From the NCBI GenBank assembly GCA_009784935.1, contig WQXI01000004.1:1-64000 (forward strand): 64,000 nucleotides of DNA. The letters are read 5' to 3'. The notes below the pieces were generated by a model that was given only the letters and a program-made list of their open reading frames with translations, was not told where the DNA came from and did not search any database. Positions 1 through 64,000 of this stretch are shown here, in pieces. The stretch's first letter is position 1. Every line of letters starts with the position of its first letter. The translations under genes and the position numbers were made by a program. This stretch comes from Treponema sp. (lineage in GTDB: Bacteria; Spirochaetota; Spirochaetia; Treponematales; Breznakiellaceae).

Positions 1-12
1 CAAAAGGTCTTT

Positions 13-642
13 TTATTTCACCGTTTGGAATAATTTTTTAACTTTCCATTTTGTTAGGCGTTCCCTGCGGAAAATCCTAACCGTCTGACGATGTACTCCA
101 AATCGCTGCCCTATTTCAACATTGTTTTTACCTTCCCTTATCATCTTTCTTATTTCTTTTTCATGACCAGTAAGTTTTACATTTATAGGTTTTCCAAACT
201 TGCGGCCGAGTTTTATCCCTTCGGATTTACACCTCGCAAGAGCTTCTTTTGTTCTTTGTGATATTAAGTTACGCTCTATTTCTGCGGATAATCCAAAAGC
301 AAACGCCAGTACTTTTGATTGTATATCATCTCCGAGTCGGTAACCATCCTTAATAGTCCATATCTTCACACCTTTCTCTAAGCAACCGGAAAGTATCGAC
401 ATAATCATAAAAAAAGAACGTCCAAGTCTGGAGAGTTCTGAGCAAATAATTAAATCATCTTTTTGGACCGTTTGTAACAGTTTTCCTAGAAGCCTTTTTT
501 CAGGCGCTTTTGTACCGCTAATTTTTTCTTCTATCCAATTTCCTATTTTTAATTTTTGAGTCTTACAAAATTTATTTATCTCAAACCGCTGATTCTCGAC
601 CGTCTGCTTATCTGTACTGACTCGTATGTAACCGTAAATCAT
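13..642 (-). CDS. Serine recombinase (resolvase/invertase family)
   Basis: The 209-residue protein opens with GYIRVSTDKQ, the resolvase/invertase N-terminus in which the serine attacks DNA. The region ELSRLGRSFFMIMSIL and the helix with AEIERNLISQRTKEAL are the expected catalytic-domain and dimer-helix segments. A helix-turn-helix of Hin/resolvase type follows at about residues 165-195 (GQRFGVHRQTVRIF). Length fits a small resolvase or invertase, not a large transposon integrase. An AAGGAG ribosome site precedes the ATG. No transposase or obvious invertible segment is seen beside it, and the partner may lie left of the window. The region just upstream (643-994) has short direct repeats that could be its sites. 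Confidence 0.93.
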   Translation of the reverse strand: MIYGYIRVSTDKQTVENQRFEINKFCKTQKLKIGNWIEEKISGTKAPEKRLLGKLLQTVQKDDLIICSELSRLGRSFFMIMSILSGCLEKGVKIWTIKDGYRLGDDIQSKVLAFAFGLSAEIERNLISQRTKEALARCKSEGIKLGRKFGKPINVKLTGHEKEIRKMIREGKNNVEIGQRFGVHRQTVRIFRRERLTKWKVKKLFQTVK

Positions 643-733
643 ATATTTTCTCCTTAAAACAGGTTTACATATATAATTTCAGTTACTTTTTAAAGAGGAA
701 CTTTTTTTTAATCATTTCTTCATAAAACATGCT

Positions 734-806
734 AAAACAGTGAAAAACAGTATATAACAAGGTTAAAAATCGATTTTTGCCAAACTAGATGATTATTTTT
801 GCCAAA
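734..806. repeat. Short direct repeats upstream of recombinase
   Basis: AAAACAGT occurs at 734-741 and 744-751, and ATTTTTGCCAAA at 773-784 and 795-806 (22 bp apart). They lie in the 352 bp gap between the recombinase and the next gene. Paired short repeats next to a serine recombinase can be binding sub-sites, but no inverted crossover core is evident. The rest of the gap (835-892) is a copy of the dispersed CACAGAG repeat. Confidence 0.3.
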
Positions 807-834
807 ATTAGGGCGCCGTTACACAAATAAGAAT

Positions 835-892
835 TTACCACAGAGTTTCACGGAGGAAGATCTCACACAGGTCTTTGTGTGATGGATTTGAA
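835..892. repeat. Dispersed CACAGAG-type repeat
   Basis: Starts ACCACAGAG and carries the CACGGAGGAAG and TCACACAGG words seen in the other copies of this window (for example near 2918, 3523, 4888, 22150, 29352 and 45725). Non-coding here. Confidence 0.6.
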
Positions 893-916
893 AATAAATT
901 TTTAAGGTGATTTTGT

Positions 917-988
917 CTCCGCGTTGCGGAGCCGACGAACTATAAGTTCGTCAATTTAATTCGCCGCTAAAAGCGGCGTAAACAGGAG
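917..988 (+). promoter_or_regulatory. Triple-hairpin leader, copy 1
   Basis: Three back-to-back perfect hairpins: 917-922/926-931 (6 bp), 934-941/945-952 (8 bp) and 962-968/972-978 (7 bp), each with a 3-nt loop. They are followed by the ribosome site AGGAG (984-988) and the ATG at 995. The same leader stands before the next gene (1671-1757), so it is a conserved 5' element. It could control translation or mRNA stability of both genes. There is no U-run, so it is not a simple terminator. Confidence 0.6.
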
Positions 989-994
989 ATTTTT

Positions 995-1654
995 ATGGCA
1001 ATGGTAAAATTTTATGAAGGAACTAAAGTTGAAACATCTTTAGATTTGGAAAATGGAGAAAGCGTTATTTTTGTAAAGCCTCCAAAAAACTTATTGGCAC
1101 GGGTTGTTGGGTCAAAATATTGGGATGCAACTGTGATTCTTACTAATAGCAGGATGGCTGTCATTCCATTGCCTCCGAATAAAAAGAATATGCAGATTGA
1201 ATCCTTTTATTACAAAGATATAAAAAGCATAGACGCAATTGAAGCTGATGATGCAAGCCAGGCATCCGCATGGGCTTCATTTTCTATTGAGATGAAAGAC
1301 GGCGGAAAATCTTCGTATCAGGAAGGTGGTCAGTTTGATATTAGAATGGAGATGAATCTATTAAATTTTGCCAAAAGTTTTATAGCAGAAATTAATGTTG
1401 CCAGTTCTAAAGATCCCAATGCCGGAATAGGGCTTGCGATGATGGAAGCATCTGCAAAAACAGATGCAAGCCGCGCACATGCCGAAGCAACAGGCGCTTC
1501 TCATTATACGGCATATTCACCTAATACTGCTAAAATGCAGCAAGCAGCCAGAGATAGAGCAGCAAATATGGATTTTTCCAAAGCTGGTCATACCGCAGTA
1601 CGTGATTATATTGTTGATATTGTCAGCCAATGTGCACAACTTGCAAATAGTTAA
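995..1654 (+). CDS. Uncharacterised protein, possible PH-like domain
   Basis: 219 residues with no signal peptide. Residues ~1-130 alternate beta-type stretches (SVIFVKPPKNLL, ATVILTNSRMAVIPL, FYYKDIKSIDAI) in a pattern like bacterial PH/GRAM-type folds, where a TNSR-like turn and a 'KDI.SI' strand are common; this is pattern likeness only. The C-terminal ~80 residues are Ala-rich and polar (SRAHAEATGASHY). A good ribosome site (AGGAG) fixes the start. The gene shares its triple-hairpin leader with the membrane-protein gene downstream, so the two are probably regulated together and may work together. Function not known. Confidence 0.8.
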   Translation: MAMVKFYEGTKVETSLDLENGESVIFVKPPKNLLARVVGSKYWDATVILTNSRMAVIPLPPNKKNMQIESFYYKDIKSIDAIEADDASQASAWASFSIEMKDGGKSSYQEGGQFDIRMEMNLLNFAKSFIAEINVASSKDPNAGIGLAMMEASAKTDASRAHAEATGASHYTAYSPNTAKMQQAARDRAANMDFSKAGHTAVRDYIVDIVSQCAQLANS

Positions 1655-1662
1655 CATAAGGA

Positions 1663-1752
1663 GATTTTGTCTCCGCGTTGCGCGCGTTGCGGAGCCGTCG
1701 AACTATAAGTTCGTCAATTTAATTCGCCGCTAAAAGCGGCGTAAAGAGGAGA
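1663..1752 (+). promoter_or_regulatory. Triple-hairpin leader, copy 2
   Basis: Nearly identical to the leader at 917-988, including the second and third hairpins and the GGAGATTTTTATG start region. The first hairpin is enlarged by a short internal duplication of GCGTTGCG (1674-1692). It begins 9 bases after the stop codon of the preceding gene, so it can act on a shared transcript. Confidence 0.6.
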
Positions 1753-1757
1753 TTTTT

Positions 1758-2795
1758 ATGAGTGATGATCAAGATAGAATGTATCAAGAACGATTAGATC
1801 AAGAAAGACGGGAAGCAGAGCAAAAAGTACTTGACAAACAAGTGGATGTAGCGGCAAAAGCTACGGGAAATTTGTTTATGGTAGCAGTGGCGCTTTTTTT
1901 GATTATTCCCTCATTAGCTGCAGTAATTTTTGATGTCATATTTGCACAGTTATTTAAATTAAAAACTGCCGGTAGAGTTATCCAGTCGGCAATAATGGGA
2001 TTAGCTATCGGTCTTGTTTTGATAGTCATATTAAGTGTGGTATTTCAAAATACTCTCGAACCCATTTTAGATAATAATAATTTTCTTAAGATGTTATTTT
2101 TTGCTGCCTGCTGCGGTTTACCAGCTCTGTGGTACTACTATTCTCATTACTTCAGCTTGCGAGTGCTAATGCACAATGAAAACTATGCTGCTGCTACTAA
2201 GAAGAAAAGAACACGCGGGGAGATAAATAAAACATCAATGTTTGTATACCCTTTTGCCATAATTTTTTATGGTACAGTTGTATTGTTTATTATACATACG
2301 GTTCAAAGAAATTCTGGCGGCGGAATTCCAAGTATTTTATACCTGATACCTTTTGCAGGAGCTGCAATCTTGTATATAATAAAAACATTATCCGCGAGAG
2401 AAAAAGCCAAACAACTTAAAGCAGAAGAAAAAAGTCCAATTATTGGTGCGCCAATAGCTGTAATACTTGCTTGTATAATTCCTTTTACGATGGTATCTGA
2501 ATCTAACAGCTCTTCGTCAGCATCTAATCAGAGAGAATCTCTTATTGAAGCTACAAAAAATGCCGCAACGCAAAATGTAACGGCTAAAGTAACTAGTAAT
2601 AAGGCATATGTTAAGTCAAACCCTTCTAATAATGATGGTGATTTTGTTAGAATGTTTCCAAATAAAGCAAGAGGCATTGTAGTGAATATAACTGGTGAAG
2701 CAGTAGCTAGAAATGATATTATTTGGATTCCTATCGAATACAGGGGACAAAAAGGCTATATAGAGGAACGTTTTGTTAGAATACAAAAAAGATAG
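1758..2795 (+). CDS. Membrane protein with C-terminal SH3-like domain
   Basis: 345 residues. A charged N-terminal coil (SDDQDRMYQERLDQERREAEQK) is followed by about five to six hydrophobic segments between residues ~40 and 255 (for example FMVAVALFLIIPSLAAVIF and IGLVLIVILSVVF). After a Ser/Asn-rich linker, residues ~270-345 (TAKVTSNKAYVKSNPSNN through KGYIEERFVRIQ) look like a bacterial SH3 (SH3_3/YgiM-type) domain, usually cell-wall or ligand binding. The start has an AGGAG ribosome site inside the duplicated leader. An intrinsic terminator at 2864-2914 closes the two-gene unit. Exact role unknown. Confidence 0.8.
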   Translation: MSDDQDRMYQERLDQERREAEQKVLDKQVDVAAKATGNLFMVAVALFLIIPSLAAVIFDVIFAQLFKLKTAGRVIQSAIMGLAIGLVLIVILSVVFQNTLEPILDNNNFLKMLFFAACCGLPALWYYYSHYFSLRVLMHNENYAAATKKKRTRGEINKTSMFVYPFAIIFYGTVVLFIIHTVQRNSGGGIPSILYLIPFAGAAILYIIKTLSAREKAKQLKAEEKSPIIGAPIAVILACIIPFTMVSESNSSSSASNQRESLIEATKNAATQNVTAKVTSNKAYVKSNPSNNDGDFVRMFPNKARGIVVNITGEAVARNDIIWIPIEYRGQKGYIEERFVRIQKR

Positions 2796-2863
2796 ATTTT
2801 GCCTAAAGAAGCAGAGCCTTACGAATCGCAATCTTTTAGTTTGACGATTCGAAGGTTGTAAAG

Positions 2864-2914
2864 AAGCCTGACATTAATTCCCGAACCGACGGTTCGAAGT
2901 GTCAGGCTTTTTTT
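2864..2914 (+). terminator. Intrinsic terminator
   Basis: The 10-bp stem AAGCCTGACA (2864-2873) pairs with 2900-2909, with a small inner hairpin CGAACC/GGTTCG in its loop, and is followed by a run of T. Just upstream another hairpin (2822-2828/2845-2851) sits in a stretch that loosely repeats the layout of the triple-hairpin leaders. Confidence 0.8.
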
Positions 2915-2917
2915 CTT

Positions 2918-2948
2918 CTCCGTGTAACTCTGTGTCCTCTGTGTGAGG
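2918..2948. repeat. Dispersed CACAGAG-type repeat (inverted orientation)
   Basis: Reads CTCCGTGTAACTCTGTG and CTCTGTGTGAG, the reverse complement of the repeat family. It lies directly after the terminator. Confidence 0.6.
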
Positions 2949-2984
2949 GATTTGTAGATAAATTAAAGAATAAGGTCAAAAATA

Positions 2985-3179
2985 TCAAGCGTGTACTAAT
3001 TCTCTTTCATTTTGAACAATGTCGTGCATTTCATCCTGCATATTTTTAACAAGGAGAGCAAGTGCGGCAAGACGAACTTCCATAGACTCTTTTTTTGTTG
3101 CTTTACGGTAATTCCCTTGCGCTACAGCAGTAGACACTTCCTTTGTGATTTTATCAACATCAATTTCATTATAATTCAT
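2985..3179 (-). CDS. Putative antitoxin of a toxin-antitoxin-like pair
   Basis: 64-residue acidic, helical protein without a recognised domain (start MNYNEIDVDKITKEV). Its ATG lies 1 base after the stop of the upstream 83-residue gene, and its ribosome site (AAGGAGTATGAT) lies within that gene's last codons, so translation is coupled. Small size, coupling and a basic-fold partner suggest a type II toxin-antitoxin pair with the toxin gene first. The assignment rests on context; family membership is not proven. Confidence 0.55.
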   Translation of the reverse strand: MNYNEIDVDKITKEVSTAVAQGNYRKATKKESMEVRLAALALLVKNMQDEMHDIVQNERELVHA

Positions 3180-3180
3180 A

Positions 3181-3432
3181 TCATACTCCTTCTAAAAGAA
3201 AGTAATACTGCTTGGTTAATTTCATTGCATGAATGATCACAAGACGGTCTTGTTCTTCATCTTCAATCGCAATGATTTCCAAAGCTCTTCCTAAATTATC
3301 AAATCCAACAAACAAACGTTTTATCGGCGGATAATTTAACATAATGTCATTATTGAAATGCGATAAACAATAGATGATATTTTCTTCAGTTATTCCATGT
3401 TTGTGAGCACTGTCCAAAATGACAATATCCAT
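3181..3432 (-). CDS. Putative toxin (BrnT/DUF4258-like small protein)
   Basis: 83 residues from the ATG at 3432, chosen because GAGGG lies 5 bases upstream; a longer frame to 3486 has no such site and adds a Phe-rich tail. The pattern SAHKHGITEENIIYCL, then FVGFDNLGRALEI, then LVIIHAMKLTKQYY matches a widespread small-protein layout (a helix with KHG, a central G.D..GR.LE strand, then IHAM.L..KY) seen in putative RelE/BrnT-fold toxins. The coupled downstream 64-residue gene would be its antitoxin. Activity is inferred. Confidence 0.6.
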   Translation of the reverse strand: MDIVILDSAHKHGITEENIIYCLSHFNNDIMLNYPPIKRLFVGFDNLGRALEIIAIEDEEQDRLVIIHAMKLTKQYYFLLEGV

Positions 3433-3522
3433 AATTCCCTCTATATTAGTACTATAATACCTGAAAAAGAAAAAAACAAGGCTCAAAAACCACTTAAAAA
3501 AGCTCGAAGAGATTATTTTATT

Positions 3523-3572
3523 TCCTTCTCCGTGATCTCTGTGCCTCCGTGTCTCTGTGTGAGATCTTCTCC
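3523..3572. repeat. Dispersed CACAGAG-type repeat
   Basis: Carries CTCCGTGATCTCTGTGCC and CTCTGTGTGAG in the same order as the copies at 4888 and inside the dus gene at 20013. Nothing else is recognised in the gap 3433-3779. Confidence 0.6.
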
Positions 3573-3779
3573 GTATTAATCTGCGAAAATCCGTGGATAA
3601 AGTCTTCCCCGCATGATCTTTGTCACAGTTAATAAAAATTTCTCAATTAATTACTAATTTTTTAATGCGCCGTGCACGCTCGCGCCATATACATGTAAAA
3701 CTTTCTTTTGAAGGTTTTATCTTTTTTAAAAAGTACTTTATTAAGTACTTTTTTGGGGAAATCCCCCAAGGAGAATCAT

Positions 3780-4790
3780 ATGGCTGATTTAAAACACCCA
3801 TTCATCAAAGAAGACGAGGAACTTCTGCCGCCATCAGACGACAGAATCTTCAAGGCGCTTCTAACACACCCGAACGCCAAACAAGTCCTCATCGACATCA
3901 TCTCGACAGTAATCGAACAAAAAGTCCTCAATGTGGAAGTGCGAAACAATGAGCTTCCTGTTATGGACACCGAGGAAAAAGCAGAAAGATTCGATGTTAA
4001 CTGTACTGTCGAAAATGCTGATCGCTCAACGAGCACGGAAAGCGAAGCTTCTAGAGACCAGGTCAATGTCGAAATGCACTGCGAAGAAAGAATAGAAACA
4101 GGGGCACTAAGGCTTAATTTTATTAATAAATACACTTATTACCTTACTGACCTTCATTCTTCTCAAAAGTCAAAAAGCGTAAAGTACAGAAACCTTGTAA
4201 GGACTTATCAAGTAACGTTTTCGTTACACACAGTATTTCCTGATCATTCTGACTTTATACACAGGTTTTCGCTGAGAACAACAGACGGAGAACAGCTTAC
4301 AGACCAGATAAATATGGTCATTGTTGAGCTAAGTAAACTAAATGAGATTTTATCCAAGCCTGTGGAACAACTGACATCTTTTGAGAAGTGGTCATTATTC
4401 TTTAAATACGCAGATGACCCCGTGTACAGGAGCAACATTAATGCTATAATTAAGGAGAAGGGAGAAATAGGTATGGCAGCAGAATTACTGCAGACAATAA
4501 GCCAAGACGAGCACGAGAAAGCTCGGATACGAAGCCGCAGAATGTACGAGATGGATAAATACTCAGACTATCATACCGCGATAGAGATAGGCGAAATACG
4601 TGAGCGGGAAAAGTGGCAGGTGGTAGTTGCTGAGAAGGATGCGGAAATCGCAAACGGTAAGAATGCTGTATCTGACAATAAAAAGGCTATCGCTCGTAAT
4701 ATGCTTGCCGAAGGTTCAACACATGAGTTCATACATAAAACCACAGGGCTTGATCTAGAAACCATAAAGGAGCTTTCCTCTGCTTCTTAA
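3780..4790 (+). CDS. Rpn family PD-(D/E)XK nuclease / putative transposase
   Basis: 336 residues from the ATG at 3780, which has AAGGAG upstream; an in-frame extension to 3708 lacks one. The opening LPPSDDRIFKALLTHPNA is the hallmark of the PDDEXK_2/Rpn (recombination-promoting nuclease, 'transposase_31'-like) family. The catalytic region RFDVNCTVEN...QVNVEMH has the D and E of the nuclease core, but with a polar insertion (DRSTSTESEASRDQ) between them and His rather than Gln/Lys after the E-x motif. The C-terminus is a charged coil and ends in a helix pair (MLAEGSTHEFIHKTTGL) typical of the family. Such genes are multicopy in treponemes. A terminator follows. Confidence 0.85.
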   Translation: MADLKHPFIKEDEELLPPSDDRIFKALLTHPNAKQVLIDIISTVIEQKVLNVEVRNNELPVMDTEEKAERFDVNCTVENADRSTSTESEASRDQVNVEMHCEERIETGALRLNFINKYTYYLTDLHSSQKSKSVKYRNLVRTYQVTFSLHTVFPDHSDFIHRFSLRTTDGEQLTDQINMVIVELSKLNEILSKPVEQLTSFEKWSLFFKYADDPVYRSNINAIIKEKGEIGMAAELLQTISQDEHEKARIRSRRMYEMDKYSDYHTAIEIGEIREREKWQVVVAEKDAEIANGKNAVSDNKKAIARNMLAEGSTHEFIHKTTGLDLETIKELSSAS

Positions 4791-4813
4791 CCATGTGTAA
4801 TTAATTAAAATTT

Positions 4814-4842
4814 AAGAGCCTGCAAACGCAGGCTCTTTTTTT
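4814..4842 (+). terminator. Intrinsic terminator of the Rpn gene
   Basis: Stem AAGAGCCTGC (4814-4823) pairs with GCAGGCTCTT across a 4-nt loop and runs into T residues. Confidence 0.85.
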
Positions 4843-4887
4843 ATTTCTCGCAGAACTCGATTGAGGATTCCATGGACATTTTTTTTA

Positions 4888-4934
4888 TTCTCCGTGATCT
4901 CTTTGTGCCGCTGTGCCTCTGTGTGAACCTCTTC
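4888..4934. repeat. Dispersed CACAGAG-type repeat
   Basis: Carries TCTCCGTGATCTC and GCCTCTGTGTGAACC, and is nearly collinear with the copies at 3523 and 20013. It ends just before the stop codon of the M50 protease gene on the minus strand. Confidence 0.6.
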
Positions 4935-4937
4935 AAC

Positions 4938-5591
4938 TTATGGAATAATTTCCATTCCGCCGAAATTCATAATAAATCTAATCATGGCAATAATCATGTC
5001 CCCAATCGGAATGATGTTAATATCTGCAAATCTTTGAATAAGTATAATTAAAAATAAAACCGGCATGCCAAAAGTTCTGATTCTTTCTTCTATCTGCGGA
5101 GAAAGATCCAAACCAGAAAAGGCAATATGGCTTCCATCCAGAGGCGGAATCGGAAGCAGGTTAAAAATAAACAGCCCAAAGTTAATAGAAGCTGCATAAA
5201 ATAAAACATAATAAAGATGCCCAAAAGAATTGCTCATATTCATATCATTTTCTATATGATAAACAATCAGCGCTCTTAAAGATAATGTCAGCAGCACACC
5301 CAAAATAAGATTAGAAAGAGGGCCTGCGGCGGCAATAATCGCTTTATCCCTGCGATAATTACTCAAGTTTTCTGGATTAAACTGAACAGGTTTAGCCCAG
5401 CCGAATCCTGCAAAAATAATAAATACAAAACCAATAAGATCGATATGCACTATCGGATTTAATGTAAGCCTGCCCTGATCGCGGGCAGTACTGTCTCCCA
5501 GTTTAAAGGCGCTGTAAGCATGGCAAAACTCATGCACTGTAAGACCCAAAAGTATACCGGGAAGAAGATAAATAGTTTCCTGAAAATCCAT
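4938..5591 (-). CDS. Site-2 protease family (M50) zinc metalloprotease
   Basis: 217-residue polytopic membrane protein. HEFCHAY (residues ~20-26) gives the HExxH zinc motif inside a membrane helix, and NLLPIPPLDGSH near residue 150 supplies the third zinc ligand region (N-x-x-P-x-x-P-L-D-G) of the site-2 protease family. The length matches the compact YwhC/Rip3-like group without PDZ or CBS domains. It would cut membrane-bound substrates; the substrate is not evident. It lies 7 bases after the lipoprotein gene on the same strand, so they are probably co-transcribed. Confidence 0.92.
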   Translation of the reverse strand: MDFQETIYLLPGILLGLTVHEFCHAYSAFKLGDSTARDQGRLTLNPIVHIDLIGFVFIIFAGFGWAKPVQFNPENLSNYRRDKAIIAAAGPLSNLILGVLLTLSLRALIVYHIENDMNMSNSFGHLYYVLFYAASINFGLFIFNLLPIPPLDGSHIAFSGLDLSPQIEERIRTFGMPVLFLIILIQRFADINIIPIGDMIIAMIRFIMNFGGMEIIP

Positions 5592-5598
5592 ATAACCT

Positions 5599-6489
5599 TT
5601 ACCGGGATAAAATCATCTTTATAAAATATCTGGCAAGGAAGATTATCACCAGCAGAACTATAACCGGAGTTATAAGATAGACAAATATAAAAAGTATAAA
5701 ATAATTAGTTATATCTTCTGATAAATCGTTCCCCAGATTCCTTGCGTTCACGATAAAATTAGCGACAGAGTTCCCCTGTCTTCTTGCCGCAGAGACATTT
5801 CTTTCCATTGTGTCGGCTGTTCTTCCCTTTGCTTCTATCGAAGCTGTAACAGTGGTTACATTGTAGATTAACAGTTTTTTCTCAAGAAGCGTTGATAAAT
5901 GAAGCGCCGCCGGTATCGCAAATGCGGCTATAATGCCAATCAATACATACGAAAGAACCATTTTATTAACTCTTTTTCTGTCCTTGTATGTCCAAATTAA
6001 AACAATCGCGATAATAGCACATATTGGTATAACAATAAGAAAAACCATATAACTCGAAATCATTAAAAGGACTTTCCAGAATAAAAGCAGACCAAATGAG
6101 AACGAAAGCATATTGGACAATTTGCCCATTATATTATTAATAGGAGAAAGCGTTTCGCCTCCTGCCGCCTGAGCGGACTGTAAGATATTGACAGTTCCGT
6201 TAGCTACCTTTAAAACCGACCAAACGGTCATTACATTTTTAGACTTTTCGCCCAGCGCCTTCTGCAGCCCCCTATCCGCTGTTATATCAGGAATAAGCAG
6301 GTTCGAAATAAACCCTCTCTGAACAACTGCAGCTGCGCTTTGCGCAGGACTTGGGGCAGGACGAGCAGCGGCAGGCTGCTGTGCCTGAGTTTGCGCCTTA
6401 CCTGTGGACCCGCACGATATAAGCCCAAAAGAAAACGAGAGGAGAGCCATTAAAACTAACGCTACGGTTATAATTATCTGTTTTGACAT
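5599..6489 (-). CDS. Membrane-anchored lipoprotein of unknown function
   Basis: 296 residues. The N-terminus is a lipoprotein signal (hydrophobic core, then LISC at ~23-26). It is followed by a Gln/Ala/Pro-rich linker, a long hydrophobic block at ~120-165 (LLFWKVLLMISSYMVFLIVI), a further segment at ~180-205 and a C-terminal one at ~262-290. It is thus polytopic as well as lipid-modified. No family recognised. The start codon overlaps a TTGACA hexamer on the other strand, which may serve coaE, so the two genes share a compact divergent control region. Confidence 0.75.
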   Translation of the reverse strand: MSKQIIITVALVLMALLSFSFGLISCGSTGKAQTQAQQPAAARPAPSPAQSAAAVVQRGFISNLLIPDITADRGLQKALGEKSKNVMTVWSVLKVANGTVNILQSAQAAGGETLSPINNIMGKLSNMLSFSFGLLLFWKVLLMISSYMVFLIVIPICAIIAIVLIWTYKDRKRVNKMVLSYVLIGIIAAFAIPAALHLSTLLEKKLLIYNVTTVTASIEAKGRTADTMERNVSAARRQGNSVANFIVNARNLGNDLSEDITNYFILFIFVYLITPVIVLLVIIFLARYFIKMILSR

Positions 6490-6554
6490 ATTCTACTTTA
6501 ATTATAGTATATAAGGTAAAATTTCGCCACATTTTATGCCGATGTTTTAGAAAT

Positions 6555-7157
6555 ATGATAATAGGATTAACCGGAACCTATTGTTCGGGAAAGAACTATA
6601 CCGCTTCTCTATTGGAATCCCGCGGTCTGCCTGTTTTGGATGTAGACAAGCTGGGTTATAAGGCGCTGGAGCTCGAAAAAGAGGCAATCAATGCCAGATT
6701 CGGCAATGACCTAAAAAAACTGGACAAAACATGGCAGCAGCAAAACCCGATAAACAGACGTCTTCTTGGGCAGGTTGTATTTGGTAACCCCGAAAAATTA
6801 GCTGCGCTGGAAAGTATAGTTCATCCTGCCGCTAACCGTCTGACAGATGAATGGGTTGCCGCTCAAAGCGGACATTGTGTAATAAATGCGGCTCTTCTGC
6901 ATAAATCTTCGGTATTTGAAAGGCTGGATCTAATAATTCTTGTATATGCCCCGTTTTTAACGCGATTTTTTAGAGCAAAAAGGCGGGATAAACTTCCTTT
7001 TAAAGAAATAAAACGCCGTTTTGCCAGCCAGAAGGATTTCTATACTCATTATTTGTCAAAAAAAGCCGAAATTTATAGAATAGGGAACCATGGGCTGAGA
7101 ACAAATAGGTCCATAGAAAGCCAAATTGATAAATTATTGATAGAGAGGATTAAATAA
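6555..7157 (+). CDS. coaE: Dephospho-CoA kinase
   Basis: 200 residues from the ATG at 6555, where the conserved MIIGLTGTYCSGKNY (Walker A, G-x-x-x-x-G-K) begins; the in-frame sequence before it is not family-like. It phosphorylates the 3'-OH of dephospho-CoA, the last step of coenzyme A synthesis. LDVDKLGYKAL and VVFGNPEKLAALESIVHP are typical CoaE segments (Asp-Val-Asp near the acceptor site, then the CoA-domain HP). The usual lid arginines are present as RAKRRDKLPFKEIKRRFASQ. It is followed 1 base later by the SPOR protein gene. Confidence 0.93.
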   Translation: MIIGLTGTYCSGKNYTASLLESRGLPVLDVDKLGYKALELEKEAINARFGNDLKKLDKTWQQQNPINRRLLGQVVFGNPEKLAALESIVHPAANRLTDEWVAAQSGHCVINAALLHKSSVFERLDLIILVYAPFLTRFFRAKRRDKLPFKEIKRRFASQKDFYTHYLSKKAEIYRIGNHGLRTNRSIESQIDKLLIERIK

Positions 7158-7158
7158 T

Positions 7159-7881
7159 ATGGAAAAAGAACAGAAAAAATTACTTTTAGTCGCAGTTTCT
7201 GCCGGTGTTTTTTTGCTATTAACCATTACAGTTGCGATAATTATGCTGACATCCAGAACACAGCCAACAGAACACTTTACTGCTTCTGTAAATCCGCCTG
7301 TTTTTACCGCACCTCCGTCGGAACCTGTTTTTACAGTAAATAACAATAATGCAAATACAATTACAAACAGTACAAATGAAACACGAGAAAAACCGGATAC
7401 AGAAACTGACAACAGAAGCAGCCAAATAGTATTTGAACCTTCAAATGGGGTTGGAATACCCGACGAAAGACCAACAGCGACGATTGCGCCAAAACCTACA
7501 GAAACATCAGAGCCGGCAAGACAGCCTGCTGTTCAGAACACTCCGACAACTACTGCGGCGGCAAGACCTTCGGCTTCGGCTAATCAGAACACTGCAAGAC
7601 CTGCGCCCAGAGCAACAGGCACAACCCGCACAGTTCAGGATTATTGGATACAAACCGGCGCATTTAGTTCTATGGTAAGAGCCGAAGATGCAAAAGAAAA
7701 GCTTGCTTCCAAGGGATTAACTTCGATAATAGAAACCCGTGTCATAGAAGGCAGAACATTGTACCGTGTGCGTCTGGGACCATATACGTCAGAAAACGAA
7801 GCAAAACACTGGCTGGATATAGTAAAAATAATTGACGGCTTTGACGACAGTCAGGTGCGTCAGACATCCAGAGGGATGTAA
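7159..7881 (+). CDS. SPOR-domain membrane protein
   Basis: 240 residues. A short cytosolic start, one membrane helix (LLLVAVSAGVFLLLTITVAI, ~11-30), a long Thr/Pro/Ala-rich periplasmic linker and a C-terminal SPOR fold (~160-240: YWIQTGAFSSMVRAED..., RVRLGPYTSENEAKHWL). SPOR domains bind denuded peptidoglycan glycan strands, usually at the septum. A GAGGA ribosome site overlaps the end of coaE, so the two are coupled. Terminator at 7895-7921. Confidence 0.9.
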   Translation: MEKEQKKLLLVAVSAGVFLLLTITVAIIMLTSRTQPTEHFTASVNPPVFTAPPSEPVFTVNNNNANTITNSTNETREKPDTETDNRSSQIVFEPSNGVGIPDERPTATIAPKPTETSEPARQPAVQNTPTTTAAARPSASANQNTARPAPRATGTTRTVQDYWIQTGAFSSMVRAEDAKEKLASKGLTSIIETRVIEGRTLYRVRLGPYTSENEAKHWLDIVKIIDGFDDSQVRQTSRGM

Positions 7882-7894
7882 AGCAGTTTTAACA

Positions 7895-7921
7895 AAAAAC
7901 CCCCGTCACCGGGGGTTTTTT
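7895..7921 (+). terminator. Intrinsic terminator of coaE-SPOR unit
   Basis: CCCCCG/CGGGGG stem (7900-7905/7910-7915) flanked by A and T runs and ending in seven T. Confidence 0.92.
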
Positions 7922-7964
7922 TGGTACTTGACCCTTCGATTAGATACCATTATTATCAACAGAC

Positions 7965-7994
7965 TGGACAAGAGGCTCGATTTTTCTATATAAT
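7965..7994 (+). promoter_or_regulatory. Promoter for tRNA-Ser(UGA)
   Basis: TGGACA (7965-7970), an 18-bp spacer and TATAAT (7989-7994). The expected start near 8001 is about 10 bases before the tRNA. Confidence 0.65.
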
Positions 7995-8010
7995 TCCATA
8001 TACTATACTG

Positions 8011-8095
8011 GGAGCGGTGTCCGAGTGGTTGAAGGAGGCGGTCTTGAAAACCGTTGAGCCGCAAGGTTCCGTGGGTTCGAATCCCACCTGCTCCG
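8011..8095 (+). tRNA. tRNA-Ser(UGA)
   Basis: Class II tRNA with acceptor pair GGAGCGG/CTGCTCC, anticodon loop CTTGAAA (anticodon TGA), a long variable arm and T-arm GTGGGTTCGAATCCCAC. CCA is not encoded. Its last 17 bases are repeated exactly at 8301-8317, at the end of the following element. Confidence 0.96.
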
Positions 8096-8097
8096 TT

Positions 8098-8146
8098 ACG
8101 AAAAACACAATGTGTTTTTCGTTTGGGAGTTTACGCAGTAAACTCC
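8098..8146 (+). repeat. Paired hairpins after tRNA-Ser(UGA)
   Basis: An A-rich/T-rich hairpin (8098-8108/8112-8122), which may stop tRNA transcription, is followed by the GGAGTTTAC/GTAAACTCC hairpin (8126-8146). The same two-part arrangement recurs after the element and after other tRNA-Ser genes. Confidence 0.55.
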
Positions 8147-8164
8147 ATACATATATAGGTGTCT

Positions 8165-8317
8165 GTGGGATTCGAAACGTAGTGTTGCTTTAAGTTTGTA
8201 AGGCGAATGCCTTGCAATAAAATAACTCGGCGCAGGATGCGCCGGGCAACACGAAGACGGGGGTGGAAGGAGCGAACAGGAGGTTTGCGACTGGAATCCC
8301 GAATCCCACCTGCTCCG
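8165..8317 (+). ncRNA. tRNA-Ser-linked structured element, copy 1
   Basis: Begins GTGGGATTCG and ends CGAATCCCAC (10-bp inverted repeat, 8165-8174/8300-8309), then finishes the tRNA-Ser(UGA) 3' end. Inside, the stem GTGTTGC/GCAACAC (8182-8188/8246-8252) encloses hairpins AAGGC/GCCTT and CGGCGC/GCGCCG. The conserved GAAGACGGGGGTGG strand and the hairpin GCGAAC/GTTTGC follow. Three more copies follow the other tRNA-Ser genes, with paired base changes. Whether it is a transcribed RNA or a small mobile element is open. Confidence 0.55.
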
Positions 8318-8334
8318 TTAACAAAAATGCTTTG

Positions 8335-8368
8335 CATTTTTGTTTGGAAGTTTTCTGCGTAAAACTTC
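8335..8368 (+). repeat. GAAGTTTT hairpin after element copy 1
   Basis: GAAGTTTT (8347-8354) pairs with AAAACTTC (8361-8368), a sister of the GGAGTTTAC hairpins. An A/T hairpin with a GCATTTTTGTT arm precedes it. Confidence 0.45.
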
Positions 8369-8404
8369 ATGAAATTTTTCTGGGGATTGATCCCCAACAT
8401 CCTT

Positions 8405-8492
8405 GGAGCGGTGCGAGAGAGGCCGAATCGGGCTCCCTGCTAAGGAGTTGTGCCCCGCAAGGGTACCGAGGGTTCGAATCCCTCCTGCTCCG
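8405..8492 (+). tRNA. tRNA-Ser(GCU)
   Basis: Class II tRNA with acceptor GGAGCGG/CTGCTCC, anticodon loop CTGCTAA (anticodon GCT), a long variable arm and T-arm GAGGGTTCGAATCCCTC. It reads the AGU/AGC serine codons. It is followed by A/T and GGAGTTTAC hairpins (8496-8542) and then element copy 2. Confidence 0.96.
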
Positions 8493-8521
8493 TTAACAAA
8501 AATGCTTCGCATTTTTGTTTA

Positions 8522-8542
8522 GGAGTTTACTTCGTAAACTCC
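8522..8542 (+). repeat. GGAGTTTAC hairpin
   Basis: GGAGTTTAC (8522-8530) and GTAAACTCC (8534-8542) with loop TTC, at the same place relative to its tRNA as 8126-8146. Confidence 0.5.
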
Positions 8543-8559
8543 ATAATATATATGTGTTC

Positions 8560-8712
8560 GAGGGATTCGAAACGTAGTGTTGCTTTAAGTTTGTAAGGCG
8601 AATGCCTTGCAATAAATTAATTCGGTGCAGGAAGCGCCGGGCAACACGAAGACGGGGGTGGAAGGAGCAAACAGGAGGTTTGCGACTGGAATCCCGAATC
8701 CCTCCTGCTCCG
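8560..8712 (+). ncRNA. tRNA-Ser-linked structured element, copy 2
   Basis: Ends GAGGGATTCG (8560-8569) and CGAATCCCTC (8695-8704) match the T-arm of the adjacent tRNA-Ser(GCU), and its tail repeats that tRNA's last 17 bases. Closing stem 8577-8583/8641-8647. The inner hairpin is CGGTGC/GCGCCG (a G-T pair where copy 1 has G-C), and the last hairpin is GCAAAC/GTTTGC. Confidence 0.55.
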
Positions 8713-8745
8713 TTAATAAAAAAACGCAAGGCGTTTTTTTATTTT

Positions 8746-8795
8746 GAAGTTTTACTGCGTAAAACTTCATACTTGATTGGGTTTACTTTGTAAAC
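8746..8795 (+). repeat. Hairpins between element copy 2 and tRNA-Arg
   Basis: GAAGTTTTAC/GTAAAACTTC (8746-8755/8759-8768), then GTTTAC/GTAAAC (8781-8786/8790-8795) followed by TCCATAC, the usual tail of this hairpin family. Confidence 0.45.
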
Positions 8796-8810
8796 TCCAT
8801 ACATTTTATT

Positions 8811-8884
8811 GAAGCTGTAGCTAAGCTGGATATAGCATCAGATTGCGGATCTGAAGGTCGGACGTTCGAATCGTCTCAGCTTCA
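8811..8884 (+). tRNA. tRNA-Arg(GCG)
   Basis: 74-nt tRNA with acceptor GAAGCTG paired to the 3' CAGCTTC, anticodon stem TCAGA/TCTGA with loop TTGCGGA (anticodon GCG) and T-loop GTTCGAAT. Unlike the tRNA-Ser genes, no element follows it; the GH43 gene starts 11 bases later. Confidence 0.93.
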
Positions 8885-8895
8885 TAAAGAAAGAA

Positions 8896-10407
8896 ATGTC
8901 AAGAAAAATGAATGGTTCTAAAAAAATAATTCTATTTTTGGCAGCTGCCGTTTTAACAACATGCGCCGCGCTGAGCGGCAGCAAAACACCCGTAAAAATC
9001 GAAGCTTACAAAGCCCTGACAGACCGCAATCCGATTATGACTCATACATTCGGCGCTGACCCTACAGTGCTGGTCTACAACGATCGTGTTTATATTTATA
9101 TGACAGGCGATGTACTTGAATATGATCATAATTTAAATATCAAAACTAATTCTTACAATAATATAAATACATTAAGAGTTGTTTCCAGCGCAGACCTTGC
9201 AAACTGGGTTTACCATGAACCGATAAAAGCTGCAGGTCATGACGGAATAGCAAGATGGGCGCAGCGTTCATGGGCTCCCGCTATAACTTATAAAAAAATA
9301 AACGGACAGGATAAATTTTTCCTGTATTTTTCGAATAACGCAAACGGAGTGGGCGTTTTAACAGCCGACTCTCCTTTGGGTCCGTGGACAGATCCGATAG
9401 GAAGAGCGCTAGTTTCAAGGCAGACGCCTAACTGCGCTGATGTGCCGTGGGTATTTGATCCTGCAGTTCTCATCGATGATGACGGAAAAGCATATTTATA
9501 CTTTGGCGGCGGTGTTCCGCAAGGCAGAGAAGCTGATCCCGGTTCTGCCCGCGTTGTTCAGCTAAACAGCGATATGATTTCTCTCGCTGGCGATCCTGTA
9601 AAAATTGATGTGCCTTATTTTTTTGAAGCGCTTGCGATGAATAAATTAAACGGAAAATATATTTTATCGTATTGCACAAACTGGAGCGTAACAGATCAGG
9701 CAAGAAGCAGACTGAGAATTGACAGAGCTGTAATCGCAATAATGTCAGGCGACAATCCAATGGGACCTTTTACGCTTGAAAGAACAATATTCAGAAACCC
9801 CGGTACGTTTTTCGGCTTTTGGGGAAATAACCATCACGATATATTTCAATTTAAAGGACAGTGGTACTTAGCATATCATTCACAGATTCTTGAAGAAGCA
9901 ATGGGCATACGAAGCAAAGGTTATCGCGTAACGCATATTGATACAATTAGAATGAACAACGGTCAGTTTGAATCTGTAACAGGAACACGAAGAGGCGTTG
10001 AGCAGGCAGGAAGATTAAATCCGTACATTTGGCACTTGGGAGCAAAAAGCGCAATTTCTGCAGGAATATCTTTTGAGAAAGAGAATGCGTCAGCAAATGC
10101 AGACGGAGCATGGCTTGGAATCGTTGGCGCCGATTTTGGAAACACAGGCGCAAGAAGCATGACAATTTCTGCGTACGCACAGCGCGGAACAGATCGGAGA
10201 GCTGACAATTCTATCGAAATACGAACCGGCTCCCCGTTTGACAGCGGAAACTTTCCGCAAAGCGAAGTTATCGGAAATTTAACAATCGGAAACTCTGAAT
10301 CAGCAAATTTTAAATTAGAATTAACAAAAGCAATTACCGGTATTCAGGATATATATTTTATTCTAAACGGTAACTTTGTTCTTGATGCATGGCAATTTAA
10401 CGAGTAA
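8896..10407 (+). CDS. Glycoside hydrolase family 43 with C-terminal CBM-like domain
   Basis: 503 residues. The N-terminus is a signal peptide; a Cys at ~23 (VLTTCAALSG) makes lipidation possible. The five-bladed GH43 catalytic domain shows the three acidic residues: D55 in FGADPTVLVYND (base), the D in PWVFDPAVLIDDDG (pKa modulator) and the E in YFFEALAMN (acid). Residues ~375-503 form a beta-rich domain like CBM6/CBM36 (SIEIRTGSPFDSG..., ending VLDAWQF). The likely role is cutting arabinose or xylose from arabinoxylan outside the cytoplasm, partnered by the GH10 xylanase at 42.2-43.4 kb. Start ATG 8896 or 8908. It sits 11 bases after tRNA-Arg, so it may be cut from a joint transcript. Confidence 0.88.
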   Translation: MSRKMNGSKKIILFLAAAVLTTCAALSGSKTPVKIEAYKALTDRNPIMTHTFGADPTVLVYNDRVYIYMTGDVLEYDHNLNIKTNSYNNINTLRVVSSADLANWVYHEPIKAAGHDGIARWAQRSWAPAITYKKINGQDKFFLYFSNNANGVGVLTADSPLGPWTDPIGRALVSRQTPNCADVPWVFDPAVLIDDDGKAYLYFGGGVPQGREADPGSARVVQLNSDMISLAGDPVKIDVPYFFEALAMNKLNGKYILSYCTNWSVTDQARSRLRIDRAVIAIMSGDNPMGPFTLERTIFRNPGTFFGFWGNNHHDIFQFKGQWYLAYHSQILEEAMGIRSKGYRVTHIDTIRMNNGQFESVTGTRRGVEQAGRLNPYIWHLGAKSAISAGISFEKENASANADGAWLGIVGADFGNTGARSMTISAYAQRGTDRRADNSIEIRTGSPFDSGNFPQSEVIGNLTIGNSESANFKLELTKAITGIQDIYFILNGNFVLDAWQFNE

Positions 10408-10417
10408 ATCAATAACA

Positions 10418-10446
10418 TTGACAAAAAACATTTTAAGTGTTATTAT
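10418..10446 (+). promoter_or_regulatory. Near-consensus promoter, start codon at expected +1
   Basis: TTGACA (10418-10423), exactly 17 bp, then TATTAT (10441-10446). Only six bases separate the -10 box from the ATG at 10453, so the predicted transcript would start at or next to the start codon. Confidence 0.75.
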
Positions 10447-10452
10447 GTTTAT

Positions 10453-11037
10453 ATGATTAATATAAAAAGAAGTTTACTTTTTACAGTTGTTATCTTGATC
10501 TGCGCGGCACAGAGTTTATCTGCGGCTGACACATCAAATTGGACACCTCCAAGATCAATGAACGAGTTATTGGGCAGATGGGAAGGAAGTGTTATAATAC
10601 CTATTTCCGGTGATACAGAAAAAATGCTTCCCAATTCTTCATTTAGATTTGATCTCACATTTGAATACATTGTCTCATATGAAGTTAATGTAATTATGAG
10701 ACTGGATATGGAAAGATTTTTGGTAGATTTCATAGAACAGCCGCAATTAAAAGCGATGGGGCTGTCAAAAGACACAATATGGCAGATGTTAAGTCTTAGT
10801 ATGGCAGACGACGAAGAAATGACTTTTGGAGAATATTATGTAAGCCGTTCAATGTCATATCCATTGCCTGCATTGCGAGAATCATCCTTAGGTGCTTTTA
10901 TCGAAGGTTTCGACGGACAATTATTGCTTAACGAAGAAAGAAATAAAATGTTAATGGATTTTTCCGCTGCAAGCGTCGATTTTTCGATGGGACTCGGCGG
11001 CGAATCTAATTCGCAGATAATCCTTGATAAAAGATAG
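10453..11037 (+). CDS. Secreted protein of unknown function
   Basis: 194 residues with a classic signal peptide (KRSLLFTVVILICAAQSLSA, cleavage after SA-A). The mature part begins with WTPPRSMNELLGRWEGSV, which resembles lipocalin-like 'LLGrWeG' starts of secreted beta-barrel proteins, then mixed polar sequence. No family assigned. The signal peptide begins at this ATG, which makes the start secure even though no ribosome site exists and a strong promoter sits only six bases upstream (leaderless candidate). Confidence 0.75.
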   Translation: MINIKRSLLFTVVILICAAQSLSAADTSNWTPPRSMNELLGRWEGSVIIPISGDTEKMLPNSSFRFDLTFEYIVSYEVNVIMRLDMERFLVDFIEQPQLKAMGLSKDTIWQMLSLSMADDEEMTFGEYYVSRSMSYPLPALRESSLGAFIEGFDGQLLLNEERNKMLMDFSAASVDFSMGLGGESNSQIILDKR

Positions 11038-11038
11038 A

Positions 11039-11070
11039 TTGACATAACACCCTTAAAAAGCTACTGTAAT
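11039..11070 (+). promoter_or_regulatory. Promoter for tRNA-Ser(CGA)
   Basis: TTGACA (11039-11044) starts in the stop-codon region of the previous gene. With 17 bp it is followed by TACTGT (11062-11067), with the alternative TGTAAT (11065-11070) at 20 bp. Confidence 0.55.
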
Positions 11071-11089
11071 TAAAGACAATAGCTCTTTT

Positions 11090-11176
11090 GGAGAGATGCG
11101 AGAGCGGTTGAATCGGGCGGTCTCGAAAACCGTTGAGCCCTCACGGGCTCCGAGGGTTCGAATCCCTCTCTCTCCG
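11090..11176 (+). tRNA. tRNA-Ser(CGA)
   Basis: Class II tRNA with acceptor GGAGAGA/TCTCTCC, anticodon loop TCTCGAAAA (anticodon CGA), a long variable arm and T-arm GAGGGTTCGAATCCCTC. Confidence 0.96.
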
Positions 11177-11193
11177 AACGAAGTGAGGAGGGA

Positions 11194-11338
11194 GAGGGAT
11201 TCGAAACGCAGCATTGCTTTAATAATTGCAAGGCGAAAGCCTTGCTAGATATTTTCCAGCGCAGGAAGCGCTGGGCAATGCGAAGACGGGGGTGGAAGGA
11301 GCAAACACGAGGTTTGCGACTGGAACCCCGAATCCCTC
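11194..11338 (+). ncRNA. tRNA-Ser-linked structured element, copy 3
   Basis: Ends GAGGGATTCG/CGAATCCCTC (11194-11203/11329-11338). Here the closing stem is GCATTGC/GCAATGC (11211-11217/11275-11281), which differs from the other copies by matched changes on both sides, as does CAGCGC/GCGCTG. The tRNA tail after the right end is lost: it goes straight into GTAAACTCCATAC, half of the usual GGAGTTTAC hairpin. It follows the tRNA more closely than other copies, without an A/T hairpin in between. Confidence 0.55.
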
Positions 11339-11375
11339 GTAAACTCCATACTGTAATCTCAAGGAATTAACAAAA

Positions 11376-13295
11376 ATGAAAACAAGAATATTACTCGCAA
11401 TTTTTGCTATTTTAACAGTGCAGTTTGCCGCGGCTTTGGAACCCATTATCATCGGACAAAGACTTTCTGATTTAGATTTTCTTAATTCAGCGCCGGAAAC
11501 CCCGTCTGGTATTCCCATATCAGAACTGGAACAGTTCATTGACAATTATACAGCAGAATACATCGGCACAAAAACCGCAGGCGCGGCTATTGCGGTTGTC
11601 AAAAACGGCGAAGTAGTCTTTAGCAAAGCTTACGGTTACGCCGTACAGGATGAAACAGAGGTAGCAACAGATTCCGTTTTTGAATGGGGTTCCGGAACAA
11701 AGCTGCTTGTGTGGACTAGCGTCATGCAACTTGCAGAACAGGGAAAGATCGACTTAAATGCGGATATAAGACAATATTTGCCCAATAACTTTCTTAGAAA
11801 ACTAAGATATGAAACACCTGTAACAATGTACAACCTTATGCACCATAATGCAGGATGGGAAGATAGTGTTATAAATCTGTTTTATAGCTCTCCAAAAGTC
11901 GTTCCAACTCTGGAAAGACAGTTACGCGAAAATGAGCCCAGACAAATATACAAACCGGGAACAATCGTTGCGTATTCCAATTACGGCACAGCCCTTGCAG
12001 GTTTTATTGTTGAACATATTTCGAGAATGCCGTTTTATCAATATGTTCATGAAAATATTTTTGAACCTCTTGGCATGACAGATACCAGCATTCATCCTCT
12101 GCAGGAAGATAATCCAAACATAAGAGAAAGACGCTCGTTGATTAAAGGGCACGTAATAACAGGAGACAGACCAACCCCAATGGGAGGCGAAAGAATATAC
12201 ATTGGGTTATATCCTGCGGGAAGCGCAATCGGCACCGTAAGCGATGCTGCAAAATTTTTATCAGCGCTCATGCCTTTAGAAATCGAAACAAGCAAACTTT
12301 TTAATAATAACGATACCTTAAAAAAGATGCTTTCTGTGAGTTACTCCTTCATAGACGGATTCCCCGGTATAGCGCACGGCTTTTTTGAAAACTTCGCCGC
12401 AGTAAATACTTTGGGTCACGGCGGTAATACTGCCGCTTTTTCCAGTCTTTTTACCTTTTCTGCAAAAGAACGTTTTGCAGTTGTAATAATGACGAACCAG
12501 GCAAGTGAAACAGCAATATGCAATGGATTAACAAAAGCGTTGTTCGGCGAATATGTACCGCAGGAAAATATCGGCGAACTTCCAGATATCAGAAACTTTT
12601 CGTTTTCGGGTTGGTATACAATGGCCAGGAGACCTGCAACAGGTTTTACCAAATTGATAATGTCTGCAGCGATGATGTTTCCGGCTTCGGCAGTAGATGA
12701 AAACACAGTAAACATCGGAGGAGCCATATTTGTTCAGGTGAGTCCGTTTGTTTTTAAAAACACAGGAGGAAACCCGCTTCTTGATATTGTAAATTTTATC
12801 GGCGTTGAGACTGTAGGCAGCATTGAAAGAGGAAAAGTTACCCGCATTTCTGTCGGATATTTTGATGTACTGCCTGTAACTGCAGGCAGGGCAGCAGTTA
12901 TCAATATAAGCATTATAATTTTTATATTATGCTTTTTATATATTTTAGCGGCTGTAATAATAACAATAATAGGCGTTATTAAAAACCGAAAAAAAAGACT
13001 GCCGTCTAACCTGATAAAAAAACTGAATATTATTCTTTATTCTTTCATGGCGGCAGTGTTCATCAATAATATTATTTTAGCTGTACGGGCATTGTCTTTT
13101 TCGCCATACACATCTTTGATCCCGCATTTTATTCTTAACATCGCATACATAGTTTTTGTACCGTTTTGCATTGGCTTTATGTTTGCCAAACGAAAAATTG
13201 AAACATCAAAAGCCAACATGGTCTTTTATACATTTACCATGGTCTTTTCGTTTGTATTTTCGGCATTATTATTCGCCTGGGAATTTTGGCGTTAA
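11376..13295 (+). CDS. Serine beta-lactamase-fold hydrolase with C-terminal membrane segments
   Basis: 639 residues. A signal peptide (MKTRILLAIFAILTVQFAAA) precedes a class C beta-lactamase/PBP-fold domain (~45-400): SGTK gives the nucleophile Ser and Lys (S-x-x-K) in FEWGSGTKLLVW, YSNYG is the Y-x-N motif, and LGHGGNTAAF holds the H-x-G motif. The C-terminal ~120 residues contain about four hydrophobic helices (for example INISIIIFILCFLYILAAVIIT), as in membrane-tethered serine hydrolases of this family. Substrate unknown; a D-Ala-D-Ala-type amide or an ester is the family expectation. RBS AAGGA lies about ten bases upstream. Confidence 0.88.
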   Translation: MKTRILLAIFAILTVQFAAALEPIIIGQRLSDLDFLNSAPETPSGIPISELEQFIDNYTAEYIGTKTAGAAIAVVKNGEVVFSKAYGYAVQDETEVATDSVFEWGSGTKLLVWTSVMQLAEQGKIDLNADIRQYLPNNFLRKLRYETPVTMYNLMHHNAGWEDSVINLFYSSPKVVPTLERQLRENEPRQIYKPGTIVAYSNYGTALAGFIVEHISRMPFYQYVHENIFEPLGMTDTSIHPLQEDNPNIRERRSLIKGHVITGDRPTPMGGERIYIGLYPAGSAIGTVSDAAKFLSALMPLEIETSKLFNNNDTLKKMLSVSYSFIDGFPGIAHGFFENFAAVNTLGHGGNTAAFSSLFTFSAKERFAVVIMTNQASETAICNGLTKALFGEYVPQENIGELPDIRNFSFSGWYTMARRPATGFTKLIMSAAMMFPASAVDENTVNIGGAIFVQVSPFVFKNTGGNPLLDIVNFIGVETVGSIERGKVTRISVGYFDVLPVTAGRAAVINISIIIFILCFLYILAAVIITIIGVIKNRKKRLPSNLIKKLNIILYSFMAAVFINNIILAVRALSFSPYTSLIPHFILNIAYIVFVPFCIGFMFAKRKIETSKANMVFYTFTMVFSFVFSALLFAWEFWR

Positions 13296-13329
13296 CGCCT
13301 GGCGTTAGAACGCCTAGCGTTAAAACGCT
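13288..13329 (+). repeat. Three consecutive GCGTT/AACGC palindromes
   Basis: GGCGTTAACGCC (13288-13299, containing the stop codon of the hydrolase gene), then GGCGTT/AACGCC (13301-13306/13309-13314), then AGCGTT/AACGCT (13316-13321/13324-13329). No T-run follows, so this is not a standard terminator. Confidence 0.6.
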
Positions 13330-13345
13330 TACGTTAAAAACAGTA

Positions 13346-13374
13346 TTGTAACGATTCCCGGTTTATGATAGAAT
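13346..13374 (+). promoter_or_regulatory. Promoter for tRNA-Ser(GGA)
   Basis: TTGTAA (13346-13351), a 17-bp spacer and TAGAAT (13369-13374); the predicted start is a few bases before the tRNA at 13389. Confidence 0.6.
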
Positions 13375-13388
13375 GGAATCTGATACTA

Positions 13389-13474
13389 GGAGAGATGTCC
13401 GAGTGGTCGAAGGTGTACGCTTGGAAAGCGTATGTGCCCAAAAGGTACCGAGGGTTCAAATCCCTCTCTCTCCG
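13389..13474 (+). tRNA. tRNA-Ser(GGA)
   Basis: Class II tRNA with acceptor GGAGAGA/TCTCTCC, anticodon loop CTTGGAAAG (anticodon GGA) and T-arm GAGGGTTCAAATCCCTC. An A/T hairpin with TTAGTG/CACTAA (13486-13512) follows as likely terminator. Confidence 0.96.
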
Positions 13475-13523
13475 ATAAATAAAAAATTAGTGTTTACACT
13501 AATTTTTTATTTAAATTGATATA

Positions 13524-13677
13524 GAGAGGATTTGAACCGGAGTGTTGCTGTATTACTTCAAGGCGAAAGCCTTGCTTTGTTAAAAATCGGCGCACGGATG
13601 CGCCGGCAACACGCAGGCGGGGGTGGAGGGAGCAAACACGAGGTTTGCGACTGGAACCCCGAATCCCTCTCTCTCCG
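13524..13677 (+). ncRNA. tRNA-Ser-linked structured element, copy 4
   Basis: Left end GAGAGGATTTG (13524-13534), right end CGAATCCCTC (13660-13669), then the tail CTCTCTCCG of the tRNA-Ser(GGA) 3' end. Closing stem GTGTTGC/GCAACAC (13542-13548/13606-13612), with inner hairpins AAGGC/GCCTT and CGGCGC/GCGCCG and last hairpin GCAAAC/GTTTGC. The T-rich left half has diverged most from the other copies, but all stems are kept. Confidence 0.55.
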
Positions 13678-13706
13678 TTAATAAAAATGCTGCGCATTTT
13701 TATTTG

Positions 13707-13749
13707 GGAGTTTACTGCGTAAACTCCATACTGTAACTAGAGGGATTTG
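13707..13749 (+). repeat. GGAGTTTAC hairpin plus left-end remnant of a fifth element
   Basis: The hairpin GGAGTTTAC/GTAAACTCC (13707-13715/13719-13727) ends in CATAC. GAGGGATTTG (13740-13749) then looks like the left end of another element that has lost everything to its right; the NifU-like gene begins 30 bases later. Confidence 0.45.
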
Positions 13750-13779
13750 AACATTATCCCTTCTTAAAAGAGGTCTATC

Positions 13780-14004
13780 ATGGAAGAACAAGTAAAGGCT
13801 GCTTTAGAAAATGTGCGTCCTTCATTACAAGCTGACGGCGGTGACGTTGAATTTGTCTCTGTAAGCGCAGACGGAGTTGTTTCTGTACGTCTTACCGGAG
13901 CCTGTGGTCATTGCCCAATGTCCCAGATGACACTTAAAATGGGAATAGAAAATTATCTAAAAAAGGAAATACCTCAGGTTAAAGAAGTTGTCCGCGTCGA
14001 ATAA
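13780..14004 (+). CDS. NifU C-terminal domain (Nfu-type) iron-sulfur protein
   Basis: 74 residues, essentially one NifU C-terminal domain: LENVRPSLQADGGDVEFVSV and GACGHCPMSQMTLKMGIE, with the conserved C-x-x-C that binds a transferable 4Fe-4S cluster. AAGAGG lies before the ATG. It overlaps the YgiQ-type radical-SAM gene, itself an iron-sulfur enzyme, so cluster supply to that neighbour is plausible but not shown. Confidence 0.93.
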   Translation: MEEQVKAALENVRPSLQADGGDVEFVSVSADGVVSVRLTGACGHCPMSQMTLKMGIENYLKKEIPQVKEVVRVE

Positions 14005-15742
14005 ATTTCAGCAAGCTGACTTTTTACCTGTCTGCAAAGACGATCTAAAAAAGCGCGGCTGGAAAGAGTGCGACTTTATTTTTGTTTCGGGTGACGCCTA
14101 TGTGGATCACCCGTCTTTTGCGACAGCGCTTATCTGCCGCGCGCTGGAAGCCGAAGGTTTTCGTGTTGGCATTATCCCCCAGCCAAACTGGAAAGACACA
14201 TCATCTTATACTGTTTTAGGAAGACCCCGCCTTGGCTTTTTAGTCGGAGCCGGAAACATGGATTCTATGGTTGCGCATTACACTGCCGCAAAACGAAAAC
14301 GTTCTGATGACGCGTATTCGCCCGGCGGAAAAAGCTGTTTGCGTCCGGACAGAGCAACTCTTGTTTATACCGAAGGAATACGGCGCGCTTACAAAGATAC
14401 CGGACAATCAAGAATTGCTGTAATCATCGGAGGAATCGAAGCGAGTCTTAGGCGTTTTGCGCACTATGATTATTGGTCGGACAATGTGCGCCGTTCGATA
14501 CTGCTGGATTCTAAAGCTGATATTTTAGTTTACGGCATGGGAGAAAAGCCGCTTTTACAAATTGCGCAAAGGCTTGCCGCCGGTGAATCAATCAGCAGTA
14601 TTCAAAATGTTAAAGGAACAAACATTCGTGTTCATGGCAGGGATAGTATAGCAAAATGGAATGAAGCAGTTTTGCTTCCCGCTTACGAAAAAATAAAAGA
14701 TAAAGACGAAGGTTCATTACGCGCATACGCAGAACACTTTATTCTGCAAAAACAAAACGCAGATCCTTTAACAGCAAAACCGTTAGCCGAAGAAAATGAC
14801 GGAGACCGCTGGGTTATTCAAAATCCGCCTATTATACCGCTTACAACAGAAGAAATGGATAAATTATACGAACTGCCGTTTACGCGAAAAGCTCACCCGA
14901 TGTACAAAGAAGGAATAAATGCGCTTAAAGAAGTTTCGTTTTCGTTGATTTCCAGCCGCGGGTGCTTCGGCGGCTGTTCTTTTTGCGCCATTACAAACCA
15001 TCAGGGACGGGCAATTACAGGACGCAGTAAGGAAAGCCTTATGCGCGAAGCGCAAAAACTAATAAAAGACAAAGATTTTAAAGGTTATATTCACGATGTT
15101 GGCGGCCCTACAGCAAACTTTTTTCGCCCTGCATGCGATAGGCAAAAAAGCGGCGGCTTTTGTACAGAACGCGAATGTCTCTACCCTGCTCCATGTCCAA
15201 AATTAAAAGCCGATCACAGCGAGTATCTAAAAACGCTGGAAGCCCTGCGAAAAATACCGGGCATTAAAAAAGTTTTTATCCGCTCCGGCATAAGATTCGA
15301 TTTTATTCAATATGATAAAAAAACCGGCAGCGTATTCTTAGAAACTATAGTAAAAAATCATGTAAGCGGGCAATTAAAAGCCGCCCCGGAACACGTAAGT
15401 GTTAATGTTCTTAATGCAATGGGAAAATGTTCAATTGAATGCTATGAAAAATTCAAAAATGATTTTACGCAATTAAATAAAAAACTTGGGTTAAAACAAT
15501 ATTTACTGCCGTATTTTATTTCCGCTCATCCGGGCGCAGATCTTAAAGAAGCCGAAGAACTTGCAAAGTACTGCAAAAAAACCGGCTTTACTCCCGAACA
15601 AACTCAGGAGTTTTATCCGACTCCCGGCACAATTTCTACCGTAATGTACTATACCGGTTTGGATCCGCGTTCTATGAAACCTATATATACCGCAAAGGGA
15701 GACAAGGAACGGCGCAGACAAAAAGAATTGCTAATTAAATAA
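13988..15742 (+). CDS. YgiQ family radical SAM protein
   Basis: 584 residues. The N-terminus has the YgiQ signature (FLPVCKDDLKKRGW, then VSGDAYVDHPSFATALICR). The radical-SAM cluster motif is CFGGCSFC (C-x3-C-x2-C) at about residue 325, and the C-terminal part EFYPTPGTISTVMYYTGLDP is also typical. The precise reaction of the family is not established. The frame can start at a TTG (13988) that overlaps the stop of the NifU-like gene; the N-terminal homology starts a few residues later, so this or a nearby in-frame alternative start is likely. Translation is probably coupled. Confidence 0.9.
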   Translation: MSASNKFQQADFLPVCKDDLKKRGWKECDFIFVSGDAYVDHPSFATALICRALEAEGFRVGIIPQPNWKDTSSYTVLGRPRLGFLVGAGNMDSMVAHYTAAKRKRSDDAYSPGGKSCLRPDRATLVYTEGIRRAYKDTGQSRIAVIIGGIEASLRRFAHYDYWSDNVRRSILLDSKADILVYGMGEKPLLQIAQRLAAGESISSIQNVKGTNIRVHGRDSIAKWNEAVLLPAYEKIKDKDEGSLRAYAEHFILQKQNADPLTAKPLAEENDGDRWVIQNPPIIPLTTEEMDKLYELPFTRKAHPMYKEGINALKEVSFSLISSRGCFGGCSFCAITNHQGRAITGRSKESLMREAQKLIKDKDFKGYIHDVGGPTANFFRPACDRQKSGGFCTERECLYPAPCPKLKADHSEYLKTLEALRKIPGIKKVFIRSGIRFDFIQYDKKTGSVFLETIVKNHVSGQLKAAPEHVSVNVLNAMGKCSIECYEKFKNDFTQLNKKLGLKQYLLPYFISAHPGADLKEAEELAKYCKKTGFTPEQTQEFYPTPGTISTVMYYTGLDPRSMKPIYTAKGDKERRRQKELLIK

Positions 15743-15756
15743 ACTGCATGTATAAT
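15728..15756 (+). promoter_or_regulatory. Promoter directly abutting a start codon
   Basis: TTGCTA (15728-15733), a 17-bp spacer and TATAAT (15751-15756). Five bases later comes the ATG at 15762; the -35 overlaps the end of the YgiQ gene. Confidence 0.7.
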
Positions 15757-15761
15757 AAAGT

Positions 15762-16994
15762 ATGAAGAAGTTAATTTGTTTTTCTCTGATATTATCAATC
15801 TTTATTTTTCAATTGTCTGCGCAGATAACATTTACGCTAAAATCTGCGCCTGCCAATTTGGATGTTTATTATAATAATGTTTTGATTAGACCTGTTTCGT
15901 CAGCCAACGGCCACCGCAGTTACCGTATTGCAGGACATGGAATGCTGAGATTCAGCGCTGACGGCTACACATCAATCGAACACCGCAGTAATTTACTTCC
16001 TGTAAGAAACGGAATCGTCGGCATAAAACTCGAAAACGAAAACGGCATTGCATCGCTGCTGCGCGAATTTCCTACAGGTATAATGCCCAAGAGCGCTTAT
16101 TTTTCTCCCGACGGACGCCGCCTGTTTGTTCCTTTGCTTGGACAGCATGGAATCGATGTTTTTTGGCGATCGAGAGACAATCTGATATTCGAAAAACGCC
16201 TCAATGTACCGGGCAGCAGAGCGGCGGGTTTTGTAGAAGCGTTATGCGACGAAAGACGCCGTGAATTATGGGTTTCCAACATGGAAGAAAATAAAGTTCA
16301 TATTTATGATTTAGATCAATTAACATATAAAACGTCGCTAAACACAGGCGGCGTGTTTCCAAAAGTTATAGCGCAAAGTCCAAACGGCGGCATAACAGTA
16401 GTTTCTAATTGGAAAAGCATGGATATAAGCGTTTTTGATTCTGATTCAAAAGCGCTCCTTCGCAGAATTCCTGTCGGAGGAACTCCGCGCGGCATGGCTT
16501 TTTCGCCTGATGGCAATCTTCTTTATACTGCAATATATGATGAGCCGCTGGTTGTTGTTGTAAACATGGAACAGAATAGAATTGTATCGCGCTTTAGGCT
16601 GTATTCCGGAGCTGGAGCAGCGCGCCATATTATTTACAGTGACGGAAAACTTTATGTGTCCGACATGCTCAGAGGAACTGTAAATATTTTAGACGCGCCG
16701 ACAGGCGCTCTTTTGCGTTCCAGGCGCATTGGGCTTAATATTAATACGATTGTTTTATCTCCCGACGAACGTTATGTCTTTGCTTCATCGCGCGGAACCA
16801 ACAACCCGGAAGACTATACAAGACCGGGACCTGATTTCGGCGCTGTTTATATATTAAACGCAGATGATCTTTCTCTCGCAGAAAGAATCTGGGGACGCAA
16901 TCAGCCGACAGGACTTGCGATTTCGCCTGATGGCAGACATATGGTCTTTACAGATTTTTTGGACAACAATTTGCAGTTATACCGTTTAAACTAA
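15762..16994 (+). CDS. Secreted YVTN-type beta-propeller protein
   Basis: 410 residues. A signal peptide (ICFSLILSIFIFQLSAQ) is followed by a short beta domain (~20-95) like PEGA/carboxypeptidase-regulatory folds. Repeated propeller blades are marked by SPDGRRLFVPLLG, SPNGGITVVSNW, SPDGNLLYTAIYD, SPDERYVFASSRG and SPDGRHMVFTDF, the YVTN/lactonase-like repeat. No catalytic motif is obvious; such proteins often bind ligands or other surface proteins. The ATG lies where the promoter would initiate, and no ribosome site is present. Confidence 0.85.
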   Translation: MKKLICFSLILSIFIFQLSAQITFTLKSAPANLDVYYNNVLIRPVSSANGHRSYRIAGHGMLRFSADGYTSIEHRSNLLPVRNGIVGIKLENENGIASLLREFPTGIMPKSAYFSPDGRRLFVPLLGQHGIDVFWRSRDNLIFEKRLNVPGSRAAGFVEALCDERRRELWVSNMEENKVHIYDLDQLTYKTSLNTGGVFPKVIAQSPNGGITVVSNWKSMDISVFDSDSKALLRRIPVGGTPRGMAFSPDGNLLYTAIYDEPLVVVVNMEQNRIVSRFRLYSGAGAARHIIYSDGKLYVSDMLRGTVNILDAPTGALLRSRRIGLNINTIVLSPDERYVFASSRGTNNPEDYTRPGPDFGAVYILNADDLSLAERIWGRNQPTGLAISPDGRHMVFTDFLDNNLQLYRLN

Positions 16995-17002
16995 AAGTTA
17001 AA

Positions 17003-17776
17003 TCAACCATAGCCATAGTGTCCGTCAGTTGACTCCGGTATTTTGGTGCCAAATCCGCCTGCTGCATTACGTGATAATCCGGAAAGTGTCTTAAAACGGT
17101 AAAAAATACTTTTAAACTTTGAAGGTTTAGAAACTTTTATCTCACTTGGCTCCTCATCTCCGTAAGTATGCAATATAGAAACACCTGCCTCTTGGTAACG
17201 CAGCAAAATGTGCGATAGATCTTCTTTTATTTTATTATAAATAGAGTCCTTTTCTGTACGGAGAATCACTCTGTTAATTCCGTTTCTTAACATAAAAGAA
17301 GCAGAAGGCATGTCCTGCGGAAAAACACACCAGCGATTATCGAAAGTACCGGGCTGCTTTCTAAAACCTGACGTTCTTCTGGAATCCAATAAAAATACTG
17401 GAGGCGCATTATTTCTTATACTCACAGATTTTAAAGTCTCCGCTCCTTTAAATAATGCCTTTGCAAGATTTTGCACATCTACCGCCATTACCATAAATTT
17501 GTCTCCGTATACTCCGTTGTACAAAGGCACAGGCCGGTAACCGCTGTATGCGAGTGTAAGGCTTTCTTCGACTCCCGTATGTTCCGGAATATCGATAACA
17601 ACAGCCGTATTCTGCTGATAACCTGCAAACCATCTAAGCGAGGAAGGAATATTTAGTTCGATATTTTCGAGGTATGTTTTTTCCGGGATATTACTCGCAA
17701 ACAAAACAGGCTTTGCCCACTCTGTCCACAGCGCGTTATCGGGAGCCCAGATTTTATATGCTTCTATTCCGTTCAT
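17003..17776 (-). CDS. Uncharacterised protein linked to ATP-grasp gene
   Basis: 257 residues, no signal peptide or membrane helix. Features seen: FAGYQQNTAVVIDIPEHTGV, a central YSGYRPVPLYNGVYGD and FLLDSRRTSG. No known family recognised. The gene begins 2 bases after the end of the glutathionylspermidine-synthase-like gene, so it is the third gene of a tight operon and probably belongs to the same process. The C-terminal 40 residues are low-complexity (Gly/Ser). Confidence 0.65.
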   Translation of the reverse strand: MNGIEAYKIWAPDNALWTEWAKPVLFASNIPEKTYLENIELNIPSSLRWFAGYQQNTAVVIDIPEHTGVEESLTLAYSGYRPVPLYNGVYGDKFMVMAVDVQNLAKALFKGAETLKSVSIRNNAPPVFLLDSRRTSGFRKQPGTFDNRWCVFPQDMPSASFMLRNGINRVILRTEKDSIYNKIKEDLSHILLRYQEAGVSILHTYGDEEPSEIKVSKPSKFKSIFYRFKTLSGLSRNAAGGFGTKIPESTDGHYGYG

Positions 17777-17778
17777 AA

Positions 17779-19017
17779 CTAATTCTCCTTCTCTATCAAT
17801 ATTGGTATGTCCATTGCCTTTGAGTCAATGCGCGGATACGAACTAATTCGGCCGTAAAATCCGGCGCATTTATTTTGGACAGTGAACGCGCCGATACAAA
17901 TGTGATATTCGCTGCCGTCATCCGCTAAAACCGGCTGACTATTAAAACGTTTTTGAATGATCCAGTCACCCGGATATTTTTTTACTGCTTTTTTTATTTT
18001 ATCCATTTCTTTTTTGGTTATTGCTTCTTTAATCGATATCCCTTCTCCGACACGCCCAAACGCAGGTTTATGAATCCAATCATCATCAATGGCTGATGTT
18101 ATAGATTTTGACTTAGGATCGAAAGTTACAGGTAAAAATTTCTTCCAAAAAGGGATATCAATACCCAGCGAATCCCAAATTAATGGCAGCCGTTTTGACT
18201 GCGCAAAGATCGCCGCCGGATGATTGCATGACGGCGTAACAGTATCATAATACCCCTGCCAATTTGAATTTTTAGAAAGGTTTACAAGCCATTCCAGCGG
18301 AAAAAATCTGACAATACCGTCAACAGCGCATTCCTTTTTGTTAATAATACAAAAAGCTTTTTTATTTTTCCATTTAATTAAATCCGGAGCCGCATAAATT
18401 ACCTGCAGTCCGTTTTGGCTGAAACAATCTCCCAAAAATTGCATAACCTGCCTGTCATCAGAATACGACGTAGCATGTACAAAAGCAATTGTTCCGTCAT
18501 TCTTAATTTTTTTCTTAAAAGCTTCCAGCAGCAGCTTATCAACATTTTCCGCAAACGCTGTATAAACACCTCTGTCTTCGTTTATATACTTACCCGCAAT
18601 TTTTGGCCATAGTGATGCTTCTGCCAATCCGCCGGGAACATCGCTGTTTACTTCTGACACTGCCCAGCCGTCAGTCACAGGATGAAAGTCAAAACGCATA
18701 AGCCGCACATTTTGTTCTGCTTTATAATCTGACAGGCGGGGCAGTTCTTTTATAATCTGCGGCAAAAACCCGAGTTTTTTTGCAAGCGGCAGATTATGAA
18801 TCAGAGCTTCTTCCATTAGAACAGTCTCTTTTGACATTTGTTCCGCCCATTGACCAAGCTTCTGCGCAGTTTCTTCTTTAATGACAATCGCATGTTTTGC
18901 AATTGTGTTTTGATCTGCAACCTGCGGGTCCCACTTGTACGCGTTAAAAATCAAATCTGTACGGTACTCGCAGTATTTATCGGGATTTATTGCGGATAAT
19001 CGCAAAGACGCGCTCAT
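17779..19017 (-). CDS. ATP-grasp protein of the glutathionylspermidine synthase type
   Basis: 412 residues. The signature RFDFHPVTDGWAVSEVNSD and PGGLAEAS near residue 120, the ATP-grasp lid KPAFGRVGEGISI and the region WIIQKRFNSQPV near the end follow the GSP_synth (YgiC/YjfC) family pattern. Related enzymes join an amine to a peptide-like acid with ATP; the actual substrate of this branch is unknown. It overlaps the upstream membrane-protein gene by four bases (ATGA). Confidence 0.82.
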   Translation of the reverse strand: MSASLRLSAINPDKYCEYRTDLIFNAYKWDPQVADQNTIAKHAIVIKEETAQKLGQWAEQMSKETVLMEEALIHNLPLAKKLGFLPQIIKELPRLSDYKAEQNVRLMRFDFHPVTDGWAVSEVNSDVPGGLAEASLWPKIAGKYINEDRGVYTAFAENVDKLLLEAFKKKIKNDGTIAFVHATSYSDDRQVMQFLGDCFSQNGLQVIYAAPDLIKWKNKKAFCIINKKECAVDGIVRFFPLEWLVNLSKNSNWQGYYDTVTPSCNHPAAIFAQSKRLPLIWDSLGIDIPFWKKFLPVTFDPKSKSITSAIDDDWIHKPAFGRVGEGISIKEAITKKEMDKIKKAVKKYPGDWIIQKRFNSQPVLADDGSEYHICIGAFTVQNKCAGFYGRISSYPRIDSKAMDIPILIEKEN

Positions 19018-19757
19018 ACCATACCTTTACGGCTGCCAAAATTTTTATAGTAAAGTTCTATTAATATCATAACAAAGGTAAGCGGCAGAACAGGCCAGCC
19101 GATCAAAAATTCCTCGGCAGTTTTGGAAAAAGATGTCCAATCGCCGGAACAGGCATAACCTAAAATAGCGCCGCATAAAACCAGATAAATACCGAACCGA
19201 ATGCCGCACCCTACATTGCGTTCTATAGTAATGCGTTCAAATATATCTGTGAATAAGTGTAAAATAATTCCCAAAACTGCCCAAGAGACAAGGCCGAAAG
19301 CTCCTGCAAATAAAACACACCACCAGCCGGGACCATCTCCTGTGTTTGCGCCTGCATATATGGCTGACAGCGAAATAAACGCTCCGATGATTACAGGCAA
19401 GGCAGCTTTGTTTCCAAGGTGCAAAACGTCATCATTCCAGATTATTCCAAAGCAGACGGACATTAACAAAAGCCCTGTAAAAATCCAAGAGTATCCCAGC
19501 ACAACATAAAAGATTTTATAAAGATAGCTGTCTACTACATCAAACGAAGCAAAAAAACTTAAAAAGACATACATAGAAACTGCAAAGAAAACAGGAAGCC
19601 ATCCAAGAATTACTTTGGCAGTTTTATTCTTCTCTTTTGGCCATGCTTTTATCAATGGGCGGTACCATCTCAGCAAAAAGACAAAAAGCATTATGCAGGA
19701 AAATATAAAAACAAAAAATTCTTCGGATCCCAAAAAAATATTTAATTCTTCTCTCAT
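19014..19757 (-). CDS. Polytopic membrane protein, first gene of the ATP-grasp cluster
   Basis: 247 residues with about seven hydrophobic segments (VFIFSCIMLFVFLLRW, FAVSMYVFLSFFA, IFTGLLLMSVCFGII, PVIIGAFISLSAIYAG, CVLFAGAFGLVSWAVLGII, FGIYLVLCGAILGYACS, LPLTFVMILIELYY). No known family recognised. Overlap with the ATP-grasp gene suggests the product is used or exported at the membrane. Confidence 0.7.
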   Translation of the reverse strand: MREELNIFLGSEEFFVFIFSCIMLFVFLLRWYRPLIKAWPKEKNKTAKVILGWLPVFFAVSMYVFLSFFASFDVVDSYLYKIFYVVLGYSWIFTGLLLMSVCFGIIWNDDVLHLGNKAALPVIIGAFISLSAIYAGANTGDGPGWWCVLFAGAFGLVSWAVLGIILHLFTDIFERITIERNVGCGIRFGIYLVLCGAILGYACSGDWTSFSKTAEEFLIGWPVLPLTFVMILIELYYKNFGSRKGMV

Positions 19758-19789
19758 TTAATTCATTTTATCATAAAATTAAGAAAATT

Positions 19790-20761
19790 TCATCTGTCAT
19801 TTAAGTCATTAAGAAAATATTCCTGCCACTGCTTTTCGATTCCGGCAAGAGTTTCTTCTCTGTTTATCCGGTTTTTAAGATTGGTTCCCCATTTTAAGTT
19901 TTCGCAGAAAAAGGCGAAAAACCGCCTTGCGCGTGAGATATGAAACTCCGGCGGTTGATGTTCTGCAAGAAGCTCAATAAAACGTAAACCTACTTCCTCA
20001 ATATTAAAACTTTCTTCCTCTCTGCGTTCTCCGTGCCTCTGTGTTTCTGTGTGAGTATCTTCCATAGCCTTCGCTTGAGCGAAAATCCATGGCTGCCGAA
20101 CTGCTGCCCTGCCTACCATAACCGCGTCGCAAGAACTCCCTGCTCTGCGGACAAGTTCTTGGGCATTGGCGATGTCCCCGTTTCCGGCTACGGGTATCTT
20201 CAATTCATTTTTCAGCATTTCGACATATCCCCAGCGGGCAAGCCGTTTAAACTTTTGCGTTACTATCCTCGGATGAAGGGTAATTAGTTCAACCCCTTCG
20301 GCTTGGAGCGCCTTGCAGAAATTTGCTAAATACTCAAAATCTTCGGTAAAACCGGTACGCAATTTTACGCTGAGACGGCGTTTTACATTCGGCCTGACAC
20401 AAGAAATAAGTTCTCTAGCGCGGTCAATAGAAGCCATCCATGCGGCGCCTGCGCCTGATTTTCGGATTAATGGCGCGCTGCACCCCATATTAATATCGAT
20501 TCCGCCGCATTCAAGTTTGTCTAATAAGGCGGCTACCTTGGATAATGAGCCGGAATCGGAGCCGACAAGCTGATATATGCATTTTTCGGGCTTTGGAGCG
20601 GCGTCAATATACCATTTTTCGAAAGGACCATTTGCCAAAAACGCCTTGGCGCTGATCATTTCGGAAAAATACTCGTCACACCCCCCAAAATCTTCGATTA
20701 GTTCTCTAAGCGCCCTATGGCTAATTTCTGCCATGGGGGCTAAAAAAAACTGTTTTTTCAC
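19790..20761 (-). CDS. tRNA-dihydrouridine synthase (Dus family)
   Basis: 323 residues from a GTG at 20761 that has GGAG six bases upstream; an in-frame TTG at 20773 lacks spacing. FMN-dependent reduction of uridines in tRNA. FFLAPMAEISHRALR (FMN-binding start), INMGCSAPLIRKSGAGAAWM (catalytic Cys; Ser replaces the usual Pro after it), KLRTGF, LHPR, GNGDI and MVGRAAVRQPWIF are family motifs in order. Residues ~233-250 (DTHTETQRHGERREEESFN) are not Dus-like: they are a translated copy of the dispersed CACAGAG repeat inserted in frame. Confidence 0.92.
   Translation of the reverse strand: MKKQFFLAPMAEISHRALRELIEDFGGCDEYFSEMISAKAFLANGPFEKWYIDAAPKPEKCIYQLVGSDSGSLSKVAALLDKLECGGIDINMGCSAPLIRKSGAGAAWMASIDRARELISCVRPNVKRRLSVKLRTGFTEDFEYLANFCKALQAEGVELITLHPRIVTQKFKRLARWGYVEMLKNELKIPVAGNGDIANAQELVRRAGSSCDAVMVGRAAVRQPWIFAQAKAMEDTHTETQRHGERREEESFNIEEVGLRFIELLAEHQPPEFHISRARRFFAFFCENLKWGTNLKNRINREETLAGIEKQWQEYFLNDLNDR
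20013..20062. repeat. CACAGAG-type repeat inserted in frame within dus
   Basis: On the plus strand it reads TTCCTCTCTGCGTTCTCCGT and GCCTCTGTGTTTCTGTGTGAG, the same string type as the intergenic copies at 3523 and 4888. Its translation gives the His/Glu/Arg-rich insert of the Dus protein. Confidence 0.75.
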
Positions 20762-20803
20762 CGAATTCTCCAAATTCTTCTATAAATTTGCGCTGACAAA
20801 CAC

Positions 20804-20832
20804 TTGACTAATTTTGAATTATAGCATATATT
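20804..20832 (+). promoter_or_regulatory. Promoter of the CheY-like gene
   Basis: TTGACT (20804-20809), a 17-bp spacer and TATATT (20827-20832). The GAGGAG ribosome site (20841-20846) and the ATG (20855) follow. Confidence 0.7.
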
Positions 20833-20854
20833 TTTAGAAAGAGGAGCGTACAGG

Positions 20855-21292
20855 ATGATAGCAAAGACTGATATGCCTAATATCAATGAAAAAACCGCTG
20901 AAGGAATTAAACCGGAGGGTGTCCCATACCGTGTTCTGGTCGTTGACGATTCAATGTTCATCGCCAAGCAGCTAGGACAGATCTTTACCTCAGAAGGTTT
21001 TGATGTAGCGGATACAGCTGCCGACGGAGCCCAAGGGGTAGAAAAGTACAAGGCTTTGCATCCAAACATCGATTTGGTTACCATGGATATTACCATGCCG
21101 GTTATGGATGGCGTTTCCGCGTTGGAAAAAATTCTCGAATTTGACAAGAATGCCAATATAATCATGGTGAGCGCGCTGGGTAAAGAAGATGTGGTAAAAA
21201 AATGCCTCCTAATGGGAGCCAAAAGTTACATCGTAAAGCCCTTGGACAGAAAGAAAGTTCTGGAAAGAGTTGTTTCGGTTCTTAAGCGCTAA
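20855..21292 (+). CDS. Stand-alone CheY-like response regulator
   Basis: 145 residues: a ~25-residue N-terminal extension, then a receiver domain (VLVVDDSMFIAKQL with the acidic pair; VTMDITMPVMDG with the phosphorylated Asp; MVSALGKEDV with Ser/Thr; SYIVKPLDRKKV with the conserved Lys). There is no output domain, so it is a single-domain regulator like CheY or the FrzZ/PilG type. No kinase gene is nearby. It has its own promoter and strong ribosome site. Confidence 0.9.
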   Translation: MIAKTDMPNINEKTAEGIKPEGVPYRVLVVDDSMFIAKQLGQIFTSEGFDVADTAADGAQGVEKYKALHPNIDLVTMDITMPVMDGVSALEKILEFDKNANIIMVSALGKEDVVKKCLLMGAKSYIVKPLDRKKVLERVVSVLKR

Positions 21293-21342
21293 GGTTTAAG
21301 TAATATTACAAAAAAAAATCTCGAATTGACGTGAGGAAATAA

Positions 21343-22128
21343 ATGCGTTTAGTTATCCACTCCGATTATGAAAAAGCCAGCCGCTGGGCTGCGCGGTACA
21401 TAGCGGGGAAGATTAACGCACAAAATAAAAATAAACCATTTGTTCTTGGGCTTCCTACAGGTTCCAGCCCTTTGGGGATTTACAAAGAATTTGTCAAAAT
21501 GCACAAGGAAGGGAAACTCTCCTTTAAAAACGTACGCACTTTTAACATGGATGAATATATCGGGCTTCCTCCCAGCCATCCGCAAAGTTACCATTATTTT
21601 ATGATGGAAAATCTTTTTAATCACATTGATATAGACAAAAAGCATGTACATATGCTTGACGGCATGGCAAAAGACCTCGATACCGAATGCAGGCTCTACG
21701 AAGAAAAGATAACAGCAGAAGGCGGAATTGATTTTTTCCTGGGCGGTATGGGCGGCGACGGACACATTGCTTTTAACGAACCAGGTTCTTCTCTTGTCTC
21801 ACGCACAAGAATGAAGACTCTAACGATGGAATCAAGGCTCGCCAACGCGCGTTTTTTTGAAGGCAATCTAGATAAAATGCCTACTACCGCTTTAACTGTC
21901 GGCGTAGGGACTGTGATGGATTCGCGCGAAATTATGCTCATAGTCAGCGGCAGAGCCAAGTCGCGAGCGCTTAAGGCAGTAATAGAAGAAGGCATTAATC
22001 ACATGTGGACAGTATCGTGCCTGCAAATGCACCCAAAAGCAGTAATAGTATGCGATGACGAAGCGACAGAAGAATTAAAAGTAGGCACTGTTAATTATTT
22101 TAAGGATTTAGAGAAAGACAATCTATAA
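21343..22128 (+). CDS. nagB: Glucosamine-6-phosphate deaminase
   Basis: 261 residues, full family length. It converts GlcN-6-P to fructose-6-P and ammonia, feeding amino sugars into glycolysis. GLPTGSSPLGIY (sugar phosphate loop), FNMDEYIGLP (catalytic Asp), FFLGGMGGDGHIAFNEPGSS and the allosteric-type segment SRTRMKTLT are present. RBS TGAGGA. No nag operon partners lie around it. A CACAGAG repeat starts 22 bases after its stop. Confidence 0.95.
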   Translation: MRLVIHSDYEKASRWAARYIAGKINAQNKNKPFVLGLPTGSSPLGIYKEFVKMHKEGKLSFKNVRTFNMDEYIGLPPSHPQSYHYFMMENLFNHIDIDKKHVHMLDGMAKDLDTECRLYEEKITAEGGIDFFLGGMGGDGHIAFNEPGSSLVSRTRMKTLTMESRLANARFFEGNLDKMPTTALTVGVGTVMDSREIMLIVSGRAKSRALKAVIEEGINHMWTVSCLQMHPKAVIVCDDEATEELKVGTVNYFKDLEKDNL

Positions 22129-22149
22129 TTTGAAATAATAAGAATATTA

Positions 22150-22258
22150 CCACAGAGTACACGGAGTTTCACGAAGAGATGAAGAGATTGCTTTTAAATA
22201 ACTCCATAAGACTCCAAGTTGTTCAAAGGAAAGCAGTTCTCTGTGGTTTACTTTTTCT
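22150..22258. repeat. Inverted-repeat element of CACAGAG family spanning a gene start
   Basis: Left arm ACCACAGAGTACACGGAG at 22150, right arm ending CTCTGTGGTTTA near 22258, with an inner CTCC..ACTCC portion. The right two-thirds are translated as the first ~26 residues of the NlpC/P60-like protein. Confidence 0.6.
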
Positions 22259-23315
22259 TTTTTGTATTTACAAACAAGCATCGGCGCAGACGGATCAGCT
22301 TGTTTCGTTTTCCGACCCTGCTCATCTTTGGGAGATTCAAATAGAACGCGTAATCGAAGAAGCGTACAGGCAATTCTTTGCAACCCGTATTATCGGCAAT
22401 AGAATTATGAATATCCGCCTCCCCTTTGCTATGAATAATGAGCGCGATACCCTTGTAGAAAGAGGCTGGGATATTTATTTGGGAGGCAAGGGAAACCCGC
22501 AAACACTATGGCCTGCGATAGATGAAATCCTTGAGTCGCAGGACTTTGCCGAATATCTTTCAGCGCTTTCGTCAGGACGGGAAAAAGTAATTATTTTTTA
22601 CATGGAAGAGCGCAGATGGAGCGTTTCTTCTGATCGTTTTCTAATTGCCAGAATTAAATCGGGAGCTTACAGAGGTGTGCCGCACCGCCCTCATGTTCTA
22701 ACATCGGGAAGAGGCGCGCTGGAAAGCGATGTATATAACTATCTGTATTGTATAGGACGTATTGGGGTAGACTGTTCGGGGTTTGTCTGGCACATTCTGT
22801 CTCATGTTGCAAGAAACGGAGGAGTTGATTTAAGCAGAGTGCTAGACCCGTCACTTCGCGCGCCTCGCGGCGCAGATCCGGCGCGGTTTATCGGCACAGC
22901 TTTTTTTAATTCATCAAGCCAGCAGATAATATCTGTTAATGACGAAATCCGTAATCTGCGCCCTGCAGATGTTATTCTTTTTAGGGATATTGGCGGCACT
23001 GTTGTTCATTCTGCAATAATTCAATCGATTGATCTTACAAGAGGCGTAATCCGTTATCTGCAGTGCACAAATGTATCGCCGCAGGATGAACGCGGAGCGC
23101 ACGACTCATTTATTTACTTTGACCCGCAGAACCCGAATATATCTTTAAAAGACCCTAATCTTGTCTGGTCGCAAAGAAGATCGCCTCCATTTACAGGAGA
23201 AGAAGTGCCCTTTACAAATGACGGTGAAATTTACAGACACAGGGTAAACGGCGGCGGCAGAGTCGTACGCCTCCGCGCTCTAGTCCCTGTAGTAGAAAGA
23301 CTGAACAGAAACTGA
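22179..23315 (+). CDS. NlpC/P60-like secreted cysteine peptidase
   Basis: 378 residues. A signal-like N-terminus (AVLCGLLFLFCIYKQASAQ) is partly encoded by a repeat element. The region IGRIGVDCSGFVWHIL (catalytic Cys at ~195) and LRPADVILFRDIGGTVVHSAII (catalytic His at ~275) are the NlpC/P60 hallmarks, used to cut peptidoglycan stem peptides. The N-terminal ~180 residues match no family I recognise. Because of the repeat, a start further in cannot be excluded, but the frame is open and a signal peptide is needed. Confidence 0.8.
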   Translation: MKRLLLNNSIRLQVVQRKAVLCGLLFLFCIYKQASAQTDQLVSFSDPAHLWEIQIERVIEEAYRQFFATRIIGNRIMNIRLPFAMNNERDTLVERGWDIYLGGKGNPQTLWPAIDEILESQDFAEYLSALSSGREKVIIFYMEERRWSVSSDRFLIARIKSGAYRGVPHRPHVLTSGRGALESDVYNYLYCIGRIGVDCSGFVWHILSHVARNGGVDLSRVLDPSLRAPRGADPARFIGTAFFNSSSQQIISVNDEIRNLRPADVILFRDIGGTVVHSAIIQSIDLTRGVIRYLQCTNVSPQDERGAHDSFIYFDPQNPNISLKDPNLVWSQRRSPPFTGEEVPFTNDGEIYRHRVNGGGRVVRLRALVPVVERLNRN

Positions 23316-23521
23316 GTTTAATTCAGATAAGTAGAAATATTTATATAGATTAGATTCTCCACAGGCGAGCGCAGGGTAATTATCGGCATTAGTTCACACT
23401 AAGAGCGCAGAGAAAATTTAAGTTTCTACCTTTGCGTGACCCTATCTAGTAATTTTCTTATGAAAATAATAATATATTTACAATGAAATTAAAAAATCCC
23501 AAAAAAGCGAAAGGAATTAAA

Positions 23522-24478
23522 ATGAAAAAGAAAAGTGTTTTATTTACATTACTTGGAATACTAGTTATTGCTGTATTAATAACCTCCTGCGCTCCAAAAA
23601 AGAGCGAAGAACAGCTTGCGCTGGAAGCAAAAATCATTGAATTGCAATCGGAACTTGAGGCATTAAACAAAGGAGAAGCTCTGCCGGCAGCTGAAAGAGC
23701 CGCTAGACTTACCCAGTTAGCTGCTGAATTGGATTCAGCAAGAACAGGGCTTAATGCAGTTACTGACGAAACACGAAGCGGCAGCCGAGGAGGCGCGCAA
23801 GGCAGCAGTGGAAATCGCAGACAGCAGCAGGGTGCCTCCGGTACAGAAACAGAAGTTGTTGATCTACCTCAAATCCCTGAACAAGTTGTAGGTTCTGCTC
23901 CTTGGGGAGTAGTCACATTATCTGATCCAATATCTATCAGATATTTACATTTGCAAATGAGAAATTTTGAAATTGTAGACGGAAAAACTTTAACAGTAAA
24001 CGTGACAATGGCAGGTATATATTCTGATATGAATATTCCTTCTCATATAGAAGGTCTTCCGGTAACTGCTGTAAAAAGAGTAATTTTGGGAGGGGGAGGT
24101 TACAGAAATCCTACAACTCAATGGACTCTTACTATCCCTTCAACTGTAATTTTAATAGATGAAGAAGCATTTAGAGGAAATGGTTCTTTAGGAAGAGTAA
24201 TATTTACCCCTCCTTCATCATTAACTACGATTGGACAATCGGCATTTGCTTATGCTGGTTTTTCCAGCTTTGATATCCCTCCAACAGTGACAAGAATAGG
24301 ACATCATGCATTCTTTAATTCTGGTCTTACAGGCACCGTTAATATTCCTCCGTCAGTAACTTATATTGGGGAAAGAGCATTCGGCGCTACAAATATAAGA
24401 GAGGTTACTATTTCCCGCAGAACACAGTTGGGAGAAAACGTTTTCCCTTCAAATGCGCAGATAAACTACAGGGATTAA
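23522..24478 (+). CDS. BspA-type leucine-rich-repeat lipoprotein
   Basis: 318 residues from the ATG at 23522, chosen for its AAAGGAATTAAA leader and because the lipoprotein signal (VLFTLLGILVIAVLITSC) starts there. After the lipid-modified Cys comes a coiled coil (~25-75), a Gly/Gln/Ser linker, and from ~150 LRR_5/BspA repeats (ITVPST-like: IPSTVILIDEEAFRGNG, IPPTVTRIGHHAFFNSG, IPPSVTYIGERAFGATN). Such repeats mediate adhesion or ligand binding on treponeme surfaces. Confidence 0.87.
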   Translation: MKKKSVLFTLLGILVIAVLITSCAPKKSEEQLALEAKIIELQSELEALNKGEALPAAERAARLTQLAAELDSARTGLNAVTDETRSGSRGGAQGSSGNRRQQQGASGTETEVVDLPQIPEQVVGSAPWGVVTLSDPISIRYLHLQMRNFEIVDGKTLTVNVTMAGIYSDMNIPSHIEGLPVTAVKRVILGGGGYRNPTTQWTLTIPSTVILIDEEAFRGNGSLGRVIFTPPSSLTTIGQSAFAYAGFSSFDIPPTVTRIGHHAFFNSGLTGTVNIPPSVTYIGERAFGATNIREVTISRRTQLGENVFPSNAQINYRD

Positions 24479-24590
24479 AACAAAACAGAGTCTGTAAAAA
24501 CTTTCTCTAAAAAAAATATATTGAAGTATGAAAAAGGTCATACGGCTAAGACTTCACGCAGTGCCCGCAGGGGAAAAATTAAGATAAGAA

Positions 24591-24723
24591 TTTAACCACA
24601 GAGTTCACAGAGAACACATAGGACTTTGCAGCGAAGCTTCCAGCAAGAAAACTAGAAGAGCTTTTTCCTTCTTATCTTTCTCCGTGCTTCTTAGTGCCTT
24701 TGCGCCTCTGCGTGAGGTCTTCT
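24591..24723. repeat. Pair of opposed CACAGAG-type repeats
   Basis: AACCACAGAGTTCACAGAG at 24593 and, about 85 bp on, CTCCGTGCTTCTTAGTGCC and GCGCCTCTGCGTGAGG in the opposite sense. It fills most of the 355 bp between the LRR gene and the GIY-YIG gene; nothing else recognised there. Confidence 0.55.
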
Positions 24724-24833
24724 CGAATTATTTAGTTGTCAGGCACCTTTGTGTGACTAATTATTATTACGATTATTATATATTTTTATAAAAAACATCA
24801 AGATCAGGCCAATCAAAATAGGCATCAGATTCA

Positions 24834-25610
24834 CTATCCAATGCAAGCATTAATTACACTGTTTTTTGTTTCGTTTATTAAAGCATTCATAGTATTAACA
24901 GCCAGATCAATTTCATTTAAAGGAATAAATGTTCTTAATTTACCCTTATATCCTAAATCTTTTTCTCTTTTAGACAGTTCTGGATAATTAAATAATAGTC
25001 CATTAATTTTTATACCATTGTACGAATTTAGTAAAATATCGAAATTAGGATATTTTTTTGTAAAACATCCTAATTCTATAGAAATTTCATTTTTATTTCG
25101 TAAACGAAATAAAAAATAAACACTATTATTTATTTCAGGAATACGTATAACCTTTTTCTTTTTTGCCTTTCCTGTTATTTTTATATTTGAAATTGAATTC
25201 CATTTTTCATTAATTTCATTAAATTTTTCAAAAACTGGTTTATTCCTTTCGTTCTTTATTTTTTTTATTTCTAATAATATTTCATTTTCAATTTTTGTAG
25301 TAATTAAATTACCACCTGCTAATTTACAAATATTTTGTATACCTTCTAAAGCATCTTTATTTATTATAAACCATTCTCCGTTTACATTTAATTGATTAAG
25401 CATATTATGCAATGTATTTTCAACATTTGAATAATTTTCTCCAAATTCATATGCAAAATCACAAATAAATTTACCTGGCATTTTTAATCCAAGACCATAA
25501 TATCTTTTTTTTATTGTCCTTTTTGTGATTCCAATTTTATAAGGCATTTGACCTGTTACTGGGTCTTTAATCCAATCATTATGAACAACATATACAATAC
25601 CTATGTTCAT
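24834..25610 (-). CDS. GIY-YIG-type nuclease family protein
   Basis: 258 residues from the ATG at 25610 (TGGAGGT upstream; a longer frame to 25646 lacks one). MNIGIVYVVHNDWIK, then YKIGITKRTIKKRYYGL and NGEWFIINKDAL, is the GIY-YIG / T5orf172-MUG113 layout (Y..., K-I-G...R, E in GEWF). The C-terminal half is basic and Asn/Ile-rich and looks like a DNA-binding part. Base composition is clearly more AT-rich than neighbours, suggesting recent acquisition. Alone, with no mobile partner visible. Confidence 0.75.
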   Translation of the reverse strand: MNIGIVYVVHNDWIKDPVTGQMPYKIGITKRTIKKRYYGLGLKMPGKFICDFAYEFGENYSNVENTLHNMLNQLNVNGEWFIINKDALEGIQNICKLAGGNLITTKIENEILLEIKKIKNERNKPVFEKFNEINEKWNSISNIKITGKAKKKKVIRIPEINNSVYFLFRLRNKNEISIELGCFTKKYPNFDILLNSYNGIKINGLLFNYPELSKREKDLGYKGKLRTFIPLNEIDLAVNTMNALINETKNSVINACIG

Positions 25611-25755
25611 TTTAAGACCTCCAATATAAGATATTATTATATACAATTATTTTAATATTGTCTACATAACTATTTAGGTTCAATTTGGCAAATCACTTAT
25701 AACATGACTAAGACAGATAAATAGTTATTTGTATTCTTTTATCAATTATCTACTA

Positions 25756-25901
25756 GAGGCTGGGCAAGGGCGAACCTGACAAAACATTTCTGAAATTCTC
25801 CGCCGGAGTAGACCTAAAGACTTTACGAAGTAAAGACTAGGGCTCCCTAGGCGGGTTCCTTCAGAGTTTTGGCAGGGCGCAGCTTGCCTAGCCTCCTTTT
25901 T
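25756..25901 (+). ncRNA. Rod-shaped structured RNA candidate, 6S-like
   Basis: Stems in order: 25756-25768/25883-25895 (13 bp, one G-U), 25775-25785/25866-25876 (10 of 11), 25789-25794/25860-25865, 25800-25804/25850-25854, 25805-25808/25843-25846, 25813-25816/25838-25841, 25821-25826/25830-25835 (loop GAA), then T5. Size, a single long interrupted hairpin with a central bulged region, and the terminator-like end resemble 6S RNA, which binds RNA polymerase. It has none of the signature words of SRP RNA or tmRNA. Strand set by the T-run. Identity is inferred from shape only. Confidence 0.5.
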
Positions 25902-25920
25902 AAAAATAAATAATTATTTG

Positions 25921-26577
25921 CTACTCAATATTTTCTGTCAGACAGGCGGCGGCTTCTTTCCATACTACCTGATCTTTTTCGCTTAACTGCGCAAATTCTT
26001 TTTGTCTGCCGTAAGCGGAAAGTTCTGTAAAAACTTCCAGCCTTTTAAACAAATCTATAAATTTTTGTTCCTGAAAATTTTTGATCCATACAGGAACTGT
26101 TCTCTTTTGCCCCTTAGGAGTATGCAATAGTCCCGCATAATGCGGCGCACATAAACCGTCAGAGTTAGTAAAGAAAATCCGCAGCTCTTGTTCTTCGGGC
26201 GTATTGTCGCCTGAGTTGCTTAAAAAATCCAAATATTCATCTTCGATCTTTTCGCGTTCAACGCAGACAGGGCATTTTCCTTTGGGTCTCCAAGGCTGTT
26301 TTTTCTGAAAACATCTTATTCTATCCTCTATAATATCTTTTGCAAGAATGGCAACCGCAAGGCCGTCTCTGAAAGAAACTAAACCCCTCGAATGAAAAGA
26401 ACAAAATCCTCCGGCGGCGCGGTAATGCGCTCTAAATCCACGGTTTGTAATATTTTCGAATAATGTGTTGTCTATGTATTTAAACGCGCGCTCTTTTACA
26501 ATTGTGCATAAAGGGCAGCCGGGTTTTTTACATGCTTTTTCCATTTCAAAAAAATTAATATGTTTTTCTATTGGCAT
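25921..26577 (-). CDS. DUF6062-like cysteine-motif protein
   Basis: 218 residues. GCPLC near 20, GFCSFHSRG near 58, KCPVC near 105 and LCAPHYAGLL near 145 place Cys/His pairs typical of a small metal-binding fold, and match the DUF6062 pattern as I recall it. Function unknown. It follows the HIT gene by 12 bases and is probably on its transcript. Confidence 0.7.
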   Translation of the reverse strand: MPIEKHINFFEMEKACKKPGCPLCTIVKERAFKYIDNTLFENITNRGFRAHYRAAGGFCSFHSRGLVSFRDGLAVAILAKDIIEDRIRCFQKKQPWRPKGKCPVCVEREKIEDEYLDFLSNSGDNTPEEQELRIFFTNSDGLCAPHYAGLLHTPKGQKRTVPVWIKNFQEQKFIDLFKRLEVFTELSAYGRQKEFAQLSEKDQVVWKEAAACLTENIE

Positions 26578-26589
26578 TTGTAATTACTC

Positions 26590-26949
26590 CTATCCAAGAA
26601 AAATTGACGCAAGTTTCGGGCGCAGAGAGCGTCCGCCTATAAAATGTATATGCAGATGATCGACTGTTTGTCCGCCGTCAGATTTTGCGTTTATTATAAA
26701 TCTGCCGCCTTTTTCTCCGCAGCCCTGCTCTTTTGCAAGTTCTGACGCTCTGTAAAGAAGCCTGCCGGCAAGCAGCGAGTCCTGCGAATCCAGCTCCAGC
26801 AGATTATTGATATGCTTTTTAGGAACAACCAAAAAATGCACAGGAGCAGCCGGCTTAATATCAAAAAAAGCTAAGATATCATCGTCTTCATAAAGTTTTT
26901 TACAAGGAATCTCTCCCGCGATTATTTTACAAAACAAGCAGTTATTCAT
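26590..26949 (-). CDS. HIT-family nucleotide hydrolase (HinT-like)
   Basis: 119 residues: CLFCKIIAGEIPCKKLYEDDD (zinc-type Cys pair and substrate region), HFLVVPKKHINNLLEL, and the histidine triad DHLHIHFIGG. It hydrolyses purine nucleoside phosphoramidates and aminoacyl-adenylates in this family. A full promoter whose -10 box ends six bases before the ATG lies inside the end of the permease gene, so it can be expressed alone, and without a leader. Confidence 0.94.
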   Translation of the reverse strand: MNNCLFCKIIAGEIPCKKLYEDDDILAFFDIKPAAPVHFLVVPKKHINNLLELDSQDSLLAGRLLYRASELAKEQGCGEKGGRFIINAKSDGGQTVDHLHIHFIGGRSLRPKLASIFLG

Positions 26950-26955
26950 TTTATA

Positions 26956-26985
26956 ATTATAACATCCGTTTTAATTTTTACGCAA
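26956..26985 (-). promoter_or_regulatory. Promoter of the HIT gene, leaderless type
   Basis: On the minus strand TTGCGT (26985-26980), an 18-bp spacer and TATAAT (26961-26956), then six bases to the ATG at 26949. Confidence 0.65.
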
Positions 26986-27813
26986 GGCGCGGAATAACGA
27001 TAACCCCAAAAATAATATCCCCGCAGTAATAACCGTCATCGCTCCGACAGGAAGATCAAAAATCCAGCCAAAAACCAGACCGGACACAGAAAAGAAAGCC
27101 GCAAATAAACATCCAAAAAACATCATAGAACTCAAACTGCGCGAAAAAACTCCCGCGCACCCTGCAGGGAGCGTTAACATTGCTATAACCATTACAATAC
27201 CGACAAATGTCTGAAGAAGCACAATTGCTATAGCTGTAAAGCCCAGAAGCAGTAAAAATATTTTTTCTGTAGGAACGCCTCTTGTTCGTGCAAACTCTGC
27301 ATCAAACGATGACGCTTCTATCTGGGCATAAAAGCGTTTTGCAAGTATTATTGCGATGACATCAAGAACAGCGAGAAAAATAATATCCATGTTAGAAATA
27401 AGCAGAATGTTGCCAAACAGCCACGCAGAAGGATCTGCATATCCCGGAGTCTTTGCCAAAAACAAAATACCTAAACTCATCCCTATTACCCAGATTGCAT
27501 TTATTACTGTATCTTCCCGTTGTTTTGATTTTAAAGAGACAAGTCCGATTATAACGGCAGAAAGCGCGGCAAATATTAAAGCTCCCAAAATAGGCGGAAA
27601 ATTAAATGTAAAAACCGAAGATAAAAATAAAGCCATTCCAATTCCGCCGAGTACGGCATGAGAAACAGCGCCTGCAAGGCTGCCTATCCGGCGCACTGTT
27701 ACAATCGAACCGAGTATTCCAAAAAGGATAGAAGAAAGAAGTCCTGCAATAAGAGCGTTGCGTAAAAACGGAAAATTAATATTTGCAAGCGCTTCAAAAA
27801 AATCTAACAACAT
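26971..27813 (-). CDS. Metal ABC transporter permease (ZnuB/MntB type)
   Basis: 280 residues, about eight membrane helices. FGILGSIVTVRRIGSLAGAVSHAVLGG and GVPTEKIFLLLLGFTAIAIVL are typical of the ABC-3 permeases for Zn2+/Mn2+. It overlaps the ATPase gene by ten bases. With the ATPase and the binding lipoprotein it forms a complete high-affinity importer. Confidence 0.9.
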   Translation of the reverse strand: MLLDFFEALANINFPFLRNALIAGLLSSILFGILGSIVTVRRIGSLAGAVSHAVLGGIGMALFLSSVFTFNFPPILGALIFAALSAVIIGLVSLKSKQREDTVINAIWVIGMSLGILFLAKTPGYADPSAWLFGNILLISNMDIIFLAVLDVIAIILAKRFYAQIEASSFDAEFARTRGVPTEKIFLLLLGFTAIAIVLLQTFVGIVMVIAMLTLPAGCAGVFSRSLSSMMFFGCLFAAFFSVSGLVFGWIFDLPVGAMTVITAGILFLGLSLFRALRKN

Positions 27814-28514
27814 GAAATATTCTCTCCGTGAAGAACGCGGACATTCCCGCTTACAGCGCCATGCCGTCCTGCTGCGCCGGCTTCAATACCATGCTGTACA
27901 ATTTTATAATCGTCTCCCAAACATAAAACCCTGTCTGTAAGAGACGTAACAAATTCTGTATCGTGCGTAACAATTAAAATAGTCGATATTCCTTTGTAAA
28001 CGCCAAGCGTTTCGTACAGCTGTAATTCGCTCTCAACATCCATATTGGCAGCCGGTTCGTCAAGTACAAGAAACTGCGGTTTACCTGCCAATGCGCGCGC
28101 AACAAGAGCTCTTCTTTTTTGTCCGCCGGAAAGCGAACTGTAAGAACGCGAAGCAATATCCGTTATGCCGGTTTTCTCCATCGCTTCTTCTGCAGCGGCA
28201 TAACAGTTCTTAGAATAATTTTTGTTAGAATGCAGCAGTCCCATTCTAACAACATCATGCACTGATATAGGAAATAAATTATCATTTGGCATATGCTGTG
28301 AAACATAAGCCGTTGTTCCAGAGATCATAATTGATCCTGCAGACGGTTTTTCCATCCCCAAAAGAAGTTTGAGCACTGTAGTTTTTCCTGACCCGTTAGG
28401 TCCTACCATAGCGACAAATTCACCCTTATGAATATGAAACGAAGCGTCTTTTAACACATTAATACTGCCGTAAGAAAAAGATACATCGTCAAATTTTACG
28501 GTAATATCGCTCAT
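27804..28514 (-). CDS. Metal ABC transporter ATPase (ZnuC/MntA type)
   Basis: 236 residues: Walker A GPNGSGKTT, Q-loop region YVSQHMPND, signature LSGGQKRR, Walker B LVLDEPAANMD and switch His VTHD. It couples ATP to uptake through the adjoining permease. Start overlaps the stop of the binding-protein gene (ATGA). Confidence 0.92.
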   Translation of the reverse strand: MSDITVKFDDVSFSYGSINVLKDASFHIHKGEFVAMVGPNGSGKTTVLKLLLGMEKPSAGSIMISGTTAYVSQHMPNDNLFPISVHDVVRMGLLHSNKNYSKNCYAAAEEAMEKTGITDIASRSYSSLSGGQKRRALVARALAGKPQFLVLDEPAANMDVESELQLYETLGVYKGISTILIVTHDTEFVTSLTDRVLCLGDDYKIVQHGIEAGAAGRHGAVSGNVRVLHGENISCC

Positions 28515-29461
28515 AACGCCGCCTTTTGCAGCATCTCTCCCATGTGCCTTATATTATTGAGCCAGTCCTGAGCGAGAGGATCTAATTCTATTACTTGAGC
28601 GCCGGCGGCATTCGCTATTGTTCTCGCTGCGTTTACAGGATATTGAGTTTGAACAAATAAGGCGGCAGCGTTTTCTTTGATCATTTTGCCTATTAAAAAA
28701 TTAAGCTGACGGGGAGTCGGTTCTTTGCCGCCTGTTTCTACAGCTTCCTGAATAATTTCAAACTCATCAAGAAAATAACCAAAACTTGGATGATAAACAA
28801 AAACACTTTTACCGCGTAATGGCTCAAGAATATCTCTTAATCTAAAAAACTCATTATCAATTTTGTTAACAAGGTTTTCATACTTTCTGCGATAATATGA
28901 TTCCATTTCGGCGTCAAATAAACAAAGCGTATCTCTTATATGCCCTGATAAAATTTTTACAGGTTCCCTGCCAAGCCAAGTATGTCTATCCTGTAAATCA
29001 TGAAAATGATCTTCGCACTCTTCTTCTAAATACCTAAACTCAACGCCTAATGTCCCGTCAATAATTAATAAATCAGGGAAAAGCCTTTTTATTTTAGGAA
29101 GAAGCGTTATTTCGAACTCTGTGCCGGAAAGTATCCATGCGCTTGCAGAAGCGAGTCTCTGTATTTGCCTTGGCGTTGGTTCGTAGTTGTGCGGATTCTG
29201 CCCCGGCGGGACAAGTATTAAAACATCAGCGTTATCGCCTGCGATCTGCGAAACAAACCAAGCCTGCGGCGGAATACTAACAGCGATTAATAAACCGTCT
29301 TGTAAAGGCTGCCGAACACAGCCAGAAAAGAACAATAATAAGATTAACATTAACCACAGAGGACACGGAGTTACACTGAGGAAGGATAAACTTCGGTACA
29401 AGGAACTCCGTGTTACTCCAAGCAGCTTTAGCTGCAAGACTCTGTGGTTTATCTTCTTCAT
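28511..29461 (-). CDS. Zinc/manganese ABC binding lipoprotein with repeat-derived N-terminus
   Basis: 316 residues. The mature part is a ZnuA/TroA-fold cluster A-I binding protein: IAVSIPPQAWFVSQIAG, NPHNYEPTPRQI, FVYHPSFGYFLDEF (metal His), and a His/Glu/Asp-rich loop EECEDHFHDLQDRH typical of zinc binding. The lipoprotein signal is LMLILLLFFSGC. Residues ~5-37 (for example LGVTRSSLYRSL) are translated from a CACAGAG repeat at 29352-29450 and precede it. Met38 (29350) is the likely original start. The present ATG overlaps the aldo/keto reductase stop (ATGA). Confidence 0.88.
   Translation of the reverse strand: MKKINHRVLQLKLLGVTRSSLYRSLSFLSVTPCPLWLMLILLLFFSGCVRQPLQDGLLIAVSIPPQAWFVSQIAGDNADVLILVPPGQNPHNYEPTPRQIQRLASASAWILSGTEFEITLLPKIKRLFPDLLIIDGTLGVEFRYLEEECEDHFHDLQDRHTWLGREPVKILSGHIRDTLCLFDAEMESYYRRKYENLVNKIDNEFFRLRDILEPLRGKSVFVYHPSFGYFLDEFEIIQEAVETGGKEPTPRQLNFLIGKMIKENAAALFVQTQYPVNAARTIANAAGAQVIELDPLAQDWLNNIRHMGEMLQKAAL
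29352..29450. repeat. Inverted-repeat element of CACAGAG family in lipoprotein N-terminus
   Basis: AACCACAGAGGACACGGAGT at the left and CTCTGTGGTT at the right, with an inner inverted GGAGTT/AACTCC. It is nearly a full copy, about 99 bp, lying entirely within the reading frame of the binding lipoprotein. Confidence 0.7.
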
Positions 29462-30681
29462 TTTTTCTTTTTACGTTTTTTGCCGAGAAAGGCTCTCGCG
29501 GAAAATCCAATAAATCTAATAAACCATGGTTCCATTTTTTTTCTGACAGTTACGAGATCTTTTCTTATAGAAACATTCTGCGGGCAAAGAGTCTCGCATT
29601 TTCCGCAGTTATTGCAAAGAGACGGACTTCCGCTTTTTACCGATGTCATGCCTGTGCTTGTCGCAAATTGTTTCATTCCTTCGATATAACCCATCGAATA
29701 AATTGCGTTATATGCCGAAAAAGAACCGGGAATATTTACGCCGACAGGACAGGGCATGCAGTAATTACATCCTGTGCAGTTAACTTTACAAGAACTTTTA
29801 ATCGAGTTAAGCACAGATTTATAAACACTTCGCTGCGAATCATCGATCATGTTTACAGCGGATTTATTGGAAAGTTCAATATTTTCTTCTAGCTGCTCGA
29901 TAGTAGTCATGCCTGAAAGAACCGAGGTTACTTCTGCCTGATCCCAAAGCCAGTTAAGCGCCCAGCCTGCAGGTGAGTATCCTCCCGACGGTAAACCTTC
30001 GTTTGCGTTTTTAAATATTTTAACAGCTTCTTTGGGGAGCCCTGTCGCCAGTTTTCCGCCGAGAAGCGGTTCCATAATTACAACGGGCATTTTTGCGGCA
30101 GCAGCGCGTAAACCTTTGACGCCCGCCTGAAAGTTTTCGTCAAAATAATTGTACTGAATCTGAGCCAAACCCCAATCATAATCATTAATAACTTTTAAAA
30201 ACTCACTTGATGAACCATGAAAAGAAAAACCGATATGCTTTATAAGCCCTGCGCTTTTTTTCTTTGCAATCCAGCTTTCTATACCGGCAATTTTTAATTT
30301 ATTCCATTGATCCATGTCGGTTATCATATGCAAAAGATAATAATCAATATAATCTGTTTTGAGGCGTTCGAGCGACTGATCAAGATACCTGTCAAAGTCT
30401 GATGTATTAAATTTATCCTTAAGCAGAACTAGAGGCAGCTTTGTAGCGATAAAAACTTTATAACGTACATTATTCCTGTACAAAACATTACCGAGTGCTT
30501 CTTCGTTGCCAGAATATATCCATGCAGTATCAAAATAATTTACACCCTTCTCTATCGAACGCATTACAAGTTCTTCGGTCTTTTTCATGTCCGTAACGCC
30601 GAGGGTACCGGGAAACCGCATACACCCAAAACTGAGAATAGAAATTTTATTGCCCGTTTTTTTGTCTATACGGTACTGCAA
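29458..30681 (-). CDS. Aldo/keto reductase with C-terminal 4Fe-4S domain
   Basis: 407 residues. AKR barrel: FGCMRFPG, FDTAWIYSGNEEALG (catalytic Asp/Tyr), FIATKL (Lys), IKHIGFSFHGS. From ~310, CTGCNYCMPCPVGVNIP and CNNCGKCETLCPQNV form ferredoxin-like cluster sites, the layout of 'putative oxidoreductase of the aldo/keto reductase family' proteins. Very basic end (GKKRKKKK). Substrate unknown. It overlaps the next gene by four bases. Confidence 0.9.
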   Translation of the reverse strand: MQYRIDKKTGNKISILSFGCMRFPGTLGVTDMKKTEELVMRSIEKGVNYFDTAWIYSGNEEALGNVLYRNNVRYKVFIATKLPLVLLKDKFNTSDFDRYLDQSLERLKTDYIDYYLLHMITDMDQWNKLKIAGIESWIAKKKSAGLIKHIGFSFHGSSSEFLKVINDYDWGLAQIQYNYFDENFQAGVKGLRAAAAKMPVVIMEPLLGGKLATGLPKEAVKIFKNANEGLPSGGYSPAGWALNWLWDQAEVTSVLSGMTTIEQLEENIELSNKSAVNMIDDSQRSVYKSVLNSIKSSCKVNCTGCNYCMPCPVGVNIPGSFSAYNAIYSMGYIEGMKQFATSTGMTSVKSGSPSLCNNCGKCETLCPQNVSIRKDLVTVRKKMEPWFIRFIGFSARAFLGKKRKKKK

Positions 30682-30702
30682 AGCCGTTTATTCCTCTGCC
30701 GA

Positions 30703-33700
30703 TCATTCATCGGATTCTTCGACAGTTACTTCTTCCTGAGCATTTTCTGCTTCGGATAGAATTTCGGCTTCCTGCTTTCGTCTTTCCAGAATTTCCTGCA
30801 TGTATTCATCCAAATCCTGACTTTCATCGTCAAAGAGTTTGATATTGCGGTAACGCTTCATGCCTGTTCCTGCCGGAATCGGATGTCCGATAATAATGTT
30901 TTCTTTTAAGCCGCGAAGATAATCTTTTTTTCCTTCGATTGCCGCATTTGTAAGAACCCTTGTGGTTTCCTGAAACGACGCTGCAGAAAGGAATGATTCG
31001 ATATTAAGCGAAGCTTTTGTAATCCCCTGAAACATCGGCTGCGCAATCGCCGGCTGACCGCCTTCTGCTATTACGCGCGCATTTTCTTCGTGGAAGCGGT
31101 ACTTATCAACGGACTGACCGTAAATAAATTTAGTGTCGCCTACTTTGCGTATTTCTACTTTGCGCATCATCTGTCTGATAATAACGCCGATATGCTTATC
31201 ATTAATAGAAACACCTACAAGACGGTAAACATGCTGAATTTCATCCATTAAATAACGCTGAAGTTTGCTTTCGCCAAGTATAAAGAGAACGTCATGCGGA
31301 TTAACCGAACCCATACATAATAGTTCGCCTGCTTCTACTGTATCGCCGTCACGAATAAGGAGCCGCTTGTTCATCGGTATAAAGTGCGTAAAGTCTCTGC
31401 CAAAATTATCGACTATCGAAATTTTGCGCTTGCTCTTTACATTGCCGCGGAAATAAACTGTTCCGGAAACCTGCGCGAGAACTGCGGGATTTTTCGGCTT
31501 GCGCGCTTCGAAAAGTTCCGATACGCGCGGAAGACCGGCAGTAATATCCATAGCTTTTGCAGATTCTGACAATGTCTTTGCAATTGTACGGCCTGCATTA
31601 ATGCGTTCGCCTTCGTCAACCTGAATATAAGCGCCTGACGGCAGAAAGTACGATGCAACTTCGTTGTCATTGTCATCGATAATAAATATACGCGGCTGTT
31701 TGCTTTCGTGCTGAAGATCTGTAATGCGTTTTTCTATGTTGCCTGTATCTTCGTCGATTTCTTCTTTAAGAGTCGAACCAAGAATAATATCTTCAAACTT
31801 AACAGTCCCGCTTGCTTCTGCAATGATAGGATCAGAGAAAGGATCGAAAGCCGCAATTGTTTTATCGGCTTCTACAACAAAACCTTTCTTTGCTTCAAAA
31901 TCAGAACCGTTTCTAATTTCGATCTTTTGATCCTGTCCGATAAGGTAAAGAGTTTCGCTGTCTTTGTTCTTTAAAACGAGCGCATATGCGATTTCTGGAG
32001 AGATGATTTCTTCGCTTCCGCGTTTAATTAAAACATCGCCTCTGTTAATCCTCTTGCCGTCAGCAATCATTAATTTATCGCCACGGTCAATCTTATACTC
32101 TTTCATTACCTTGTTAACTACGGCAAACCCTCTTCTTGTAAAGAGAAGATGTCCGTTATCAAGCTGGATATGTGTTCCTATAACATCTTTAATGTATACA
32201 GGATATTTGAGCGTAATGCGGTTTTCTTCGGAAAGTTTTGTCGCAACGCCGCCGATATGGAACGTACGCATAGTAAGCTGTGTACCGGGCTGACCGATAG
32301 ACTGCGCAGCGATTGTTCCGACAGCTTCACCGATATCAACAGTGCGGTTTGTCGCAAGATTGCGTCCGTAACATTTTCTGCAAACGCCGTATTTAGCTTC
32401 GCAGGTAAGAACCGTTCTGATACGTACAGTTTCTACTCCTGCCAAATCGATAGTTTTTGCAATTTCTTCTGTCATTTCTTCGTTTACGTCAATCAGCAAT
32501 TCACCGGTAATCGGATGTTTTACGCGTTCCAGCGTATAACGGCCTACAATACGATCTCTTAACGGTTCAATAACTTCTTCGCCCTGTTTAATAGCGGAGT
32601 ATGTAATACCGTTAATTGTTCCGCAGTCATCTTCGTTAACAACCATGTCCTGCGCAATATCAACAAGACGGCGTGTAAGATAACCTGCTTCCGCTGTTTT
32701 TAAAGCGGTATCAGAAAGACCCTTTCGCGCACCGTTAGTAGAAATAAAGAATTCGATAACAGAGAGTCCTTCTTTAAAGTTAGAACGAATCGGCAGCTCG
32801 ATAATTGCGCCTGATGGTTTTGTCATAAGGCCGCGCATACCTGCAAGCTGGCGGATCTGATTACGGCTTCCGCGGGCGCCGGAGTTTGCCATCATGTAAA
32901 TGGAGTTAAATCCGTCTCTGTCCGATTCCAGAGTTTTCATTGTTATGTTGGTGAGGTTATCGTTTGTTTTTGTCCAAACGTCTACAACCTGATTATAGCG
33001 TTCTTCGTTTGTGATAAGACCTTTTTTATGCTGTTCCTGAATCGATTCAACATCTTTGTTTGCTCTATCGATCATTTCGGCTTTTTCTTTTGGAATAACA
33101 ATGTCGTCTACGCCGATTGTCGCGCCGAATACTGTCGAATAACGATACCCTGTCGATTTAATCGCATCGAGCATTTTTACAGTTATCCATGAACCTTTGT
33201 CTTTAAATACAAATTCGATAAGCGCGCGCAGTTCTTTATCTTTAAGTTCATAATTGATAAACGGAATATCTGCAGGCAGTTCATCGTTAAACACAAGCCT
33301 TCCTGCGGATGTAACAACTGTACCGTCTTTGTCAGGCGCAACTACATTGCCTGCTTTGTCCCAAATCGGGCTCTTAGGCGGTCTAAGCCGTATCGCCGCT
33401 GTCCAATCCAGAGATTTTCTGTCAACAGCCATCTGCACTTCTTCTGGAGACGAATAGAAAGGTATTTTATCTTTTTTCCCGGGAGTATCAGAGCCGGGAC
33501 GCTTTGCGTTAGGTTTAATTCTTGTAAGAAAGTTAATACCCAAAACCATGTCCTGAGACGGGAATACGATTGTTTTTCCGTTTGCGGGATTTAAAAGGTT
33601 TCGCGCAGAAAGCATCAATGTCCAGCATTCCATCTGCGCAGCCTGCGTCAGCGGAACGTGAACTGCCATCTGGTCGCCGTCAAAGTCAGCATTAAACGCG

Positions 33701-35031
33701 TGACAAACAAGCGGATGAAGCTTAATCGCCTTGCCTTCTACCAGTACAGGTTCAAATGCCTGAATACCAAGTCTGTGCAATGTCGGCGCGCGGTTTAAAA
33801 GAACGGGATGTTCTTTTACAACTTCGTCAAGAATTGCAAATACTTCGGGTGTTTCCTGTTCGACAAGCATTTTTGCTTTTTTAATATTAAAGACAACATC
33901 TTTATCGACGAGTTTCTTCATTATAAAAGGTTTAAAAAGTTCCAGCGCCATTTTTGTAGGAATACCGCACTGCCACATTTTAAGATCCGGTCCTACTGTA
34001 ATTACAGAACGGCCTGAATAGTCAACGCGTTTTCCCAGAAGATTCTGGCGGAAACGTCCCTGCTTTCCTTTTAGCATATCGCTAATGGATTTAAGCGGCC
34101 TGTTGGAAGAACCTTTTACTACTTTCTTTTTCTTTGAATTATCAAATAATGCGTCAACCGCTTCCTGAAGCATTCGCTTTTCGTTGCGGATAATAATATC
34201 AGGCGCATTAAGAGCCTGCAGTCTTTTGAGACGGTTGTTGCGGTTTATCACTCTGCGGTACAGATCGTTAAGGTCTGATGTCGCAAAGCGTCCGCCGTCA
34301 AGCTGTACCATAGGACGAAGTTCCGGCGGAATTACAGGGATAACAGAAAGTATCATCCACTGCGGTTTATTATTTGAATTACGGAAATTTTCAACGATTT
34401 CTATACGTTTTAAAAGACGCTTATCGCTCTTTGCGCCCTTATCGATCATTTTCGCGCGAAGCTCCAAAGCCATCTGCGCAAGATCAAGATTTTCTAAAAG
34501 AACGCTAATCGCTTCTGCGCCCATGCCTGCGGAAAAACCGCCGCCGTAGCGTTCCTGCGCTTCGTAAAATTCTTCTTCTGATAAGAGCTGCCCTCTTTTA
34601 AGAGCAGTGTCGCCCGAATCTATAACAATATATTTTTCATAGTAAAGCACAGAACGCAGCTGACTTGTCGGAAGATCCAACAAAAGCCCCATGCGTGAGG
34701 GAACAGAACGGTAGTACCAAATATGCGAAACAGGAGCCGCCAGTTCAATATGCCCCATTCTTTCGCGGCGGACTTTAAAGTGAGTAACTTCAACACCGCA
34801 GCGATCGCAGATAACGCCTTTGTAACGAATCGATTTAAATTTACCGCAGTAACATTCCCATTCTTTGGTTGTACCAAAGATACGTTCGCAGAAAAGACCT
34901 TCCTTTTCCGGACGAAGAGTACGGTAATTAATTGTTTCCGGCTTTTTTACTTCGCCGTATGACCACGACCGGATCATATCCGGCGAGGCCAATCTTATTC
35001 TTATAGAATCAAAATCCTGAATGTCCCTCAT
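30703..35031 (-). CDS. rpoC: DNA-directed RNA polymerase beta' subunit
   Basis: 1442 residues, full length. Zinc site [20 protein letters not shown] at the N-terminus, catalytic [12 protein letters not shown] with three Asp for Mg2+, the rudder/lid region [15 protein letters not shown], the trigger loop region [20 protein letters not shown], and an acidic C-terminal tail. RBS AGGGG. It follows rpoB by 14 bases, last gene of the operon. Confidence 0.98.
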
Positions 35032-35045
35032 CTTTAACCCCTATC

Positions 35046-38000
35046 TTAGAAATTACTTCCCGATTTGGTAATCAATTCTTCGTCTTTTTCGGTAAGCGGA
35101 ATCTGTTTTTCTTTTACGTCAAAGATAGACAGATCCAATGCAAGACCCCTTAATTCCTGAACAAGAACATTAAATGATTCCGGAATACCTGCAGTTGTAG
35201 AAGGTTCGCCTTTAACGATCGCTTCATAAATTTTTGAACGTCCTGTCATATCGTCAGATTTAATCGTTAATAGTTCCTGCAGAGTATTTGCCGCGCCGTA
35301 TGCTTCGAGCGCCCATACTTCCATTTCGCCGAGACGCTGACCGCCGAACTGCGCTTTACCGCCCAACGGCTGCTGAGTAACAAGCGAATACGGACCTGTC
35401 GAACGAGCGTGCATTTTATCATCAACAAGGTGATGCAGTTTGAGGAAGTAAATAATTCCGCAGAAAATCGGATTAACAAACTCTTCGCCTGTTTTGCCGT
35501 CTTTTAATATTGCCTTTGAAGTTACAGGCAGCCCTGCTTCTCTTAGTTTTTCTTCTATTGTTTCTGTAGAAGGCGACTGGAAAACAGGAGCCGAATACCA
35601 TTCGTTTAATGTAGAACCAGCCCAGCCAAGTTCTGTTTCCAGAAGCTGTCCGATATTCATACGCGAAGGAACGCCAAGCGGTGTTAGACAAATATCCAGC
35701 GGTGTTCCATCTTCCATAAACGGCATATCTTCTTCCGGCAGGATTCTTGCTACTACGCCTTTGTTTCCATGGCGGCCTGCCATTTTATCGCCTTCGCGCA
35801 GTTTACGCTTGGTTGCAATTAAAACTTTTACTACTTCATCAACGCCGGGGCTTAAGCTGTCATGCTCTGATCTCTTAAGCCTTTGAATATCGATAACTGT
35901 TCCTTCTATACCATGCTGAACTTTAAGCGATGTATCGCGCACTTCTTTTGCTTTTTCGCCGAAGATAGAATTAAGAAGTTTAAATTCCGGCGTGGTCTCT
36001 GTTTCGCTCTTAGGCGTAACCTTGCCGACAAGAATATCGCCGGAACGTACTTTTGCGCCGATTCGGATAATACCTTCGCTGTCGAGGTTATCAAGGCTTT
36101 TTTCCGAAGTATTCGGAATATCACGCGTGATTTTTTCGGGACCAAGTTTTGTTTCTCTTACTTCTACAATAAATTCTTTTATATGAATCGAAGTAAACAT
36201 ATCATCCTTTACAACCTTTTGGGATATAAGGATCGAGTCTTCGTAGTTATAACCGTTCCACGGCATAAAACCTACGAGTATATTTCTGCCAAGAGCAAGC
36301 TCGCCGTTTTGCGTTGCAGGCCCGTCTGCAATTACCTGTCCTAAAGTAATTTTATCACCGGGCATTACAATCGGACGCTGGTTATAACAGGTGTCCTGAT
36401 TTGTTCTCTGAAACTTAATAAGCTGGTAAACATCGTTTCCGCTTTCGTCAAGTTTTACCTGCGCGGCAGGTTTTGGATTTTTTGTACTTTCCGGTTTTAT
36501 AACAATTTCCTGCGATGTTACGCGAAGAACAGTTCCGCTGCGGCGCGCTTTTACAAGTACGCCCGAATCATACGCGCATTTGCTTTCCATACCGGTGCCG
36601 ACGCGCGGCGCTTCGGGGAAAACCAAAGGCACTGCCTGACGCTGCATGTTAGAACCCATAAGCGCGCGGTTTGCGTCATCGTGTTCAAGGAACGGAATAA
36701 GAGACGCAGAAACAGAAATAATCTGTTTTGGTGAAACATCCATAAATTGAATATCATCCGGCGAACGGGTAATATAATCACCCTGACGTCTGCATGAAAT
36801 TTGATCATCAGCAAACGAACCGTTTGTATTTACTTTTGCAGAAGCCTGCGCGATATAGTATTTATCTTCGTCCATAGCGGAAAGATATTCGATATCTTTT
36901 GTAGCAACGCCCTTTGCAACTTTGCGGTACGGTGTTTCTAAAAAGCCGTAATCGTTAACGCGCGTATAATTTGCAAGCGAAACAATAAGACCGATGTTTG
37001 GACCTTCGGGGGTTTCTATCGGGCACATTCTGCCGTAGTGCGTATAGTGAATTTCGCGTACTTCGAAGCCTGCTCTGTCACGCGAAAGACCGCCGGGACC
37101 CAATGCGTTAAGGCGTCTTTTATGAGTAAGTTCGGCGAGCGGATTTACCTGATCCATAAACTGCGACAGCTGAGACGAGCCGAAAAATTCTTTTATAGCC
37201 GCGACAATTGGCTTAATAGAAATTAATTCCTGAGGTTTAATGGTGTCGGTTTCTTTTAAACTCATTCTGTCTTTTGCAATGCGTTCCATACGGCTAAACG
37301 CAGTTTTCATTTGGTTTGCCATAAGCTCGCCGACAGAACGGATTCGCCTGTTACCGAGATGATCGATATCGTCGATGTTTTCGTCTTGAATATATACCTT
37401 TATAAGGTGCTTCATCGTCGCAATAATATCATCGTTTGCGAGGGTAAATTTATCTACAGGAAGATTAAGGCTGAACTTTTTGTTTAATTTGTAGCGGCCT
37501 ACCTTGCCAAGATCGTAACGGCGGTCGGAGAAGAACATACCTAAAAGATCTTTTTCCGCCTGTTCTACAGTTATGGACTCGCCGGGCATAAGCACGGAAT
37601 AAACTGCCATTAACGATTCTTCTTTTGTCGGTTCGGTTCCAGTCTCTTTTACAAATTTTATATCTTCGCGTTCAAAACAATTAAGAAGCATAGTAGAATT
37701 GAGCGAACCTTCTGCTTCAAAATCAATATAACTAACTGATTTAATGTCGTGTTTAATAAGTTCATCTGCATTATGCGGATGAAGTTTTTCGCCTGCGCGG
37801 TACAGCACTTTGCTGTTTCCGGATTCATCACTAATTACAACAGACAGCGCCAAAACCTTGCCGGAAATTTTTTCTTTGGTTTCCCTGTCATCTTTTATTT
37901 TAAGCGTTTCGGTCTTGTAGAAAGCGCTGATAATGTCTTCTCTGGTGCTTAAACCAAGCGTGCGCAGAAAAATAGTTCCTAGTATTCTTTTTTTTCTGTC

Positions 38001-38573
38001 GATTTTAGCGTAAATGAGATCGCGCTTTTGGTCGATTTCGAATTCGAGCCAGCTTCCTCTGTAGGGAATAATGCGCGAAGAAAAAATGCCTTTTTCGTGG
38101 CTGAATATAACGCCAGGCGAGCGGTGAATCTGGGAGACGACTACTCTTTCTGCGCCGTTAATTATAAATGTTCCCCTTTCTGTCATTAGGGGAATATCGC
38201 CCATGTAAATATCTTTTTGGCGGATTTCGCCGGTATTCTGAAAAACTAAATTAATCCGCGCCTTAAGCGGAACGGAATAGGAAAGTCCTTTTTGTTTGCA
38301 TTCAAGTTCTGTAACTTTTATATTGTCTTCGTCAAATGTATAATATTCAAACTCCAGCCTCATATCTTCGCTGGGACTTTTAATAGGGAAAGAAGATTCA
38401 AAAACTTCCTGAAGCCCCTGCTTTGCAAGTTTTTCGCCTTTATTGACTTTTTCTCTCTGCAAGAACCGTTCATAGGAATTAAGCTGAATATCAATTAAAT
38501 CCGGCAGATCCATTACATCTTGAATATCCTTCCCGATGTACGCGCGTCTGTCGGTCGTTTTCATCTTGGTCAT
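35046..38573 (-). CDS. rpoB: DNA-directed RNA polymerase beta subunit
   Basis: 1175 residues from the ATG at 38573 (GGGAG five bases upstream; an ATG at 38585 in the same frame has no such site). Rifampicin region [20 protein letters not shown] then [12 protein letters not shown]: the Asn (codon 37107-37109, residue 489) stands where E. coli has Ser531. [20 protein letters not shown] and [20 protein letters not shown] close the active-site and clamp parts. A GC-rich hairpin precedes the gene. Confidence 0.98.
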
Positions 38574-38588
38574 TGTTTCTCCCATTTA

Positions 38589-38616
38589 TGTATCTGCCGC
38601 GCAAGCGGCAGATACA
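38589..38616 (-). promoter_or_regulatory. Perfect hairpin between rplL and rpoB
   Basis: 12-bp stem, arms 38589-38600 and 38605-38616, four-base loop, no U-run. In E. coli the same gap has an attenuator and an RNase III site, so a role in setting the ribosomal-protein to polymerase ratio is plausible. Confidence 0.6.
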
Positions 38617-38624
38617 AATAAAAC

Positions 38625-39011
38625 TTATTGAATCTCTACAGTACCGCCGGCAGCAGTAATAACTTCTTTGATCTTTGCTGCTTCGTCTTTAGAAACGCCT
38701 TCTTTAAGCGGTTTGGGTGCGCCTTCGACAAGGTCTTTTGCTTCTTTAAGACCAAGACCAGTAACGCCGCGGACTTCTTTAATAACCGCGATTTTCTTGG
38801 CTTCGTCAAAAGCTTTAAGAATTACATTGAATTCTGATTTTTCTTCCGCTGCCGGAGCTGCTCCGCCGCCGCCGCCTCCTGCTACCGCTACCGCTACCGG
38901 TGCTGCCGCAGAAACGCCGAACTTTTCTTCCATCATTTTAACGAGTTCGGAAACTTCCAAAACTGTCATTGATGCAATTGACTCTAAAATGTCTTCTTTT
39001 GTGGCTGCCAT
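38625..39011 (-). CDS. rplL: 50S ribosomal protein L7/L12
   Basis: 128 residues: N-terminal dimer domain ([20 protein letters not shown]), Ala/Gly hinge with a run of Gly, and C-terminal domain ([35 protein letters not shown]) for translation-factor binding. Good ribosome site TAGGAGAAG. Confidence 0.98.
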
Positions 39012-39062
39012 ATTATCTTCTCCTAAACTTTATTTAACGATTCATACGAAACGTCTTTTATT

Positions 39063-39101
39063 TAAACCGACAGGAACGACAGCTTCGAAGCCTGACGGTT
39101 T
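39063..39101 (-). promoter_or_regulatory. Hairpin between rplJ and rplL
   Basis: AAACCGACAGG (39063-39073) pairs with CCTGACGGTTT (39091-39101) at ten of eleven positions. No U-run; possible processing or translational element. Confidence 0.5.
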
Positions 39102-39117
39102 GTTCACTACTATGCGC

Positions 39118-39654
39118 TTATGCGCCCTTTTGATCTGCTACAGCTTTAACTGTACGTACCAGTCTTGACGGCACATCATTAAGAGCGGTTGCAAGATTGC
39201 GTGCAGGTCCGTTCATTACAGACATGAGCATAGAAATAAGTTCCAGCCTGCCCGGTAATTTAGAGAACGCTTCTGTTTTTGCCGCGTCATAAACAACATC
39301 TCCGACCAATGCGCCTTTTACTTTAAGCGCAGGGTTTTCTTTTAGAAAATCATAAAAAATCTTTGCTACTTCATTTGCATCCTTGGGAGTAATCGCTACT
39401 GCTGTCGGACCGACCAAATAGGATGAAACATCAGGTGTGCCCATTTGTTCAAACGCTATTCTTGCAAAGTTATTTTTTACAACTGTGTACTCTACATCTT
39501 TGGCGCGAAGCTGTTTTCTTAAATTTGTAATTTGTTCAACAGTAAGACCGCGGTAATCGGTAAAGATGTAATTTTCCGCATTGCCAAAGGATTCTTTAAG
39601 TTCTCCAATCGCTTTGGTTTTTATATCCTGAATTTTTTTTGCTATAATTGCCAT
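39118..39654 (-). CDS. rplJ: 50S ribosomal protein L10
   Basis: 178 residues. NYIFTDYRGLTVEQITNLRKQ, then NNFARIAFEQ and LVGPTAVAI are typical of L10, which anchors the L7/L12 stalk. Starts 3 bases after the L1 gene. Confidence 0.97.
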   Translation of the reverse strand: MAIIAKKIQDIKTKAIGELKESFGNAENYIFTDYRGLTVEQITNLRKQLRAKDVEYTVVKNNFARIAFEQMGTPDVSSYLVGPTAVAITPKDANEVAKIFYDFLKENPALKVKGALVGDVVYDAAKTEAFSKLPGRLELISMLMSVMNGPARNLATALNDVPSRLVRTVKAVADQKGA

Positions 39655-39657
39655 AAT

Positions 39658-40338
39658 CTACTCCTGATCCTTCATGGAAACCCATACGCCTGGTCCCATC
39701 GTTGACGCGACCGAAACGGTTTGAATAAATTCACCCTTAACATCGACAGGGCGTTTACGCCTGACTTCTGTCATTACAACAGTGATATTTTCCGCTACCA
39801 TTTTTGGATCCATCGAAACTTTGCCGACTGCGAGGTGCATTACGCCTGTTTAGTCCGCTCTAAACTCTACGCGGCCTTTTTTAAGTTCTGCCAGAGTACC
39901 TTTAAGATCGAATGTTACAGTTCCTGTTTTTGGATTGGGCATAAGACCTTTGCGGCCAAGCACCATACCAAGTTTACCGACATCTTTCATCATATCGGGA
40001 GTTGCGACTGCGACATCAAAGTCTGTCCATCCGCCTTTTACTTTTTCGATTAAATCGTCTGCGCCCACAAATGCAGCTCCGGCTTCCTGCGCTTCTTTTT
40101 CTTTTTCCGGTTTACAGAAAACAAGAACTTTCTTTTCGCCCCGGAACTGGTTTGGAAGAACAACAGTATCGCGCACCGACTGGCTCTTTTTAAGATTGAG
40201 CTTTACCGACAAGTCAACTGTTTCGTCAAACTTTGCATAAGCCATAGATTTTACCAGCTTTAAAGCTTCGGTAAGTTCGTAAGTGTTTGCAGGATCGTAT
40301 TTTTTGACGCTTTCGTTATATTTTTTTCCGTGTTTCAT
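39658..40338 (-). pseudogene. rplA: 50S ribosomal protein L1 gene with one in-frame TAA
   Basis: Codons 1-162 (40338 to 39853) give normal L1: [35 protein letters not shown], ending GRVEFRAD. Codon 163 (39852-39850) is TAA where L1 proteins usually have Lys (ADKTG-V-H). The frame then goes on intact for 63 codons (TGVMHLAVGKVSMDPKMV... to WVSMKDQE), giving 226 codons in total, normal for L1. A single A-to-T change explains it. Options: sequencing error, genuine nonsense mutation, readthrough, or restart at the ATG 12 bases later. L1 binds 23S rRNA and helps release deacylated tRNA. Neighbours L11 and L10 are normal. Confidence 0.9.
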
Positions 40339-40766
40339 TTTTCCACCTCAACACCCATAGACCGGGCTGTACCGGCGATAATCTTTACGGCTGCGTCAAG
40401 ATCGTTAGCTGAAAGGTCTGCCATTTTTGTTTTGCCGATTTCTTCGAGCTGCGCTCTGGAAATCTTGCCGACCTTTACCTTGTGGGATTCTTTAGAACCC
40501 TTTTCGAGCCCGAGCGTCTTTTTAATTAAAACCGAAGCGGGCGGAGTTTTGAGGATAAAAGTAAATGATTTATCCGCATAAACTGTAATGATAACCGGAA
40601 TAATGAGTCCCGGTTCCATGCTCTTTGTCTTGTCGTTAAACTGCTGGACAAATTGCGGTGCGCTTACCCCGTGAGGGCCTAACGCAGGTCCTACAGGCGG
40701 CGCCGGTGTGGCTTTTCCCGCAGGACATTGCAGCTTAATATACGCTGCAACTTTTTTCTTTGCCAT
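40335..40766 (-). CDS. rplK: 50S ribosomal protein L11
   Basis: 143 residues: [32 protein letters not shown] and the C-terminal rRNA-binding part with [10 protein letters not shown]. Overlaps the L1 gene start by four bases (ATGA). The 109-bp gap before it has a small hairpin (40814-40818/40823-40827). Confidence 0.98.
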
Positions 40767-40875
40767 TTTAATCTCCTTTGTGGTGTGTCAGGCGGCAAAC
40801 CGGACTAGCGAGACAGCGCTATCGCTGCCTCTTCCACACAAAAAAATATTAAGTGCAAACACCGTTTTAACGAAG

Positions 40876-41439
40876 CTACACTTTCTCAACTTGCAGAAGA
40901 TCGACTTCTACAGGTGCGTTTCTTCCAAAAATTCCAACCATCACTTTTAATTTGTTCTTTTCGTTGTTGACTTCTTCGATAGTGCCGACAAATGATTCAA
41001 ACGGACCATCGATAATTTTGACTTGTTCGCCTGCGGCAAAAGTCTGCCTTGTGCGTACAGTTCTTTCGCCTTTTATTTCGCCGGACTTTTGTAAAATAGC
41101 TCTTGCTTCATCGCCGGAAAGCGGCTGGGGTTTACGGTCTGCGGGAGTTCCGACAAAACCTGTAACACCTTGAATTTTTTTAATTTTTGTACAGGGCATT
41201 TTCCAGCCCATATCTGCATCGGGGAGATCCATTTCTACAAGAATATAACCCGGGAGAAACTTTCTGGTCTGTGTGCGTTTTTTTCCGTCTTTTACTTCGA
41301 CAACTTCTTCGCAGGGAACTTTAACATCGCAGACAACATTTTTGTCCAGCTCGCCGGAGTCGGTCATCATGCGGATAGTTTTTTCAATTTTGTTCTCATA
41401 TCCTGAATATGTATGCAGGACGTACCAACCCGTTGCCAT
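40876..41439 (-). CDS. nusG: Transcription antitermination factor NusG
   Basis: 187 residues: WYVLHTYSGYENKIEKTI (NGN domain), GYILVEMDLPD and a C-terminal KOW domain (GEQVKIIDGPFESFVGTIEE). Couples RNA polymerase to Rho or S10. Confidence 0.97.
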   Translation of the reverse strand: MATGWYVLHTYSGYENKIEKTIRMMTDSGELDKNVVCDVKVPCEEVVEVKDGKKRTQTRKFLPGYILVEMDLPDADMGWKMPCTKIKKIQGVTGFVGTPADRKPQPLSGDEARAILQKSGEIKGERTVRTRQTFAAGEQVKIIDGPFESFVGTIEEVNNEKNKLKVMVGIFGRNAPVEVDLLQVEKV

Positions 41440-41462
41440 TTTTTCTTATACCTTACAATCGA

Positions 41463-41642
41463 TTAAAATAAAGCTGTTATGCCTCTGAACAGCAGCAAGT
41501 CTATAACGCCTAAAATAGCCGCAACGATAACAGTAGAAATAATTACAACCTTAACCGAGCTGACTACATCATCCCTGCCTGGCCAGACGACTTTTCTGAG
41601 TTCGGCATAAGACTCTTTAAAAAACTGAATGATCCTTCTCAC
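41463..41642 (-). CDS. secE: Preprotein translocase subunit SecE
   Basis: 59 residues from a GTG start with AAGGAG upstream. IQFFKESYAELRKVVWPGRD is the SecE signature (amphipathic helix plus K.V.WP), followed by one membrane helix (VVIISTVIVAAILGVIDLLLF). Lies between tRNA-Trp and nusG, the standard place. Confidence 0.93.
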   Translation of the reverse strand: MRRIIQFFKESYAELRKVVWPGRDDVVSSVKVVIISTVIVAAILGVIDLLLFRGITALF

Positions 41643-41668
41643 TTACAATTTCTCCTTAATAAGGTGTA

Positions 41669-41741
41669 CAGGCGCAGCAGGCTTCGAACCCGCGACCTGC
41701 GGTTTTGGAGACCGCCGCTCTACCAGCTGAGCTATACGCCT
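41669..41741 (-). tRNA. tRNA-Trp(CCA)
   Basis: 73 nt: acceptor AGGCGTA/TGCGCCT, anticodon loop CTCCAAA (CCA), T-loop GTTCGAAG. Between rpmG and secE. Confidence 0.96.
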
Positions 41742-41747
41742 AATTAC

Positions 41748-41921
41748 TTATTTTACTTTTGTCTCCTTGTGGAGCGTATGTTTCCTGTCATGCGGGCAAT
41801 ATTTTTTGAACTCCAGTTTTTCCTGAATATTGCGCCTGTTTTTTGCTGTAGTGTAGTTGCGCCTTTTACATTCGCTGCATTGAAGGGCTATTAATTCTAC
41901 TGCTGTCTTTTTACTTGCCAT
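41748..41921 (-). CDS. rpmG: 50S ribosomal protein L33
   Basis: 57 residues: [36 protein letters not shown]. The first C-x-x-C of the zinc form is kept; the second has Asp in place of the last Cys (CPHD), so zinc binding may be lost or altered. RBS AGAGG. Confidence 0.95.
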
Positions 41922-41977
41922 AAAAAACCTCTTATAATTATATGGGCTCTATCCTGTTCCTCAGTCAATTAAGGTTT

Positions 41978-42033
41978 GGAGTTTTTTCGAAGAAAAAACT
42001 CCCTGGAACAAATCCCACAGGGATTTGTTCCAG
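41978..42033 (-). repeat. Two adjacent hairpins between tRNA-Thr and rpmG
   Basis: 41978-41988/41992-42002 (11 bp, GGAGTTTTTTC arm, loop GAA) directly beside 42003-42016/42020-42033 (14 bp perfect, loop ACA). The first has the GGAG...CTCC ends of the hairpins in the tRNA-Ser region. The outer hairpin reaches the last base of tRNA-Thr. Likely processing or attenuation sites. Confidence 0.55.
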
Positions 42034-42104
42034 CCCTCAATCAGAATCGAACTGATGACCTCATCCTTACCATGGATGTGCTCTGCCAACTGAGCTATAA
42101 GGGC
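42032..42104 (-). tRNA. tRNA-Thr(GGU)
   Basis: 73 nt: acceptor GCCCTTA paired with TGAGGGC, anticodon stem CATCC/GGATG with loop ATGGTAA (anticodon GGT), T-loop GTTCGATT. First gene of the operon. Confidence 0.95.
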
Positions 42105-42155
42105 GCAGGCAACAGCTAATAAAAGCTGTTTTTGGACACTTTACGCCGTCCCAAA

Positions 42156-42184
42156 AGGATAACAAAAATGAGATTTTTGGTCAA
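42156..42184 (-). promoter_or_regulatory. Promoter of the tRNA-Thr/secE/nusG/rpo operon
   Basis: TTGACC (42184-42179), a 17-bp spacer and TATCCT (42161-42156), about 50 bases before tRNA-Thr. Confidence 0.65.
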
Positions 42185-42193
42185 TAGGAAAGG

Positions 42194-42220
42194 AAAAAAT
42201 TACGATTTTTTTGTAATTTC
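42194..42220 (-). terminator. Terminator of the xylanase gene
   Basis: On the minus strand AAATTAC and GTAATTT pair across an A-rich loop and run into T residues, directly after the GH10 stop. Confidence 0.65.
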
Positions 42221-42222
42221 CC

Positions 42223-43389
42223 TTATCGCCTTCTATGCGCGTCGAGAGCAGCCATTATACTAAAATAAGCCGGTTTGGTATAAGAAGTTGTTCTTCCTTC
42301 AAAAATAAGGGGATTTGCCCTTGCCCGCCAGCTTTGTTCGTCATATACGCCCCAAAAGGTAACACGTTCGATTATATCAGAATTTTCCAAAAACAACGTA
42401 AAATATTCGCCGTATAACTGGGCAGCTCTTGCACTTCCGGCTTCTGTCAGCGCGGCACGACTGGAGTACTGACTCCAAGTCTGAGAAAGCACATCAAGTT
42501 CACTAATCGAGATTTTAACGCCAAGAGTCCTAAAAAGATTGAGAGTAGCCCTGATATTAGAAGGTGAAACATTAGTATTATGGTGGCTCTGCATACCGAT
42601 TCCTTCTATAAGAAGGCGTCTTTCGTTGGGGAATGCCCGCCTATACTGGGCGTTTACATCTCTTACCATATCATGCACGAGTCTTGCTTTGGCAGATTGG
42701 TCTAAATTGTAGTCGTTGTAATAGAGAATCGCATCGGGATCAGCCAAACGAGCTGCAAGGAATCCTTCATAGACAAAATTCGCGCCTATTTTCATGAACC
42801 AGGGGTTCCCTTCGGCTCCCGAACGCATAGAAGTCCGCCAATCGCTGCCCAGACCGCCGTCAGGAAAAGCTTCGTTTAAAACGTCCCAGCAATAAATTCT
42901 ACCCTTAAAATGGGTCACAACATTTGTTATATAATCCTTCATAGTCTGAAGAGCCGCTTCGGGCGTAACATTATTTGTCCCAATAGACCTATGCCAACCG
43001 GGAATCTGGCTGTGCCATAAAAGGGTATGTCCTACAACCTTGATATTAGAAGCAAGAGCCGCATTTACCATACGGTCTGCCGTACCAAAATTGAACGAAT
43101 TACGGGTGGGAGCTATTTTATCGGGCTTCATATCGTTTTCTGCAGTAAGCACATTAAAGTGGCGTGTGAGCCGGGCGTTTGTCACTCCGGAAGCGTTAAT
43201 GTCCGAAGGATTGAATATATTACCAATCATAAAATATTGGCTAAATTGGTCTTTCATTGCCGGTAATGTCATCATGTCTACACGGCTCTGCGCAGGCTGA
43301 GCATTCTGAGCCCCCGCCGAACCGCCGACAACAAATAATACCGCTATAACAGATAAAAGACCTGTTAATTTAAGGATGTTTTTCTTCAT
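42223..43389 (-). CDS. Endo-1,4-beta-xylanase, glycoside hydrolase family 10
   Basis: 388 residues. Signal peptide (LLSVIAVLFVVGGSAGA-Q), then a complete GH10 barrel: VGHTLLWHSQIPGW, CWDVLNEAFPDGG (acid/base Glu), GIGMQSHHN, ISELDVLSQ (nucleophile Glu), VTFWGVYDEQSWR. Cuts internal xylan linkages outside the cytoplasm. No extra binding module. Pairs in function with the GH43 enzyme at 8.9-10.4 kb. Own terminator. Confidence 0.96.
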   Translation of the reverse strand: MKKNILKLTGLLSVIAVLFVVGGSAGAQNAQPAQSRVDMMTLPAMKDQFSQYFMIGNIFNPSDINASGVTNARLTRHFNVLTAENDMKPDKIAPTRNSFNFGTADRMVNAALASNIKVVGHTLLWHSQIPGWHRSIGTNNVTPEAALQTMKDYITNVVTHFKGRIYCWDVLNEAFPDGGLGSDWRTSMRSGAEGNPWFMKIGANFVYEGFLAARLADPDAILYYNDYNLDQSAKARLVHDMVRDVNAQYRRAFPNERRLLIEGIGMQSHHNTNVSPSNIRATLNLFRTLGVKISISELDVLSQTWSQYSSRAALTEAGSARAAQLYGEYFTLFLENSDIIERVTFWGVYDEQSWRARANPLIFEGRTTSYTKPAYFSIMAALDAHRRR

Positions 43390-43464
43390 TACTTACTCCT
43401 GTATTCTGTCATTATAGTATATAAGGAAGGAAACCGTCTATTGTTACAGATTGAAGTAGCAAGA

Positions 43465-44259
43465 CTACCAGTTTCCGGTTATATTACCATTATTGTCTAT
43501 TGTTATACTTAGAGTTTCTCTTTCACCGACGGTGGTATTTCGGGCACGAAATGGAAGATTGTTATGTATAACAGAAATAATATTACCATTACCATCAACT
43601 GTATTTCTTAAACCGGGCGGAGCTTCTCGACCATAAATAATCGCTCCTCGGTTTTTACTAAAATGTGAACCAGAATTAATTGTTATAATTCCTCCATCTT
43701 CATAAGCAAATTCATAGATGCGTCTAAAATTATAGATTGTTCCGCCGTTCATAATAAATGTCCCGCCTGACACAGCTACAGCAACTATACCTGAACCAGT
43801 AATATTGGAGCCGGCTTCCATTATCAGCGTGCTTCCCATTCCAACATCTACAGCTTTAGTAGTATCACTTATTATAGTAATATCTCTTAAGATCAATGTA
43901 GCGCCGTTTTCGATTTCTAAGGTAGCATCATCACTAATAATAATTCTGCCGCCTCTAATAGAAATCATTCTGCCTAACCCAGTAAAATTAAATGAATCAG
44001 TCTCTCCAATTACAATATCACCTGATAAATTGATAACATGGCAAAGAAAAACACTGGAGCTGTTTATGAAATCTAATTCAGAGCTTAACGAAGCAAAGCT
44101 TGAGAAATAATGAACCTTTGGCGTTGCTCCCCGTCCAAAGTCTTCGATATTGTAAACATAATCACCTGCTACACCCATCATAAACGGGTTTTCGCAGGAT
44201 ATAAGGAATATAGAGAAGATAACACTTAAAATTATTGTTATTAAATATTTTTTATTCAT
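43465..44259 (-). CDS. Lipoprotein with beta-helix-like repeats (sister 1)
   Basis: 264 residues. Lipoprotein signal MNKKYLITIILSVIFSIFLISC, then ENPFMMGVAGDYVYNIEDF, shared almost word for word with the next gene upstream. The main part has repeats such as IRGGRIIISDDATLEIENG, GATLILRDITII and GGTFIMNGGTIYNF, which resemble right-handed beta-helix or bacterial adhesin repeats. C-terminal block VGERETLSITIDNNGNITG is also shared. Likely surface or periplasmic; function unknown. Confidence 0.78.
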   Translation of the reverse strand: MNKKYLITIILSVIFSIFLISCENPFMMGVAGDYVYNIEDFGRGATPKVHYFSSFASLSSELDFINSSSVFLCHVINLSGDIVIGETDSFNFTGLGRMISIRGGRIIISDDATLEIENGATLILRDITIISDTTKAVDVGMGSTLIMEAGSNITGSGIVAVAVSGGTFIMNGGTIYNFRRIYEFAYEDGGIITINSGSHFSKNRGAIIYGREAPPGLRNTVDGNGNIISVIHNNLPFRARNTTVGERETLSITIDNNGNITGNW

Positions 44260-44280
44260 TATAATCCTGCCTTTTTTTAA

Positions 44281-45102
44281 TTAAAACGGCGACCAGCTCC
44301 AGTTTCCGCTGTGATTTGCAATACTACCTAGTTCATCGAGAGTTATGCTTAGACTTTCCCTTGCGCCCATAGTAGTATTGCGAAAGCAATGTTTGCCAAA
44401 AATACCCCAGACACCAACTACATGATAACCTAAGCTAGAATTTGGGATATTTCTTAAACCCACAGGTGCATCAATGCCATAAATAATTGCGCCTTTATTT
44501 TTTTCAAAACGGGAGTCAGTATAAATTGCGACAATTTCACTACTACTATAATGATCGCTTTTAAAATTATATATTGTTCCGCCGTTCATCATAAATGTAC
44601 CATCACTTACATAGACAGCAGCTAAACCATAACCGGTAAGATGTGCTCCAGTTTCCATAATGACTGTCCCTGACTCTGATATGTCCAATAATGATGCTAA
44701 ACCAGGATTTTCTGATTTTATGGTTATATTTCTAAGGATCAGTGTTGCACTTCCTTGAATTTTTAAAAGACTATCTTCAATATTACAAAAAATATTACCG
44801 CCGTCTCCGCGAATAGAAATTATAGAATTTTGACTACTCAGACCAACTTGTTCATTTATATAAGCATTGCCTGTCACGTTAATTAAATAGTTGCTGCCAT
44901 CACCTTCTATGTCATATTCCAGCACATCATACAAATTAGCGCCGGTGGTGTTTATTACATTAATATACGCCCCTCGTCCAAAGTCTTCGATATTATAAAC
45001 ATAGTCACCTGCTACACCCATCATAAACGGGTTTTCGCAGGATACACAAACACCGACAAGGATTATTACTGCTATTAATATAATAACTTTTTTATGTTTC
45101 AT
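44281..45102 (-). CDS. Lipoprotein with beta-helix-like repeats (sister 2)
   Basis: 273 residues, paralogue of the gene at 43465-44259, with the same order of blocks: lipobox then ENPFMMGVAGDYVYNIEDF, ISIRGDGGNIF, GSATLILRNITI, DGTFMMNGGTIYNF, GARESLSITLDELGSI. The 70 bp coding the N-terminal block are far more alike between the two genes than the rest, which fits gene conversion. Spacing of 21 bp suggests one transcript. Confidence 0.78.
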   Translation of the reverse strand: MKHKKVIILIAVIILVGVCVSCENPFMMGVAGDYVYNIEDFGRGAYINVINTTGANLYDVLEYDIEGDGSNYLINVTGNAYINEQVGLSSQNSIISIRGDGGNIFCNIEDSLLKIQGSATLILRNITIKSENPGLASLLDISESGTVIMETGAHLTGYGLAAVYVSDGTFMMNGGTIYNFKSDHYSSSEIVAIYTDSRFEKNKGAIIYGIDAPVGLRNIPNSSLGYHVVGVWGIFGKHCFRNTTMGARESLSITLDELGSIANHSGNWSWSPF

Positions 45103-45108
45103 ATTAAT

Positions 45109-45621
45109 TTAAAACCTGTATCCGGCAGAGACACCTGCGGCAAACCCAAAAGGATACCCTATTCTTGCGGCAGGCTCTACAAACCAACTATCTGTTATTA
45201 AAAACCGCCAGCCTACAGAAACGCCGAATGACATTGAGCCGATTTCGGTTGGGAGCTGTATTGCTTCTTTGTACTCAAATACCGCGGCTCCGCAGTTTAA
45301 CTGAATAAAAAGCCCGGAAATATCTTCGTTATCAAAAACAAAAAATCTTACAAATACCGTAAGTTCCATTGTAAAAAGTTCTGTTGCATCTGTCGCGAAA
45401 AAAAAGCGCCCGCCGATAGAAACCCGGTCTCCGCCGCCGACAGCAATACCGCCGCCTAACGCAGGCAGTCTTAAGCTGTAAGACATTAGCTCTGTAACCG
45501 GAGCTATATAGATTTCTGTACGCTGCGGCGTTTCCGGCAATTGAGCCTGCGCAACAGGCGCAGAAACAGCTGCAAAAACAAACAGCGTAATAATTATTGC
45601 CATTAAATATTTTTTATTCAT
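45109..45621 (-). CDS. Small outer-membrane beta-barrel-like protein
   Basis: 170 residues from the ATG at 45621, where a signal peptide (YLMAIIITLFVFAAVSAPVAQA) begins. Alternating strands (GGGIAVGGGDRVSIGGRFFF, MELTVFVRFFVF, GVSVGWRFLI) and a final aromatic residue (GVSAGYRF) are the pattern of bacterial outer-membrane barrels. The signal-peptide DNA around MNKKYL resembles that of the lipoprotein at 44259. Seven bases upstream of the sister-2 lipoprotein, same strand. Confidence 0.75.
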   Translation of the reverse strand: MNKKYLMAIIITLFVFAAVSAPVAQAQLPETPQRTEIYIAPVTELMSYSLRLPALGGGIAVGGGDRVSIGGRFFFATDATELFTMELTVFVRFFVFDNEDISGLFIQLNCGAAVFEYKEAIQLPTEIGSMSFGVSVGWRFLITDSWFVEPAARIGYPFGFAAGVSAGYRF

Positions 45622-45724
45622 TATTAGGAGCCTATAGCTTTTTGGTAAAATAGTAAATACCGTCAAAGGCTGTTTAACAGGGAATAAAACATCGAGAAGA
45701 ACCTCACATTTGACCCAATAATTT

Positions 45725-45971
45725 AACCACAGAGGGCACAGAGTTACACAGAGAGGTAATTAATTTACAATCCGTTTTATGCCATCTTTTAATGAAGCAA
45801 CATTATAATTAATAATTAACCCTACTTTATATTTTCCTATAATCCAGGTCCGAAAGCAGTATGTACATCCATAGCGCACTCGATTATTTTCCCTGTTAAT
45901 GTATCAAATTCCATATAGCATTCCTCTTCTTGGTCTTAAAACTCCTAAAACTCCGTGTACTCTGTGGTTAT
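45725..45971. repeat. CACAGAG-bounded element holding a GxxExxY remnant
   Basis: Left arm AACCACAGAGGGCACAGAGT (45725) and right arm ACTCCGTGTACTCTGTGGTT (to 45971) are inverted copies. Between them lies a shortened GxxExxY gene. Looks like an internally deleted mobile element of about 247 bp. Confidence 0.65.
45760..45914 (-). pseudogene. GxxExxY family gene remnant with internal deletion
   Basis: From the ATG at 45914 the frame reads MEFDTLTGKIIECAMDVH, then TAFGPGL, the start of GxxExxY (PD-(D/E)XK-like) proteins. It hits a stop (TAG). In the next frame GKYKVGLIINYNVASLKDG and IKRIVN, the family's C-terminus, follow at once and end at 45760. About 70 central codons are missing. No product expected. 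Confidence 0.75.
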
Positions 45972-46017
45972 TTATCCTGTAAACGCTATCCTTGAACCTT
46001 TTGTTAGTTTTCATAAT

Positions 46018-46140
46018 TACCTCACACGGCGGCACGGAGGCACAAAGGACACGGAGGGATAAGAAATTTTACCACAGAGGGCACAGAGTTACACAGAGCC
46101 GTTGTACGAAAATCCATCTTCCTCTGTGTGAAGCTCTTAT
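46018..46140. repeat. Cluster of CACAGAG-type repeats
   Basis: TCACACGGCGGCACGGAGGC, then ACCACAGAGGGCACAGAGTT near 46069, then CTCTGTGTGAAGCTC near 46125. Fills the space before the htrA promoter. Confidence 0.6.
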
Positions 46141-46215
46141 CAGAACATATGTAACTATTAATTCGCTGATATATTTGTTATAATATAGAACATATCTAGA
46201 ATATCAGGAGAAAGT

Positions 46216-47721
46216 ATGAATATTATGAAAAAACTCTCGTCTAGGAACCTTTTTATCTTTAATTTGGTGCTTTTTGGCGTTATTGTCGGCTTTTGTCTGG
46301 CTTTTTTGTCGTTTTCGTGCTCTACACCCAAGGCGCGCGTACAGGCTCAGCAGAGCAATGTGGTAATTCCAGAAGACGCCCTTGCTGTGGCAGAAGCTCT
46401 GCAAACCACTTTCCGCGCGGTTTCCGAAAAAATGCTTCCTTCTGTTGTCGAACTAAAAACAGTTTCGGTCAGACGTCAGCAGGCGCCTAATTTTAACGGT
46501 ATTCCGTGGGAGTTTTTCTTTGGACCTCGTGACAGGGGACCGAATAACGGACCGGAACGCGAATTCCGTTCGCAGGGGCTCGGATCGGGAATTGTTGTAA
46601 GACACCGAAACGGAATTTATTATGCTTTAACAAATCATCATGTTATTGACGAAGCTACAGAGATAAGAGTCGCCACACGCGACGGCAGAGAATATACTGC
46701 AGAACTTGTCGGCAAAGACGAACGAAAAGATTTAGCTCTCGTTTCCTTTAGAACGAATGATGTCATTCCGCTTGCAGTCTTGGGTGATTCTGATTCTGTT
46801 GCTGTCGGTGACTGGGCTATCGCTATCGGTAATCCGCTTGGCGAGCAGTTTTCTTTTTCTGTAACAATGGGGATTGTAAGCGCAGTCGGCCGCACAGGCG
46901 GACCGGGCGGTAACATAAATGATTTTATTCAGACTGACGCTCCTATAAATCAGGGTAACTCGGGCGGTCCTCTTGTAAATATCAGAGGCGAAGTTATCGG
47001 CATAAACACATGGATCGCAAGTAATATCTCGGGCGGCGGAAATGTCGGTCTTGGTTTTGCCATTCCAATAAATAATGTTAAACGTTCTATCGATGAATTT
47101 ATCGAAACAGGTTCGGCAACATACGGCTGGCTCGGCGTTTCATTAATGGAACCGACAAGAGAAGCAATAACAAGTCTTGGTCTCGAAAACCGCCGCGGCG
47201 CATTGGCAGCTCAGGTTTTTCTTGGCTCTCCCGCTGACACAGGCGGCATAAGAGCGGGCGACTTTATTACGCATGTAAACGGCAGAGAAGCGCGCGGTGT
47301 TCAGCAGCTTCAGATGATGGTAGGCGATTTAAAACCTGGCGATAATGCGACATTTACAGTTATAAGAGACAGGCAGCCGAGGGAAATTCGCGTACGCATA
47401 GAAGTCCGCACAGAACAGGCTGCGTCAGACAACAGAAGACTTTGGCCGGGCGTTACTGTTATTCCGCTTAACAGCCAGATAAGGCAATCGCTTCAGCTTG
47501 ACGAAAATGCACAAGGACTTTTTGCAGCGCAGGTAATTTCGGGAAGCCCCGCTGATATCGTAGGATTGCGCCAAGGCGACAGAATCAGCGCGGTAAACGG
47601 ACAGACTGTTAATGATATTGCGGCATTCTATAGAGTGTTACGCGAAAGAACAAGCGAAGAATTATGGTTTGGCATTATAAGGGGAGACTCTACGCTTGAG
47701 TCGCTTCGGTTTAAACGATAA
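46216..47721 (+). CDS. HtrA/DegP-type serine protease with two PDZ domains
   Basis: 501 residues. N-terminal anchor (IFNLVLFGVIVGFCLAFLSF, possible lipidated Cys after it), then a trypsin-like domain: LTNHHVIDEAT (His), DERKDLALV (Asp), GNSGGPLVN (Ser). Two PDZ domains (~295-385 and ~410-500; AQVFLGSPADTGGIRAGDFI, AQVISGSPADIVGLRQGDRI). Degrades misfolded envelope proteins. TATAAT at 46179-46184 and AGGAGA before the ATG; alternative ATG at 46225. Confidence 0.95.
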   Translation: MNIMKKLSSRNLFIFNLVLFGVIVGFCLAFLSFSCSTPKARVQAQQSNVVIPEDALAVAEALQTTFRAVSEKMLPSVVELKTVSVRRQQAPNFNGIPWEFFFGPRDRGPNNGPEREFRSQGLGSGIVVRHRNGIYYALTNHHVIDEATEIRVATRDGREYTAELVGKDERKDLALVSFRTNDVIPLAVLGDSDSVAVGDWAIAIGNPLGEQFSFSVTMGIVSAVGRTGGPGGNINDFIQTDAPINQGNSGGPLVNIRGEVIGINTWIASNISGGGNVGLGFAIPINNVKRSIDEFIETGSATYGWLGVSLMEPTREAITSLGLENRRGALAAQVFLGSPADTGGIRAGDFITHVNGREARGVQQLQMMVGDLKPGDNATFTVIRDRQPREIRVRIEVRTEQAASDNRRLWPGVTVIPLNSQIRQSLQLDENAQGLFAAQVISGSPADIVGLRQGDRISAVNGQTVNDIAAFYRVLRERTSEELWFGIIRGDSTLESLRFKR

Positions 47722-47742
47722 AATTAAGCGTTAATAGTTTTT

Positions 47743-48369
47743 CTACTGAAGGTCAACCTTAAAGAGGGGACGCTTATTACGGCTTTCTTCATAATTAAAG
47801 ATATCCGTATTAAAGCGCCTCTCTGCTTCCAGCGTCGAAGGCGGTCCGTGCCCCGGCAGTACAACATAATCGCCGGGAAGCGATAAAAGACGGCTGCGGA
47901 GTTTGTTCATTTGCGTGGCAGCTCCGTATGCGCTTGCAGTACTGCCCACAAGTCCGGCTGTAAGCACATCACCTGTAAATAATAAATTATCTATCTTATA
48001 AACAACAGAATCAGAAGAATGCCCCGGTATCGAAATAACTTCGACCTCAAAACCGCCGATTACGATTTTATCTCCGTCTTTTACTATGGCAGTTTTATGT
48101 TCCATTATTGACTGATTAACTGCAAAAACTTCGGCATTATAGATTCGCTTAAACGTACGCAAACCGCGGACATGCGCCAGATGTTCATGAGTTATCAATA
48201 CTGCTTTAACGTCAAAATTATTATCTTCGATTGTTTCCAGAATTGCCTGCTCCATGTTTCCCGGGTCTACTATGATTGCGGCATTCTGCTGATTGAGACC
48301 GGCGTTTTCCGCACCGAGAATATAACAATTGCTAAAACCGTAAGAACAGTACTGAAAAAATAATTTCAT
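47743..48369 (-). CDS. Metallo-beta-lactamase-fold hydrolase, altered metal motif
   Basis: 208 residues of the glyoxalase II-like MBL group. The metal motif reads THEHLAHVRG: the Asp of H-x-H-x-D-H is Ala. The later motifs GHSSDSVVYK, LLFTGDVL and VVLPGHGPPS are kept. The second metal site may thus be weak or lost. Overlaps the pentapeptide gene by four bases. Confidence 0.85.
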   Translation of the reverse strand: MKLFFQYCSYGFSNCYILGAENAGLNQQNAAIIVDPGNMEQAILETIEDNNFDVKAVLITHEHLAHVRGLRTFKRIYNAEVFAVNQSIMEHKTAIVKDGDKIVIGGFEVEVISIPGHSSDSVVYKIDNLLFTGDVLTAGLVGSTASAYGAATQMNKLRSRLLSLPGDYVVLPGHGPPSTLEAERRFNTDIFNYEESRNKRPLFKVDLQ

Positions 48370-48956
48370 TGCTCTTCCCTTTCAAACACTGCTTCTGCCG
48401 TATTTGACGATTTAAATAAAACATCGTCTTGTTTTGCGCTTGCAAAAAACACCCTCTTTAAATTGCAGTTGGCAAAAGATGTATGAACCAAATCGGCGCT
48501 GATAAATCTGCTGTTGTATAAATTAGAATTATTAAATGATGTTTCTCTTACAGAAGCGCCTTCAAAATTAACATGAACCAGTTCTGTTCCTTCAAAATTA
48601 CAATTATGAAAAGCCGCTCCGGCAAACGAAACAAATTGAATATCCGACTTTGAAAAATTGCAGTTCTTAAAATCTGCAAAATCAAAAAAACACATTCTGC
48701 TTTTTATAGAAGAAAAATTACAGTTTGTAAAAACTGCGTCTTTAAAATTACAGCCGTAAAAATGATGTTCGGAAAAATTAATGCCTTCAAAATGCATGCC
48801 GGAAACAATCAGATCTTTTATGGTCAAGTTTGTTTCTATGTAGGTGCAAATGCGTGAATGTTCCTGTTCAGGATCTGCCTGATGAATAAAACAAAGATTA
48901 TAACCTGTTATTGCAGGTCTTCCGCATCCTGCGGCGCACGGATTAATGATAAACAT
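48366..48956 (-). CDS. Pentapeptide repeat protein
   Basis: 196 residues. Starts with a short Cys-rich part (NPCAAGCGRPAITGYNLCFI, zinc-finger-like), then from ~55 about 20 repeats of A(D/N)LXX / N(C)NF type (NFSEHHFYGCNFKDAVFTN, CNFEGTELVHVNFEGASV). Folds as a right-handed quadrilateral helix. Role unknown; DNA-gyrase protection is only one possibility. Confidence 0.88.
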   Translation of the reverse strand: MFIINPCAAGCGRPAITGYNLCFIHQADPEQEHSRICTYIETNLTIKDLIVSGMHFEGINFSEHHFYGCNFKDAVFTNCNFSSIKSRMCFFDFADFKNCNFSKSDIQFVSFAGAAFHNCNFEGTELVHVNFEGASVRETSFNNSNLYNSRFISADLVHTSFANCNLKRVFFASAKQDDVLFKSSNTAEAVFEREEQ

Positions 48957-49016
48957 TTCCTTATATTAGCATATTTTTACCTTTACAACCAGTCTTGTAG
49001 AGGGTAAAATGACAGC

Positions 49017-49307
49017 ATGTGCTGGTATTGCAGCTCTCCAATCACTGATCCCGAACCTATCGGGCGTTCTCTCAGATGTCAGGACTGCGGGAAGGATCTG
49101 CGCTCATGCAAAAATTGCAGGTTTTTTCTCCCGGGGACAAGAGGTGACTGCCGTGAGTCAAATGCGGAAATGCAGGCAGATAAAGAGCGCGGAAATTTCT
49201 GCGACTGGTTTTCTCTAAACGAAAAACTCCGCAGTGCAGGCGCAGAAACAAAAGAAAAGGATAAAGCGGACTCTTCCAGAGCCGCTTTTAATGATTTATT
49301 TAAATAA
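49017..49307 (+). CDS. Small zinc-ribbon protein
   Basis: 96 residues: MCWYCSSPITDPEPIGRSLR, CQDCGKDLRSCKNC, CRESNAEMQADKERGNFCDW. Cys pairs form one or two zinc sites; C-terminal tail charged. No family name. GAGGG about 12 bases upstream; murI begins 2 bases after its stop, so co-translation is likely. Confidence 0.75.
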   Translation: MCWYCSSPITDPEPIGRSLRCQDCGKDLRSCKNCRFFLPGTRGDCRESNAEMQADKERGNFCDWFSLNEKLRSAGAETKEKDKADSSRAAFNDLFK

Positions 49308-49309
49308 AT

Positions 49310-50134
49310 ATGAATAACAGACCTATCTTATTTATAGATTCCGGAATAGGCGGCCTTCCCTACTGCAGAGACTTTATGCAAAAGAATCCGCAGGAAGAAG
49401 TCTGCTATCTCGCAGACCGCCAGAACTTTCCTTACGGACCGCGCGATAAAGACGAACTTGTTTCTATCATTCTCTCTTTAACAGAAAAAATGATAAAAAC
49501 AACAGACCCAAAAATAATTGTTCTTGCCTGTAATACGGCGGCAGTCTCTGCGCTTACTCCTTTAAGGGAGCGTTTCCCGGGCATTCCTTTTGTAGGAACT
49601 GTGCCTGCGATAAAACCTGCGGCAAGCGCGACAAAGACCGGAAAAATCGGTGTATTAGGCTCTGCCCGCACAATAGAAGACCCTTACAGCCAAAATCTTG
49701 CAGAAGACTGCGAAAACAGCGACGGTGCTCAAAATGAACTTATCGGCGTAGCCGCGCCTGACATGGTTGAGTTTGTAGAAAAGCATTATGATACTGCAGA
49801 AAAAAAAGAAAAATCAAATATAGTAAAAAAATATATTGATATTTTTAGATCAAAAAACGCAGATACAATTGTACTTGCCTGCACGCATTTTTTATATCTT
49901 ACCGATGAGTTTAAAGAAGAATCCGCTCCTGATATAAAAGTTCTTGATTCTTTAGAAGGCGTTACAAAACGAATAGAATTTCTTCTTGACGAAAACGACG
50001 GAGAGCTTAGGGCAGAAATTGATTTTGAACCTGTTCCATGGCTTTTTCTTACCGGAGAAGAACCTGCAGATTTATCTTGGCATAACCGTTCGTCAGAAAT
50101 GGGTTTTGCTCTTTGCCTGTTAGACACAATATGA
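49310..50134 (+). CDS. murI: Glutamate racemase
   Basis: 274 residues. Makes D-Glu for peptidoglycan. FIDSGIGGLPYCRDF (Asp/Ser loop), ACNTAAVSALTPLR and ACTHFLYL carry the two catalytic Cys. Stop overlaps rsgA start (ATGA). Confidence 0.93.
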   Translation: MNNRPILFIDSGIGGLPYCRDFMQKNPQEEVCYLADRQNFPYGPRDKDELVSIILSLTEKMIKTTDPKIIVLACNTAAVSALTPLRERFPGIPFVGTVPAIKPAASATKTGKIGVLGSARTIEDPYSQNLAEDCENSDGAQNELIGVAAPDMVEFVEKHYDTAEKKEKSNIVKKYIDIFRSKNADTIVLACTHFLYLTDEFKEESAPDIKVLDSLEGVTKRIEFLLDENDGELRAEIDFEPVPWLFLTGEEPADLSWHNRSSEMGFALCLLDTI

Positions 50135-51093
50135 AAAACAAAACCGAAACTTTACAAGGTCTTGTTATAAGCGGCTCACGGAACATTATTAATGTCCGCA
50201 TTAATATGAATAACGAAGAAAAAAACGACAAGACTATTGAATGCAGAATTAAAGGCAAAGTATTAAAAGGCCATGAAAATTTATATAACCCATTTGCTCC
50301 GGGAGACATTGTAACTATTGAATACGATTCCAATACCGAAACCGGCATGATTCTTTCTGTAGAAAACAGAAAAAACCTTTTTAGCAGATATAACCAAAAA
50401 GGTTCTGCAAGCCAGCTTTTGGCGGCAAACGTAGATATTGCGCTTTGCTTCTGCACTCCCGTATCTCCTCCGTTTAGGCCGCGTTTTTTGGACAGAGTTT
50501 TAATGCAGGCGGACATTGCAGGAATCGAAGCGATTGTTATCTGCAACAAGACAGACCTTGAATACGATGATATAGACGTTGATGAACGTTTAGAAGAATA
50601 CATCCGTATTGGCTACGATGTAATACGGGTTTCGGCAAAAACAGGCGAAGGGCTCGATGAATTAAGAAAAAAAATCAGCAAAAAAACATGCGTTTTAACA
50701 GGACAATCCGGCGTTGGTAAATCCAGCGTAATAAACGCGCTGCAGCCGGGATTGGATATAAGAGAAGGGGATATAAACGAAAAATATGACAGAGGCGTTC
50801 ATACAACAACAATGTCAGTAATGTTTGAGCTTTCTGATAAAACCCGCATTATAGACACTCCCGGAGTACGGCGTTTTATTCCTGACGGAATTGACTCAAG
50901 CGAAGTAATACTTCATCTGCGCGAGTTTTCTCCTTTAGCCGGAAAATGCAGTTTTGGGCTTTCATGTTCGCACAGAAAAGAACTTGGCTGTAAAATTATG
51001 GAAGCGGTTCATGCCGGAGTCATTCACGAGGACAGATACGAAAGTTTTTTGCGTATCATCGATGATCTGAAAGGCAAAGAAAATGACGACTAG
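50131..51093 (+). CDS. rsgA: Ribosome small-subunit GTPase RsgA
   Basis: 320 residues from the ATG at 50131. OB-fold, then circularly permuted GTPase: NKTD (G4) before GQSGVGKSS (G1) and IDTPGVRRF (G3), and a C-terminal zinc site CSFGLSCSHRKELGC. Helps 30S maturation. Overlaps mutS2 by eleven bases. Confidence 0.95.
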   Translation: MKNKTETLQGLVISGSRNIINVRINMNNEEKNDKTIECRIKGKVLKGHENLYNPFAPGDIVTIEYDSNTETGMILSVENRKNLFSRYNQKGSASQLLAANVDIALCFCTPVSPPFRPRFLDRVLMQADIAGIEAIVICNKTDLEYDDIDVDERLEEYIRIGYDVIRVSAKTGEGLDELRKKISKKTCVLTGQSGVGKSSVINALQPGLDIREGDINEKYDRGVHTTTMSVMFELSDKTRIIDTPGVRRFIPDGIDSSEVILHLREFSPLAGKCSFGLSCSHRKELGCKIMEAVHAGVIHEDRYESFLRIIDDLKGKENDD

Positions 51094-53488
51094 CAGATCT
51101 ACCGGCAAAAAAACAATCCAAGAAAAAACTCAGATACTTCTGGAATATCCGCAAATTATGAAACAGGCAGCGTCTTATTCATTAAGCGAAGAAGCCTCTG
51201 TAATTATAAAAAATTCTGTTCCATTCTATGATGATGAACACTCTCTTATCGAAGCTAAAAAAAATGTTGGGGCTGTATTTTCTATTATTAAATCCAATAA
51301 TGATGAGCCGCGTTTGTGGCTGCCTTCTGTAGGTTTTCTTCTGCCAAAAATAGAAACACAAGGCGCTGTTTTGGATTTAGATGAGATTCTCGCTGTTGGA
51401 TTATTTATCGAACGCGGCATAGAATTTAAAAATTGGCTGGTAAAACATCATTATCCGTTTGATAACAAAAACTTTTTTGACTGCAAACCTGCTGCCGCAG
51501 AGATTTTTAAAATCATCGATAAAGAAGGGAACCTAAGAGATCTTCCCGCATTACGGGCTATTAAGAAGCGAATAGCTGGCCTTGAAAAAGACTTAAAAAG
51601 CGCGGTTTCGAGATATTCTGCAGACGATGACTATAAAAGAATGCTTCAATCGCCGCTTCCTTCGCAAAGAGACGGAAGAGCTGTGCTTGCGGTAAAAATC
51701 AATTACCGTTCAAGAATCCCGGGAATTGTGCATGAAGCGTCAGGCAGCGGCCAGACAATTTTTGTTGAGCCGCTTGACGTTGTAGAAAAAAACAACGCTC
51801 TCCTTTTGGAAAAACGAAACCTTGACGCGGAAATTCATAAAATACTGCGCGAACTTACAGAAAGCATTTCTGTCCATGCGCAGGATTTAAAAATACTCCA
51901 TTCAAAAATTATAGAACTTGAATGTATAAGAACAAAAGCAAAATATTCTATTGCAATAAAAGGAAAATTTGCAATAAACGAAAACCAGCATAAAAGCCTT
52001 TATCTTAAACAGGCGCGCCATCCATTAATCAAAAATGCAGTTCCGATTAATATCGAAATGAACAGCAGCATACGCACATTAATAATAACAGGTCCCAATA
52101 CAGGCGGAAAAACAGTAGCGTTAAAAACTCTTGGTCTTTTTGCAATGATGAACCAAAGCGCTCTTGCTCTTCCGCTGGATGAAGGAAGCGTTCTGCCTTT
52201 CTTTGACGGAATATACGCTGATATCGGCGACGAACAGTCCATTAATCAATCGCTCTCTACTTTTTCTGCGCATATTACAAATGTTTCGGCTATTACATCG
52301 GCTGCAACCGAAAAATCACTCGTTCTTCTCGATGAACTTGGCTCAGGTACCGATCCGCAGGAAGGCGGCGCAATTGCAATGGCTGTTATCGATTACCTTA
52401 TCGAAAAAAACTCAAGAATGATAATTACAACTCACCACGGTATTTTAAAGCACTACGGCTATACAAGAGAAGGCGTAGAAAACGCATCGGTAGAATTTAA
52501 CGCGCAGACGCTTTCTCCTACATACAAAATAATTAACGGGCTTCCCGGCGAAAGCAGAGCAATTGATATTGCGGCTTCTAACGGCTTGGATATAGAAATT
52601 GTCAACATGGCAAGAAATTATATAGACGAAGAAAAATCCGATGTCTCAGAAATGATCAAGGGTCTTGAACAAAAACAAAGAGAACTTGCAGGCCTTGAGA
52701 AAAAAAGCGAACAGGAAAAAATAAAGTTAAACGAAGAAATCAGAAAAGCGGATTTGAAAGAACTGCAATTGCGCCAAAAAGAAGCCGAACTAAAACGAGA
52801 ATCCATAGGTTCGCTTAACCAATATTTACGGGAGAGCAGAAAAACACTGGAAAACCTTGTGCGCGAATTAAAAGAAGGCGAAATAGACCGCGAAAAAACA
52901 TTAAAAGTAAAAGATTATTTAAACAAACTTGCTTCTTATGCAGAAAGCGAAAGCGAAGCGCTGGAAACAGAAGAAAACGCTATCCGTCAGGAAATATTAA
53001 AAACAGAAGAGCAATCTGCCGCTAAACAAAGCTTTACACCGGGTATGGAAGTTTTTGCAGGGCTTTCTAAACAGCGAGGAACAATTATCCGCGCAGAAAA
53101 AAATAACTCATGGATGGTAGAAGTCGGTTCGGTAAAAATGAAATTCCCAGAAGCCGAACTTGTTCTTGTTTCTAAATCACAATCATCCAAATCAAATTCC
53201 AGCCCAAAAGGTTCTTGGACAGCCGAGTATAATGCTTCCAGCAGCGCAGTTTATGAATTAAAAATAAGAGGCATGCGATTCGAAGACGCAATGGAACTTG
53301 TCCGCCGTCAGCTTGATGCGGCTGTTTTGTCAGGGCTAAGAAACTTTTCTATTATTCATGGGAAAGGACATGGTATTCTGCGTCAGGGGGTTCATGATTA
53401 TTTGGGAAAACATCCGGCAGTCGCAGAATTTGGCTTTTCACGGCCTGAGCTCGGCGGATACGGCAGAACAGAAGTTGTATTAAAGTGA
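51083..53488 (+). CDS. mutS2: Endonuclease MutS2
   Basis: 801 residues: N-terminal core, ATPase with TGPNTGGKTVALKTLG (Walker A) and LVLLDELGSGTDPQEGGA (Walker B/signature), long coiled coil (~520-640), and a C-terminal Smr domain (MRFEDAMELVRRQLD, IIHGKGHGIL). MutS2 acts on recombination intermediates and collided ribosomes. Ends tail to tail with the permease gene, nine bases overlapping. Confidence 0.95.
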   Translation: MTTSRSTGKKTIQEKTQILLEYPQIMKQAASYSLSEEASVIIKNSVPFYDDEHSLIEAKKNVGAVFSIIKSNNDEPRLWLPSVGFLLPKIETQGAVLDLDEILAVGLFIERGIEFKNWLVKHHYPFDNKNFFDCKPAAAEIFKIIDKEGNLRDLPALRAIKKRIAGLEKDLKSAVSRYSADDDYKRMLQSPLPSQRDGRAVLAVKINYRSRIPGIVHEASGSGQTIFVEPLDVVEKNNALLLEKRNLDAEIHKILRELTESISVHAQDLKILHSKIIELECIRTKAKYSIAIKGKFAINENQHKSLYLKQARHPLIKNAVPINIEMNSSIRTLIITGPNTGGKTVALKTLGLFAMMNQSALALPLDEGSVLPFFDGIYADIGDEQSINQSLSTFSAHITNVSAITSAATEKSLVLLDELGSGTDPQEGGAIAMAVIDYLIEKNSRMIITTHHGILKHYGYTREGVENASVEFNAQTLSPTYKIINGLPGESRAIDIAASNGLDIEIVNMARNYIDEEKSDVSEMIKGLEQKQRELAGLEKKSEQEKIKLNEEIRKADLKELQLRQKEAELKRESIGSLNQYLRESRKTLENLVRELKEGEIDREKTLKVKDYLNKLASYAESESEALETEENAIRQEILKTEEQSAAKQSFTPGMEVFAGLSKQRGTIIRAEKNNSWMVEVGSVKMKFPEAELVLVSKSQSSKSNSSPKGSWTAEYNASSSAVYELKIRGMRFEDAMELVRRQLDAAVLSGLRNFSIIHGKGHGILRQGVHDYLGKHPAVAEFGFSRPELGGYGRTEVVLK

Positions 53489-54358
53489 TTTTCCTATTGC
53501 TTTGGGCGCATAATCTTTTCCGGAAAAAATTACAAGCGTAATAAGCGTAATGAGATAAGGCAGCATATTAAAAACTTCTGACGGCAAAAAATCTAAAACT
53601 CTAAAATTAAAAACATTAATTGCAAGGCTGGAAGAAACGCCGAACAGCAGGCTTGCGCCGAGTACGCCCAGCGGAATCCAGCGCCCAAACGAAACTGCGG
53701 CAAGAGCAATAAAACCTTTCCCGTTAATTGTATTAACTGTAAATTGAATGTCCTGAGTCAAAACTACGCACGCTCCGGCAAGACCTGCAAGAAGACCGGA
53801 AATAATTATTGCGATATATCTGATTCTAACAACATTAACGCCGGAAGCCGCCAAAGCCTGAGGATGTTCCCCTGCAGCGCGGAGTCTAAGACCAAACGGA
53901 CGCTTGTACAGTATGAACCATGTAACAATTAAAATAAAAAGAGCTATCCAAATTGTCGGATAAATTCCAAATACGCCTGTCTGCATTCCCATCTTATAAC
54001 TTAAGCTCCTGTCCATCCTAAACACAAGCTGGCAGATAAAAACTGTTATCCCGTTAGAAAGAAGATTAATCCCGGTACCGGAAATAACCTGATCCGCTCT
54101 TAATGAAACAGAAGCAAACGCGTGAATTAGCGAAAACAATCCGCCTGCAATCGCAGCGGAAAAAAGTGCCAATGGAATAGAAAAGCCGAATCCTGATTCC
54201 AGCAGTACATGTACAATTGCGGCAGTCATTGCGCCGATTGACATGAGCCCTTCCAGCGCGATGTTTACAACGCCTGCCCGTTCGCAGATCATACCTCCGA
54301 TTGCCGCAATTAAAATAGGAGAGACTATCATCAGTGTAGAAGGAAGCATGTTTGTCAT
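53480..54358 (-). CDS. Nucleoside-type ABC transporter permease 2
   Basis: 292 residues from the ATG at 54358 (AAGGA site; overlaps the previous stop as ATGA). Seven or eight helices with GGMICERAGVVNIALEGLMS, the hallmark of BMP-associated (YufQ/NupQ-like) inner-membrane permeases, and AAGEHPQALAASGVNV. Confidence 0.88.
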   Translation of the reverse strand: MTNMLPSTLMIVSPILIAAIGGMICERAGVVNIALEGLMSIGAMTAAIVHVLLESGFGFSIPLALFSAAIAGGLFSLIHAFASVSLRADQVISGTGINLLSNGITVFICQLVFRMDRSLSYKMGMQTGVFGIYPTIWIALFILIVTWFILYKRPFGLRLRAAGEHPQALAASGVNVVRIRYIAIIISGLLAGLAGACVVLTQDIQFTVNTINGKGFIALAAVSFGRWIPLGVLGASLLFGVSSSLAINVFNFRVLDFLPSEVFNMLPYLITLITLVIFSGKDYAPKAIGKSL

Positions 54359-55461
54359 TCTTTTTCCTTTTTTGCCATAGCTCTGGAACGCCATTCAATA
54401 AAGACTTGAATCCCCGGCCTTAAAGCAATAAAAATAACAACAAGTCCCATTATAATAGAAACTATTTCTCTTGGTATCTGACGCGACTGCATTAGGGGCT
54501 GTGCAGATTTTAACATTCCAAACAATAACCCCATAATTGCTGTTCCCAGCGCAGTGCAATTTCCTCCAAGCGCAACTGCAATGCCGTCAAAACCGTAACC
54601 TTCGAACGAAGATAAAATCCTTCCGTGTGTAAATATGCCAAGCGTAACTACAGCTCCCGCAAGACCTGCAAACGCCCCGGAGACAGCCATAGCGATAGTA
54701 ATATTTGTTTTAACACGCATTCCTGCGTACAGCGCAGCGTCTCTGTTAAAACCTGCCGCGCGCAGAGAAAACCCAAGAGTGCTTTTTTCCATTACGAGCC
54801 AATAAACTATAACTGCCGCGATAACAAACCAAAGTCCGTTATTAAGCCTGGAATTATTTGTAATAGATGCAAGAAAAGAATTGGAAAGAGAAGCTGCTTC
54901 GGCATAATCCGGCGTTTTAAATGTAGTGCTTCCGGGAATCCTCAAAGAAATAAGACGATGCAGATAAAGTGCAATATAGTTCATCATAATTGTGGTTACA
55001 ACTTCTGAGACCCTGTACCTTGCTTTAAAAAAACCGGCAATACTGCCCCACATAGATCCGATTACGATAGCGCCTAACACCGGAAAAATAAATGTTTTAG
55101 GAAACGAAAGAGCTATTATCTGCGCCGCAGTTAAACCTGCAATGTACTGCCCTTCCGCTCCGATATTAAAAAGCCCTGCCCGCGCAGAAAATCCCATGCT
55201 TAAACCGCAGAGAATAAGCGGCATAGAAACAACAAGCCATTCGCCGATATAACGCACATTCCATGTTCCGCGCCGTGAATCAAAACCGCTTACAACTTGT
55301 AAAATTGCCTGATACATGCCGGCAGGGTTTCTTCCGATTATAAAGAGAATCAAAGTGGCGACAAAAAAACCAAGAAACACAACAAGAGCGGAAACCGCCG
55401 CATTAGAGCCGGTGAATGTTTCTAGAATTTTATTTTCAATCTTTTTTATTCTAGTCGTCAA
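54355..55461 (-). CDS. Nucleoside-type ABC transporter permease 1
   Basis: 368 residues, starting at a TTG that overlaps the end of the BMP lipoprotein gene by eleven bases. FSARAGLFNIGAEGQYIAG and LRAAGFNRDAALYAGMRV match YufP/NupP-type permeases. Forms a heterodimer with permease 2. Confidence 0.88.
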   Translation of the reverse strand: MTTRIKKIENKILETFTGSNAAVSALVVFLGFFVATLILFIIGRNPAGMYQAILQVVSGFDSRRGTWNVRYIGEWLVVSMPLILCGLSMGFSARAGLFNIGAEGQYIAGLTAAQIIALSFPKTFIFPVLGAIVIGSMWGSIAGFFKARYRVSEVVTTIMMNYIALYLHRLISLRIPGSTTFKTPDYAEAASLSNSFLASITNNSRLNNGLWFVIAAVIVYWLVMEKSTLGFSLRAAGFNRDAALYAGMRVKTNITIAMAVSGAFAGLAGAVVTLGIFTHGRILSSFEGYGFDGIAVALGGNCTALGTAIMGLLFGMLKSAQPLMQSRQIPREIVSIIMGLVVIFIALRPGIQVFIEWRSRAMAKKEKE

Positions 55462-56557
55462 TCGCTCTTAGGTTTCGCGGAAAGCCGGGCAGCCGCATAG
55501 CTTCTGCAAGAGTAGCCGCAACTACAATTTCGCCGCTGGAAATTTGTCCTTTGACAACTTCGAGAGCGGCAACAATATCCCTGCTCAAAGCCGGATTAGC
55601 ATCAGAAAAACCAACACCATCGGCTTTTAAATCAAATACAATAACCTTGGGAGCAAATGTACCATTTCTAACTTCATTAAGCGCATATAGAACACTGCTT
55701 TCTACCCGCTTAATCATCGATGTAAGTACAGCAGATTCTGTGGCATTGTACAGTCCGTCTTCGAACTGATCGGAATCTACACCGATAGCCCAGACGTTTC
55801 TGCCTGCCGCGCGGTATTCTCTCGCTTGAGCAATTGTTCCGTTACCGCTGTTACCAGCCGCGGAAAAAATCGCATATACACCGGAATCGTACCAAGTCAT
55901 AGCTTGAATCTTTGCGTGCCCGGGTTCGTTCCAGCTGTTTACATAGTAATCAACCATCTGCGCATTAGGAATTACGGATAATATACCTTGAACATAACCT
56001 ACATGAAATTTTGTAATTACAGCTCCGGGTACTCCGCCGATAAAACCAAAACGCGGATTTTCGATACCGTCTTCCAGCGCTTTTAACGCAGCCGCAACGC
56101 CGACAAGATATGAACCTTCGTTTTCTGCGTAAGTCGCCTGCATAACATTTTGGGCTTCTACCCAATCGACGTCAACAATTAAATATTTTTGATCTGGATT
56201 ATCATTGGAAACCTGTGTCAGCGCGCCGTCCCATGTAAAGCCATTAACGACAATTAAATCGTAGCCTTCGTCAGTTGCCTGTCTAAGGTTGGGAATATAC
56301 ATACTTTGATCTGTGGCAGTAACCCAGTCGTATGCTCTGCCTCTCTGTCTCTGGTTTGCCCAAGAATCTCCGTAAAATTCCAGAATACCTCTCCAAGCGG
56401 CGGCATTAAAGGATTTATCATCTACACCTGTAGAATCGGTAAGCAGACGAACAGTTACTCCCATATCGGTAATGGGACCAAGATCATCTGTTTTTCTTTC
56501 GCAGGAAAAAGACAGCAATAAAACAAACGCCAAACAGATATAAAATAATTTTTTCAT
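55451..56557 (-). CDS. BMP family nucleoside-binding lipoprotein
   Basis: 368 residues from the ATG at 56557 (GGGAGGT site). Lipoprotein signal ending LLLSFSC, then the PnrA/TmpC/BMP fold: RLLTDSTGVDDKSFNAAAW (binding Asp and Phe), ADEGYDLIVVNGF-like region, GFIGGVPGAVITKF, AIFSAAGNSGNGTIAQA and IGVDSDQ. Binds purine nucleosides or riboflavin in treponemal relatives; ligand here unknown. No ATPase gene accompanies it. Confidence 0.9.
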   Translation of the reverse strand: MKKLFYICLAFVLLLSFSCERKTDDLGPITDMGVTVRLLTDSTGVDDKSFNAAAWRGILEFYGDSWANQRQRGRAYDWVTATDQSMYIPNLRQATDEGYDLIVVNGFTWDGALTQVSNDNPDQKYLIVDVDWVEAQNVMQATYAENEGSYLVGVAAALKALEDGIENPRFGFIGGVPGAVITKFHVGYVQGILSVIPNAQMVDYYVNSWNEPGHAKIQAMTWYDSGVYAIFSAAGNSGNGTIAQAREYRAAGRNVWAIGVDSDQFEDGLYNATESAVLTSMIKRVESSVLYALNEVRNGTFAPKVIVFDLKADGVGFSDANPALSRDIVAALEVVKGQISSGEIVVAATLAEAMRLPGFPRNLRAIDD

Positions 56558-56576
56558 TTTTACCTCCCGTTTACTT

Positions 56577-56650
56577 TGGGCCCACACGGATTCGAACCGC
56601 GGACATCTTGCGTGTAAAACAAGCGCTCTAACCAGCTGAGCTATGGACCC
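56577..56650 (-). tRNA. tRNA-Val(UAC)
   Basis: 74 nt: acceptor GGGTCCA/TGGGCCC, anticodon loop TTTACAC (anticodon TAC), T-loop GTTCGAAT. Only 19 bases upstream of the BMP lipoprotein start. Confidence 0.95.
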
Positions 56651-56665
56651 TTGTACACTTTACTA

Positions 56666-56799
56666 AGCGGCTGACGAAGCAGACGCTTATATCGAGCGGC
56701 TGACGAAGCAGACGCTTATATCGAGCGGCTGACGAAGCAGACGCTGTAAGCGGCTGACGGAGCAGACGCTTATATCGAGCGGCTGACGAAGCAGACGCT
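56666..56799 (-). repeat. Five-copy hairpin array derived from tRNA-Gly 3' end
   Basis: Plus-strand 22-mers beginning AGCGGCTGACGAAG start at 56666, 56695, 56724, 56749 and 56778 (spacing 29, 29, 25, 29), and the sixth start (56803) is the tRNA-Gly 3' end itself, which opens with the same AGCGGCTGA. Linkers alternate TATATCG and GTA. Each unit folds as AGCG-x-CTG/CAG-x-CGCT. Lies between tRNA-Gly and tRNA-Val. Confidence 0.8.
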
Positions 56800-56802
56800 G
56801 TA

Positions 56803-56874
56803 AGCGGCTGATCGGAGTCGAACCGACGTCTCTAGCTTGGAAGGCTAGGGTAATAGCCGTTATACGACAGCCGC
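56803..56874 (-). tRNA. tRNA-Gly(UCC)
   Basis: 72 nt: acceptor GCGGCTG/CAGCCGC, anticodon stem CTAGC/GCTAG with loop CTTCCAA (anticodon TCC), T-loop GTTCGACT. Confidence 0.95.
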
Positions 56875-56909
56875 TATTTACCTTATGTTTACAAAAATGG
56901 CAGAAAAAG

Positions 56910-57182
56910 TCAATAGCCCCTTTTCCCCTTATTTTCCTGCTCCATTACAAACGCAAGTACCTTTGCGGCTGCTTCCCAGCACCAGTGAGGGATATAATCG
57001 CCCGGTTTTGCGCTTGTTTCCAGCAAAGCTGCAAGAGCCGCGTCTTCTACAACAGCGATTCCCGCCTCTTCTGCTATGCTTATTATTTGTTCTGCCTTAT
57101 GCCCCCTGCCGGCAGCCAACAGCACAGGCGCAATATCGCCGGTTTCATAGCCAATCGCAGATGCTGTTTTTTTCTTTTTCAT
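56910..57182 (-). CDS. FlhB C-terminal-domain-like protein
   Basis: 90 residues. GDIAPVLLAAGRGHKAEQII, IAEEAGIAVVEDAALAALL follow the cytoplasmic domain of FlhB/YscU, but the self-cleaving NPTH motif is absent (GYETGD in its place). Like the FlhX/YlqH group, it may modulate flagellar export. Placed after a long Ala/Pro-rich gene as in the ylqG-ylqH pair of Bacillus. Confidence 0.82.
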   Translation of the reverse strand: MKKKKTASAIGYETGDIAPVLLAAGRGHKAEQIISIAEEAGIAVVEDAALAALLETSAKPGDYIPHWCWEAAAKVLAFVMEQENKGKRGY

Positions 57183-57210
57183 TCAATTGTCCTCATTTAT
57201 ACATTCTCAT

Positions 57211-58197
57211 CTATATATTCTCATCGACAGAAGGCATATAATCACCGGAATCTCCCTCATATGGGAATGACTCTGTATTTGTTTTTATCGATATATTCTC
57301 TATTGAAACACCAAGAACCTGTGATAATTCCTGCCTAACTTGCTCAGTTATTTCCTTTGACACTTGCTGAGGCAAATAAACACACAATTTTGCAGGCGTT
57401 TCGTTTGCGGATTCTAAAATAAAAACCCATCTTTTATCTAGATCACAGTTACAAATATCCAACAACATATAAACCGCTCTGTTTAAAGATTTATCTCCAT
57501 CGAGCAGAACTCTCATAGATACCTTGTATTGAATATCGTCATTAATAAAATCGAAAGGAAGCACAACCCATCTTTGCCCATTTTTTCCCGGCAGTTTGTT
57601 TAGAATTTCAAGCAGCTCGTCATCTTTGGAATAATCAAAAACCAGTTTTTTTAATATATCCGCGGTTATAGAACCGGTTTTTATTGTTGTCTTATCATCC
57701 TTTTCGTTTCTTTCTTTATTGCGTTTTCCCTGGTGTTCTTTCTGATGACGCCGCAAATCCGGATCAACTGCCGCAGCATATGATTCAAGAGCTTTGGACT
57801 GCAGTTCTGTTCCTTTGCTTTCTGCGGCGGCAGCGGAGAGAGCCAACGCCTCCCGCACTTGCGCTGTTATTTGCTGTGCCGCTGTTTGCTGCCCTGTTGT
57901 TTGTTGTGCCGGCTGCGGCGCGGAAAATGCCTGACGGCGTATATCTGCCAAAATCTGCGGTTTTAAGGGCAGCTGAAAGAATCTCGCAAACGATATAATC
58001 GAAGACGAAAGCCTGTCGGCAGGAAGTCCTGCAGAAGCCGCTAATGTTGCCGCAGAGTGCGGCGCCGCACTCTGCGGCACTGCCGCGCGCGGAACTGACT
58101 GCATTGAAGGTGAAGCAGAGACCGAAACAGAAGATTTTGCTGTCGGCGGCGCAGAAGACGGTTTTACATGCAGCGGCGGGTTTACGCCTTTTATCAT
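57211..58197 (-). CDS. Uncharacterised Ala/Gln-rich protein upstream of FlhB-like gene
   Basis: 328 residues. N-terminal ~130 residues are Ala/Pro/Ser/Gln-rich, C-terminal ~130 compact and beta-rich (RWVVLPFDFINDDIQYKVSM, KLCVYLPQQVSKEITEQV). Layout, low-complexity start and neighbour recall FliK-like hook-length proteins or YlqG. Function inferred only. Overlaps the CMP kinase gene by four bases. Confidence 0.6.
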   Translation of the reverse strand: MIKGVNPPLHVKPSSAPPTAKSSVSVSASPSMQSVPRAAVPQSAAPHSAATLAASAGLPADRLSSSIISFARFFQLPLKPQILADIRRQAFSAPQPAQQTTGQQTAAQQITAQVREALALSAAAAESKGTELQSKALESYAAAVDPDLRRHQKEHQGKRNKERNEKDDKTTIKTGSITADILKKLVFDYSKDDELLEILNKLPGKNGQRWVVLPFDFINDDIQYKVSMRVLLDGDKSLNRAVYMLLDICNCDLDKRWVFILESANETPAKLCVYLPQQVSKEITEQVRQELSQVLGVSIENISIKTNTESFPYEGDSGDYMPSVDENI

Positions 58198-58739
58198 TTT
58201 ATTTCCCTTGCTCTTTGCACAATAATGTCAGTAATTTGCTGAGGATTAATATTATCAGTATCAATTATTAAATCTGCAAAACTATAATCATCAGTATCAA
58301 TATTATAAATACGCAAGTACCTGCCATGATCCTGTCTGTCGCGTTCTGCAGTAAAAGCGGCAACCTCTTCCAGATTTCCGCCTTCTCTGTTTACGATACG
58401 CTCGGCTCTTGTCTGCGGTTTTGCGTCAAGATAGATTTTTAGATCAGCTTCTTTTAACATCCAGATTGCAAGGCGCGAACCAAGAACACAACCGGTTTTT
58501 TCTTCTGTGTTTTCTTCAAGTGCAATCTGAACCTGCCTTATATCAACTTCTTTATCTATAGAATCATCTTTTGCAGCAAGTTCAAGAATGTCTTTTAGAT
58601 CAAGTCCCCTTTCTTCTGCAAGAGAACGAAATGTAAAATTAATAAAACGCAAACCAAGGAGATCTGCGATCATTTTACTGACAGTAGTATTGCCGCAGCC
58701 GCTTCTTCCGGAAATGGCGATTTTAATATCTTTCTTCAT
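58194..58739 (-). CDS. Cytidylate kinase-like protein (archaeal type)
   Basis: 181 residues: IAISGRSGCGNTTVSKMIA (P-loop with Asn instead of the usual Lys), LRFINFTFRSLAEERG, and AERDRQDHGRYLRIY with the CMP/lid arginines. Matches the short archaeal-type CMP kinase group found also in spirochaetes, which tends to lack the Walker Lys. Confidence 0.82.
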   Translation of the reverse strand: MKKDIKIAISGRSGCGNTTVSKMIADLLGLRFINFTFRSLAEERGLDLKDILELAAKDDSIDKEVDIRQVQIALEENTEEKTGCVLGSRLAIWMLKEADLKIYLDAKPQTRAERIVNREGGNLEEVAAFTAERDRQDHGRYLRIYNIDTDDYSFADLIIDTDNINPQQITDIIVQRAREIK

Positions 58740-58755
58740 CCGTTCTCAAAGCTCC

Positions 58756-59622
58756 TTATTCTATATTTCTCAGCTGCTCCCTTATGTTTTCCAGAGTTTC
58801 TTTCATTCTTACGGTTTCACTGCTTACTTCTATTATAGCACTCTTTGAGCCAATTGTGTTTATTTCCCGGTTTAATTCCTGGCAAAGAAAATCGAGTTTT
58901 TTTCCCGGTCTGGGGTTTCTTTCTGCTTCTGCCCTAAACTCGCCGATATGCGAAGAAAGCCGTGAGATTTCTTCTGCGATCGTATATTTTAAAAGGAGCA
59001 CGGCTGTTTCTGCCAGCACTCTATTTTCATCGATATTGTTATTCAGCATTTCGTTAAAACGGGTTTTTATATTGTCTTTAAGAGTCTGTTCTATCACGGG
59101 AACAAAAGAACTTATCTTATTTAACGATGATTCTATTGTATCAAGATATGAAAGTATTTCGGCCTGTGTATGTTTTCCTTCCCTTTCACGTTCATTGCAA
59201 AAGACCTGTACGGCTTCTTTTACAATAGGCTCTATCTGAGCCCAGTATTTTTCTATATCACGATCTTTTTCTATCTCTATAACGCTTTCTATCTTTAATA
59301 AAGAATGAAGACTGGGTTTTTCTTTTATTCCAAGCTCTTTTGCAATTTCCAGCATTGCGCTGTAAAATGATTTTGCCGCGCTTTTATTAATATTAATGTT
59401 TACAGGCACATCTTTTTCACGCACTTTAACAAAGACTTCTATCTTTCCTCTTCCGCAGAAAGAAGAAACCATCTCTCTTATCTTTCCTTCGCACATAGAA
59501 AGAAACGGCGGAAGATTTACATAAATATCCAGATACCGGCTGTTTACGCCTTTTATTTCTATAGATACAGAAAAATCCTGTGCAGCTATTTCCTTATACG
59601 CAAAACCTGTCATGCTAACCAT
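58756..59622 (-). CDS. YicC family protein
   Basis: 288 residues: MVSMTGFAYKE start, EIKGVNSRYLDIYVNLP, GRGKIEVFV, and PGKKLDFLCQELNREINTIGSKS near the end are the family marks. YicC-type proteins are linked to RNA cleavage in stationary phase. Fifteen bases after murC, before the CMP kinase. Confidence 0.93.
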   Translation of the reverse strand: MVSMTGFAYKEIAAQDFSVSIEIKGVNSRYLDIYVNLPPFLSMCEGKIREMVSSFCGRGKIEVFVKVREKDVPVNININKSAAKSFYSAMLEIAKELGIKEKPSLHSLLKIESVIEIEKDRDIEKYWAQIEPIVKEAVQVFCNEREREGKHTQAEILSYLDTIESSLNKISSFVPVIEQTLKDNIKTRFNEMLNNNIDENRVLAETAVLLLKYTIAEEISRLSSHIGEFRAEAERNPRPGKKLDFLCQELNREINTIGSKSAIIEVSSETVRMKETLENIREQLRNIE

Positions 59623-59632
59623 ATTAAACCTC

Positions 59633-61051
59633 TCAATTGGAACTAAAATGTTTAAAAAGTTTAACGCCGAGCGGCCAGTTGTTTCCCGCGCCGAGAGTTA
59701 AAAATATATCACCTGGCTTTAATATTTCACACAGAGGCGCAAAAGCTTCATCAACTTCATCTATATAACAAGTTTTTTTTCTTCCGCGGACATCTGCTGT
59801 TTTCTGATACAATGTTTTTCCGTTAACGCCGCCTTTATAATTTTCTCTTGCAGAAGCATAAATCTTATGAAAAAACATTACATCTGCGTCATTAAAACAA
59901 AAAGAAAATTCATCCAAAAGAGCGGCTGTCCTAGAATAAGTATGCGGCATAAAACTTACAATTAACCTGCGTTTTGGGTAAAAACTTTTTATCCCTTCCA
60001 GTGTGGTTTTAATAGCGGCGGGATGATGTCCATAGTCGTCAATAAAAAGAATACCGCCTGCTTCTCCGATAATTTCGCTCCGGCGCTTTGTGCTTTTAAA
60101 GTTTTCCAGCGCGCTTTTAATTGACGCTGTCTGCTCATCGCTGAGCGAATCAGCGCCTTCGTTCTTTGCAAGCGAAACTGTTAGAGCAATAGCGGCGGCG
60201 GCATTTAACGCCTGATGTTTTCCCGGAATACGCATTTTAATATGACCCGGAATCCCCGCTACAGAAAAAACGCTTCTTTCGTCTTTTACATCATAAGATG
60301 TAATTCTAAAATCGCCTGGCGCTGTAAACCCGTAAGGAATAATTTCTATCCCGCGGTTATCGTTTTTAATAATTTGTGCTGTTTCACTTGCGCCGGGATC
60401 ATCAGCGCAGTAAATCAACTGCCCTCCTTTTGGCAAAAGACGGCAGTATTCAACAAACGCGTCTCTTATAGATTCGTATGTAGGAAAAAAATCCTGATGA
60501 TCGCTTTCTACAGAAGTAATTATAATTCGTTTTGGAGAAAAAGATAAAAAATGCTTACGGTATTCGCAGGTCTCTGCAATAAAATATTTATCACCCAGAC
60601 TAAGAGTAGACCTGCCGCCAAAATCAAGCGCGGCGCTACCTACAAGAACTTGCGCAGGAATACCCGCAGCTCTTGCAAGCGTTCCGCAAATTGCAGTGGT
60701 AGTGGTTTTTCCGTGAACGCCGCAAACACCGGTTGAATCATGACGGGCAGAAAATGCACCGAGAGCTTCTGTGTACTTGAGAGCGGGGATTTCCAGTTCA
60801 TAAGCTCTTGCAAGCTGCGGATTGGTCTCTGCATTGTAAGCGGCAGAATAAATAACAAGGTCAATATCTTTTGTAATACGGTCCTTATCAAAATCTTCAT
60901 AGACGGGAATATTAAGTTCTTTAAGAATTGTGTCTGTATAAAATTCTTCGGGTATATCGCTGCCGGAACAATCTAAACCCGCATTATGCATGAGTTCTGC
61001 AAGGGCGCAGACACCGGTTCCTTTTATCCCAATAAAGAAGACATTTTTCAT
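59633..61051 (-). CDS. murC: UDP-N-acetylmuramate-L-alanine ligase
   Basis: 472 residues: FIGIKGTGVCALAELMHNAG, GVHGKTTTTAICGTLA (ATP loop), SVESDHQDFF, RIPGKHQALNAAAAIAL, FIDDYGHHPAAIKTTLEG. First ATP-dependent step of peptide addition in peptidoglycan synthesis; murI at 49.3 kb makes a later substrate. Confidence 0.94.
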   Translation of the reverse strand: MKNVFFIGIKGTGVCALAELMHNAGLDCSGSDIPEEFYTDTILKELNIPVYEDFDKDRITKDIDLVIYSAAYNAETNPQLARAYELEIPALKYTEALGAFSARHDSTGVCGVHGKTTTTAICGTLARAAGIPAQVLVGSAALDFGGRSTLSLGDKYFIAETCEYRKHFLSFSPKRIIITSVESDHQDFFPTYESIRDAFVEYCRLLPKGGQLIYCADDPGASETAQIIKNDNRGIEIIPYGFTAPGDFRITSYDVKDERSVFSVAGIPGHIKMRIPGKHQALNAAAAIALTVSLAKNEGADSLSDEQTASIKSALENFKSTKRRSEIIGEAGGILFIDDYGHHPAAIKTTLEGIKSFYPKRRLIVSFMPHTYSRTAALLDEFSFCFNDADVMFFHKIYASARENYKGGVNGKTLYQKTADVRGRKKTCYIDEVDEAFAPLCEILKPGDIFLTLGAGNNWPLGVKLFKHFSSN

Positions 61052-61077
61052 ACTTTATTATAGTACAATTTTATTTT

Positions 61078-61797
61078 TTATTCCAATGGCGGAATTCTGC
61101 ATTCTATACGCCCGCCGCTTACAGGGTCTGCAAAATAAAGCGCATGCGCTTTTAATGCAAGCGCCTTTTGTCCAGATTCTTCATTTACAGCGGTTTCTGT
61201 CTGCGGATACAATGGGTCGTTTAAAATAGGAAACCCAATCCAACAAAGATGACACCTTATCTGGTGCCTAAACCCGCGTTTTAACTGCAGCGTAAAAACA
61301 TTATTGTTTATATCAATTATTTCTGTTTTGTAAAAACCGCCCTTATCTTTTGCGATCTCTTTGCGCCTTTTATTATTTTCCGGAATTTCCGTTACAGGAC
61401 GAACGATTTTTCTGCCGGGACCATAGGAACGAAAATAGCTTTGAATAGTATGGGGAAGTTCTGGTATTGGAAGTTTATCAAAGTTTGAACAAACAGCCGA
61501 ATATCCCTTTATAAACTCTCCATTATCCTGAAGCTCCTTAAAAAAATTAAAACTTTTTTCGTTTCTTGCAAACAATACGAGTCCATGCGTTTCGTAATCC
61601 AGCCTGTGCATTATATCAAAAACTTTATGTGAGTTTGCTTTATACCAATCGAGCAGAGTATATTCGTATTTACCGGGAGCGCAGTGCATTTTTGGCGGCT
61701 TAAATACAACAGCGTAATCGTTTGTCTCTTTGATAATACAAGGATTTTCGATTTTAATATTTTCGATATTAAGATTTTCAATTTTAATATTATTCAT
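61078..61797 (-). CDS. RluA-family RNA pseudouridine synthase
   Basis: 239 residues, no S4 domain. MHRLDYETHGLVLFARN has the catalytic Asp, and RGFRHQIRCHLCWIGFPILN the RluA-type motif. Target uridine not predictable. Overlaps the next upstream gene. Confidence 0.88.
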   Translation of the reverse strand: MNNIKIENLNIENIKIENPCIIKETNDYAVVFKPPKMHCAPGKYEYTLLDWYKANSHKVFDIMHRLDYETHGLVLFARNEKSFNFFKELQDNGEFIKGYSAVCSNFDKLPIPELPHTIQSYFRSYGPGRKIVRPVTEIPENNKRRKEIAKDKGGFYKTEIIDINNNVFTLQLKRGFRHQIRCHLCWIGFPILNDPLYPQTETAVNEESGQKALALKAHALYFADPVSGGRIECRIPPLE

Positions 61798-62740
61798 GCT
61801 TATAAATCCTGTCTAATTTTTCTATTACATCGATAAAACGCTGCGGTTTATCAGTAGAAAAAATACGTTTATTTGCTTCGCCGGGCAGAATGATAGCAAG
61901 ACTTTTTGAATGAAGCATAAGCGCCGCATTGGGAAACTGTTTGTCCGCGCTATTGTAAACCGGGTCTCCGAGAATCGGGCAGCCTATATGACGCATATGC
62001 ACACGAAGCTGATGTGTACGCCCGGTGCGCGGACGCAGTGATAAAAGCGAATACTTCCCCCAGCTTTTGATAACTTTATAAAAAGTAACGGCGGTTTTTC
62101 CGTTTGCAGAAACTTTAAAACGCCTGCGATCGTTTGGGTCTCTTGAATGAAGCGTTTCTATTTTGCCTTTTGTTTCTTTTGGAACTCCCAAAACAATTGC
62201 AACATATTTTTTTAATGTAACGCGCGCTTTAAATTGTTCTGCAAGAAACGCATGCGCTTCTTCATTAAAAGCGGCGATTATAACACCGGATGTATCTTTA
62301 TCAAGACGATGAACTATTCCCGGACGAAGACTGCCGGCGTTAGCGGCGCAGCCCACGTCAGCGGCGCCTTTTTTTAGAATGCGGTAATACAGCGCATTTG
62401 CAAGAGTGCCCTGCCTGTTGCCTGCACCCGGATGAACAACCATGCCTTGTTCTTTGTTTACAACAATACAATCTTCATTCTCAAAAATAATATTAAGCGG
62501 AATATCCTGCGGAACAATATCCATAGGAGGATTATCTTCCCAGTTTAATTCAAGGCTGTCCCCGTTTTTTACCAGTCTGGAAACTTTAACTTCTTTTCCG
62601 TTTACTATTGCTTTAAGGTTTCTTGCTTTGATCTGCGAACGGGAAAGCAAATTAATATTTTCTGATATATACCTATCAAGCCTTAAAGATAGAATATTTT
62701 TTTCTTTAATGTCTCTAATGATACAAGAATAACAAGGCAT
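61790..62740 (-). CDS. RluD-type pseudouridine synthase with S4 domain
   Basis: 316 residues: S4 RNA-binding domain (~15-70, LDRYISENINLLSRSQIKAR), GMVVHPGAGN, PGIVHRLDKDTSGVI (catalytic Asp), PRTGRTHQLRVHMRHIGCPI. Start overlaps the upstream stop (TAATG). Confidence 0.92.
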   Translation of the reverse strand: MPCYSCIIRDIKEKNILSLRLDRYISENINLLSRSQIKARNLKAIVNGKEVKVSRLVKNGDSLELNWEDNPPMDIVPQDIPLNIIFENEDCIVVNKEQGMVVHPGAGNRQGTLANALYYRILKKGAADVGCAANAGSLRPGIVHRLDKDTSGVIIAAFNEEAHAFLAEQFKARVTLKKYVAIVLGVPKETKGKIETLHSRDPNDRRRFKVSANGKTAVTFYKVIKSWGKYSLLSLRPRTGRTHQLRVHMRHIGCPILGDPVYNSADKQFPNAALMLHSKSLAIILPGEANKRIFSTDKPQRFIDVIEKLDRIYKHE

Positions 62741-63240
62741 TAACTTTCATCTTCTTCCGGTTCGCCGTAAGGTATTCTTTCGATATCGATAGAGCCGGGA
62801 GGCGTGCTTTCTACACGGCGGCGTTCATTGTTTCTTTTTGTATTTGTAATTATTAAATCAATAAGCGCAAGCGTTAAAGAAACGCCGGCGGCTATAAAAA
62901 ATGTCCTAAAAATTTCATCATTGGACATTTCGATCGCGCCTGCGGATTTTAACGGCCAAGGAGCATAACGCCGTCCCTGTTCCGAAAAATCCATACCGTT
63001 TGCGTTGTTCCAGCGGATCATGTCCGTAACAAACGAAACAACAAACAATGAAAACGGAAAAGTCCCAAACGCGATTATCTCGAACCGTCTAACATCCCTC
63101 GCCCATTGGGACATTTCTGACGGATCAAATGTTACAGTAGTCGGCTCATTTACGTTTAATCTATTATTTTGGGCATACGTATTATAAACAGATGTAAAAA
63201 AAAGAGAAAACAAAATCAATAAAAAAACAATTCTTTTCAT
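62740..63240 (-). CDS. Small membrane protein of unknown function
   Basis: 166 residues. Signal-like start (FLLILFSLFFTSVYNTYA), a second hydrophobic stretch (FGTFPFSLFVVSFVTDMI), a third (FFIAAGVSLTLALIDLIIT), and a charged tail (RIPYGEPEEDES). The same architecture is common in treponemes; no named family recognised. Confidence 0.68.
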   Translation of the reverse strand: MKRIVFLLILFSLFFTSVYNTYAQNNRLNVNEPTTVTFDPSEMSQWARDVRRFEIIAFGTFPFSLFVVSFVTDMIRWNNANGMDFSEQGRRYAPWPLKSAGAIEMSNDEIFRTFFIAAGVSLTLALIDLIITNTKRNNERRRVESTPPGSIDIERIPYGEPEEDES

Positions 63241-63250
63241 TTACTGTTAT

Positions 63251-63940
63251 TTAACCTTTAAATATCGCGCTGCCGATTCGCAGCAAAGTTGAACCTTCTT
63301 CTATGGCTGTTTCAAAATCATTTGACATACCCATACTTAAACAAGCCCAGTTCTCCGCCGGCGGAAAACGCTTTTGCATTTCTTCCTGCGCTTTTGCAAG
63401 CTGCCTAAAAGAAGAGCGCACCGCCTCTTTATCATCCGTAAAAGGAGCCATTGTCATCAGCCCCGCCGGCTGCAATTTTTTGCAGCTCAAAAGATTTTCT
63501 GCCGCTTTAAAAAGAGCATCCAAATTCTCAAAACCGCTTTTTGTTTCTTCTCCCGTATGCAGTTCCAGCAGAACATCTAACTTTTTGCTTCGCAATTGCG
63601 AATGTTTTTCCAGCTCGGCAATCAGCTCGTTTCTGTCTGCAGACTGAACGCAGTCAAAAAACATTGCGGCGTTTTTTGCTTTGTTACGCTGAAGAGAACC
63701 GATTAAATGAATCTGCGCTTCTTTGCGGTTAATTTTAAAACCTTCAAGTTTTTCTACAGCTTCCTTTACCCTGCTCTCTCCAAAATAACGCACACCCGCG
63801 TTAAACGCCTCCTCGATAAGATTAACCGGAATAAATTTAGAAACACCCATAAGGGTTATTTCTTCCCGCTTTCTGCCTGCCTTATTGCAGGCGTTAAGAA
63901 TCCTCTCTTCTATTTTAGCTATATTGCCTGCAATAACCAT
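63251..63940 (-). CDS. YggS-family PLP-binding protein
   Basis: 229 residues from the ATG at 63940, where family likeness begins (IAKIEERILNACNKAGR); the frame stays open to 63997 near the window edge. LMGVSKFIP (PLP Lys), HLIGSLQRNKAKNA, SLMTM-like GLMTMAPFTDD and LSMGMSNDFETAIEEGSTLL are typical. Homeostasis of pyridoxal phosphate. Upstream context lies outside the window. Confidence 0.9.
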   Translation of the reverse strand: MVIAGNIAKIEERILNACNKAGRKREEITLMGVSKFIPVNLIEEAFNAGVRYFGESRVKEAVEKLEGFKINRKEAQIHLIGSLQRNKAKNAAMFFDCVQSADRNELIAELEKHSQLRSKKLDVLLELHTGEETKSGFENLDALFKAAENLLSCKKLQPAGLMTMAPFTDDKEAVRSSFRQLAKAQEEMQKRFPPAENWACLSMGMSNDFETAIEEGSTLLRIGSAIFKG

Positions 63941-64000
63941 TCGTTTTCTATTTTCGCATATTATTAATGGTTTTTGCAAGTGATAAAAAAGCGTCAAGCT

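Follow-up and report, generated by a model that had tools for sequence, protein, structure and literature searches.

Short structured elements at the 3' ends of tRNA genes in Spirochaetota, candidates for a very small kind of mobile element

Described systems with related features

Genomic islands and prophages that integrate at tRNA genes by means of tyrosine integrases are recognized by an intact tRNA gene, a displaced 3' fragment of that gene in the same orientation downstream, tandem arrays and a boundary of the T-loop type. These features are shared by the elements described here, four of which follow tRNA-Ser genes in the window (the whole 64-kb stretch of Treponema DNA that was analysed). 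Unlike kilobase-sized islands, the elements are about 200-220 bp long and have neither gene nor integrase. They also carry an inverted copy of the tRNA T-arm, and a single family of bodies is found at many types of tRNA. Islander, a program for island detection, discards candidates that are shorter than 2 kb or that lack an integrase (PMC4383910).

Integron cassettes and their attC sites share with the elements a folded, covarying site, complementary ends, one-way tandem arrays and unconserved content between the sites. However, the elements lack RYYYAAC/GTTRRRY boxes, a linked intI and a cassette gene, and their exchange point is C56 of tRNAs rather than G|TT. Related genomes do contain IntI-like genes and large attC arrays. 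Casposons (Cas1-type transposons) insert at the extreme 3' end of tRNA genes and generate a 14-15 bp target-site duplication (PMC6977970). Insertion at the tRNA 3' end and a short target-site duplication are common to both, whereas the elements are units of about 200 bp with an 18-bp duplicate, without the usual terminal inverted repeats and without Cas1 in the genome of the window. In the tyrT operon of E. coli (rtT RNA), tandem repeats downstream of a tRNA gene each include a copy of the tRNA 3' end. By this general description the repeats resemble the elements, but they are not known from more than one operon and one tRNA. The sponge RNAs CsrB and RsmZ have AGGA/ANGGA hairpin loops in common with the elements, which differ in having only two such hairpins, tRNA-matched ends and no independent promoter that we could find. 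No Rfam family scored above its gathering threshold, so assignment to a known Rfam RNA was rejected, and a literature search found no description of such elements.

Elements of the window and their relatives

The original prediction was that four tRNA-Ser genes are each followed by a related element on the same strand, and this is borne out by alignments and by a covariance model (CM), which has exactly four matches in the window (8165-8319, 8560-8714, 11194-11348 and 13525-13679; Table 1). As had also been claimed, copies 1 and 2 equal their own tRNA at both ends, including the CAC/CTC difference, copy 3 has lost its tail (the final 8 nt) and the tRNA-Arg gene of the cluster has no element. 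The right arm of copy 4 is one base off its tRNA (CGAATCC vs CAAATCC), and at this position the left arm still carries the tRNA base. Folding z-scores are -5.3 for copy 1 and -4.2 for copy 4.

Table 1. Features of the window that bear on the four elements; tRNA genes were called with ARAGORN.
Feature	Coordinates	Strand	Remarks
tRNA-Ser(UGA)	8011-8095	+	Target tRNA of copy 1; C56-N73 at 8078-8095
Copy 1, spacer	8096-8164	+	Terminator-like hairpin and GTTTAC/GTAAAC hairpin; no family-wide conservation
Copy 1, left arm	8165-8176	+	GTGGGATTCGAA, reverse complement of tRNA T54-N65
Copy 1, structured body	8177-8299	+	Closing helix enclosing two hairpins, then a third hairpin; AGGA loops
Copy 1, right arm	8300-8317	+	18 nt identical to tRNA-Ser(UGA) C56-N73
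tRNA-Ser(GCU)	8404-8493	+	Target tRNA of copy 2; C56-N73 at 8475-8492
Copy 2	8560-8712	+	Left arm 8560-8571, body, right arm 8695-8712 (exact tRNA-Ser(GCU) C56-N73)
tRNA-Arg(GCG)	8810-8885		Same cluster as the tRNA-Ser genes
tRNA-Ser(CGA)	11089-11177	+	Target tRNA of copy 3; C56-N73 at 11159-11176
Copy 3	11194-11338	+	Left arm 11194-11205, body, right arm cut to 10 nt (11329-11338)
tRNA-Ser(GGA)	13389-13474	+	Target tRNA of copy 4; C56-N73 at 13457-13474
Copy 4	13525-13677	+	Left arm 13525-13536, body, right arm 13660-13677 (17/18 vs tRNA end)
nifU-like gene	13780-14004	+	Downstream of copy 4; syntenic marker for the empty/filled comparison

Restriction to tRNA-Ser, which had been part of the prediction, is wrong. 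The genome of the window has 13 convincing copies, nine of which adjoin non-Ser tRNAs or tmRNA, and across the family the hosts comprise 17 tRNA families and tmRNA. Every copy has the orientation of its tRNA gene and usually follows it at a distance of about 61 nt. The family is present in 41 of 60 relatives and in 80 of 393 sampled Spirochaetota genomes, with copy numbers that range from 0 to 23 in relatives of the same genus. Matches far from tRNA genes would have counted against a tie to these genes, but 120 of the 154 CM matches in the genome of the window and its relatives fall within 100 nt downstream of a same-strand tRNA or tmRNA gene, and most of the others are tandem copies or lie at contig ends. 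The same adjacency was found in a second sample of genomes that included other families. Phages, plasmids and viral contigs contained no match to the element, so no carriage by them was found.

Insertion at tRNA ends and the folded body

Insertion is seen at one syntenic locus, between tRNA-Ser(GGA) and nifU, which is empty in G034 (28 bp from the tRNA to the ATG), G433, G033, G024 and G432, and filled in G000, G021, G014, G009, G007, G022 and G032. In G021, a 29-bp trailer of native length lies after the 18-nt copy of the tRNA end. A native trailer in this position identifies the unit as an insertion in which an 18-bp tRNA fragment has been duplicated. An earlier reading, in which the spacer was the native trailer within an 80-bp target duplication, was dropped because comparison with empty sites puts the native trailer beyond the 18-nt copy, on its right. 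The body type found at a given tRNA varies between species. Repeats, both tandem and partial tandem, begin at C56, and arrays have one orientation and one junction. Insertion of the unit at the tRNA 3' end is well supported by these comparisons. The original suggestion of a small satellite that integrates at tRNA 3' ends gains support from the displaced fragment beside an intact tRNA, the empty and filled syntenic locus, the tandem arrays and the fixed orientation. From one species to another, units are gained or lost at a given tRNA, a sign of a very small type of mobile element, so far undescribed, for which tRNA genes serve as landing sites.

Both ends of the element correspond to the adjacent tRNA. 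The right end is an exact (18/18) copy of C56-N73 in 122 of 156 cases, the copy begins at C56 in 109 of 128, and it is preceded by GG, CC or GC. Over 120 copies, the right end matches the last 20 nt of its own tRNA at a mean of 17.6 positions and those of other tRNAs at 11.2, so the prediction that the tail follows the adjacent tRNA in other genomes was not refuted. The left end is the reverse complement of the 3'-end segment (T-arm) of the adjacent tRNA. It includes an AA complementary to T54-T55, two bases that are missing from the right arm (TT precedes the copy in only 3 of 133). Where the arms disagree, the left arm tracks the tRNA rather than the right arm (32 vs 3 positions, some of them inflated by indels). 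Bodies up to 96% identical occur at different tRNAs with both ends switched, including a 96%-identical pair at His and Arg tRNAs within one genome. The spacer is mostly not carried along with the body (mean z about 0.2-0.4), with the exception of close pairs in tandem tRNA-Ser clusters, which keep 75% spacer identity. Gene conversion, offered as an alternative in the original prediction, may account for part of this pattern, given that different tRNAs have bodies in common but differ in arms and spacers, the outcome expected if bodies were converted.

In the body, structure is kept rather than sequence, in the form of an imperfect folded hairpin of the type known from attC. Double changes support 40 of 43 and 38 of 42 pairs in two alignments, and pairing is 94% and 92%, compared with 67% and 63% in shuffles. 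In alignment-free hairpin stems 1.1-1.6% of pairs are G-U, and in the alignments about 2.5%; tRNA stems from these loci have 6.9-7.5%. Helices nearly free of G-U pairs favour a structure that acts at the DNA level over the tRNA-linked RNA that had also been considered. G-U cells still outnumber A-C cells in these helices, which leaves room for selection at the RNA level. A control for the G-U share of attC sites was set aside because its alignment was too poor to use.

Possible routes of movement

We consider it quite possible, though short of probable, that these are non-autonomous mobile elements rather than tRNA-Ser-specific genes, and that they enter tRNA T-loops, probably in the form of folded single-stranded DNA and by a logic like that of integron cassettes. 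A unit of about 200-220 bp (a spacer of about 61 nt, left arm, 120-nt body and 18-nt copy of the tRNA end) joins the 3' end of a tRNA or tmRNA gene. The gene itself remains intact and a second copy of C56-N73 comes to lie to the right of the body, as the locus comparison shows, and more units can be added head to tail. We infer that the mobile form is a folded single strand of DNA, which a site-specific recombinase supplied in trans may recognize, with strand exchange between T-loop positions 55 and 56. The body would then be the folded recombination site, the spacer an unconserved cargo and the tRNA T-arm the attachment site, and the left arm would be the complement of the tRNA T-arm, which forms the left end of the unit. 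Transfer of a body from one tRNA to another by conservative recombination alone is impossible because the regenerated tRNA would carry the 3' end of the first. Sharing of bodies between tRNAs with different arms might be explained by target-copying insertions or by gene conversion of bodies, and the left arm would presumably be re-templated on each new tRNA. Near-identical bodies at different tRNAs count against purely conservative recombination. Excision circles, movement at strain level and transcripts were not observed, which also weighs against the model.

More tentatively, the elements may constitute a new class of mobile element, namely cassettes of about 200 bp that contain no gene and for which the T-arm of any tRNA or tmRNA can serve as attachment site. 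They would travel as one folded strand of DNA, and at each new host tRNA both of their ends would be rewritten. If so, they would be among the smallest integrating elements known, phylum-wide, on most tRNA types and with ends matched to each tRNA. They would show that short insertions, of a size that island finders throw out, form a hidden layer at tRNA genes, and would offer a natural system in which folded single-stranded DNA recombines with tRNA genes. How element ends are rewritten to their target would become a testable question.

The host-tRNA right arm beside 96% identical His and Arg bodies, and the sharp boundary at C56, would both be explained by target-duplicating transposition or retrotransposition, in which the DNA would be cut with a stagger, at T55|C56 and where the tRNA ends, to admit spacer and body and leave an 18-bp target-site duplication. 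Alternatively, an RNA could pair through its tail with the tRNA gene and be copied by target priming. The right arm would always be the new host tRNA's own, and the left arm would be matched later by palindrome correction or selection. We regard this as somewhat unlikely, as the elements share no conserved left terminus, the left arm lies inside the unit at about 61 nt from the junction, and the genome of the window has no match to RVT_1, Y1_Tnp or Cas1. Besides this genome, several carriers are missing at least one of the three, and reverse transcriptase is absent from most carriers. Reverse transcriptase, Y1 transposase (as in REP-like elements) and Cas1 were rejected as mobilisers on account of their absence from the window's genome. 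The conserved body argues against decayed tRNA-integrated islands or debris of tandem duplication, that is, inactive remnants. Displaced tRNA 3' fragments are a hallmark of such islands (Islander, PMC4383910), and at one tRNA-Ala, copies flank 3.5 kb of DNA with AbiE-like genes. However, a 120-nt body that is conserved and covaries across the phylum and many tRNA types is unlike debris, and we find this origin highly improbable.

A family of host RNA genes is an unlikely reading of the sequences. A structured RNA in the tRNA 3' trailer would be freed by tRNA-processing enzymes through mimicry of the tRNA end, would perhaps bind CsrA through its AGGA loops, and would have spread slowly by duplication, with bodies homogenised by gene conversion. 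In about 85% of copies, two hairpins do have A(N)GGA in their apical loops, as expected of a CsrA sponge, and such loops resemble the CsrA-type motif of CsrB. There are weak, sub-threshold Rfam matches to RsmX and RsmZ, a CsrA gene is present in 48 of 60 relatives, and the excess of G-U over A-C is in keeping with this reading. Nevertheless, tRNA stems have G-U pairs about five times as often as the elements, and empty sites together with copy numbers of 0 to 23 within one genus suggest dispensability. Several carriers have no CsrA match (e.g., G012, 94% complete) and several genomes with CsrA have no element; thus, the loops fit a CsrA sponge and the co-occurrence does not, and this candidate was rejected. 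So was a promoter of its own in the spacer, where there was no positional signal above the reverse-strand control.

As to a recombinase for cassette-like movement, the genome of the window encodes an IntI-like protein that scores below the curated cut-off. No recombinase gene is linked to the elements and IntI-like genes do not track their presence. A search of 314 kb of integron regions with the element model placed its two best matches on two attC sites (E 0.19 and 0.54; 0.065 and 0.18 with a smaller integron set), and a strict shared motif was found in only 5 of 22 attC sites. This suggests a weak likeness to the large attC sites of related genomes, which we take as a lead.

Distribution beside tRNA and tmRNA genes

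Alignments bore out the original prediction: each of the four tRNA-Ser genes in the window has a related element 3' of it on the same strand, both ends of copies 1 and 2 agree with the tRNA beside them (including the CAC/CTC difference), copy 3 has a shortened tail, and the tRNA-Arg gene has no element. In copy 3 the final 8 nt of the tail are gone. Copies 1 and 4 have much more stable predicted folds than shuffled sequences, and tRNA was the sole Rfam family matched above threshold. A covariance model built on the four copies (R1) gave 13 convincing matches in the window's genome and detected the element in 41 of the 60 relatives; copy number per genome within the genus ranges from 0 to 23. 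With a broader model (R2), 80 of 393 genomes of Spirochaetota were positive. E-values from these custom models are rough. Each genome sampled represents one species, and many are incomplete bins from metagenomes, so the lack of a gene or element in any one of them is weak evidence. A strict pattern search of 84,980 species genomes returned 32 stretches, 31 from spirochaetes (mostly Treponema metagenome bins). The remaining copy, on a contig labelled Latescibacterota, may be misbinned or transferred. The phages, plasmids and viral contigs searched contained no match.

The predicted restriction to tRNA-Ser did not hold. In 120 of 154 matches in the window's genome and its relatives, the element follows a tRNA or tmRNA gene on the same strand at a distance of 12-87 nt (median 61 nt), the hosts being Ser, Pro, Ala, Glu, Gln, Leu, Gly, Arg, His, Tyr, Lys, Val, Asp, Trp, Met, Thr, Asn and tmRNA. 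Most of the remaining matches are either tandem copies or located at the end of a contig. This tally rests on ARAGORN calls, and loci where ARAGORN called no tRNA usually retain the corresponding tRNA-end sequence upstream of the element. The same association was found in a second sample with other families and orders, and no convincing opposite-orientation copies were identified. The element is a feature of tRNA genes, not of tRNA-Ser in particular.

Features of the window and of other stretches (G, compared genome; C, its contig; L, stretch examined)
Feature	Sequence	Position	Strand	Remark
tRNA-Ser(UGA)	window	start 8011		copy 1, 8165-8317
tRNA-Ser(GCU)	window	start 8404		copy 2, 8560-8712
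tRNA-Arg	window	start 8810		
tRNA-Ser(CGA)	window	start 11089		copy 3, 11194-11338
tRNA-Ser(GGA)	window	start 13389		copy 4, 13525-13677
GTTTAC-NNN-GTAAAC hairpins	window	8129-8143, 8525-8539, 8781-8795, 13710-13724		
TD-2 RNA match	window	8711-8795	-	downstream of copy 2
Lone element	L169	820-956	-	Candidatus Latescibacterota label; beside tRNA-Leu(CAG)
IntI-like gene neighbourhood	L225 (G021:C49)	532-2070		ends 80 bp upstream of element-carrying tRNA-Asp
IntI-like gene and attC-like array	L239 (G030:C26)	3010-6718		
AbiEi/AbiEii-like stretch	L092 (G015:C13)	1010-4846		3.5 kb
Copy with extra hairpin	L062	1513-1735		
Copy with extra hairpin	L064	384-578		

Copied tRNA ends and shared bodies

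The right arm matches the last 20 nt of its own neighbor at a mean of 17.6/20 positions, versus 11.2/20 for other tRNAs. It starts sharply at T-loop C56 in 109 of 128 cases and is exact (18/18) in 122 of 156. The left arm reproduces T54-N65 as its reverse complement (11-12 of 12 positions in 135 of 156) and in some deeper families extends into the acceptor strand. Its AA is complementary to T54-T55, which are not in the right arm. Where tRNA and right arm mismatch, the left arm agrees with the tRNA, some counts being inflated by small indels.

The syntenic tRNA-Ser(GGA)-nifU locus lacks the element in five genomes (G034, G433, G033, G024, G432), with 28 bp from tRNA to ATG in G034, and is filled in seven (G000, G021, G014, G009, G007, G022, G032). 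In G021 the 18-nt copy is followed on its right by a trailer of native length, 29 bp before nifU begins; therefore, the inserted unit comprises spacer, left arm and body, with C56-N73 duplicated. We conclude that the elements are very probably insertions with a duplicated tRNA end. Body type at this locus in G014 and G009 differs from that in G000 and G021, which implies independent filling or refilling of the site. C56 is where tandem arrays and partial tandem copies start; the points at which they end vary.

Bodies pass between tRNAs, and the arms stay. The tRNA-His and tRNA-Arg elements of G015 have bodies that are 96% identical but unrelated spacers; 9 positions distinguish their 18-nt tRNA copies, and in each element the two arms fit the tRNA beside it. 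On a body tree, the amino acid of the host tRNA must change 56 times (minimum 17, shuffled mean 75), and clustering by genome is similarly partial; the tree has few columns for its rows, and individual branches call for caution. Insertion may copy the end of its target, or gene conversion may exchange bodies among elements in place.

In L092, AbiEi/AbiEii-like genes lie between two tRNA-Ala 3'-end copies, and an element follows each of these copies. A fragment resembling AbiEii is also found near the element in L169.

Fold and possible means of movement

Of 43 base pairs in an alignment of 71 copies, 40 have changes at both partners, and pairing holds in 94% of cells (67% in shuffles, 34-45% in slid controls); a covarying fold was seen again in the phylum-wide set. 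Two hairpins keep AGGA/ANGGA loops on variable stems. These loops fit a CsrA-binding or other trailer RNA, a reading we consider unlikely, and co-occurrence of the element with CsrA does not fit it. G-U pairs make up 1.1-1.6% of alignment-free hairpin stems and about 2.5% in alignments, whereas the tRNAs at the same loci have 7.5% in their acceptor stems and 6.9% in their T stems. This rarity hints that DNA hairpins, rather than RNA, are under selection, although very stable short RNA hairpins could give similar scarcity, and G-U remains commoner than A-C.

The elements may move as folded single-stranded DNA via a site-specific recombinase. Integrons offer the best working model, because they predict that the left arm should be complementary to the left end of its own unit, that a folded single strand should be recognized, that the sequence between sites should not be conserved, and that arrays should run one way. 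Searches for candidate mobilizers in the window's genome gave no match to a reverse transcriptase, Y1 transposase or Cas1. IntI-like tyrosine recombinases are common, and the window's genome has one of 329 aa (L224), but their scores fall short of the integron cut-off, they do not track with element presence and, among 20 loci examined, they are linked to elements only in G021. Large attC-like arrays exist in related genomes. When 314 kb of integron regions were scanned with the element model, matches with E <2 were confined to two attC sites of these arrays. We do not claim homology of element and attC, because the shared motif is confined to a minority of attC sites. The element's anatomy also fits the finding rule for tRNA-integrated islands, namely an intact tRNA and a displaced fragment in the same orientation; the island survey discards candidates <2 kb or without an integrase (PMC4383910), and this filter may be why the element was missed.

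The attC-like sites of L239 are large (about 170 nt); of 40 genomes from the genus, 26 have similar ones. Some element copies (in L062, L064, L052 and L015) carry extra hairpins of about 40-110 nt in the second-hairpin loop. The GTTTAC-NNN-GTAAAC hairpin recurs 3' of tRNAs and elements, with 5 matches in the window at <=1 mismatch versus 0.24 expected. The TD-2 RNA match is below the Rfam threshold (39 bits, E 0.002).
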